The position numbers and the translations under genes are program-made. Below, piece by piece: positions 1 to 34,630 of a DNA stretch of 34,630 nt. The notes beneath the pieces are model-generated. The model worked only from the letters and a program-made list of their open reading frames with translations, was not told the DNA's origin and made no database searches. The DNA lies in NCBI GenBank assembly GCA_015493635.1, contig WGCU01000008.1:1-34630 (forward strand), in the 5' to 3' direction. The number at the start of each line of letters is the position of its first letter. The stretch's first letter is position 1. The stretch comes from Spirochaetaceae bacterium (GTDB lineage Bacteria; Spirochaetota; Spirochaetia; B11-G9).

Positions 1-144
1 ACGCATTTGCAGAAGGGATAAACAGTACGATACAACATATAAAAGCAACGGCTCGGGGCTTTAGAAACTTTAAAAATTACAGGACTTCAATTCTTTTCTA
101 TTGTGGTAAATTAAATCTCTATCCATAGAAAACCCGGAAGAGCC
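1..144 (+). mobile_element. Right end of an ISL3-family insertion sequence (partial)
   Basis: The element enters from outside the window. It contains the last codons of its transposase (3–128) followed by a terminal sequence at 129–144. Read inward from 144 on the minus strand this begins GGCTCTTCCGGGTTTT, and GGCTCTT is the kind of end found on ISL3-family elements. The next base, 145, is the first base of a RelE-toxin reading frame, which fixes the boundary at 144|145. ISL3 elements usually make 8-bp target duplications, so AAAATTAT (145–152) should recur at the unseen left end. Confidence 0.8.
3..128 (+). CDS. ISL3-family transposase, C-terminal fragment (truncated by window edge)
   Basis: This frame is open from the window start to a TAG at 126–128 and gives about 41 residues, beginning AFAEGINSTIQHIKATARG and ending in FYCGKLNLYP. 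The pattern 'N-x-FAEG-x-N, I-x-x-IK-x-x-ARGFRNFxNYR, FxCGKLNL' is the conserved tail of ISL3 (DDE) transposases, including the last catalytic-region glutamate in the FAEG stretch. Only the tail lies in the window, so it cannot be judged whether the full gene is intact. The stop lies 16 bp from the end of the element, as expected for a transposase that nearly fills its IS. Confidence 0.82.
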   Translation, partial: AFAEGINSTIQHIKATARGFRNFKNYRTSILFYCGKLNLYP

Positions 145-423
145 AAAATTATATATACAGCAAGTTATGAAAAAAAGTCAAAGAAATTTCTTAATAAACA
201 TCCTGAATTATTAAAACAATATAAAAGAATATTAAAGATTCTGGAAATCAACCCAGAGCATCCATCATTACGATTACACAAATTTGGTAGAAAATTAGTA
301 GGGCTTTATAGTGTATCCATAAATATGAAATACAGAATAAGTTTAGAATTTATAATTCAAGAAGACCAAGTAATTCCTATTAACATTGGCTCCCACAATG
401 AAATTTATAGGAACAAGGATTAA
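145..423 (+). pseudogene. RelE/ParE-type toxin whose start codon was lost to the ISL3 insertion
   Basis: The frame is open from codon 115 through the IS junction to a TAA at 421–423, about 92 toxin codons. It carries hallmarks of the RelE/ParE (plasmid stabilisation) mRNA-interferase superfamily: an N-terminal KIIYT strand, KFLNKHPEL, HPSLRLHKFGRKLVGLYSVS, then KYRISLEF and PINIGSHNEIY near the C-terminus. Family members usually begin Met-Lys-Ile-Ile-Tyr. Here the sequence starts at Lys, directly abutting the IS end, with no ATG, GTG or TTG in frame upstream. The body has no stop or frameshift, so loss of the start is probably recent. No partner antitoxin is visible on this side; it would lie left of the IS or is gone. 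Weak translation from ATT (148) cannot be excluded. Confidence 0.75.
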
Positions 424-449
424 TGTAATATTGATAAGGAGCCAAAAAC

Positions 450-467
450 AACCGTTAACAGCGGCGA
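450..467 (+). repeat. Left copy of an 18-bp perfect inverted repeat
   Basis: The sequence AACCGTTAACAGCGGCGA is the exact reverse complement of 34415–34432. Similarity continues imperfectly for about 20 more bases (468–486 against 34396–34414). The copy lies just downstream of the toxin remnant. The surrounding stretch 424–641 (218 bp) shows no recognisable gene. Confidence 0.75.
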
Positions 468-641
468 GACAACATTTTACTGGATGTTTTTTAGGGTATG
501 ATATAATCCTTTCAGAAAGGAAAAGCTTTCAGGGTTACCGTTAGCAGATCAGGCTACGAAGTAAAACGTCGCATAGCCGCAAACGATATCTGTCAAATTT
601 ATGTTGCTTTTAATGAAAATGGCTTCTTCGGATAGTTGAGA

Positions 642-860
642 TCAATCATACTTTAAGAGTCTATCCATCAGGAGCGACTGCATATCTCTTCGTTCGTCAA
701 GAATACAATGAACATAAAGCGAGTTATTTATAATCTGGTAGATAATTCTGTACGGTGAAACGTGAAATATATATCTATTTTCAGTTACTGTCCGTACAAT
801 TTCAAAGGCATGGGCTTTTAGATAGCTGATAGGCTGAGTGGATTCGGATAATTTAAACTG
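642..860 (-). pseudogene. Phd-family antitoxin/RelE-family toxin deletion fusion (remnant of a TA operon)
   Basis: One open frame on the minus strand joins two different proteins. The first part, FKLSESTQPISYLKAHAFEI then VRTVTENR, is the N-terminal DNA-binding half typical of Phd/YefM antitoxins. It runs directly into YIFHVSPYRIIYQI, LYVHCILDERRDMQSLL, the C-terminal half of a ParE/RelE toxin. The missing middle (end of antitoxin, start of toxin) implies one deletion spanning the gene junction that happens to be in frame. A good Shine–Dalgarno (AGGAGG, minus strand, 864–869 on plus) remains, but no ATG, GTG or TTG follows in frame before the antitoxin part, so translation is unlikely. It lies downstream of the vapBC remnant on the same strand. 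Confidence 0.72.
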
Positions 861-900
861 GTTCCTCCTGACTATAATTTAGTCCTTAAAAAGGTCTGCA

Positions 901-1208
901 TCAAGGATTATTCCTATCCTGCAATGCCATTGTCTTTATAAACCCGGCTTCTCCGTATTCGAGAATCTTTCTGTCCTTTGTTATCAAGATGATGTTTTTC
1001 ACTCTTGCCGTTGCAGCAATTATTCTGTCCACCGGATCACCATGGAAATTACCGGGAAGCCTTGTAGATTCAACAGCTATCCCCGGACTTAATGGAACTA
1101 AACGCAGCCCGGGCAGAGCTAAAGCTCTCTCTATCTATCTATCCATCCATCCATAAGCCAAATCCAGATATGAGTATCTATCAGTATACCCGCCTCTAAT
1201 TTATGCAT
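901..1208 (-). pseudogene. vapC: vapC-like PIN-domain toxin with internal deletion and frameshift
   Basis: The natural start ATG (1206–1208) overlaps the end of the upstream antitoxin gene (ATGCATAA), a normal vapBC coupling. The first 25 codons read MHKLEAGILIDTHIWIWLMD, the first PIN strand with its catalytic Asp, then stop at TAG (1131–1133) inside a tetranucleotide tract. In another frame the remainder encodes a good PIN C-terminus: ALPGLRLVPLSPGIAVE, LPGNFHGDPVDRIIAATA, ILITKDRKI, ending at TGA 901–903. Intact VapC proteins are about 125–135 residues. Roughly 50 residues of the middle, including the conserved acidic residue there, are missing. The toxin is therefore dead even if the frame were restored. 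Confidence 0.8.
1131..1154 (+). repeat. Tetranucleotide tract (CTAT)3(CCAT)3 at the vapC deletion junction
   Basis: Six adjoining 4-bp units, three CTAT then three CCAT, sit exactly where the N- and C-terminal parts of vapC are joined. On the vapC strand they read ATGG x3 then ATAG x3, and the third ATAG supplies the premature TAG. Loss of two ATAG units would open one continuous frame across the junction. Confidence 0.85.
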
Positions 1209-1428
1209 CTGCTTCCCACTGTTCACCGACAGGATTGATAATATCTTCCTGTTTACTGATTGTACCTTTGAGAAAACCAAATACAGGAACAGGCTCTTTG
1301 TTATTTGCCGGAACCAGTCTTGCTGCCGGTTTCCCGTGTTTGGTAATTATTATATCTTCCCTGGTCCGGTTTACCTCATCCATTAGTTTGAGACACTCCG
1401 CTTTAAATTTACCCGCTGCTATCTGCAT
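1201..1428 (-). CDS. Phd/YefM-type antitoxin of a VapBC-like module
   Basis: A 75-residue antitoxin. The N-terminal half (MQIAAGKFKAECLKLMDEV, then IIITKHGKPAARLVP at about residues 25–40) matches the Phd/YefM DNA-binding fold common to antitoxins paired with PIN-domain toxins. The acidic, flexible C-terminus (EQWEADA) is the usual toxin-binding tail. An AGGAAGG Shine–Dalgarno lies about 5 nt before the ATG. The partner toxin follows with an 8-nt gene overlap but is broken, so this is an orphan antitoxin. Antitoxins of this type normally bind their own promoter together with the toxin. The gene begins 33 nt after the glycosyltransferase stop on the same strand and could be transcribed by read-through. 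Confidence 0.85.
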   Translation of the reverse strand: MQIAAGKFKAECLKLMDEVNRTREDIIITKHGKPAARLVPANNKEPVPVFGFLKGTISKQEDIINPVGEQWEADA

Positions 1429-1460
1429 TCCTTCCTCTTTTTATGACCACTTCTCTGTAA

Positions 1461-2342
1461 CTACAGTTCCATGATAATATCCGCAAGCTGGTCAGCACCG
1501 TTTTCTTTAAAAGGAATTCCTTTATACTCATCTATTCTCTTTTTCTGATCCTCGAAGTTTCTCGGAAAGGGAATAAAGATAGCTTCCTTTTCGAAATATA
1601 CTGCTTCCCAGAAAGAATTATATCCTCCTCCTGTAATCAGTAGATCGAAAGCACTGAAGTAATCCACAACAGGGAATATCCCGCTTTCGTAGTTCGTAGA
1701 ATAGACCATCCGGTAACCTTCATCTTCAAGGTAGGAGTAGGTCTTTTGTACGCTCTGGTACTCCTCCGGTTTACCATTGTAGGCCGTTAAACATACGGGT
1801 TTATCTCCCGAAAGTCCCAGTTTTTTCAAGGCTGCTGTTTTGGACATAATCTCACCTCTGTTACGTAGAACAACCGGGTTGATCTGTTCCATATTGGTAC
1901 AGCTGGCAAAGGGTTCGGTTGCAATAATCCTATCATATTGATCAGGGTTGAATTTCAGGAGATCATTCTTAAGCGAAATTGTAAAAAACTTGTCCGCTAC
2001 CTGCCGGCTCAAGAATATCTTTTTACAGGGAAACCTGTCTATAATATTAAATAGAGAGAACCACATAAGATCGACAAGGAGTACATCAGGTTTGAGACGT
2101 TTTAGTGTTTGAAAGAGGATTGAATCCTCAGGATCTCCGGCAATCAATACATCTTCGGATTCTACCGGTATTTCGATATGTTTTACGTTGAAACCATCAG
2201 CCAGATATGCAAAGGGGGAACTGCTCACTATGGTATAGTTGACCTGCTGTCCACTGCGCTCAAAGGCGTTCCAAATTGATATTCCCTGAACCAGTCGGCC
2301 CGATCCGGTGGTGCCGGAAGTAAAATAAACGATCTTTACCAT
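1461..2342 (-). CDS. MurG-like GT-B glycosyltransferase
   Basis: A 293-residue protein probably transferring a sugar from a nucleotide donor in the cytoplasm; substrate unknown. The N-terminus (VKIVYFTSGTTGSGR) resembles the glycine-rich acceptor-side loop of MurG-type enzymes. Near residues 235–275 it has ITGGGYNSFWEAVYFEKEAI followed by PFPRNFEDQKKRI, the donor-binding GGG-x-NS-x-x-E and DQ-x-x-R-I pattern of family-28-like transferases. It is shorter than MurG (about 350 residues) and has no obvious membrane helix. The ATG at 2342 shares one base with the TGA of the upstream lipoprotein gene (TGATG), so I prefer it to the TTG codons 3–6 nt upstream and expect translational coupling. The pairing suggests the two act together, perhaps in surface glycan work, but this is inference. 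Confidence 0.72.
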   Translation of the reverse strand: MVKIVYFTSGTTGSGRLVQGISIWNAFERSGQQVNYTIVSSSPFAYLADGFNVKHIEIPVESEDVLIAGDPEDSILFQTLKRLKPDVLLVDLMWFSLFNIIDRFPCKKIFLSRQVADKFFTISLKNDLLKFNPDQYDRIIATEPFASCTNMEQINPVVLRNRGEIMSKTAALKKLGLSGDKPVCLTAYNGKPEEYQSVQKTYSYLEDEGYRMVYSTNYESGIFPVVDYFSAFDLLITGGGYNSFWEAVYFEKEAIFIPFPRNFEDQKKRIDEYKGIPFKENGADQLADIIMEL

Positions 2343-3612
2343 CAACAATTACTGAAAAACTTAAAAACACCAGTCCCATCCCCGTTATTATCCCAGGAAC
2401 CATAGGTCTCCCAGTTTGTTCCTGTTATATCATCAAAGGACACCATCTGGGCGGAAAAGTCGGTGCCGTCAACCAGATATATTTTCTTGTTCATTACCGC
2501 AACAAAATTATGCGGACCGATAAACTCACCCTTGGTCCCAGGTGCCCCTGAACTTCCGAAAGAGCTCAAAGGCCCTCCTGCAAGATCATCTGCAGCAAAC
2601 ATCTCTATCTGGGCACCGGTTCCGGCCATTGATGCATACAGCTCCCCTCCAAACGTTACAACATCATTTATTGAACCTACAACACTCCCTGTATAAGAGT
2701 CCAGCTGCTGTAAAGCGTATGAATATTTCACAATCCATGGGGACGGTGCTCCTGTTCCTATGGAACCACCAACATACAAGTTCCCATCATCATCAACTGC
2801 AAGTCCCTGCGGAGCAGGAGAACCGGAGAGAAGTATTTCAGTGCCGTCACCGGGAGCATCCCAGTAATAAACACCACCTCCGGCAATCCCGTATACCCTT
2901 CCGCTTGTCCGGTCAACTGCTACTGCAGTTACAGAAGCATTCCCACTCAAATTTGCAAAAAAGCAGGAGCAATTGCCGATGAAGAAGTAAAATCAAAAGA
3001 ATCTATCGTGTAGATACCTCCATGCACACCATCATTTCTTCCATTTGCAATATATACAGTCCCGTTTTGGTCAGTATCAACATCGTACGGGAAAAATTCG
3101 TAGTCGTTGGTAAAGCCCAAATCGGACCATTTAACAGTTGACCACCCTGTTCCTGTCATATCAACTATCTGAACAACGCGGTAATTGTACGCATCAGGAA
3201 TAACTATCTTGGTATCTAAAATTCCCATATTCAAAGTTACAACAGCAGAATCAGAATTTATATCTACGGTAGACACCCCCCTATAGGAAACTGCAATATC
3301 AGAAGATGAAGCAATATAAGTATCGTAGAGTGACACCGACAGCTCAAAGCTCCTGTCATTCCCTTCCGGCACCGCAATATTTATTACGCTCGGGAGAGAT
3401 GAATATTCAACCTCAACAGGAGTCATTCCTTCTCCCGTTATCCGAAGATTTATTGACGAAACAGCAGAAGACTGAGGCAGACCCAGAACACGTAATTCCG
3501 GTGTAATCATCTCCCCGGATGATGTAAAAAACAAACATCCTGAAAGTACCGAAAGAACAATTATTGCTGCTGTTCCTAAAACAGTTTTTTTTAAACCAGG
3601 TTTCTTACACAT
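2342..3612 (-). pseudogene. Frameshifted beta-propeller-like lipoprotein (paralogue of the 3999–5312 gene)
   Basis: Two adjoining frames make up one gene. The first (2947–3612, 221 aa) has a signal peptide with lipobox LSVLSGC (Cys near residue 26), the shared N-terminal domain (PSVINIAVPEGNDRSFEL) and the start of a repeated propeller-like region (FFPYDVDTDQNGTVYIANGR). It stops at TGA just after a run of six T (A6 at 2957–2962 on plus). The second frame continues at once with NLSGNASVTAVAVDRTSGR and runs to TGA at 2342–2344. One extra T would restore a protein of about 424 residues that aligns end to end with the 437-residue intact paralogue, including a shared C-terminal 'DDITGTNWETYG' motif. 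It could be a pseudogene, a slippage-switched gene or a sequencing error. AGAGGT precedes the ATG. Confidence 0.85.
2957..2962 (+). repeat. A6 homopolymer at the lipoprotein frameshift
   Basis: A run of six A (six T in the coding strand) sits exactly where the lipoprotein frame breaks. A seventh base would give Ala-Pro-Ala-Phe-Phe-Ala-Asn-Leu-Ser and join both halves. Confidence 0.85.
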
Positions 3613-3998
3613 TAAAACACCTCTAAAATATGGATTTATTTGGTGCTTCCAACTGCAGATTTTGCCTCTTGAATAATCATTACGGGTCCTTACACTGTAA
3701 TATCAAGACAGGATGTATGACTGATGCCGATATTTCTATAGTATATACCATACTGTAAAGGAATTCCATTCGTCTACCGGATTATCTGGCTGGAAGACTT
3801 TCAGCTACAACAGAAAGGAAGAAATAACATACAGCGTCTATAAGAAATCCATAAAAGCAAACATATATATTTTCGTAAATAATTATTTTTCTTGACTATC
3901 ATATCTCAGTGTCCCAAAGAGCACTGAGATATGATGGAATTCCTTTTAACAGTCGAGTATCTCATTCAACGATAAAGGTTGTATCTATCCCTAAAATT
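3613..3998. other. 386-bp gene-free spacer between the two lipoprotein genes
   Basis: No convincing gene on either strand. It must hold the promoter of the leftward lipoprotein/glycosyltransferase unit; a possible minus-strand pair is TTGATA (3699–3704) and TAATGA (3675–3680) with 18 bp between, which is a weak match. It contains a strong hairpin (3898–3935) and two inverted copies of an 'ACTGT(TA)AAAGGAATTCCAT' element at 3752–3769 and 3934–3953. Base composition is AT-rich. Confidence 0.5.
3898..3935 (-). terminator. 14-bp perfect hairpin downstream of the lipoprotein operon (possible terminator or operator)
   Basis: ATCATATCTCAGTG (3898–3911) and its exact complement CACTGAGATATGAT (3922–3935) enclose a 10-nt loop. 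It lies 64 bp past the stop of the 3999–5312 gene, where the minus-strand operon should end. In that reading direction the hairpin is followed by an A-rich, not U-rich, stretch, so it is not a classical intrinsic terminator. It may be a transcript-end stabiliser or a protein-binding palindrome. Confidence 0.4.
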
Positions 3999-5312
3999 CT
4001 ATTGTCCTCCAAAATCATAGAAGAAGAAATCATTTTGTCCAGCATCCGATCCAGCAGGGTAAGTCTTCCAGTTTGTACCCGAAATATCATCCATTTGAAT
4101 TATTTTATCGAAATTAGGAGAATCATCCAAAATAGTGAATTCATCATTCATTTGAGCCGCAAATCTGCGGGGACCATAGAAATAACCTTTAGAAGTATTT
4201 ACTCCTGAAGCTTGATCACCATAATTGGCAAGCAAAGATAAATTTGCAGTACCCAACTGTAGAATTTGGTATCCGTTACCACCACCTACATTAGCAATAT
4301 AAAGACTGTTTCCTTTAACAAGCAAATCTTTGGGTTCAATAGCACTGTTTCCCGGTAAAGTTCCTGATTGACTAACTAAAAAAATATCAGCAGGATCACT
4401 TAAAGGATCAAGTTTTAAAACCTGATAATCTACTGATACTTGCCCAACATCCGCAATCATGTATAACATTCCAGATGAATCTACAGCTAAGCAAGATATA
4501 CTAGAAATCGATGAAGCCCCAACAACAGGCAAATTACGAACTACATCGTTAGTCCCATCGATTTCAGAATTGTAAAGATTTCCACTAGTCGCGTAATACA
4601 AAATATTTCTATTCCTATCTACCGTTAGCGCAACAATTCCCGTTGCCCAATCTTTATACTTGAAAAACCCAAATCCCAAGATGTTATCAACACGAACAAC
4701 CCTGCCATAACCAGAAACTGCATTATTATTTGCAATATATATTCTTCCTTCATTATCAAAATCGATATCGTAAGGATAAAAATTAGAACTCCAGCCAGGA
4801 TTACCAGAAACAACTCCTAATTCAGTACCAGTAAAAGCTGCTTTACTTTGCCCGTTTATATCATCAAATTGCAGTACTCTTGGATCTGAATCGAAATTCC
4901 AATGTGGATCCGGCACAATAATCTTCGTACTCCCTATCCCCATATTCAGGGTAACTGTAGCACTTTTACTCTTTACCTCGGCTGTAGCTGTACCTTTATA
5001 TGAAGCAATAGCACCTGTATAACTGCTTCCCATAGTAACCGTTAACTCAAATTTCCGGTCATTCCCCTCCGGCACTGCAATATTTATAACACTCGGGAGC
5101 TGGGTATAGCTTACCTCCACCGGAGCCATGTCAGGACCGGTTACTTTAAGGGTTACGGATCCGACTATGGATGCATCCGGCAGCCCGATAGCCCGGATCG
5201 TTGGAGACACAAGCTCGCCTGTCGGAGCAGAGAGAAAGCATCCCGAAAAAATGAGAATAAGGGCGGTAAAACCCAGGAACCCTGCGTATTTTACAATATT
5301 TCCATGTTTCAT
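3999..5312 (-). CDS. Exported lipoprotein with NHL/beta-propeller-like repeats
   Basis: A 437-residue putative lipoprotein. The signal peptide ends in LIFSGC (Cys near residue 25). Residues about 28–135 form a beta-rich domain with PSVINIAVPEGNDRKFEL, shared closely with the broken paralogue to the left. The rest carries recurring blade-like units such as FYPYDIDFDNEGRIYIANNN, IVALTVDRNRNILYYATS, ISCLAVDSSGMLYMIADV and KDLLVKGNSLYIANVG, the spacing seen in NHL/YncE-type propellers. The C-terminus has the shared motif MDDISGTNWKTYPAGSD. AAGGAGG precedes the ATG. It is last of the four-gene minus-strand operon, 14 nt after the FecR gene. The propeller part is clearly more AT-rich than the N-terminal part. 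Ligand unknown; probably periplasmic or surface-exposed binding. Confidence 0.78.
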   Translation of the reverse strand: MKHGNIVKYAGFLGFTALILIFSGCFLSAPTGELVSPTIRAIGLPDASIVGSVTLKVTGPDMAPVEVSYTQLPSVINIAVPEGNDRKFELTVTMGSSYTGAIASYKGTATAEVKSKSATVTLNMGIGSTKIIVPDPHWNFDSDPRVLQFDDINGQSKAAFTGTELGVVSGNPGWSSNFYPYDIDFDNEGRIYIANNNAVSGYGRVVRVDNILGFGFFKYKDWATGIVALTVDRNRNILYYATSGNLYNSEIDGTNDVVRNLPVVGASSISSISCLAVDSSGMLYMIADVGQVSVDYQVLKLDPLSDPADIFLVSQSGTLPGNSAIEPKDLLVKGNSLYIANVGGGNGYQILQLGTANLSLLANYGDQASGVNTSKGYFYGPRRFAAQMNDEFTILDDSPNFDKIIQMDDISGTNWKTYPAGSDAGQNDFFFYDFGGQ

Positions 5313-5326
5313 TTTCCTGTACCTCC

Positions 5327-6037
5327 TTAATTCGGTCCTTCAAACGGAATATTTGCACCACTGATGCCGCTGCCGCTCCAGTCAAGTACAATTGTCATGT
5401 TGGTAAGTCCGCTGAGCATACCAAGTATCTTCGAAATATCAAGATTTCCCGGCAGGGTCAGCGTTGAAGGGTTAATGTTCGACAACAGTGCTGCCATTTC
5501 CTCACCGCTTTGGGGAAGTCCCGACACGGTAATACGGCTTGCGCTGCCTGCGGGAACGAGTCTCATCTGGCCAAGAGGAGTGGTAAAAGCAACCGTTCCA
5601 TCGTACACCGTCAGATTCCGTCCATCGTACTCGAACTCCGTTCCCCGGACCGCCGCCGTTGAAATAGGGCTCCGCAGTTTAAAATCCTGCTTCAATCCTT
5701 TAGATGTTTTAACCTTGGCAAAAACCCTGCCGACCCGGAGATTCAATCCCGTATGCACCGTTCCCTCTTTCTGAACCAGTTTTGTCAGTTCCATTCTGGT
5801 CAACTGTCGTACAACAACCTGTGAAGTGCCAAGGACAAGAACTGCTTCCGACCTGAATCCCGTTGAAATATAGTACCCTTTTTTTATCTTCATACCGGAA
5901 GCCGCCCTTTTCCACCTGCCGCCGGGAGCTTTTATCTCAACCTTTCCCGAAACATTCTTTACAACCGCGGTAAGATCCGCAAACAGGAACGTACCCATCA
6001 GCAGCATTACCATTACAAATATATATTTTTTTTTCAT
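5327..6037 (-). CDS. FecR-domain periplasmic protein
   Basis: A 236-residue exported protein. After a signal peptide (MKKKYIFVMVMLLMGTFLFA) comes a FecR domain at about residues 25–165: VSGKVEIKAPGGRWKRAASG, GYYISTGFRSEAVLVLG, LRVGRVFAKVK, then FKLRSPISTAAVRGTEFEY and VYDGTVAFT. The 'TPTAV-x-x-RGTEF' type motif is diagnostic of the family. Unlike classical FecR there is no cytoplasmic anti-sigma segment and no adjacent ECF sigma factor, so it is more likely a periplasmic sensing or scaffold module than a regulator of iron uptake. It lies 11 nt after the barrel gene (SD GGAGAGG). FecR-domain proteins are often encoded beside CHASE2 proteins, and one lies divergently here. Confidence 0.85.
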   Translation of the reverse strand: MKKKYIFVMVMLLMGTFLFADLTAVVKNVSGKVEIKAPGGRWKRAASGMKIKKGYYISTGFRSEAVLVLGTSQVVVRQLTRMELTKLVQKEGTVHTGLNLRVGRVFAKVKTSKGLKQDFKLRSPISTAAVRGTEFEYDGRNLTVYDGTVAFTTPLGQMRLVPAGSASRITVSGLPQSGEEMAALLSNINPSTLTLPGNLDISKILGMLSGLTNMTIVLDWSGSGISGANIPFEGPN

Positions 6038-6048
6038 GGTTCCTCTCC

Positions 6049-7341
6049 TTAAAAACTAAACGAAAGCCCCAATCGGGCTAATACTTCCACTTTCCGCTGT
6101 GATGCCAGGAAAGCTCCGCCGGATCCATTGTTCGGAATAAATACACCGCTGGATAAGGACAATCCCAAATCTGAAAAAGGCCTGTAATTAACGGTTCCAT
6201 CTACTTCAGTTCCCAGATAAAGGGAAGAAGATGACGGGTCAATACCGCTTTCCGAAATCTGGCCTGCCGTTGATCTGAAATAGTTTACGTCTTTCAGTTC
6301 AAACTGAAAGTTTTTTAGAACATCCGGTTTAACAGAATAGCTTAAACTCGTAAAAAAGATATTTCCCAGCTGCGGGGAGAAAACCAGCGCAAGTGATTTC
6401 CGCGAAATAGGGATAAAGTTCGTTCCGTTACCTTTGGTATTTCCCTCAAGGAACGAAGAGGAATAATCACTGTCTCCTGATGAATATAAGAATTGAAAGC
6501 CTATCCTGGAATGTAAAAATGATTCCATGTAGTACCGTAATCCCACTGAACCGAGAAACGAGAGAATAGGTTTGTACGTGTACTTCCCGTCAATGTAAGA
6601 TAACGTCCGGCCAGTCCCGAGATAGACAAAACTGTTCTGGTACAGGGAAGGGATAATAGATCCGCTTACCTGGACACCGAAATACTGGCTGTCCAGCTTA
6701 CCACCTTTACTTGATGGAAGAGTGGTGCCTTCCGTAGTTAGTTCATCAGCAGATCTCATGTCAAACTGAACCCAGGCTGTGGCGTTAACATCCTGCAGCA
6801 GGTAAAGATCAGGGAGAAGAACTCCGGCCCCCCCCACAAGCCGCGGAGAAGCTAAATCAAAGGGCCCGTCTGTATCCGCCTGATCCGCCAGGCTCATTTT
6901 AATAGACGAAGAACGGTGAAAAAGAAGGCCGGTAGCCCCTATCTCAGCTTTAAAAACACCCCAGGGGTAGTTCAGGGAAAGGAGTTCTCCGTCCAGTTTC
7001 TGATTGAAAATATAGCCTGAAAAATCGGATACCATAAATCTGCCAAGAGTGTACTTAATGGACGGGGAAGGTTTACTCTCAACCTTCAAGGAATCAATAT
7101 CAAAAAAATAAGGATTTTCCGTTGTGTAGGTATAGCTCCCCTGGACAAAGAGCTCCGCGTCTTTCCAGAGACCTGTTCTGAGCCAGAAGCCGAGGGTATC
7201 GGCATGAAAGAGCTTTGAACCAGCTGATGTACTATCTGAATAATGGTAGTACGTGGAATCTTCCAGGTTTCCTCCCCAATCCAGAGAGTAACCAGAGATA
7301 GCAAGAACAACAAGTGCAAAAACAAGCAGTATACGTTTCAT
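6049..7341 (-). CDS. Probable outer-membrane beta-barrel protein
   Basis: A 430-residue protein with a clean signal peptide (MKRILLVFALVVLAISGYS) and many alternating amphipathic strands rich in Tyr, Phe, Ser and Gly. It ends in LARLGLSFSF, and a C-terminal Phe closing a last strand is the outer-membrane insertion signature. No enzymatic motif is visible, and family membership cannot be given. Its ATG overlaps the preceding stop by four bases (ATGA), and GGAGGGA provides the ribosome site. Sitting between a small exported protein and a FecR protein, it may be the outer-membrane component of the same envelope complex. Confidence 0.72.
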   Translation of the reverse strand: MKRILLVFALVVLAISGYSLDWGGNLEDSTYYHYSDSTSAGSKLFHADTLGFWLRTGLWKDAELFVQGSYTYTTENPYFFDIDSLKVESKPSPSIKYTLGRFMVSDFSGYIFNQKLDGELLSLNYPWGVFKAEIGATGLLFHRSSSIKMSLADQADTDGPFDLASPRLVGGAGVLLPDLYLLQDVNATAWVQFDMRSADELTTEGTTLPSSKGGKLDSQYFGVQVSGSIIPSLYQNSFVYLGTGRTLSYIDGKYTYKPILSFLGSVGLRYYMESFLHSRIGFQFLYSSGDSDYSSSFLEGNTKGNGTNFIPISRKSLALVFSPQLGNIFFTSLSYSVKPDVLKNFQFELKDVNYFRSTAGQISESGIDPSSSSLYLGTEVDGTVNYRPFSDLGLSLSSGVFIPNNGSGGAFLASQRKVEVLARLGLSFSF

Positions 7342-7802
7342 TTCTGTCCCTCCTTCCAGTCAAGCACATACCCGAGGATCCGTACAACACCATCCCCGGA
7401 TATCTTCTTTAAGGGATTGGTACCCTTATCTATAAAACCCATAAACTCAAGCTCCCGGAGAGCGTACCGGGGTCCCGGCAAAACGCGATACATAACACCC
7501 CCCGGAATAGAAAACGCTTTCATAAGCAGAAATGAATACTCGCTGTATGAAAGAGTATCCTCTGCTTTCTTTTTCTCAAATACCGGCCACTGTTCCTTTT
7601 TTAAGGCAGCAAAAGCCCCGGAAACATCGGTATTTTTATCTATAAGTGATGCGGCACTAAGTACCATGTAAGCGGTACGCTCAAGGTCCGCATGTTTCTC
7701 GTTAAGCAATGTATCAATAACGGTATTAGACTGAGCCATAAGAAGGCTGCTACCGAGAATAAACACCATTAAAAAGAAAAGAAAAAAACCATTTCTTTTC
7801 AT
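7338..7802 (-). CDS. Small exported protein of unknown function, first gene of the envelope operon
   Basis: A 154-residue product from the ATG at 7802. I chose this over the ATG at 7814 because GGAGGGG lies just before it and would otherwise be inside the coding region. A signal peptide (MKRNGFFLFFLMVFILGSS) ends near Ala-Gln. The mature part is mostly predicted helical (LNEKHADLERTAYMVLSAAS, LSYSEYSFLLMKAF, ALRELEFMGFID) and contains no motif I recognise. The 'YSEYSFLLMKAF…G' and 'RYALRELEFMGFI' stretches resemble the paired helices of S-layer-homology-like spirochaetal proteins, but only weakly. It is translationally coupled to the barrel gene. Confidence 0.7.
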   Translation of the reverse strand: MKRNGFFLFFLMVFILGSSLLMAQSNTVIDTLLNEKHADLERTAYMVLSAASLIDKNTDVSGAFAALKKEQWPVFEKKKAEDTLSYSEYSFLLMKAFSIPGGVMYRVLPGPRYALRELEFMGFIDKGTNPLKKISGDGVVRILGYVLDWKEGQK

Positions 7803-7819
7803 GATCCCCTCCATTTATG

Positions 7820-7860
7820 TGATATACTATTAGTATACATCATTTTATCTAAACATCAAT
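7820..7860. promoter_or_regulatory. Divergent promoter region with palindromic -10 boxes
   Basis: TATACT ATT AGTATA (7823–7837) places a -10 box on each strand within 15 bp. Plus strand: TG-A-TATACT, an extended -10 for the CHASE2 cyclase. Minus strand: TATACT with TTGATG 16 bp upstream (complement of 7854–7859) for the envelope operon. Two polymerases could not use both at once, so the two units are probably mutually exclusive or co-regulated here. Confidence 0.6.
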
Positions 7861-7875
7861 TTAATGGAGGTTAAA

Positions 7876-10554
7876 TTGAAGAAAAAAGTCTTTTCAATTG
7901 TACTTATTCCTGTTATCATATCTACCCTATTTACCATATTGAATCTTTTTGACTTTTATCAGAGCGGAGAAAATAAACTTTACGATACACTTCTGCACGT
8001 ACGTCCCGCAATACCGGAAGACAAGTCAATTCTTCTCATCGAGATAGATGATCCATCCATAGCCCAGGTCGGTGTATGGCCGTGGAGCAGGGACATAATG
8101 GCAGACGGCCTTGTGCTCATGAAGGAGATGGGCGCTGCCTATTCCGTATTTGATATTGAATACACAGAACAGAGTCCTCTGGGTGTCAATGCTGATCTTC
8201 TAAAAAAAGAAATCCCTGCAACCTTTACCAGTGAGTTTGATTCCATAAATCAAAACATGAAAGACCTTTTTGATGCTATCAAGTCCGGAAACATATCCCT
8301 TAAGGATGCCGGTGATTATATAAACCAGCTTGCGGGTATAAACAATGAAACAAAAAACGCCCTTTTAAAAAAAGTTACTGAAATTGCCAGGGATAATGAC
8401 ACGTACCTTGGGAAAGCAGCCCGTTTTTTTGGGAATGCTTTTTTTACCATCAACATGCTTCCCGGAAAAGAGGGGAAGGTAACCGGTAAAGAGAAAGCGT
8501 ACATTTCAAAAAACATCGCTATTAAAAACATAAAAAACAGTGATAAAACTATTCTCCAGGCAGTTGATATCCGGCCCGCTATTCCTGCAATCCTGAATAA
8601 CGCCGCCGGGGCGGGTTTTCCCAATGTCCCCATAGAAAGTGACGGTGTTATGAGAAGTATCAATCTTGTTGAAAAATACGATAACCACTACTTTGCCCAG
8701 CTCGTCTTTTCTCCCCTCCTTCACTATTTTGGGAACCCCGAAGTTACTGTTACGAAGAATTCCATCACGCTCACCAGTGTAAAAATAGAGGGGAAGCCAT
8801 CTAAAGATATCATTATACCACTGTCTGAAAAGAAACGGCTTCTCGTTAACTGGACGAAAAATAGTTTCGAAAAAAGTTTCCGCCACTTAAGTTACTACGA
8901 ACTTGTCCTAAATAAAAGACTTGAAAAACGGCTTATTGAGAATCTAAAAACTATTGATGCAGCAGGGTATCTTTCCTACTTCAAGGGAGATACAGACCTT
9001 CTCGCACCGTATAATTACGCGGAGGGTATACGTAAAGATACCGCAGAGTATGCAAAAACCCGTCGTTACTTTTTTGAGGAAGTAGGGAAATTCCTTGACA
9101 GCAGCGCTGAAAAAGATCTGCTCACCGATATAGACAATGTTTTAAATGCTCCTGATGTAGATAAAGAAACAAAAGCTACCTACGCCGCGGTAAAAAAGGA
9201 AGTTCCCGGTAATTTTACCGCCATAAGGGGAGTATACTCAGACCTTATGAAATCCCGGGCAAAGCTTTCAACAGCACTTAAGGGGTCCTTCTGCATTATC
9301 GGGCAGACAGGAACATCCACGACAGATATCGGGGTTACCCCCTTTGAAAAAGAGTACATGAATGTTGGTATCCATGCCAATACTGCAAACACCATACTGA
9401 CCGGGTCATTTCTGGACAACTATCCCTGGTGGTATTCCAGTGCTCTTGCTTTCATCCTGACCATCCTTCTCTCACTTGCAATTCAAAAAAGGAAACCTGT
9501 TCCCTCTGTTATTATAGGATTCGCATTTACCCTCGTTATTGTTGCCGCCCTGGCTGGATATTTTATTGTAACAGGAGTGTACGTCTCGATTCTTACTCCT
9601 GGGCTGGGATTGTTTTTTACCGCTGTAACCCTTTTCCTGTTTAATTTCTTTACTCTGGAGAAAGAAAAGAGTTTCCTGCGGAATGCATTTTCCCACTACC
9701 TTTCCGCCGACGTAATAAATGAGTTGATATCAAACCCTGAAAAACTTAATCTCGGGGGAGAGAAAAAAGAACTGTCAGCTATTTTTACGGACATACAGGG
9801 ATTTTCATCCATATCAGAAAAACTGGATCCGACGGATCTTGTCCGGCTTCTTAATGCCTATCTTACTGCCATGAGTAATATTATTCTTGATTATCGGGGG
9901 ACCATTGACAAGTACGAAGGGGATGCAATTATCTCTTTCTTCGGCGCTCCGGTAGAATACTCCGAACATGCGGCGCATGCATGTCTGGCTGCTGTTAAGA
10001 TGAAAAGGATTGAGTTTGAATTGAATGAACGTTTTGTTACGGAAAAGATGACACCATCTCCTCTTTTTACCCGTATTGGAATAAATACCGGACCAATGGT
10101 TGTAGGAAACATGGGAACTCCCAAAAAGATGGACTACACCATTATGGGGAACGCGGTAAATCTTGCCTCACGGCTTGAGGGAGTAAACAAGATGTACGGG
10201 ACGGGGATACTGATAAGCGATACAACCTACAAGGCCGGGGGTGAAGCTTTTACCGCGCGCAAACTTGACCGGGTCAGGGTTGTCGGAATAAATACTCCTG
10301 TACGGCTGTACGAACTTGTCGAAGAGAAAAATGAAACAGACAGCCGTATGCTGGAGGGCCTGGAGACTTTTCACAGAGGGCTTGATCTTTTTGAAGGAAA
10401 AAAATGGAAGGAAGCTATGGAGTCTTTTTCATCAGTCCTGGATATTATTCCGGAAGACGGTCCGGCAACGACCTACCTTTCCCGGTGTAAGGAGTACCTT
10501 AAAAAACCTCCAAAAGATTCATGGGACGGTGTTTTCAACTTGACGACAAAATAG
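7876..10554 (+). CDS. CHASE2-domain adenylate/guanylate cyclase
   Basis: About 892 residues. I prefer the TTG at 7876 because GGAGG (7866–7870) lies 5 nt before it, while the in-frame ATG at 7864 has no ribosome site. Order: membrane helix near residues 5–25; large extracytoplasmic CHASE2 sensor (LLIEIDDPSIAQVGVWPWSR, later GAGFPNVPIESDGVMRSINL and FCIIGQTGTSTTDIGVTPF) to about residue 510; three membrane helices at about 520–600; class III cyclase domain from about 610, with metal Asp in IFTDIQGF and YEGDAIISFFG and the transition-state Asn/Arg in NAVNLASRLEG. A TPR-like tail follows. The usual substrate-choosing Asp is Thr (MDYTIMG), common in bacterial adenylate cyclases. It is divergent from the FecR operon and ends 2 bp from the convergent DUF190 gene. 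Confidence 0.92.
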   Translation: MKKKVFSIVLIPVIISTLFTILNLFDFYQSGENKLYDTLLHVRPAIPEDKSILLIEIDDPSIAQVGVWPWSRDIMADGLVLMKEMGAAYSVFDIEYTEQSPLGVNADLLKKEIPATFTSEFDSINQNMKDLFDAIKSGNISLKDAGDYINQLAGINNETKNALLKKVTEIARDNDTYLGKAARFFGNAFFTINMLPGKEGKVTGKEKAYISKNIAIKNIKNSDKTILQAVDIRPAIPAILNNAAGAGFPNVPIESDGVMRSINLVEKYDNHYFAQLVFSPLLHYFGNPEVTVTKNSITLTSVKIEGKPSKDIIIPLSEKKRLLVNWTKNSFEKSFRHLSYYELVLNKRLEKRLIENLKTIDAAGYLSYFKGDTDLLAPYNYAEGIRKDTAEYAKTRRYFFEEVGKFLDSSAEKDLLTDIDNVLNAPDVDKETKATYAAVKKEVPGNFTAIRGVYSDLMKSRAKLSTALKGSFCIIGQTGTSTTDIGVTPFEKEYMNVGIHANTANTILTGSFLDNYPWWYSSALAFILTILLSLAIQKRKPVPSVIIGFAFTLVIVAALAGYFIVTGVYVSILTPGLGLFFTAVTLFLFNFFTLEKEKSFLRNAFSHYLSADVINELISNPEKLNLGGEKKELSAIFTDIQGFSSISEKLDPTDLVRLLNAYLTAMSNIILDYRGTIDKYEGDAIISFFGAPVEYSEHAAHACLAAVKMKRIEFELNERFVTEKMTPSPLFTRIGINTGPMVVGNMGTPKKMDYTIMGNAVNLASRLEGVNKMYGTGILISDTTYKAGGEAFTARKLDRVRVVGINTPVRLYELVEEKNETDSRMLEGLETFHRGLDLFEGKKWKEAMESFSSVLDIIPEDGPATTYLSRCKEYLKKPPKDSWDGVFNLTTK

Positions 10555-10556
10555 TT

Positions 10557-10889
10557 TTAAGCGTGACGGTACTTTATTATATGGACCGTTTCTCTCGTAA
10601 CAAGCCCTTCTACGACATGCTCGTCTATGAAGGGTATTATTTTATCCACATTCTCTTTACGGTCAACTATCTCTATAATAACAGGAAGGTCTTCTGATAT
10701 CGTTAAGAGAGATGTAGCATGCATCCTTCTGTCCGCTCCAAACCCCAGAACTCCTCTAAGGACAGTAGCTCCCGCAAGGTTCAGACGCCGTGCTTCTTTA
10801 ACAATCTCTTTATAAAGAGGTTTCCCCTTCAACTTATCACTTTCCCCCATAAATATTCTGAGGAGAACCGCGTCTTCAGCAACTTTCAT
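10557..10889 (-). CDS. DUF190 family protein (fluoride-channel partner)
   Basis: About 110 residues, cytosolic. The sequence KPLYKEIVKEARRLNLAGAT, VLRGVLGFG and PVIIEIVDRKENVDKIIPFI is the DUF190 ferredoxin-like, PII-like fold. Many members sit beside crcB, as here, and are thought to modulate the channel or sense a small ligand; the ligand is unknown. I take ATG 10889, placed 5 nt after AGGGGG, rather than GTG 10895. It follows the crcB stop by 9 nt and is the last gene of the operon, meeting the CHASE2 cyclase gene tail to tail. Confidence 0.88.
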   Translation of the reverse strand: MKVAEDAVLLRIFMGESDKLKGKPLYKEIVKEARRLNLAGATVLRGVLGFGADRRMHATSLLTISEDLPVIIEIVDRKENVDKIIPFIDEHVVEGLVTRETVHIIKYRHA

Positions 10890-10898
10890 GGACACCCC

Positions 10899-11285
10899 CT
10901 ATCGTGCTACCTGATGAATATACCTGAACAGAAGAATTCCCGCAAAAGCTCCTGCTATGGCAAAAACATTATTCAATACAAGATTTAACACAGCATACCG
11001 GTATTCACCATCAGCAAACAAGCTCACTGTTTCAAGGGAATAGGAAGAAAAGGTCGTAAAAGCCCCAAGAAATCCTATACTTAAAAGTGACTTGTAATTT
11101 TCATCAACAACAACATTGTTAAAGAGGGAGAATAAAAACCCGATAACAATTGATCCGATAACATTTACCGACAGCGTTCCGTAGGGCAATATTCCGCCCG
11201 AAATACTGTTGATATGTTTAGAAACCAGATACCGCAGGGGAGCACCGATACTCCCCCCGAGAGCAATAAAAAGAATTCCTTTCAT
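10899..11285 (-). CDS. crcB: CrcB/Fluc fluoride channel
   Basis: 128 residues with four membrane helices, the usual size of one subunit of the dual-topology dimer that exports fluoride across the inner membrane. Signature motifs are present: GGSIGAPLRYLVSK at the N-terminus, GTLSVNVIGSIVIGFL in helix 2, and GFLGAFTTFSSYSLE at about residues 72–86 (helix-3 break, Na+ site and Phe box). A single-copy gene implies a homodimer. The ATG overlaps the stop of the prolyl isomerase gene by one base (TAATG), so the two are translationally coupled. No fluoride riboswitch was found upstream of the operon. Confidence 0.95.
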   Translation of the reverse strand: MKGILFIALGGSIGAPLRYLVSKHINSISGGILPYGTLSVNVIGSIVIGFLFSLFNNVVVDENYKSLLSIGFLGAFTTFSSYSLETVSLFADGEYRYAVLNLVLNNVFAIAGAFAGILLFRYIHQVAR

Positions 11286-12235
11286 TAGAAATCAAGGAGT
11301 TCCACATCAAAAACAAGATAACTGTCAGGTGGAATAACACCGGGATAGCCCTGTTTTCCATACCCGAGTTCAGGAGGAATAATCAAGGTCCTTTTTTCAC
11401 CTTTTTTCATGGTTAAAAGTGCTTCGTTCCATCCCTCAATAACCTGCCCGACAGCAAAATCCGCAGGTTCTCCCCGTTTTACAGAACTGTCAAACACGGT
11501 ACCATCCAGCAGCGACCCTGTATAGTGAACCGTTACCTTCTGCCCCATGGAAGGAGAAGTGTCTCCGGAACCCTCTTCCTGAACAATATAACGTAATCCA
11601 CTGTCGGTAACAACAGCTTCCGGCCATCGCTCCTTGATCCCCGCAACTGCTTTTGATGCTTCTTTCCGGGCTTTTCCCGTGGCAGCCGCTGACGCATCTT
11701 TTACAAGAGCTTCAAAAGAATCTTTCGTTACAACAAACTTCTCAGCGTCAGCTCCCTTCCTTATAATAACAACTTCCTGAATCCTGTCTCCCTGCTGTAT
11801 GGCATTCACCACATCCATGCCGTCGATAACCGTTCCAAATACAGTGTGTTTGTCATCAAGCCAGGGAGTCTTTACGTGCGTAATAAAAAACTGGCTGCCG
11901 TTTGTCCCCGGACCGCTGTTTGCCATAGAGAGAACTCCGGGGCCGCTGTGCCTGAGACTTTTATCAAATTCGTCAGGGAATTTGTATCCCGGACCGCCGG
12001 TACCAGTCCCCAGAGGACATCCACCCTGAATCATAAAATTATCAATAACCCGGTGGAAGTTGAGTCCGTTATAAAAAGGAGTCCCTTCATCTTCCTTGTT
12101 GAGTATCCCTTCCGCAAGACCGACAAAATTCGCAACGGTCATGGGTGTTTTCCGGTATTCAAGATTTATAAAGATAGAACCCTTTTCTGTCTGTATTTCT
12201 GTATATAATCCATCTGAAAGGTCAGAAATATTCAT
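11285..12235 (-). CDS. Cyclophilin–FKBP fusion peptidyl-prolyl isomerase (dual-family immunophilin)
   Basis: A 316-residue protein with two different prolyl-isomerase domains. Residues about 10–165 are cyclophilin: [14 protein letters not shown] with the catalytic Arg, [18 protein letters not shown] and DDKHTVFG. Residues about 205–316 are [71 protein letters not shown]. An Ala/Lys-rich linker joins them. There is no signal peptide, so it should act in the cytosol on folding proteins. Cyclophilin-first fusions of this kind have been described in treponemes and a few other microbes. AGGAGG lies 6 nt before the ATG. It is first in the operon with crcB and DUF190. Confidence 0.93.
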
Positions 12236-12308
12236 AGTTTTCCTCCATTACTATTTTCCTAGAGCTGCAGAGATTATCACAATGATTTAAAAATAACAAC
12301 CTGTCCCA

Positions 12309-12337
12309 TTGACAAAAGAGAACGGAAACACCATACT
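12309..12337 (+). promoter_or_regulatory. Sigma-70-type promoter of the DEAD-box helicase gene
   Basis: A perfect TTGACA (12309–12314), a 17-bp spacer, then CATACT (12332–12337). The start of transcription would fall near 12344, giving a leader of about 38 nt before the ATG. The AT-rich 12236–12308 stretch should hold the divergent promoter of the isomerase operon. Confidence 0.65.
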
Positions 12338-12381
12338 CCACGCATATTTAATCAGCACTACCCTCACGTACAGAGTAAAAA

Positions 12382-14043
12382 ATGATACAATTTAATGAAT
12401 TAGAACTAATCCCCGAAATTATTAAAGGTTTAGACGACCTTGGTTTCGAGACCCCCATGCCAATTCAGGAGAAAGTAATACCAATCCTTTTACATAAAAA
12501 GAACGATCTCATTGGCCTTGCACAGACAGGAACAGGGAAAACCGCTGCTTTTGGAATACCGATTCTTCAGCAGCTTGATCTCCACAAAAGACAAACACAG
12601 GCTCTTGTCCTGAGCCCTACAAGAGAACTCTGCATCCAGATTGCCCGTGATATAGATTCATATGCAAAATACATGAAAGGTGTCAGTGTTCTTCCGGTTT
12701 ACGGAGGGGCAAGTATTGAAACCCAGATACGGGGTTTAAAAAAGGGAGCCCACATCGTTGTTGCCACCCCGGGACGGATGCTTGACCTTATCAGACGGAA
12801 ACAGACTAATTTTTCCCAGGTACAAACTGTCATTCTTGATGAAGCTGATGAGATGCTGAACATGGGTTTCCGGGATGAACTTGACGGAATTCTTGCGGAA
12901 ACACCGGATACAAAACGTACCGGCCTTTTTTCGGCAACCATGCCCAGAGAAATACGGGATATTGCATCCAGATACATGCACGACCCTGATGAAGTAACCA
13001 TACAATCAAAAAACCGTGCGTCCGATACCCTCGAACACCAGTTCTTTATTGTTTCAAGCAGTAACCGGTATCAGGTCCTTAAACGGATTGTTGACTTCTA
13101 TCCCGGTATTTACGGGATTGTATTCTGCCGCACCAGGCGGTCTACTCAGGAAGTTGCTGATAACCTTATCCAGGATGGATACAACGCTGATGCGCTGCAT
13201 GGAGATCTTTCCCAGGCACAGCGGGATTACGTTATGCAGAAGTTCCGGCGGAAAAACCTTAATATCCTTGTTGCCACCGATGTCGCTGCCCGGGGTCTTG
13301 ATGTAACCGATTTGACACATGTTATAAATTACGAACTTCCTGATGCTACAGAAACCTACATCCACCGGAGCGGAAGAACAGGAAGAGCTGGAAAGAGCGG
13401 TATTTCCATAACCCTTGTAGGAACCCGGCGAAGACATGCCATTAAAAGCTTTGAACGAAAAATAGGAAATACCTTCAAACGTGTTAAAGTACCAACAGGA
13501 AAAGAGGTTTGCGGAAACCAGCTTTTTAAGCTTATCGACAGGGTTGAAAAAGCGGAGGTAAATGAGGCGCTTATTGCGGAATATCTTCCCGGTATCTACC
13601 AGAAATTTGAAGCCCTTTCCAGAGAGGAACTTATCAAACATTTTGTTTCTCTGGAGTTTAACCGATTCCTTGATTACTACGAAGGTGCGGGAGACCTTGA
13701 AATTAAAGAATCCGCTCATCTACCCTCTACCAGAGGTAAATCCAGAGGACGGAAAAATATCCATGGGAGCAAAACCGGCAGCGGAGATGCCCGGTTTTTC
13801 ATCAACATCGGGAAAACAGATAAACTAACGGTACCGAAGCTTATCGGGATTATCAAGGAAGTAACACGAAGCAGAAATATCCCTATAGGAAAAATTGATA
13901 TTTTAAAGAATTTCTCATTTTTCGAAGCAAACCGGGATTCCATTGATCTTATGTTAAAATCATTCAAGAAAGCCTACTACAAGGGGCGCAAACTGAACGT
14001 TGAACTGACAAAGAAACCGGGTAAAAAACAGTTCAGAGGCTAA
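12382..14043 (+). CDS. DEAD-box ATP-dependent RNA helicase (DeaD/DbpA-like)
   Basis: 553 residues, cytosolic RNA-unwinding ATPase, probably in ribosome assembly or mRNA turnover. All core motifs are visible: Q motif FETPMPIQE (about 22–30), Walker A AQTGTGKT (47–54), PTREL (79–83), TPGR (129–132), DEAD (153–156), SAT (184–186), HGDLSQAQRD (273–282), ATDVAARGLDV (298–308) and HRSGRTGR (328–335). A C-terminal domain at about 470–545 (RFFINIGKTDKL, RSRNIPIGKIDILKNFSFFE, RKLNVELT) is the small RNA-binding fold of DbpA/CsdA. This 'RFFINIGKTDKL' variant favours the DeaD/CsdA–DbpA group over RhlE, which lacks the domain. The Shine–Dalgarno is weak. The stop interlocks with the convergent HEAT-repeat gene by three bases. 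Confidence 0.93.
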   Translation: MIQFNELELIPEIIKGLDDLGFETPMPIQEKVIPILLHKKNDLIGLAQTGTGKTAAFGIPILQQLDLHKRQTQALVLSPTRELCIQIARDIDSYAKYMKGVSVLPVYGGASIETQIRGLKKGAHIVVATPGRMLDLIRRKQTNFSQVQTVILDEADEMLNMGFRDELDGILAETPDTKRTGLFSATMPREIRDIASRYMHDPDEVTIQSKNRASDTLEHQFFIVSSSNRYQVLKRIVDFYPGIYGIVFCRTRRSTQEVADNLIQDGYNADALHGDLSQAQRDYVMQKFRRKNLNILVATDVAARGLDVTDLTHVINYELPDATETYIHRSGRTGRAGKSGISITLVGTRRRHAIKSFERKIGNTFKRVKVPTGKEVCGNQLFKLIDRVEKAEVNEALIAEYLPGIYQKFEALSREELIKHFVSLEFNRFLDYYEGAGDLEIKESAHLPSTRGKSRGRKNIHGSKTGSGDARFFINIGKTDKLTVPKLIGIIKEVTRSRNIPIGKIDILKNFSFFEANRDSIDLMLKSFKKAYYKGRKLNVELTKKPGKKQFRG

Positions 14044-16598
14044 TCCTCAATTGTTTGGGAATGTATCCGTTCCAGAGCCCAGAGCGTAAACTTCCGTACC
14101 CGTTTGTCCGGATCATTTTTCAGTTTCTCCAGAATCTCCTTCCCCGAATCACTGTTCAGTTTTTCAAGCGCCCGTGTCACCTCCACCCGGACATCCTCTT
14201 CAGGGTCCCGTGCTGCAAGAACAATCCCCCTGAACGCTGCTTCAGTTCCCAATCTTGACAGGAAACGGGCGGCATTCTTCCGTACTACAGGATCCCGATG
14301 GGATAACAGACGCACCTTGTGCTCAACATACCCGCTCTCTTCCAGAATCCGGCATATCTGATCCTTTAAGGAGGCAATATCCTCTTCAAGAAGATCCTCT
14401 ATGGTCTCTTCTCCCGCAGGGCCCATCTTCTTGAGGGACTGCATAATTTTTTGCCGCAGAGAGGGGGCAGCATCCTTAATGTTTTCAATAATTGCCTTCA
14501 GATTCTTCTTTGCTGTCATTTTTGACAACGCATCTATGGCAGCATCAGAAAGCTCTTCCTCTTCATCCATAATCTGTATGAGGAAATCAACAGCCTCCCG
14601 GTGACCGGATTTTGAAAGTCCCCGGATAACAGCCTTTTTCACCTCCGGAACTTCATGGGGATCTTTTGCCACGTTGAGATACGTTTCAAGATTCTCAGCA
14701 GAAGCAAACGTACTAATCGCTTCCGCCGCGGCGGTCCGGACCCGCTCAACAGGATCCCGCAGCATATCAATAGCCTGATTGAGAACCTTCTTTTCACCGT
14801 ATCCCGCCAGCGCCCAGACACTTGCAATGCGGACATCGGGGTCTGCATCAGAAAGTGCTTCCTTAATAGGTTTTAAAAATTCCTTGATACCGGTATCGGG
14901 AAGGCTTGCTATAACAGCGGCCCGGACTTTTGCATCATTCTGCTCCAGAATCTTCAAAATCCGGCTGTTGAACAGGTTTCCGCTGTAAGCTGCAAGGAGC
15001 GTAGAGAAGTCCCGTGCGTTTTCCACCGGAAGTGTCGGCAGCTGTTCAATAAGGAGCTGCAGACAGTACGGAAGTTTGTATCCGGCCAGAACCTTTAACG
15101 CAGTTATACGTATGACATGAGAATACCGCATCCTTCCTCCGGATAATATCTTAAAAAGATCAGGAAGAACAATTTCCGGAGGGAGTTTGTTTAACGCTTT
15201 AACAAGAGCATCTCCCGCAGTAAATCCGGGATCTGTAAGCGCTTTTACAAGCCCGGTATACACCTTATGTTCCATGTTTGATGGTATCTTCTCAAGGATG
15301 AAAGAAGCGCGGACGTCATCATGCATACGGCGTTCAAACTCATTCATTAACACAGAAACAGCCCGTTCATCCCCCCGTAAAGAAATACACTTTACAATGG
15401 ACTCCCATACTTTCCGGTCGGCTTCCGCTTCGGAACTGTTAAAAAACCTTTCCGCCAGTGTTCCAATGTATCTTCTGTCTCCGGATTCCGCCAGTATGGA
15501 CATAGCAGCAAAAACGGGAGCGGACCCTGAAATATCCTCAGACAGGAACCCATCCACCTTTACTTCGGACGCCTTTACAAGGAGGTCAATATTCCGGTCC
15601 AGGAGCTCGGAATCCTTAAAATCTGAATCCAGCAGTATTTTATGCAGAAAACCGTGCTCCTGCAGAAAACGCGCCGCCGGGAACCGGATTTCCAGATTAT
15701 CCGATTTCAGAAATCTGAAAGCAGTATCCACATCATGCTCCCGCTCAGGGCTTAAAAAGTTGAGGGCATGAAGAATCTGGACATCATCAAGATCATCATA
15801 CCTAACGGTGAAGTCATCGGAGAAATCTTTCATTATTCTGTCATAGGCAGCGGTTCTCACCTCTTCACTGGGATCATTTATCATATGGTCCAGGAGGATG
15901 GGATACAGTTCATCCCTCTCCATAAAGGACTCTTCTTCTATAACTATTTTCCGTATAAGAGGATGTGAATCGGAAAAAGCCTCTTTAACACCCCGTTTCG
16001 AGCGGTCATCATCCTCAGTCAGCAGAATTTTTACCGCAAAATATCGAACAGGCCATTCCGGATCACCGGCCATTTCCCGAATTTCATCAAGCCGTTCGGA
16101 AAAGAACTTTTTGGCTTCCAGGCTGTTAAAAGCTTCACCGGATCCAGACAGGGGAAGTTTCCGCAAGGTACCCGGTTCTATGCCTATCCGGGTAAAAAAG
16201 ATTTCTGTTAATGAGGGCTTTTTCAGTACTCCGAGAAAAGCGGTAAACATCCCTTTCTCTGGAATAAAAGAAAGAATACTTTCCAGAATTTTCCTGCCCG
16301 GCTTTTTCCTGTACTGCTCCAGCCAGAGACTGCTCAATCCTGTCAATTCCAGAATCTCCGGCCCCTTTGTTTTTGCAAAATTTTCTATCAGGTTTGAACG
16401 CTTTAATAAAAACTGAGGGGTATACATGTCCGCCGGGAAAACACCGGAATCAAGAGCTGCTTCAAGATCGCGGATAAGCATCTTTTTATTTTTTCTTATC
16501 CTGATACCTATAATTATACCGATAATGAGACCGATCAAAACTCCGCCTGCAGCAAATACTTCCCACAATGGTAAAGATCGTAATACTCCCCAATTCAT
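14040..16598 (-). CDS. Membrane-anchored HEAT-repeat protein
   Basis: 852 residues. One N-terminal membrane helix (VFAAGGVLIGLIIGIIIGI) followed by a basic stretch (RIRKNKK) places the rest in the cytoplasm. The body is a long series of paired helices typical of HEAT/PBS-lyase-like repeats, clearest at the C-terminal half: DADPDVRIASVWALAGYGEK, DPVERVRTAAAEAIST, HRDPVVRKNAARFLSRLG, DPEEDVRVEVTRALEKL, DPDKRVRKFTLWALERI. Such solenoids are protein-binding scaffolds; no catalytic motif is seen. AAGGAG lies 6 nt before the ATG. It follows the GAF–PAS–cyclase gene by 12 nt on the same strand, so the two are probably co-transcribed and the scaffold may serve the cyclase pathway. It overlaps the helicase tail by 4 bp. 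Confidence 0.85.
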   Translation of the reverse strand: MNWGVLRSLPLWEVFAAGGVLIGLIIGIIIGIRIRKNKKMLIRDLEAALDSGVFPADMYTPQFLLKRSNLIENFAKTKGPEILELTGLSSLWLEQYRKKPGRKILESILSFIPEKGMFTAFLGVLKKPSLTEIFFTRIGIEPGTLRKLPLSGSGEAFNSLEAKKFFSERLDEIREMAGDPEWPVRYFAVKILLTEDDDRSKRGVKEAFSDSHPLIRKIVIEEESFMERDELYPILLDHMINDPSEEVRTAAYDRIMKDFSDDFTVRYDDLDDVQILHALNFLSPEREHDVDTAFRFLKSDNLEIRFPAARFLQEHGFLHKILLDSDFKDSELLDRNIDLLVKASEVKVDGFLSEDISGSAPVFAAMSILAESGDRRYIGTLAERFFNSSEAEADRKVWESIVKCISLRGDERAVSVLMNEFERRMHDDVRASFILEKIPSNMEHKVYTGLVKALTDPGFTAGDALVKALNKLPPEIVLPDLFKILSGGRMRYSHVIRITALKVLAGYKLPYCLQLLIEQLPTLPVENARDFSTLLAAYSGNLFNSRILKILEQNDAKVRAAVIASLPDTGIKEFLKPIKEALSDADPDVRIASVWALAGYGEKKVLNQAIDMLRDPVERVRTAAAEAISTFASAENLETYLNVAKDPHEVPEVKKAVIRGLSKSGHREAVDFLIQIMDEEEELSDAAIDALSKMTAKKNLKAIIENIKDAAPSLRQKIMQSLKKMGPAGEETIEDLLEEDIASLKDQICRILEESGYVEHKVRLLSHRDPVVRKNAARFLSRLGTEAAFRGIVLAARDPEEDVRVEVTRALEKLNSDSGKEILEKLKNDPDKRVRKFTLWALERIHSQTIED

Positions 16599-16610
16599 AT
16601 CATACTCCTT

Positions 16611-18179
16611 CTAATGCACCACTTTCATAACATTAAAAATATGCAGCGGCTTTTCAACACCTTTTACTTTTACCGGATCCAGCTCCTTAAGTTTAAAATG
16701 GTCTCCGATAAGATCTCTTGTCCTCTGGGTGATGATAACCTCACCTGCCGCCGCGACTCCTTCAAGACGCGCGGCAATATTCACCGTATCACCAATAACC
16801 GAATAGTCCATTCTCCGCTGACTGCCCAGATTCCCGGCAACAAGGGGGCCGGAATGCATACCTATACCAACCTTCAAACCGGAAGCAATGCCCTTAAAAA
16901 ACTTCCGTGACTTTGAACGGACCAGCTCCTGTATTTCAACCGCGCAGCTGACTGCGGCAACCGCATCTTTATCTTCTTTTACAATAGGAACACCCCACGC
17001 GGCCATAATACAGTCACCGATAAACTTATCTATATATCCGTTGTACTTGATAATAATTTCTACAGCTTCACTGAAATATTCATTGAGAATATCAACGATA
17101 ACCTCAGGTTCTTTCCCCTCACTGAACGAAGTATATCCCCGTATATCCGCAAAAAAGAGGGTCGCCATCTTCCGGTCTCCTCCAAGATGAACCTGATCCG
17201 CCGAATCCATCAGACTCTTTAGTACATCCCCGGACATATACCGGGCAAACATGTCTTTTATAACCCGTCGCTCCTCTACAGCAACGTTCATCTGATTTTT
17301 TAATTCCTGTTCCCGTGATTGATCGGTAAAAAGCAGGGTAAGCCCTTCGTATTTGCCGCGCTTTCCGGTAAGGGGAGATATATTCAGAGAAAAATCCATG
17401 TCCCCCCCTTCCCGTTTATAGATCCCTTCCAGCCCGAGGATTTCCTTATAATCTTTCTGGGCCTTTGAAAGTGTCTGCAGCATTGACGTGCCCATGGACT
17501 TTTCCACAAAAGAATAGAGACTTTTTCCCATCCACGAGGAATCAAGAAGCAGCCGGTCAGCAGCTGCCTTGTTAAAATAATGAATGTTTCCTCTTGCATC
17601 AGTGGTAATGAGAAGATTGGTCATTGAGGTGAAAACACTTTCCTGATACCGCTGAAGAGCCTCAATCTCTTTCAGCTTCTCTTTTACTTCCTGAAACAGT
17701 TCTGTATTATTAATCATTCCCCCTGCAAGACGGGTAAATGCATCAAGGTAATGCAGTTTGTTCTTCCCGTAAAAATTCTCTTTTACCGCACCGAGAATAA
17801 GGAGCCCTATCTTTCGTTTAGGAGTAAAAAGGGGAAGAACAATAACACTCCTGATACGTTTATGCAGGAATGCTTCACTGAAAAATACCTGCCCCCGGCT
17901 GTTCAGGACTAAAGCCTCCCGGCAGTCTTCCATAAACCTGACAAGCTCTCCGTCCGCGGGAAGCTGCCGGGGAAGATCCATCTTACCCCGTTTATGTATT
18001 AAAGTGAGATCCGCTTTCTTTTCTGCATTTCCGGGATACGCGTAAAGTACCGCACTGTCGGACCCGCTGACGTCCTGTGCCTGTTCAACAAGGGTTGCAA
18101 CCAAAGAGGTGCGGCTCCGGTCTTCAAAGAGGAGAGAACTTGTTCTAAGCAGTTCCTGAAGGATTTCTATACCGGCCAT
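16611..18179 (-). CDS. GAF–PAS adenylate/guanylate cyclase (soluble)
   Basis: 522 residues with no membrane helix. A GAF domain at about residues 20–165 (VLPLFTPKRKIGLLILGA), a PAS domain at about 175–300 (SMTNLLITTDARGNIHYFNK then LLFTDQSREQE), a short helical linker and a class III cyclase domain from about 320 follow in order. Metal Asp residues are in FFADIRGYTSF (D344) and DKFIGDCIM (D389), and the transition-state Asn/Arg are in DTVNIAARLEG. The usual purine-choosing Asp is Ser (MDYSVIGD), so base specificity cannot be read from sequence. The domain set implies control by a small cytosolic ligand or redox cue. AAGGAG lies before the ATG. It leads a two-gene unit with the HEAT-repeat protein, divergent from the TIGR03546 gene. 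Confidence 0.92.
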   Translation of the reverse strand: MAGIEILQELLRTSSLLFEDRSRTSLVATLVEQAQDVSGSDSAVLYAYPGNAEKKADLTLIHKRGKMDLPRQLPADGELVRFMEDCREALVLNSRGQVFFSEAFLHKRIRSVIVLPLFTPKRKIGLLILGAVKENFYGKNKLHYLDAFTRLAGGMINNTELFQEVKEKLKEIEALQRYQESVFTSMTNLLITTDARGNIHYFNKAAADRLLLDSSWMGKSLYSFVEKSMGTSMLQTLSKAQKDYKEILGLEGIYKREGGDMDFSLNISPLTGKRGKYEGLTLLFTDQSREQELKNQMNVAVEERRVIKDMFARYMSGDVLKSLMDSADQVHLGGDRKMATLFFADIRGYTSFSEGKEPEVIVDILNEYFSEAVEIIIKYNGYIDKFIGDCIMAAWGVPIVKEDKDAVAAVSCAVEIQELVRSKSRKFFKGIASGLKVGIGMHSGPLVAGNLGSQRRMDYSVIGDTVNIAARLEGVAAAGEVIITQRTRDLIGDHFKLKELDPVKVKGVEKPLHIFNVMKVVH

Positions 18180-18244
18180 GAAAACTCCTTAATCACTAGT
18201 GTAAAACAACTTGTAAAAAAAGTCTATTCAAATAAATCCTCCCA

Positions 18245-18253
18245 TGGTATAAT
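18245..18253 (+). promoter_or_regulatory. Extended -10 promoter very close to the TIGR03546 start
   Basis: TGG-TATAAT is a consensus extended -10 (TATAAT 18248–18253). Its -35 partner (TATTCA, 18225–18230) is poor, as extended -10 promoters tolerate. The expected start of transcription, about 18260, is only about 3 nt before the ATG at 18263, and no Shine–Dalgarno is evident, so the transcript may be almost leaderless. Confidence 0.55.
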
Positions 18254-18262
18254 GGAAAAAAG

Positions 18263-18799
18263 ATGTTGTTGAAATGGATATTTAACCTTTTTAAAGTACT
18301 TAATTCAAATAAAAATCCGGGAGAAATTGCTGCCGGGTTTTCTTTCGGTTTGATGCTTGTCCTTATTCCCGGAGGCAATCTGCTCTGGGCGGTTCTCCTG
18401 GTGCTTGGCTTTTTTACACGGCTCAACCTGATGACTGCTTTTGTATTTTTGGGGCTGGGAAAAATCATTGTTCCGCTTATTGATCCGCTGCTGGATTCTT
18501 TCGGATTTTATATTCTTACGTTGAACCAGCTGCGTCATGTTTTTACAAAACTCTACAGCATCCCTCTTGTTCCTTTTACCGCGTTTAATAATACTGTCGT
18601 TATGGGCGGATTTGTCAGCGGAGTTATTCTCGCTTTGCCGATGTGGTTCCTGTTCCGCAGTTTTGTTGTTTTCTACCGGCTGAAGATCAGAGACAATCTT
18701 AAAAAAACAAAATTTGTCCGGCATATTACCAAACTCCCCCTGGCAGGAAAGATATCAGGAATGGTTAAAACGTACAGAAAAGTGACAGGAAAAGGCTGA
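18263..18799 (+). CDS. TIGR03546 family inner-membrane protein
   Basis: 178 residues with three or four membrane segments and a basic C-terminus (LKKTKFVRHITKLPLAGKIS). The N-terminal LFKVLNSNKNPGEIAAGFSF, then GLMLVLIPGGNLLW, is characteristic of the TIGR03546/DUF2062-like family. Family members occur in a small share of outer-membrane bacteria and are usually next to a TIGR03545 gene, as here, 5 nt downstream. Function is unknown; the pair is likely an envelope complex. The ATG lies 10 nt after a TATAAT box. Confidence 0.85.
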   Translation: MLLKWIFNLFKVLNSNKNPGEIAAGFSFGLMLVLIPGGNLLWAVLLVLGFFTRLNLMTAFVFLGLGKIIVPLIDPLLDSFGFYILTLNQLRHVFTKLYSIPLVPFTAFNNTVVMGGFVSGVILALPMWFLFRSFVVFYRLKIRDNLKKTKFVRHITKLPLAGKISGMVKTYRKVTGKG

Positions 18800-18804
18800 G
18801 CGGT

Positions 18805-20571
18805 ATGGGCAAAAAAAAGAAGAAGAAAAAGATTCTTCATACCGGAAAACTGGCAGTTCTTGGAGTGCTTATAGCTGCCACACTGGTTTTCAGTTTTTTC
18901 TTCAAGGATAAACTCATCTCCAGATATCTGGATAGAGGACTGGAAACAGTCCTTCAAACCCCGGTTGATATCTCAGCGCTTCACGCAAAAATTCTTTCAT
19001 CCCGGCTGACAATCGGCTCCCTTGCTGTTGTTGACAAAGATAATCCGGAAATGTACCAGTTTGTTCTGCATGCCGTCACTATCGATATAGACAGTGCCGC
19101 ACTTTTAAAGGGGAAGTTTATTATTGAGAAACTTGCGAGTACCGGTTTGGAAAAAGAAGTTCCCCGGCGGCATATTCAATTGAGAAGTACCGTCAGCACC
19201 CCTTCGAAACCTGCAAAAAAAGAGGTAACAGCTTCTCCATTCAAATTTCCTGTTATCTCCCTGAATCCGAAAGATATTATCAACAATCATAAAAAAGACT
19301 TCGCGTCATTTACCGTACTTGAAGATTCAAAAACAACGTTGGAAACGGCTTCGCAGCAGTTAAAAACAGATACCGAGGCACTCAATAATAAATTCAATCA
19401 GTTTAAAACCAAAACAGCCCCCCTTTTTACAGCAAAAATCTCCACTGTGCAGGAAGGGAAAAAACTCCTTGAATCTGTTACTGCGACGGTGAATGGTTTT
19501 AAAACAATCAGTGACAGCAGTCGGAATCTGTACACCGAAGTTAAGAGCGATACAGAACTTATTAAAAAAGAGAAAAACAAAATAAACAAAGCATTAAACG
19601 AAGATTTCAAAAGGATCGACTCTTTTATCGCGGAACCGGGAAGCTCGATAAAACATGCCGCGTCCGATTACGCACAAAATCTTCTTAAAGAGAAAACAGG
19701 CCGCTATTACACAGCAGTGCTGAAGGGTATTACAATACTTAAAAATCTTTCATCAAAAAATTCCAAGAAAAACAATTACAGCCGAAGAAAAGGGAGGATA
19801 GTACGTTTCCCTGAAAAAGAACTGCCTCTGTTCCTTTTAAAGGAAGCTTCCCTTACAATGGCTCAAGATTCCCGGACCATCAACATAGATATTGAGAATA
19901 TATCAAGTAATGCAGCCCTTACCCATGTCCCTGCAGCTTTTTCCATCAACGTTAAAAACAACCTGTCAGCCGCCTTACTTACAGGGTCCTATACTCAGAA
20001 CAATCCTGAAAGCGGAAAACTGAAAATGACAGGCACCCTTAAAAATTTCGACCTTGATAATCAGTCTGTTAAAGGGAAATACAATGCATCGGGTACTTTT
20101 TCACTGGTTAACGCGTCTGTTCTTACAGGAACGGCTGATATAAAACTTATACAGGCCCAGCTGCAGAATCCGCAGAAAGCACCCCTTATAGAAGAAATCA
20201 ATACTATCCTCGGCAGTTCGCCGAACACGGCACTGAAAGCTGTCTTTTATATTGATCCTGAGCGTTCGAAGATAACCGTAACCTCCTCTCTCGATTCCCT
20301 GATACAGGAAACGGTAAACAGGCAGCTGGCAGCTGTCTCTTCTTCCCTGAAAAAACGGGCCAAAAAAGAGTTTGAAGGGCGGATAAAACCTCAGATTTCC
20401 ACCTGGGATTCCAGCAGTTCGATTCTTAAAAATCTTTTCAAAGAAGAAAAGAATCTCAATATGGATATTACCGGCTATAATAAAAAGTTAGCAGCTGAAG
20501 AAGCCCGAATAAAGAAAGAGCTTTTAAAACTGTCAATCCCCGGTGCCGCCGGATTAAAACTGCCTTTCTAA
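18805..20571 (+). CDS. TIGR03545 family envelope protein
   Basis: 588 residues. A basic N-terminus (MGKKKKKKKILHTGK) precedes one membrane helix (LAVLGVLIAATLVFSFFF), so the bulk is periplasmic. A region at about residues 30–110 (GLETVLQTPVDISALHAKIL, LTIGSLAVVD) resembles the start of AsmA/Mdm31-like lipid-transfer proteins. Long helical stretches occupy about 160–310, and a beta-rich C-terminal half includes GKLKMTGTLKNFDLDNQSVK. This fits the TIGR03545 family, known only from bacteria with an outer membrane and typically paired with TIGR03546. AAGG lies before the ATG. Any role in moving lipids between membranes is inference. Confidence 0.82.
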   Translation: MGKKKKKKKILHTGKLAVLGVLIAATLVFSFFFKDKLISRYLDRGLETVLQTPVDISALHAKILSSRLTIGSLAVVDKDNPEMYQFVLHAVTIDIDSAALLKGKFIIEKLASTGLEKEVPRRHIQLRSTVSTPSKPAKKEVTASPFKFPVISLNPKDIINNHKKDFASFTVLEDSKTTLETASQQLKTDTEALNNKFNQFKTKTAPLFTAKISTVQEGKKLLESVTATVNGFKTISDSSRNLYTEVKSDTELIKKEKNKINKALNEDFKRIDSFIAEPGSSIKHAASDYAQNLLKEKTGRYYTAVLKGITILKNLSSKNSKKNNYSRRKGRIVRFPEKELPLFLLKEASLTMAQDSRTINIDIENISSNAALTHVPAAFSINVKNNLSAALLTGSYTQNNPESGKLKMTGTLKNFDLDNQSVKGKYNASGTFSLVNASVLTGTADIKLIQAQLQNPQKAPLIEEINTILGSSPNTALKAVFYIDPERSKITVTSSLDSLIQETVNRQLAAVSSSLKKRAKKEFEGRIKPQISTWDSSSSILKNLFKEEKNLNMDITGYNKKLAAEEARIKKELLKLSIPGAAGLKLPF

Positions 20572-20602
20572 TCTTTCTCCTTCAGAAAATTTTATTTATT
20601 TT

Positions 20603-20632
20603 TTAACAAAAAAAGATTTTTTGTGCTATAAT
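20603..20632 (+). promoter_or_regulatory. Promoter of the giant surface-protein operon
   Basis: TTAACA (20603–20608), an 18-bp spacer, then TATAAT (20627–20632) with an upstream TG at 20624–20625, so also an extended -10. Transcription should begin near 20639, leaving an unusually long leader of about 155 nt before the ATG at 20794. The spacer is an A/T palindrome (ACAAAAAA…TTTTTTGT). Confidence 0.65.
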
Positions 20633-20639
20633 TAAAAGA

Positions 20640-20793
20640 AGTGTTTTCTTGCTGTTCCTGTTTTGGAACGTAGAGGAGTACCCGTTTATTGGGGTGAACA
20701 TCTTTTACATCTTTTTGCTTCTTGTCTGAGACTTTATTGTGCTTTGCAAAAGCTCCATAACATAAAAAAGTATAGATAAAAAGAGGTAAGAGT
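20640..20793 (+). promoter_or_regulatory. Long 5' untranslated leader of the giant gene
   Basis: About 154 nt with no convincing gene. Small hairpins are possible (GTTCC…GGAAC near 20653–20668; ACCC…GGGT near 20680–20696). It does not match any riboswitch consensus I know. A ribosome site GAGGTAAGAG lies directly before the ATG. Confidence 0.4.
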
Positions 20794-23700
20794 ATGTATT
20801 TTATAAAAAGTAATGTAAAATATCTGCTTGTTTTCTTGTACTTGGTTTTAGCTTCTTTCGTATTTTCCCAGACAATAACAGTTAACGACGGAACCGGTTC
20901 AGATACAGACTGGTGGACCTCAAACACCACCTTCTCCGCCAACTGGAGTGATACTATAGATTGGATGGGTAAATATGCTACTGATAACAAGTATTATCAA
21001 TGTACGTTAGGATATTTTACTGGCTCCACTTGGAATAATTCTTCTGAATCTGTAATAGTTACGGGTATTTCTGCATTAGATATCCCGCCAAAGAATGTTT
21101 TGATAACAAAGTCTCCTTCTGGTGCTCCATTGAATTTGGCAGAAGGGAACCACTATATAATGAAGGTGGAAGCCTTTCATATTATGGTTGACAGCATATA
21201 TTTGATAAAAACTGGGTATTCCGACGGAGTAACAACCGACTTTACGCCCCCTTCGGTAACGGTAACCAGTCCCTCTGCTTCTGTTGTAACGTCCAGTACC
21301 TTTACCCTTCAGTGGTCGGGCAGTGACGCAGGGAGCGGTGTAGCCTCATACGATGTTCAGTACAAAACGGGAAACGGAGCGTGGCAGGATCTCCTTACTG
21401 CGGCAAGCAGTACAAGGTATCAGTTTACCGGAAATAACGGGTATACCTATACGTTCAGAGTCCGGGCCGCTGATGAAGCGGGAAACATAAGCGACTGGAC
21501 GCTCCCCCAGGCTCAAAGTACGGTAAGCATCAATGCGATGTCTCCCTCTGTCTCTTTAAGCGTAACCCCCGGTACCCTCTCATTTTCAGCAAATGAAAAT
21601 GAAAAGGGAGCTGATATTTCAATTCAGGCTACAGGCGGCAGTCTAACCGTAACGTCTGTAACTGAAAGCAGAAACTATCCGGGGTGGGGTACAGAAGATG
21701 AAATTCCGGATAACATGTCTGTCAGCATTACCGGAGGCAGCAGATATACGCTGCACCGGACCATCCAGCTGGACAACATCGCCCGGTCCAGGGCTCTCGG
21801 CAACGGAACGAAAGGCAGTTTTACCGTAACCTATACGGTGGAGGGGCAGGATTCATACGGTCATCCGGTTGCTGGAAATGTGAGCATTCCCGTAACAGTA
21901 AGCGGGGGGCTGTCTTCCAGTCTCTCTATAAATAATGTCACCATAGAGCTTCCCCCGTCTCCCTACTATGTAGGAGATACTGTGGAGAATGCCAGAGTTA
22001 CCATAGATGCTTCCGGATCAGGTACCGCCACCGGTCAGATCCTGGTGGATGATGACACATCATGGAGTTCAAATCCGGGATTTTCCGTAAATGTAAATAA
22101 TACGACAAGTTTTAATATAAACGGAACACTCCCAACCGATTCACCGGGGAGCCATACGGTAAAAGTAGAAATTACCGATCCGGTAACAGCTTCTGCGGAA
22201 GAAACCTATACCGTCTCATCTGAAACTCCGCCGTTTCCCCCGACAGTACTTACCCTCGTACAGGATGTCGCTGAACTGACAGATCTTAACGGTAATGCAG
22301 AAGCTGTCAACGGTGACACTTATAAAGAATTCCACTTTACCGGAACGGCGAAAATGAAGATATTTCCGCTGAAAGACGATAACGGGAATCCTACAATTGT
22401 AAATGATGTAACCGTTACTGAACTGGTCGTCCGGTATAATGATGACAACCCAACCAAGGCCAAGATCAGAGGCGGAACGGTAGAAAAAGAAGTTACCGGG
22501 GATGAGGTAATAGCGACGGTAGGGAACAGGTATCTGCGGGTTAAAAAGGTTTCCTTTACCGGACAGAAAAGCCCTGCTACCGATTTTTTAAGAATCGATA
22601 CAAAGCTTTACATACCAAAGCTCCATATGGAGTTTTTCAAGATCGGCGGACTGGTTTTAAAGACAGAAGGAATTGAAGCCAAAGCAGTCTCCGTCGCGGA
22701 AAATAAGGCCAAAACCTTCAACGCTTTCGGCATGGAGTTCCGAATTCACAATGTAGATGCTGAACAGGCAATTGTTGTTGGAAAAGATAAAGCCAATGAC
22801 CGGTATTATTTTACCCTCTCCGGCGGTATTGCCATGAGTGAAAAAAGCGGTACAACCAAAACCAAAAAGGAAATCACTACTTTCAAGGGGCTTACCTTCT
22901 ACACTGATGGAAATGTTGACGGAACCATCACTTTTAAAAAGAGTTTTGATATCATTCCCGACAAACTGACCCTTACCAAAATACAGGTTCAAAAAGAAGG
23001 GGATACGTTCAAGATGAAGCTGGGAGGAGAGCTTAAGAACCTGCCCTACCCTCTTGATTCTCTCGGTACGACCACTTTTGAATTTAAATTCGACAAGGAT
23101 GGAAATGCCGAAGGCCTTGTTGTTCCCATTCATGAGCTTCAGAACAACAACAAGGGACACGGGCTTGGTAATAATGACCAGACAGAATGGAATTTGGGAA
23201 TAGCCCAGATTGATATTACCTATCTTGGACTGTATCTTCAATTTAACGAGGGAGATTTCGACAAGGACCACAGTGAAATCCAGATCGGAATGGATCTGTA
23301 CCTGGATCTGAAGGATCAGGATGGATCCGACCCCTCTGACAGCGGGAAAAGAATCTCCTTCGGGGAACTGAACACGAATGGTGATTTTACCGGAGGAATC
23401 AGGATCTCCATGGATGGGGATGTTACCTGGCACCAGCCTACTGATGCAACGATCATTCAGCACAAGAAGCTGGAACTGGCGGCACTTACCATATCAATAG
23501 ACGGACTTGCCGTTGCACCGGATCCGTTCAGAATAATATTTACCGGCGGAATACTGATCAATCTTCAGGGTGTTGCGGGAGAAGTGGATTTTGAAAATCT
23601 GGCCATCGGTCTTGACGGCAGTGTTTCCAATCTCTCCGATGCCATTCAGGGAGGAATGCTCGACGTTGTAGATGCGGTTCATATCGAGGTGGATGATGTA

Positions 23701-26700
23701 GACTGGAGCAGTGATCCGGCTACACTAACCTTCCAGTCAGATGCCACTTCAGGGGAGGGAGAGGACCGTGCACCCCAAAAGTCGAGCAAGACGGTTGATG
23801 TCCAGAGCTATCTGCGGTTTATGGGTGCATCCATAAGCCTCGGTTCATCCGATGATCCTGTCATGAACGGTGGTTTTGATGAGCTTACATTTTACAAGCT
23901 TCAGAATGGTTCATTCGGCCTTGTTTTAAGCAATGCAACCCTTTCCACTTCCGGTGTTGATCTCCGGGCGGATATAGAATACCAGGACGCTCTTTTACGG
24001 GTTGCGGGAGAAGTGGATTTACCCAACGATATTTCGGCAGTAGCGGTAGGGAAAATAGGGAGCCAGAACGGAGAGCCTACAATGGGCATTTTCATAGCTG
24101 CTTCAGGGCTGTCAATAGCTGTTGGTCCCGGAGTTTTTCTGAACGAGATAGGAGGCGGTGTTTTTATCAATCCTGTACAGGAGGACGTGGAGCTCGTCAG
24201 GCATATAGCCCGGTTTGAGCGGCCTGAATTAAGTGATGATATTACCAGCAAGCGTCCGGGAGGTGCAGAGAATCCAGGGTCCTTTGCCATAATGATTCTG
24301 GGAGGGGTCTATATATCAGCACCTGATTTTGTTTACGGAAGAGCCCTTGTTACTATAACGGCTAATTACTTCAATCTTGATGCAGAGGTGGAGTGTCTTG
24401 ATGGAATGCTGGATGGAACCGCCTACCTTGCAATCGGCTGGAATCCTTCCTATGGGGAGGGAAATGTCGTTGTTAATATGGACTACCTGTCCATTATTGA
24501 AGGATCGGGCAGCCTGGAATTCTATGTCTATTCAAAAGACCTCTGGGGCGTTGCGGGAGCATTTAATATCTCGATGCTGGGTCATGATCTGGCATCGGGA
24601 AGCCTTTTTGTGGGGCCTCCGGGTTTCATGCTGGAAACTTCTGTCAGTTTCGGGATCGATATGAAGTTCATTTCCGGTTCGCTTACCTACGGTGGAATGT
24701 TCTGGTACTACAAAGTACCGGATCCGGATACATGGGGAGCATACGTAAAAGTGGCAGCCGAAGGTGATTTCCTTGACGGACTTTTCTCCGCTTCAGCCAG
24801 CCTCGAAGGGGCTCTCATAGGCTCACCGACATTCCTCATATACGCAGTGGGAAGTTTAAGCGTAAAGGTATGCTATGTAACGGTATTCAACGGCAGTCTG
24901 TGGGTTTCTGTAGGAGAAAACGGCTTTCATGGAGGAAAGGGCCGGAACGCCAAGTATGACGGGATAATTGAAGAAGCCCGGAATATGGCCGATGCCATGA
25001 ACCAGGCAAAGGAGGAGCTCAATCAAGCCATGAATGACGCAGAACTGGAACTGACACATCTAAACGCAGCCCAGAGGGATGCAGCAGGGCTTGCTCTTGT
25101 CGAAAGATCGGGAATACTCGGTGGTTTGGTTCAGATTGTATTTACATACAATGAGTTAAACCGGTGGGATCCTGAGGGACTGCCTCCGGCACTTCGTGTT
25201 GTCTACGACCGGATTTATGGTCCGGGCCAGCAGAATCTTGTTGTTGCCAGGACACGGCTGCAGCAGCTGGTAAATAAGATAAATCATGATATTTCAAATC
25301 TTGAAACACTCCAGCAGGAAATTGCAGGTAAAATAGATCAGTATGAAGATATTCTCGTAGAAGAACTTCCCTCTGTTCAGGATATTGGTAATCTCCAGAA
25401 TCCGTTCCAGGGAAAAGATGAAAAAACGGTTACCATCGGCGGAACAACAAGAACAGTTCAAAGCGGTTTTAGAATAAACGAGAGTGCTGCTGAAAATCAG
25501 CAGAATGCGCTCCTTAGTGTACGGGAAGATTTTGCCAAATACCAGGACGCCTTTATGAAAGAGGCTGGAAACATTGATGCCAAACTTCAACAGCTTGATG
25601 AGATACTTTTTCAGTCCGATCAGAATCTTTCAGAACTGGCAAGTCAGTATGGTAATGTTTATTCAGAAATGGGTAATTACATAAATAATTTTGTTGCTTT
25701 CCAGGGTAAAAATTACCAATTTGCAGAAAGAAGTCTGGAACTGATACAGCATCAGGCATCAGAAAGTCAGATACATCAGACATCAGAAAGCCAGATCCGT
25801 CAGGCTCTGACTGATAAGGATTCTTCCCTTTCTGTCAGTGCTCTTAACAGCTGGAACAATGACAGAATCAGTTTAATCCAGGCGCTCATTCAAGCAGGGA
25901 GTACAGGATCGGGAGAACAGCCGGAACCTTACAATCCTCCGCTGGACCTCTCACCCTATGGATTATTTCAGGAAACAGGGGTTGAGCTATGGTGGAATAT
26001 CCCCATTGCAGGTTTTACAAAATCAAAAACCCTTTCCCTGGAGCGGCGGACACAGGCAATAGCTTCTTTCAAGCAGAGTGCTGCTTCTTTCAGAGGAAAA
26101 TGGTCGAGTGCTACAAATTTAATTAATAGAATATATGAAAGAAAGTCAGCCCTCTATAATATTCTCTATGAGATATATGACGAACTTTCTGAATACGGAA
26201 CAGGGATGATAGGTGTTGATTCTTCGGGAAATGCTTCCGCTTTCGGCGGTTTTGCAGGGACAGGGCTTGCTTTCAGAACGAGCGCAGTTGCTTCAGCGGT
26301 TTCAGGAAAAGGAGAAATGCTTCCTCCCGGTACAACGGCACCTGATGAACCGACCATAGGGCCCTTGAGACCTGCGGTTCCGGTAAAGAAAAAACCGGGA
26401 TTTAAAAAATTCGGCTCTCACGGAATGATTCAACCGCAGAATGAAGGAACCGGAATAATAGCTTTCGGCCCGGCAGTAACCGTAACCCCGCCGGCTGCAG
26501 TTTCCGGCATAAGCGGAAACAGCTTCAATAACAGTACTATAAAACTTGGTGTCTCATCCATGGGGCTTCCCAGTCAAGCAGTAATCGACAGAAACGCTTC
26601 ACAGCCTGCTCAGAATACAAAACCAACTTCCTGGGTTCCTGTAGCAGTCTACTTTGACGGTAAAAGAGCAGAAATTGAACCCTATCTTGAGGTTCCCCAT

Positions 26701-28815
26701 GTAGAAAATTTTACAGGACAGATAACAAGTCAAAATCAGTTTACCGCTCTTTTAACGGCGGAATTCTCAGGCAGCCATCCTGTCGGCGTCGTAGAGTATG
26801 AGTACAAACTGGAACCGGTACCCGGAGTGCAGACAACCGGGAATGTATCAAACACTCAGATTTCCATGGGCGGAGGAATCCCAGCAATCGCACAGCTGAC
26901 TCCGCTGCTAATCTATATTCCGTGGTTTACCCTTGGAGACGCCACATCCCTTACTGAACCATTTTTCCCTGACATTAATAAGGCAGGAGAGTATTATCTT
27001 TATGTAAAGATACGGGGAGCAGGAGGGAAAAGCATCATAAGGAGAGCACGTCTGAATTTGAATTACTTTAATCCCCAGGCAGACCACAGTCCGGTTTCAT
27101 CAAGTATTGATACAAGTGATACAACACCTCCTTCTAAACCGGTTGTTACCCTTGAAGGCCCTTATACCTACAGAATTGACAAGATATATGCAAAATGGGA
27201 TTCAGAGGATCTGGAATCAGGAATACAGGGATATAAATATGCAGTAGGGACATATAAAAAACCGCAGAATCTTGCCAGTACACAGACAGCCTATGCAGGG
27301 GCAGCTGTTCCCGGTCAATCTAATACACTGGAAATACTGTCGGGTTCCGAAACACCGGTACAGCCGCAGGTTCCTACAGATATCCTCGGCTGGCAGAGTG
27401 CAGGAGGAAGGAAGGAACTGAACATAACGGGGCTCAGACTTATGCAGGGGAAATCCTATGTTGTAAGTGTCAGAGCTGAAAACGGTGTCGGATTAAAGAG
27501 CACAGGCAGTTCTCCACCGATACTTGTGGATACCACAGCACCACATGGCCTTTCCATAACAACACTGGAACAGGTAAACGCTGACAACCATGCAAATTCA
27601 GTACACTTTGTCTTTAACCCCGCTACTGATGAGGAATCAGGGATAGCTTCCCATAGCTTTGCTGTCGGGACCAGCGAAGGTTCGGATGATCTTGTTTCAT
27701 GGCAGGATTCATCCGGGGCGGAAGCAACCATAGTCAATATTCCGCTGCCCCGGGGTTCCACAGTCTTTGTCACAGTGAAAACAGTTAATGGTGCAGGTCT
27801 TGGAATACAAACATCTGATAGTATTGATCTCGCATACACTGATCAAAGTCCACCTCAGGAACCTGTCCCGGTTAGTATTTCCGGAAGGTTCATTTCTGAT
27901 CCGGGAAAATTAAGCATCGGCTGGATGCATGTGGATGATCCGGAATCGGGGATTGTTGGATACTCATACGGTATAGGAACATCCCGGTATTACCCTGATG
28001 TTGTCCCATGGAGCAGTGTAGATACCAACGAAAACGCGTATGTTCTCAACCAGGGATCAAAACAGGGAAAAAATAAACAACTTGATTATCATCTGGACCT
28101 TGAGACACTCCATCTTTCAAGCGGGAAAGCTTACTACATTCTTGTCAAAGCAAAGAATGGTTCAGGTCTTGAGTCAACAGGAGCTTCAGAACCTGTTGTA
28201 GTAGATACTACCCCTCCCCATGATACGGAGGTACAGGCATCGGAGGAATCAACAGCGAGAGACCATTTTGACATAACGGTTAAAGCAAAGGATGAAGAGT
28301 CTGGAATAGCATCTTACCGTTTTGCAGTGTGGGATGTGCAGGAATCTTCTTACGATGATGAAATCGGAGAACCTGGAGCATTTTCCATTTCGGGCGGATT
28401 TACAGCACCGGGCACGTTCAGCGGGAATCCGGATGTACAGGGTATAATTCCTGAAACAGCCGCAGGCAGTACTGTAAATATGAATACTGAAATACCTCCA
28501 TGGGCTCAGGATGTCGATTTGTGGGGGCAGCCTAAATTTGAATCAGACTGGGAGAATATTTCATCCGGCGCTCTGCCTGAAGAAATAAATCTTGCAGTAA
28601 AAATCTCAGGATTTTCAACCGGTCTTGGAGCATTGTTCGGCGGGGGCTACAGTCTTAAATACGGCAAGAGCTACAGAATTAAAGTCTGGGTCCGCAATGG
28701 TGCGGGACTGGAGAAAGCCGCTGGAGCGGTTATTATAAAAGTAGTCAGAAAGCTTCCGGGGAAACACGAAACAAACAAGGATTCAAATTCAACCATTCCC
28801 AAGGGAGGATTCTGA
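20794..28815 (+). CDS. Giant exported multidomain protein (2673 aa), candidate surface adhesin or structural protein
   Basis: A signal peptide (MYFIKSNVKYLLVFLYLVLA…SFVFSQ) exports a 2673-residue chain. Order: unique N-terminus; FN3-like domain at about 150–245 (GSGVASYDVQYKTGNGAWQD, RVRAADEAGNIS); Ig-like domain at about 247–372; CARDB-like domain at about 373–483; a beta-rich middle at about 484–1385 with Gly/Asp-rich strands, possibly a solenoid; a helical, coiled-coil-prone part at about 1387–1800 (MNQAKEELNQAMNDAELELT); a Pro-rich linker at about 1845–1900; and four FN3-like units starting near 2112, 2248, 2352 and 2473, each with an 'ESGI-x-x-Y-x-x-AVGT'-type core. No protease, sortase or autotransporter motif was seen, and the end is not a barrel. 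It heads a four-gene operon with a barrel protein that may place it on the surface. Overall family unrecognised. Confidence 0.8.
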   Translation: MYFIKSNVKYLLVFLYLVLASFVFSQTITVNDGTGSDTDWWTSNTTFSANWSDTIDWMGKYATDNKYYQCTLGYFTGSTWNNSSESVIVTGISALDIPPKNVLITKSPSGAPLNLAEGNHYIMKVEAFHIMVDSIYLIKTGYSDGVTTDFTPPSVTVTSPSASVVTSSTFTLQWSGSDAGSGVASYDVQYKTGNGAWQDLLTAASSTRYQFTGNNGYTYTFRVRAADEAGNISDWTLPQAQSTVSINAMSPSVSLSVTPGTLSFSANENEKGADISIQATGGSLTVTSVTESRNYPGWGTEDEIPDNMSVSITGGSRYTLHRTIQLDNIARSRALGNGTKGSFTVTYTVEGQDSYGHPVAGNVSIPVTVSGGLSSSLSINNVTIELPPSPYYVGDTVENARVTIDASGSGTATGQILVDDDTSWSSNPGFSVNVNNTTSFNINGTLPTDSPGSHTVKVEITDPVTASAEETYTVSSETPPFPPTVLTLVQDVAELTDLNGNAEAVNGDTYKEFHFTGTAKMKIFPLKDDNGNPTIVNDVTVTELVVRYNDDNPTKAKIRGGTVEKEVTGDEVIATVGNRYLRVKKVSFTGQKSPATDFLRIDTKLYIPKLHMEFFKIGGLVLKTEGIEAKAVSVAENKAKTFNAFGMEFRIHNVDAEQAIVVGKDKANDRYYFTLSGGIAMSEKSGTTKTKKEITTFKGLTFYTDGNVDGTITFKKSFDIIPDKLTLTKIQVQKEGDTFKMKLGGELKNLPYPLDSLGTTTFEFKFDKDGNAEGLVVPIHELQNNNKGHGLGNNDQTEWNLGIAQIDITYLGLYLQFNEGDFDKDHSEIQIGMDLYLDLKDQDGSDPSDSGKRISFGELNTNGDFTGGIRISMDGDVTWHQPTDATIIQHKKLELAALTISIDGLAVAPDPFRIIFTGGILINLQGVAGEVDFENLAIGLDGSVSNLSDAIQGGMLDVVDAVHIEVDDVDWSSDPATLTFQSDATSGEGEDRAPQKSSKTVDVQSYLRFMGASISLGSSDDPVMNGGFDELTFYKLQNGSFGLVLSNATLSTSGVDLRADIEYQDALLRVAGEVDLPNDISAVAVGKIGSQNGEPTMGIFIAASGLSIAVGPGVFLNEIGGGVFINPVQEDVELVRHIARFERPELSDDITSKRPGGAENPGSFAIMILGGVYISAPDFVYGRALVTITANYFNLDAEVECLDGMLDGTAYLAIGWNPSYGEGNVVVNMDYLSIIEGSGSLEFYVYSKDLWGVAGAFNISMLGHDLASGSLFVGPPGFMLETSVSFGIDMKFISGSLTYGGMFWYYKVPDPDTWGAYVKVAAEGDFLDGLFSASASLEGALIGSPTFLIYAVGSLSVKVCYVTVFNGSLWVSVGENGFHGGKGRNAKYDGIIEEARNMADAMNQAKEELNQAMNDAELELTHLNAAQRDAAGLALVERSGILGGLVQIVFTYNELNRWDPEGLPPALRVVYDRIYGPGQQNLVVARTRLQQLVNKINHDISNLETLQQEIAGKIDQYEDILVEELPSVQDIGNLQNPFQGKDEKTVTIGGTTRTVQSGFRINESAAENQQNALLSVREDFAKYQDAFMKEAGNIDAKLQQLDEILFQSDQNLSELASQYGNVYSEMGNYINNFVAFQGKNYQFAERSLELIQHQASESQIHQTSESQIRQALTDKDSSLSVSALNSWNNDRISLIQALIQAGSTGSGEQPEPYNPPLDLSPYGLFQETGVELWWNIPIAGFTKSKTLSLERRTQAIASFKQSAASFRGKWSSATNLINRIYERKSALYNILYEIYDELSEYGTGMIGVDSSGNASAFGGFAGTGLAFRTSAVASAVSGKGEMLPPGTTAPDEPTIGPLRPAVPVKKKPGFKKFGSHGMIQPQNEGTGIIAFGPAVTVTPPAAVSGISGNSFNNSTIKLGVSSMGLPSQAVIDRNASQPAQNTKPTSWVPVAVYFDGKRAEIEPYLEVPHVENFTGQITSQNQFTALLTAEFSGSHPVGVVEYEYKLEPVPGVQTTGNVSNTQISMGGGIPAIAQLTPLLIYIPWFTLGDATSLTEPFFPDINKAGEYYLYVKIRGAGGKSIIRRARLNLNYFNPQADHSPVSSSIDTSDTTPPSKPVVTLEGPYTYRIDKIYAKWDSEDLESGIQGYKYAVGTYKKPQNLASTQTAYAGAAVPGQSNTLEILSGSETPVQPQVPTDILGWQSAGGRKELNITGLRLMQGKSYVVSVRAENGVGLKSTGSSPPILVDTTAPHGLSITTLEQVNADNHANSVHFVFNPATDEESGIASHSFAVGTSEGSDDLVSWQDSSGAEATIVNIPLPRGSTVFVTVKTVNGAGLGIQTSDSIDLAYTDQSPPQEPVPVSISGRFISDPGKLSIGWMHVDDPESGIVGYSYGIGTSRYYPDVVPWSSVDTNENAYVLNQGSKQGKNKQLDYHLDLETLHLSSGKAYYILVKAKNGSGLESTGASEPVVVDTTPPHDTEVQASEESTARDHFDITVKAKDEESGIASYRFAVWDVQESSYDDEIGEPGAFSISGGFTAPGTFSGNPDVQGIIPETAAGSTVNMNTEIPPWAQDVDLWGQPKFESDWENISSGALPEEINLAVKISGFSTGLGALFGGGYSLKYGKSYRIKVWVRNGAGLEKAAGAVIIKVVRKLPGKHETNKDSNSTIPKGGF
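25750..25797 (+). repeat. 24-bp in-frame tandem duplication in the helical part of the giant gene
   Basis: Two 24-bp units (25750–25773, 25774–25797) differ at three bases and encode HQASESQI then HQTSESQI, followed by a partial third (RQA). An 8-residue unit is near two heptad turns plus one and would keep helix register only approximately. Confidence 0.85.
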
Positions 28816-30809
28816 TGAAAAAAGCTTTGTTTTTCATATTCATACTATTGCTGAATTCTGCATCATATATTTTCGCCCAGAAAGCACCTCCGGCGTATGT
28901 ACTGCCTTCCGGTGATAAAGTGATAATTGTTCTCGGCGACACTTCCAGAAGTGTTAGTGCCTTTAATGTTTACAGAGCCGATAAAAGTTCCGGGAATTTC
29001 AAAATTCTTAATAAAGATCCCATTACTATGGTTAATGATCCGTACAAAGCAGCGCAGCTAATGGGAAGTGACTTTGAATGGATTTCCAAAAAGATGGGTT
29101 CAGAAGATCCCGGATTTGTATATAACAGGCTGGCTGCAGATAGAAATACAACCCTGGCGCTTTGTCTTATCAGTCATGGATTAAGGATGGCAATGGGAAG
29201 AACCTATGTAGACAGAAAAGTTGTAAAGGGGAAGACCTACAGATACAGAGTGGTATTACTGAATGTTCTTGGAAAAGAGATAAGCAGGGTAGAAAGGAAT
29301 GTAAAAGTGGGGATACTGCCGCTGCCCAAAAAACCTTCAAGTCTGACAGCGGACCCCGGTGACGGTAAAGTACTGCTGAAATGGAAATATCCCCGATACA
29401 GTGGAGGTGAAAAGGATCTGACGGTGGGTTTTATTATGTACAGGAAGGAAGAAACCGGAAAATTCTTGCGCATTACCAGAGCACCGATCCTCAGGATAGA
29501 GGGACTTTTTTCATACATTGATGAAGCAGTAAAAAACGGAGTTTCCTATACCTACGCAGTGGAAGCTGTAAACATGATAGGGAATAAGAGCGAAAAAAAT
29601 TATTCCAAAACCGTTAAACCTGTAGATAAAAAACCGCCTCTCGTACCTGTCGGTTTAAAAGCTCTGGACAAAAAAGAAGGGGTATTACTGCTCTGGAAGA
29701 TATCCCCTGAAACTGATGCTGCTTATTATAATGTGTACAGAGGCAAAAGTTTAAAAGGAACATTTGAAAAGATAAACAACAGTACCATTCCGATTGCAAA
29801 TCCTAAATTTATTGATACATCAGCTGTAAGAGGTGTTGTCCATTATTACAGGGTAACTGCAGTAGATAAAAGCGGGAATGAAAGCCCAAAGTCAGGCCCC
29901 GCATCCATAATTCCAAAAGACACAGAACCTCCACCGCCCATAAAGGGATTAACGGCAGATGTGGATGCTGACAAAAGGTACATTACGGTATCCTGGGATG
30001 CATTGGATGTTCCCGATCTATCAGGATATTATATCTACAGAGGCGAAAGTAAGGACAGACTGCTGAGGATAGTAAAAGATCCTGTTATTCCTGTGTCATT
30101 TACTGATACCGGCTACAAGAAGAAAGGGCTTCGTCCGGGACGGAAATTCTGGTATGTAGTTACCGGGGTTGATACATCAGGCAATGAAAGTAAAAGGATT
30201 TTTATTGAGGTTATCATGCCTGATAAAGTACCGCCGCCGCCGCCTTTCTATCTTTCTGCCAAACCTGCAGATACTGGCAGCGTTTTATTAATATGGCAGC
30301 CGTGTCTTTCGAGAGATCTGGATAAACACTACATATACAGGGAGGACGACCGTACCTTTGTTAAAATAAAAGAGCTCGATAAAAAGACTTCTCAATGGGA
30401 AGATAAAACTGTTGAAAAAGGAAAACTCTACCGGTACCGGGTAACAGAGGTGGATACTTCAGGAAATGAAAGTAAACCCTCCAGGGAAGTAAAAGTGATT
30501 CCGACGGATATAACAGCACCTGCAGCTCCGGAAGAATTAAAAGCTGTTATCGGGAAATGGGGGATAAAACTAAGCTGGAATGCTTCTCCAGAAAATGATG
30601 TAAAGGGATACAATGTGTACAGTTTACCTCCGGGAAATGAAAATTGGCGGCTTACCGCAAAGATGATAAAATCAGAGGAATACTTTAACAGATGGGCTAA
30701 AGCAGGCACATCCTATGCTGTTTCAGCAATTGATACATCCGGCAATGAAAGTAAAAAAACCAAGGTGAGCACTAAAAAGGCTGAAGATAAAAACGAGGTA
30801 AAAAAATGA
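28815..30809 (+). CDS. Exported protein of tandem fibronectin type III domains
   Basis: 664 residues. Signal peptide MKKALFFIFILLLNSASYIF, then one degenerate FN3-like unit (about 25–165, with an inserted loop) and five clearer FN3 units starting near 172, 270, 370, 475 and 570. Each begins with a Pro-rich linker and a Leu-x-Trp strand (VLLKWKYP, VLLLWKISP, ITVSWDAL, VLLIWQPC, IKLSWNAS), has a central 'Y-x-x-YR' strand and ends in 'VDTSGNESK'. The end is Lys-rich (KKAEDKNEVKK). This is a binding or spacer protein for the periplasm or surface. GGGAGGA precedes the ATG, which shares one base with the stop of the giant gene (TGATG), so the two are translationally coupled and probably stoichiometrically linked. 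Confidence 0.85.
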   Translation: MKKALFFIFILLLNSASYIFAQKAPPAYVLPSGDKVIIVLGDTSRSVSAFNVYRADKSSGNFKILNKDPITMVNDPYKAAQLMGSDFEWISKKMGSEDPGFVYNRLAADRNTTLALCLISHGLRMAMGRTYVDRKVVKGKTYRYRVVLLNVLGKEISRVERNVKVGILPLPKKPSSLTADPGDGKVLLKWKYPRYSGGEKDLTVGFIMYRKEETGKFLRITRAPILRIEGLFSYIDEAVKNGVSYTYAVEAVNMIGNKSEKNYSKTVKPVDKKPPLVPVGLKALDKKEGVLLLWKISPETDAAYYNVYRGKSLKGTFEKINNSTIPIANPKFIDTSAVRGVVHYYRVTAVDKSGNESPKSGPASIIPKDTEPPPPIKGLTADVDADKRYITVSWDALDVPDLSGYYIYRGESKDRLLRIVKDPVIPVSFTDTGYKKKGLRPGRKFWYVVTGVDTSGNESKRIFIEVIMPDKVPPPPPFYLSAKPADTGSVLLIWQPCLSRDLDKHYIYREDDRTFVKIKELDKKTSQWEDKTVEKGKLYRYRVTEVDTSGNESKPSREVKVIPTDITAPAAPEELKAVIGKWGIKLSWNASPENDVKGYNVYSLPPGNENWRLTAKMIKSEEYFNRWAKAGTSYAVSAIDTSGNESKKTKVSTKKAEDKNEVKK

Positions 30810-32695
30810 GTGTAAGACAGTCCGGATATGCTCTGGGTATTTTTTTAATCGTTATTTCAGCCATAACGGTCTACGGGGATGTCAAGATAGTAAGAAAACT
30901 GCCGGACACTTCAGTCAACCAGGCAAAAGCGGTCTGGTCTGCTTCGGTTCCGGATGCAAAAAAAGAGAATTCTTCTTTCGGGAAACCAAAACTTTCCGGC
31001 AGATTGTCTTTCGGTGGATCCGGCGGTATTGATCTGAACATGAAAGAAAAGTATGATTTTTTTACCGATTCAAAGCTTTCATTTCTGCAGCCCTTTGGAA
31101 CATGGGGAGTCATGCAACTTTCTGCTGCCGCATTCAGGAAAAATATACTAGGAGGGCTGTCACAAAAATACATCGGTGATCTCTTCTTTAAAATATCTGA
31201 TTTGTCCCTGAAAATCAAAGGGATATATGATGATAACTCAGATACTGTAGATGAGATACTAAGGGGAAATAAAAACCTCAATCTTGATGCTTCTTTAAGT
31301 ATCGGCTTCCTGGATACACTACCCATCATTATAAGCTACAACCATGTATCAGGATTAAAAACAGAGGATGCAAACGCGGAATCTTCAGGTAACGAAGTAA
31401 TAAGTTCGCATACAGAAAGTGATAAGGCAAGACTGGAAATGGCAGGAATTGCCGGTAATTTCGGCCTTAGTTTTTTTACTGCTTTACAAAACCAGAAGGA
31501 TATGCTCAATGACGTCAACAGTATATCTTTTTCAAACAATATTTCTATTACGTCACCGCTTATCGGTTTCCTAAAAATAAGAGCTTCGATTTCACCTGAG
31601 TACGACAAGGTTGAGTATGTAAGTGCTTCAAATACAGTAGCTACAACTGCTCTTAATTCTGAACTGGGATTCAATATCCCTGTAAATAAGGAGCTGCTGC
31701 TTGATATTTACGGTGGAAGAATTGATTCATGGGTATCCAGAGAAGGTCCAAATTCCGGAATATCCGGAATAGATTACAATCCATACAGTGCAGCATGGAC
31801 TGCAGGAACAGGGATTGCCTATAAAAATGACAATGGGTTGGAAGCAGATTCAAAATATAAAATCAAAACGGGGGCCGGATTGTTCGATCAAGATCTTACA
31901 GCCTCCAGCAGTTTTAGGGGCAGTGAAGAATCTTTTCTCAGAGATGCTGAGCTTAAAGGTGAATTTGCCCAACAGTATGGTGAAAATACCACACTGAATT
32001 CAAACAAGTTAAACTGGTCCGCCGGAACTAAGCTTTCTCCTGCAGAGGAAATGCTTCTTTCCGCTTCGTATCAGGGAAGTGTTTCCGCTGAAGGGAAATT
32101 TTCAGATTCATTCCTTTCCTGGACTAATGCCGGCAAGGCATCATTTATACATTCACCGAGCACTCTGGTGGATTACCAGCTATCAGCATCGCTTACAGAT
32201 ACGGACAACCAGAATGCAAGTCTCGTTAAACAGCAGTACGGCGGTAAAATTTCTTTTAAACCCCGGAAGGATCTCAAGGAATATCTTTTTGGAATTGGTG
32301 AAGATATTATGCTTTCCAATGGAATTACCGCAGACGAGAACACGGTTATTTCTACCATGATCTATACTATGGGTATACCTATTCTTGATTTTCTTAAGAC
32401 AAGGTACAATCTGAAATGGGAGTGGACTGCAGCAGAATATTCTCCTTCCGAAAACAATTTTCAGCACCTTTTCGGTTTAACACTGTCAGGGAGCTCTCTT
32501 CCTCTTACATTTACTACTGACTATCTTTTAAGCCATGGAAACAGGGGAGTACGTCATGACGTTAATTCATCTCTTTCGGTACCCCTGTGGGGGTCGTTTG
32601 CTGTTGAAGGTCGGTTTTCTTTAAGTTATTATAAAGAGGATGGTATTAAAAAGATGCCTTTCCTTATTGGCATAAATGCTTCGTATCAGTTTTAA
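30806..32695 (+). CDS. Probable large outer-membrane beta-barrel protein
   Basis: 629 residues. A hydrophobic leader (GYALGIFLIVISAITVYG) is followed by DVKIVRKLPDTS and then a long series of alternating strands rich in Ser, Gly, Tyr and Phe (LSGRLSFGGSGGIDLNMK, LSWTNAGKASFIHSPSTLVD, NAGKASFIH, SLSYYKEDGIKK). The chain ends FLIGINASYQF, with the terminal Phe typical of outer-membrane barrels. Its length would allow roughly 20 or more strands. It has no POTRA or usher signature. The ATG overlaps the FN3 gene stop by four bases (ATGA) and is preceded by GAGGT. It is a plausible outer-membrane anchor or pore for the two exported FN3 proteins encoded just upstream. Confidence 0.72.
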   Translation: MSVRQSGYALGIFLIVISAITVYGDVKIVRKLPDTSVNQAKAVWSASVPDAKKENSSFGKPKLSGRLSFGGSGGIDLNMKEKYDFFTDSKLSFLQPFGTWGVMQLSAAAFRKNILGGLSQKYIGDLFFKISDLSLKIKGIYDDNSDTVDEILRGNKNLNLDASLSIGFLDTLPIIISYNHVSGLKTEDANAESSGNEVISSHTESDKARLEMAGIAGNFGLSFFTALQNQKDMLNDVNSISFSNNISITSPLIGFLKIRASISPEYDKVEYVSASNTVATTALNSELGFNIPVNKELLLDIYGGRIDSWVSREGPNSGISGIDYNPYSAAWTAGTGIAYKNDNGLEADSKYKIKTGAGLFDQDLTASSSFRGSEESFLRDAELKGEFAQQYGENTTLNSNKLNWSAGTKLSPAEEMLLSASYQGSVSAEGKFSDSFLSWTNAGKASFIHSPSTLVDYQLSASLTDTDNQNASLVKQQYGGKISFKPRKDLKEYLFGIGEDIMLSNGITADENTVISTMIYTMGIPILDFLKTRYNLKWEWTAAEYSPSENNFQHLFGLTLSGSSLPLTFTTDYLLSHGNRGVRHDVNSSLSVPLWGSFAVEGRFSLSYYKEDGIKKMPFLIGINASYQF

Positions 32696-32721
32696 CTCTG
32701 CTGGGAAATTGGTAATTAATT

Positions 32722-34347
32722 ATGTTTAAAAGCCCGAAATATCTTCTTATGCTGCTTGCAGTTTTTGTAGGTATTGTTATTTTTGGAGGATTCCTTTTTA
32801 CTAAAAATAAGAGGGAAAATGAAAGCAAACAGCCACCTGCTTTCATTACAGATACACCTCTCTCCATAGGAACTCCGTCAAATGTTTCTCTCGGCAGAAA
32901 ACTCTTTTTTGAAAACAAATTCGAAGAAGCTGCAAAGATGTTCGAACTGGCCATGAAGGAGGGGAATATTCAGGGCAGGGATCTTGCGTTGTTGGGGATA
33001 AGCTATTACAGAACAAAAAAAGCAGCAGAGGCTGAAGAAATACTTGTAAAAGCTGAAAAAAAATATCCTAAAGAGCCGCTGATATATATTGGATTAGGTT
33101 ATGTTGAATTCGGTAAAAAGGATTACCAAAAATGTCTTGCTTTTTTTGAAAAAGCAAAGAAGATATCTCCAGGTCTAAAAGAAGCTGTCAATGGAATTGC
33201 AGCTACCTATATAAATCTAGGTGTTGAAGCATACGCTAAAGGGAACGTTGGTAAATCAGAAGAATTCTTTAAAAAAGCGCTCTCAGCAAAACCGAATTCA
33301 GCAGAAGCACTTACAAACATTGGGATATTGAAGCAGGATGAAGGGAATAGTAAGGAAGCTGTATCATTTTTTAAACGAGCTGATAAGTACAAACCAAACG
33401 ATCCGAAAATTTTGAAATTTCTTGCAGAATCCCTTAAGGAAACTGATGGGCTCGGCAGTGTTGAATTATTGGAGACCGCTGAAAAACTTTCAAAAGCCAG
33501 TCCCTTTGATCCTTACCCATATGAGCTCATGGGCAGGATATATGAAAAAAAAAGTAACACCAAAAAAGCTCTTGAGGCTTTTTCAACTGCCTATGGAAAG
33601 GGAAGCGAAGATCCCTATATTTATTACCGGCTTGCAGAAAATAGTTTTAACGGTGGAGATAATAAAAAAGCTGTATCATTATTATTTCTTGCTGTAGGTA
33701 AATCTGTCCACAGAATAGGCCAGATACAGGTAGGTGCTGCAAAAAGAATGGATGAAAGGAAGGGGAAACTCGAAAAGGAAGATATTAAAGCTTTAAAGAA
33801 GTATTCAGACCTTCTTGATGAGCCTAAAAAGGTACTTGATCTGTCAATTTCTCTTCTTCATAAAGTAAGGGGATCAGATAAACTGTTTGAAGCAGATATA
33901 GAAAAGCTGTTATCATGGTATCCCCATAGTGTAGATATACGGGTTGCATTTGGGAAACTTTTAGAAGACGAAAAAAAATGGGACAGAGCACTGAATGTTT
34001 GGAATGAAATAGCAGAAAAACATCCTTATAATTACACAGTACATGTCAGCCTAGCAAACATTATTGCGAAAGTAGGAAATTATGAAAAAGCCGTATTAGA
34101 ATGTAAAAAGGCAATTGATATTGACAGCAAAAAAAAAGAGGCTTATGACCTTCTCATTGGAATTTACTTATCCAACAAAGATAAAGAGAGCCTTTTTTCA
34201 TTTTTAACAGACCGCTTTGAGTTAAATAAGTATAATGAAACCCTTGTTAAAGAAATGATTAAAGCATATGAGATGACTGATGAAACAGAAAAAGCATCCC
34301 AGATGAAAGGGTGGCTTACCCACCTGGAGGATTTTAAAAAGAAATAG
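32722..34347 (+). CDS. Membrane-anchored TPR-repeat protein
   Basis: 541 residues. One N-terminal membrane helix (YLLMLLAVFVGIVIFGGFLF) anchors a periplasmic or cytoplasmic helical body. TPR units are clear at about 55–240 (GRKLFFENKFEEAAKMFELA, YIGLGYVEFGKKDYQKCLAF, NLGVEAYAKGNVGKSEEFFK, ALTNIGILKQDEGNSKEAVS), near 265–330, and again at about 420–541 (HVSLANIIAKVGNYEKAVLE). TPR solenoids hold complexes together or guide substrates. It is the fourth gene of the operon, 26 nt after the barrel gene, with only a weak ribosome site. In this setting it is a likely assembly or periplasmic chaperone factor for the surface proteins, by inference. No terminator is evident after it. Confidence 0.83.
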   Translation: MFKSPKYLLMLLAVFVGIVIFGGFLFTKNKRENESKQPPAFITDTPLSIGTPSNVSLGRKLFFENKFEEAAKMFELAMKEGNIQGRDLALLGISYYRTKKAAEAEEILVKAEKKYPKEPLIYIGLGYVEFGKKDYQKCLAFFEKAKKISPGLKEAVNGIAATYINLGVEAYAKGNVGKSEEFFKKALSAKPNSAEALTNIGILKQDEGNSKEAVSFFKRADKYKPNDPKILKFLAESLKETDGLGSVELLETAEKLSKASPFDPYPYELMGRIYEKKSNTKKALEAFSTAYGKGSEDPYIYYRLAENSFNGGDNKKAVSLLFLAVGKSVHRIGQIQVGAAKRMDERKGKLEKEDIKALKKYSDLLDEPKKVLDLSISLLHKVRGSDKLFEADIEKLLSWYPHSVDIRVAFGKLLEDEKKWDRALNVWNEIAEKHPYNYTVHVSLANIIAKVGNYEKAVLECKKAIDIDSKKKEAYDLLIGIYLSNKDKESLFSFLTDRFELNKYNETLVKEMIKAYEMTDETEKASQMKGWLTHLEDFKKK

Positions 34348-34374
34348 TAGCTTGTCAAAACCTTATAACCTTAT

Positions 34375-34482
34375 ATGTTCATCTCCCTTACAAAATATTC
34401 AGCTAAATGGTATATCGCCGCTGTTAACGGTTATCCGAACCATAGAATTTATGGTATTACCTTCAAAATACACGGATGTATT
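34375..34482 (+). pseudogene. Short ORF of unknown function cut by an IS66-family element
   Basis: The reading frame starts at ATG 34375 (MFISLTKYSAKWYIAAVNGY…), has no recognisable domain, and runs into the IS66 end at 34483, where it continues a few codons within the IS to a TAA at 34519–34521. It includes the right copy of the 18-bp inverted repeat, which encodes the 'AAVNG' part. The original gene is therefore truncated, if it was a gene at all. Confidence 0.4.
34415..34432 (-). repeat. Right copy of the 18-bp perfect inverted repeat
   Basis: TCGCCGCTGTTAACGGTT is the exact reverse complement of 450–467. Flanking similarity (CAG…AAATG upstream of the core) extends the match to about 37 nt with about 29 identities by hand alignment. 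Confidence 0.75.
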
Positions 34483-34630
34483 GTAAGCGTCAATTTAACC
34501 GCACCTTTTGCCAAAGAATAAGTTGAAGTAAGATCTCCCATTGAAGGAGATAAAAATGCAAAAATACAGCAAAGAAGAAAAAGAGAAACACTTAAAGCAG
34601 TGGCGAAGTAGCGGCCTTAGCGGTCAAGAG
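34483..34630 (+). mobile_element. Left end of an IS66-family insertion sequence (partial)
   Basis: The end begins GTAAGCGTCAATTTAACCGC; a GTAAGCG start is the hallmark of IS66-family terminal repeats. It is followed after 73 nt by the first small gene of the element. IS66 elements normally make 8-bp target duplications, so the eight bases before 34483 (34475–34482) should recur past the right end, outside the window. Confidence 0.75.
34556..34630 (+). CDS. IS66-family accessory protein, N-terminal fragment (cut by window end)
   Basis: The first 25 codons (MQKYSKEEKEKHLKQWRSSG then LSGQE) fit the helix-turn-helix accessory protein encoded first in IS66-family elements, which typically has a 'W-x-x-SGLS' motif and helps transposition. 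GAAGGAGA lies 6 nt before the ATG. An IS3-type OrfA is the main alternative, but the terminal repeat favours IS66. The rest is outside the window. Confidence 0.7.
   Translation, partial: MQKYSKEEKEKHLKQWRSSGLSGQE

Follow-up and report, generated by a model that had tools for sequence, protein, structure and literature searches.

The window, by which we mean the whole 34,630-nt stretch of DNA that was analysed (contig WGCU01000008.1 of a Spirochaetaceae bacterium), carries close to its end four plus-strand genes. The first encodes a giant exported protein (20794..28815; 2673 aa, acidic with a net charge of -121, and with 3 cysteines), the second a six-unit FN3 protein (28815..30809; 664 aa, with a signal peptide and basic, net +34), the third a predicted outer-membrane beta-barrel (30806..32695; 629 aa, ending ...ASYQF) and the fourth a TPR protein (32722..34347; 541 aa, predicted to be periplasmic, with an N-terminal hydrophobic segment). 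The giant, FN3 and barrel genes are joined by overlaps of 1 and 4 nt, and 26 nt separate the barrel gene from the TPR gene; every coordinate given for these four open reading frames in the first-pass annotation, together with their lengths, overlaps and strands, proved correct. An N-terminal hydrophobic signal is present on all four proteins. Within the 222-nt gap that precedes the giant gene we found a sigma-70-like promoter sequence, TTAACA-18-TATAAT with a TG before the -10 element (20603..20632, + strand), which is a consensus match only and the top-scoring plus-strand site in the region (11/12). The leader starting from it would measure ~160 nt, and no Rfam family was found in the leader before the giant gene. 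The promoter-like site, taken with the stop/start overlaps, is compatible with one operon.

Two genes matching TIGR03546 and TIGR03545 lie directly upstream (18263-20571, + strand), the latter match being under the cut-off yet nearly full-length, in a protein whose N-terminus also matches DUF748 weakly; they were rejected as members of the cassette, as they do not adjoin it in the second complete copy described below. On the other side, the contig ends at position 34630, and an open reading frame at 34555-34630, starting MQKYSKEEKEKHLKQWRSSGLSGQE, runs off this end. It resembles the beginning of an IS66-type accessory protein, and a repeat is therefore the probable site of the contig break.

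The giant begins with a hydrophobic signal peptide (20794..20871, + strand), likely cut between ...VFS and QT judging by its sequence. It had been annotated as an FN3/Ig protein, a description that does not hold for most of its length: a single FN3 domain exceeds the Pfam cut-off (aa 158-232, 21265..21489; PF00041, 37 bits against a cut-off of 25), and the FN3-like units at the C-terminus (aa 2111-2673, 27124..28812), the final part of which is the region recognisable in genome G035, are sub-threshold. Between them lie a core of 910 residues belonging to no known family (aa 481-1390, 22234..24963) and a segment that appears helix-rich and coiled-coil-like (aa 1391-1830, 24964..26283), and neither FN3 nor Ig profiles matched anywhere in aa 481-1830. 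Searches of Pfam, NCBIfam, PDB and PHROG with the core returned no relative except one sub-threshold CBM_3 match, and AsmA, TamB and DUF748 gave no sequence match to it at E up to 10. Likeness of the core to DUF6603 proteins was also considered, and no Pfam match bore it out. An AlphaFold model of the core, built from three rows, reached a pLDDT of 31 and was unusable. The PHROG tail and Hoc matches are confined to FN3/Ig-type regions, and so we draw no phage origin from them; viral contigs contained no relative of the core or the barrel, and plasmids none of the core.

All six FN3 units of the 664-aa protein can be recognised by eye, as the earlier annotation had it, and the whole protein scores 46 bits against the Pfam fn3 cut-off of 25. 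Its first unit harbors a conserved insert of ~57 residues (aa 72-128, 29028..29198, + strand), DPYKAxxLMGSDFxWI...DRNTTLALCLISHGLRMAMGRTY, which found no relative in PDB and is a candidate interaction site. The 541-aa protein passes the TPR profile cut-offs with strong matches (E 1e-27). It had also been proposed to be a membrane anchor, and its N-terminus in the window is indeed TM-like; the corresponding N-termini in genomes G035 and G054 and at locus L003 read as cleavable signals, leaving a conserved anchor unsupported.

The 629-aa protein had been called a probable barrel, a call that a non-barrel prediction would have refuted; the prediction obtained favours a barrel, at moderate model confidence. 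An AlphaFold model from four rows (pLDDT 56.7, with poor confidence at residues 166-286) contains ~30 amphipathic strands, whose residues alternate between inside and outside with a mean z of 8.9 relative to within-strand shuffles, a test that takes its strand limits from the model and is not fully independent of it; a model-free test gave a weak excess (3.6% of windows vs 1.9% in shuffles, sd 1.2%). The best Foldseek matches, at low TM-scores of 0.2-0.34, were to large barrels of the outer membrane, LptD and FimD among them; PelBC and a polysaccharide secretin were also matched. Sequence profiles from Pfam, NCBIfam and PDB identified no known exporter barrel family; of three weak matches to PDB profiles, the best (E 0.008) covered 36 residues of Lom, an outer-membrane protein. 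The final phenylalanine is kept in all four copies that we found, and we favour, on the strength of the model, assignment to the outer-membrane barrel class, though to no particular family. Ahead of the strands lies a peptide conserved across classes (KIVRKLPDT..N...A.W; 30875..30961, + strand), a candidate periplasmic docking peptide.

A scan of genome contigs with the giant uncovered a complete copy in a Spirochaetales metagenome-assembled genome (locus L003 of genome G401), in the same order of giant, FN3, barrel and TPR genes, the proteins measuring 2878, 718, 658 and 536 aa, respectively. It is flanked on one side by genes that we named by eye as a LacI-type regulator, a sugar ABC transporter and a beta-glucosidase, and on the other by an unrelated gene on the opposite strand. 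Genome G035 belongs to a second class of the phylum and has the genes in the same order again; only the C-terminal ~170 residues of the giant are seen there, the FN3 gene is interrupted solely by a run of N, 540 nt separate the barrel and TPR genes, and a sugar-kinase-like gene (named by eye) lies beside the cassette. A fragment at a contig edge in genome G054 comprises the C-terminal part of the barrel followed by the TPR gene. The genes flanking the cassette differ in all four copies, and those in the window and in G054 are not sugar genes. The first-pass annotation would have been refuted had the four genes failed to co-occur in other genomes, and they do co-occur: the unrelated flanks and the kept order mark them as the unit, and an order kept across two classes of the phylum makes their adjacency exceed chance.

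The set is rare. Of 393 genomes sampled from the phylum, the barrel profile matched only the window's genome (G000), G035 and G054, leaving 390 without a match, and within the window's own family seven relatives gave no match to the barrel profile and have no giant. When a full-length profile of the giant was searched over the phylum, the matches apart from G035 were short FN3/Ig cross-matches. A Guaymas Basin metagenome-assembled genome (G400) contains the core of the giant; no barrel was found in this assembly, which is fragmented. The four genes are, then, a discrete, rare and patchily distributed cassette, and we found no literature describing it in a search that reached few subscription journals. 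One further candidate carrier of the giant, G293, has an open frame of similar length, and was rejected since this frame adjoins an Rhs-like giant. A genome of the same class has two adjacent giant genes of Ig/FN3 type (L020:5441-19900), the second of them Rhs-like, which matched the giant profile through their Ig/FN3 repeats only.

Comparing the window with G401, we found the core to be the most conserved part of the cassette, at 84.9% identity, exceeding even RpoB (78.9%), and followed by the helical segment (75.6%), the FN3 protein (66.0%), the giant's C-terminus (65.3%), the TPR protein and the giant's N-terminus (59.7% each) and the barrel (54.3%). Fourfold-degenerate sites were identical in 30.8% of cases in the core and in 33.1% in RpoB, with ~25-26% expected from composition; these sites being near saturation, the conservation of the core reflects selection rather than recency, and means that the core is under strong purifying selection.

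The history of the core departs from that of its hosts. In eight housekeeping proteins (1429 columns) identity was 80.8% between G401 and G400, 69.2% between G000 and G401 and 67.9% between G000 and G400, and in the housekeeping tree G401 joins G400 and G000 joins G001 and G002. The core reverses this pattern, with 84.9% identity between G000 and G401, 76.0% between G401 and G400 and 73.6% between G000 and G400. Likewise, the residues shared by G000 and G401, by G000 and G400 and by G401 and G400 numbered 84, 66 and 250 in the housekeeping proteins, and 140, 37 and 59 in the core. These comparisons suggest an old horizontal transfer between the lineages of G000 and G401, which would account both for the reversed pattern of the core and for the absence of the giant from the closer relatives of G000. 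Alternatively, in this comparison of three sequences, the G400 copy of the core may have evolved faster. That the whole cassette was transferred we infer from linkage, the G400 data covering the core only.

What might such a cassette do? Our leading reading is that the locus serves specifically to export one giant protein or to display it at the surface, and to this we give a probability of roughly 45%. The giant would cross the inner membrane by Sec. In the periplasm the TPR protein would then handle it together with the basic six-FN3 rod, possibly through pairing of opposite charges between rod and giant; the ~30-strand barrel would export it or hold it at the outer membrane, and the giant would finish as the subunit of a fibre or layer that is displayed at the surface or released. 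Of its parts, the 910-residue core would be the constant one, needed for structure or assembly, and the FN3-like ends, which vary more, would face outward or serve in docking. Gene order and linkage are observed and the barrel is predicted; formation of a complex, the role of the barrel as exit or anchor, the surface location of the giant, charge pairing and secretion are all steps that we infer.

Several observations agree with this proposal. The gene order is kept in L003 and G035, and that of barrel and TPR in G054, among unrelated flanks; the overlaps and the promoter-like site are as expected of one operon; alternation is strong across the 30 strands of the barrel model, which matches outer-membrane folds. 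The giant is acidic and the FN3 protein basic in both complete copies (-121 and +34 in the window, -122 and +30 in L003; the partial FN3 protein of L007 also has a net charge of +30). The core lacks a known family, and its slow evolution argues for an element that self-assembles or contacts a machine. Against it stand the low TM-scores of the barrel, in which no exporter is recognisable by sequence; instead of passing a 280-kDa protein, this barrel may serve as a porin or receptor. Also against it are the truncated view of the giant in G035, the 540-nt gap in the same copy, the core of G400, with no barrel found in that fragmented assembly, and the basic charge of the FN3 protein, which could instead serve envelope or wall binding. 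Moreover, apart from its signal peptide the giant has no recognised signal for sorting or translocation. The roles in a surface filament, adhesion or cell-cell contact that had been put forward for these genes are guesses; the extreme conservation of the core leaves room for a structural fibre but counts against an adhesin of the usual, rapidly evolving kind.

The lone signal peptide would also suit a giant that never leaves the periplasm and serves there as a scaffold or tether. The N-terminal peptide of the barrel and the FN3 rod would link it to the outer membrane, and the TPR protein would sit on the inner side; we regard this arrangement as unlikely and still worth serious thought. The core is conserved as a component of an internal machine would be, and this, the conserved peptide preceding the barrel and the TM-like N-terminus of the window's TPR protein speak for it. 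However, the strong acidity and few cysteines of the giant would fit secreted giants, the periplasm is narrow for a 2673-aa rod unless this is aligned with the cell axis, and a core envelope scaffold would not usually show so patchy and apparently transferred a distribution.

A large barrel beside a TPR protein is also the layout of glycan exporters, and the cassette might export an exopolysaccharide or other polymer through a barrel and TPR pair of the AlgE/AlgK or PelB type, with the giant and the FN3 protein binding or organising a glycan sheath. The TPR protein does match the PgaA, BcsC and PrsT models, and PelBC and the polysaccharide secretin are among the fold matches of the barrel. These matches of TPR protein and barrel are generic, though, those of the TPR protein being made through the repeats and far under the curated cut-offs, and no glycosyltransferase or polysaccharide synthase was found in the cassette, beside it in the window or in the flanks of L003, L007 and L008, and so this reading appears improbable. 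Hardly more can be said for the uptake of nutrients or particles, in which the barrel would be a large porin or receptor, the giant and the FN3 protein would capture a polymer and the TPR protein would couple to transport: the sugar ABC transporter and beta-glucosidase beside L003 and the sugar-kinase-like gene beside G035 hint at it, but the neighbours in the window and G054 do not, no catalytic or carbohydrate-binding domain is above threshold and no TonB-dependent receptor family was matched, making it a poor prospect. That the four genes are neighbours by coincidence, FN3 and TPR proteins being common and sticky in searches, is largely refuted by an order kept between classes while the flanks change, by the overlapping genes and by FN3, barrel and TPR proteins that are specifically similar near full length across copies.

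Returning to export or display, we compared the cassette with known systems. Profile-library searches failed to find the hallmarks of autotransporter, two-partner or type IX pathways, in agreement with the first-pass annotation. As in two-partner secretion (TpsA/TpsB), a gene for a giant exported protein adjoins one for an outer-membrane barrel; however, FN3 and TPR partners are added here and the barrel has ~30 strands rather than 16. Moreover, neither Pfam nor NCBIfam detected a TPS (haemagglutination activity) domain at the giant's N-terminus, and the barrel gave no POTRA/Omp85-type (TpsB) match, its N-terminal ~60 residues being too short for POTRA domains. No autotransporter (type V) translocator barrel family matched the giant, the C-terminus of which is FN3-like. 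Type IX/SprB-type giant adhesins likewise join a giant multi-domain FN3/Ig-repeat protein to a large outer-membrane barrel, but the cassette has no PorV-type gene, and neither the giant nor the FN3 protein matched a type IX sorting domain (TIGR04183 type); the same library did detect a sorting domain just above the cut-off and a PorV-family protein at another locus, L084. Exopolysaccharide exporters (AlgE/AlgK, PelB, BcsC, PgaA) share the large barrel and periplasmic TPR protein, and have no counterpart of the giant and the FN3 protein. The Glt gliding complex of Myxococcus also combines several envelope proteins, including barrels and the TPR lipoprotein GltE, but it has no giant partner and the cassette has no inner-membrane motor gene; the GltE match of our TPR protein (48 bits against a cut-off of 225) involves TPRs only. 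Finally, Slam surface lipoprotein assembly modulators pair a TPR region with a barrel, but one of 14 strands, whereas here a barrel of ~30 strands is encoded by a separate gene and the giant is not a lipoprotein; the TPR_Slam match is sub-threshold (24 bits against 35.2).

We raise, as a tentative and rather doubtful proposal, that the cassette is an undescribed outer-membrane export and display system. Its giant substrate would be built on a core of new, almost invariant fold and would be served by a dedicated barrel of ~30 strands, by the basic FN3 protein as adaptor and by the TPR protein as chaperone; environmental spirochaetes would have exchanged the whole set as a cassette. If display is its function, it would represent a new means by which a diderm brings a 280-kDa protein to its surface or keeps it there. 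The core and the barrel constitute two families matching nothing in the libraries searched, and an exported region conserved like RpoB is an unusual thing to find in a locus that is patchy and seems to have been transferred, and speaks for a precise structural role. The four-gene set, with the barrel as its marker, can be tested for in uncultured environmental spirochaetes.

A different kind of locus emerged from the FN3 protein. Its profile matched 86 genomes of the phylum, mainly through generic FN3, and the strongest matches (families f23, f32 and f41) were rejected as members of the cassette, as they belong to a locus that has neither its barrel nor its TPR protein and is PorV-linked where tested (L084); this PorV-linked cluster of other families is separate from the cassette. 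In L082, L083, L084 and L085, genes for two proteins of ~340 aa, an FN3 protein of ~1000 aa and a PorV-type barrel of ~310 aa accompany one for a giant that has FN3 units and reaches ~3.3 kaa. L084 has a barrel above the PorV-family cut-off, and its FN3 protein just exceeds the cut-off for type IX sorting; its giant has a cyclomaltodextrinase-like region. Together these features suggest a type IX-like surface use of starch in spirochaetes.

Elsewhere in the window, the minus strand encodes a 316-aa protein in which cyclophilin and FKBP domains are fused (11285-12235), a dual-family immunophilin. On the same strand, at 3999-7814 and adjoining a CHASE2-cyclase gene, a FecR-domain protein (5327-6037) with weak likeness to the leptospiral proteins Lsa33 and LipL45 is flanked by open reading frames of 437 and 430 aa without a Pfam match.
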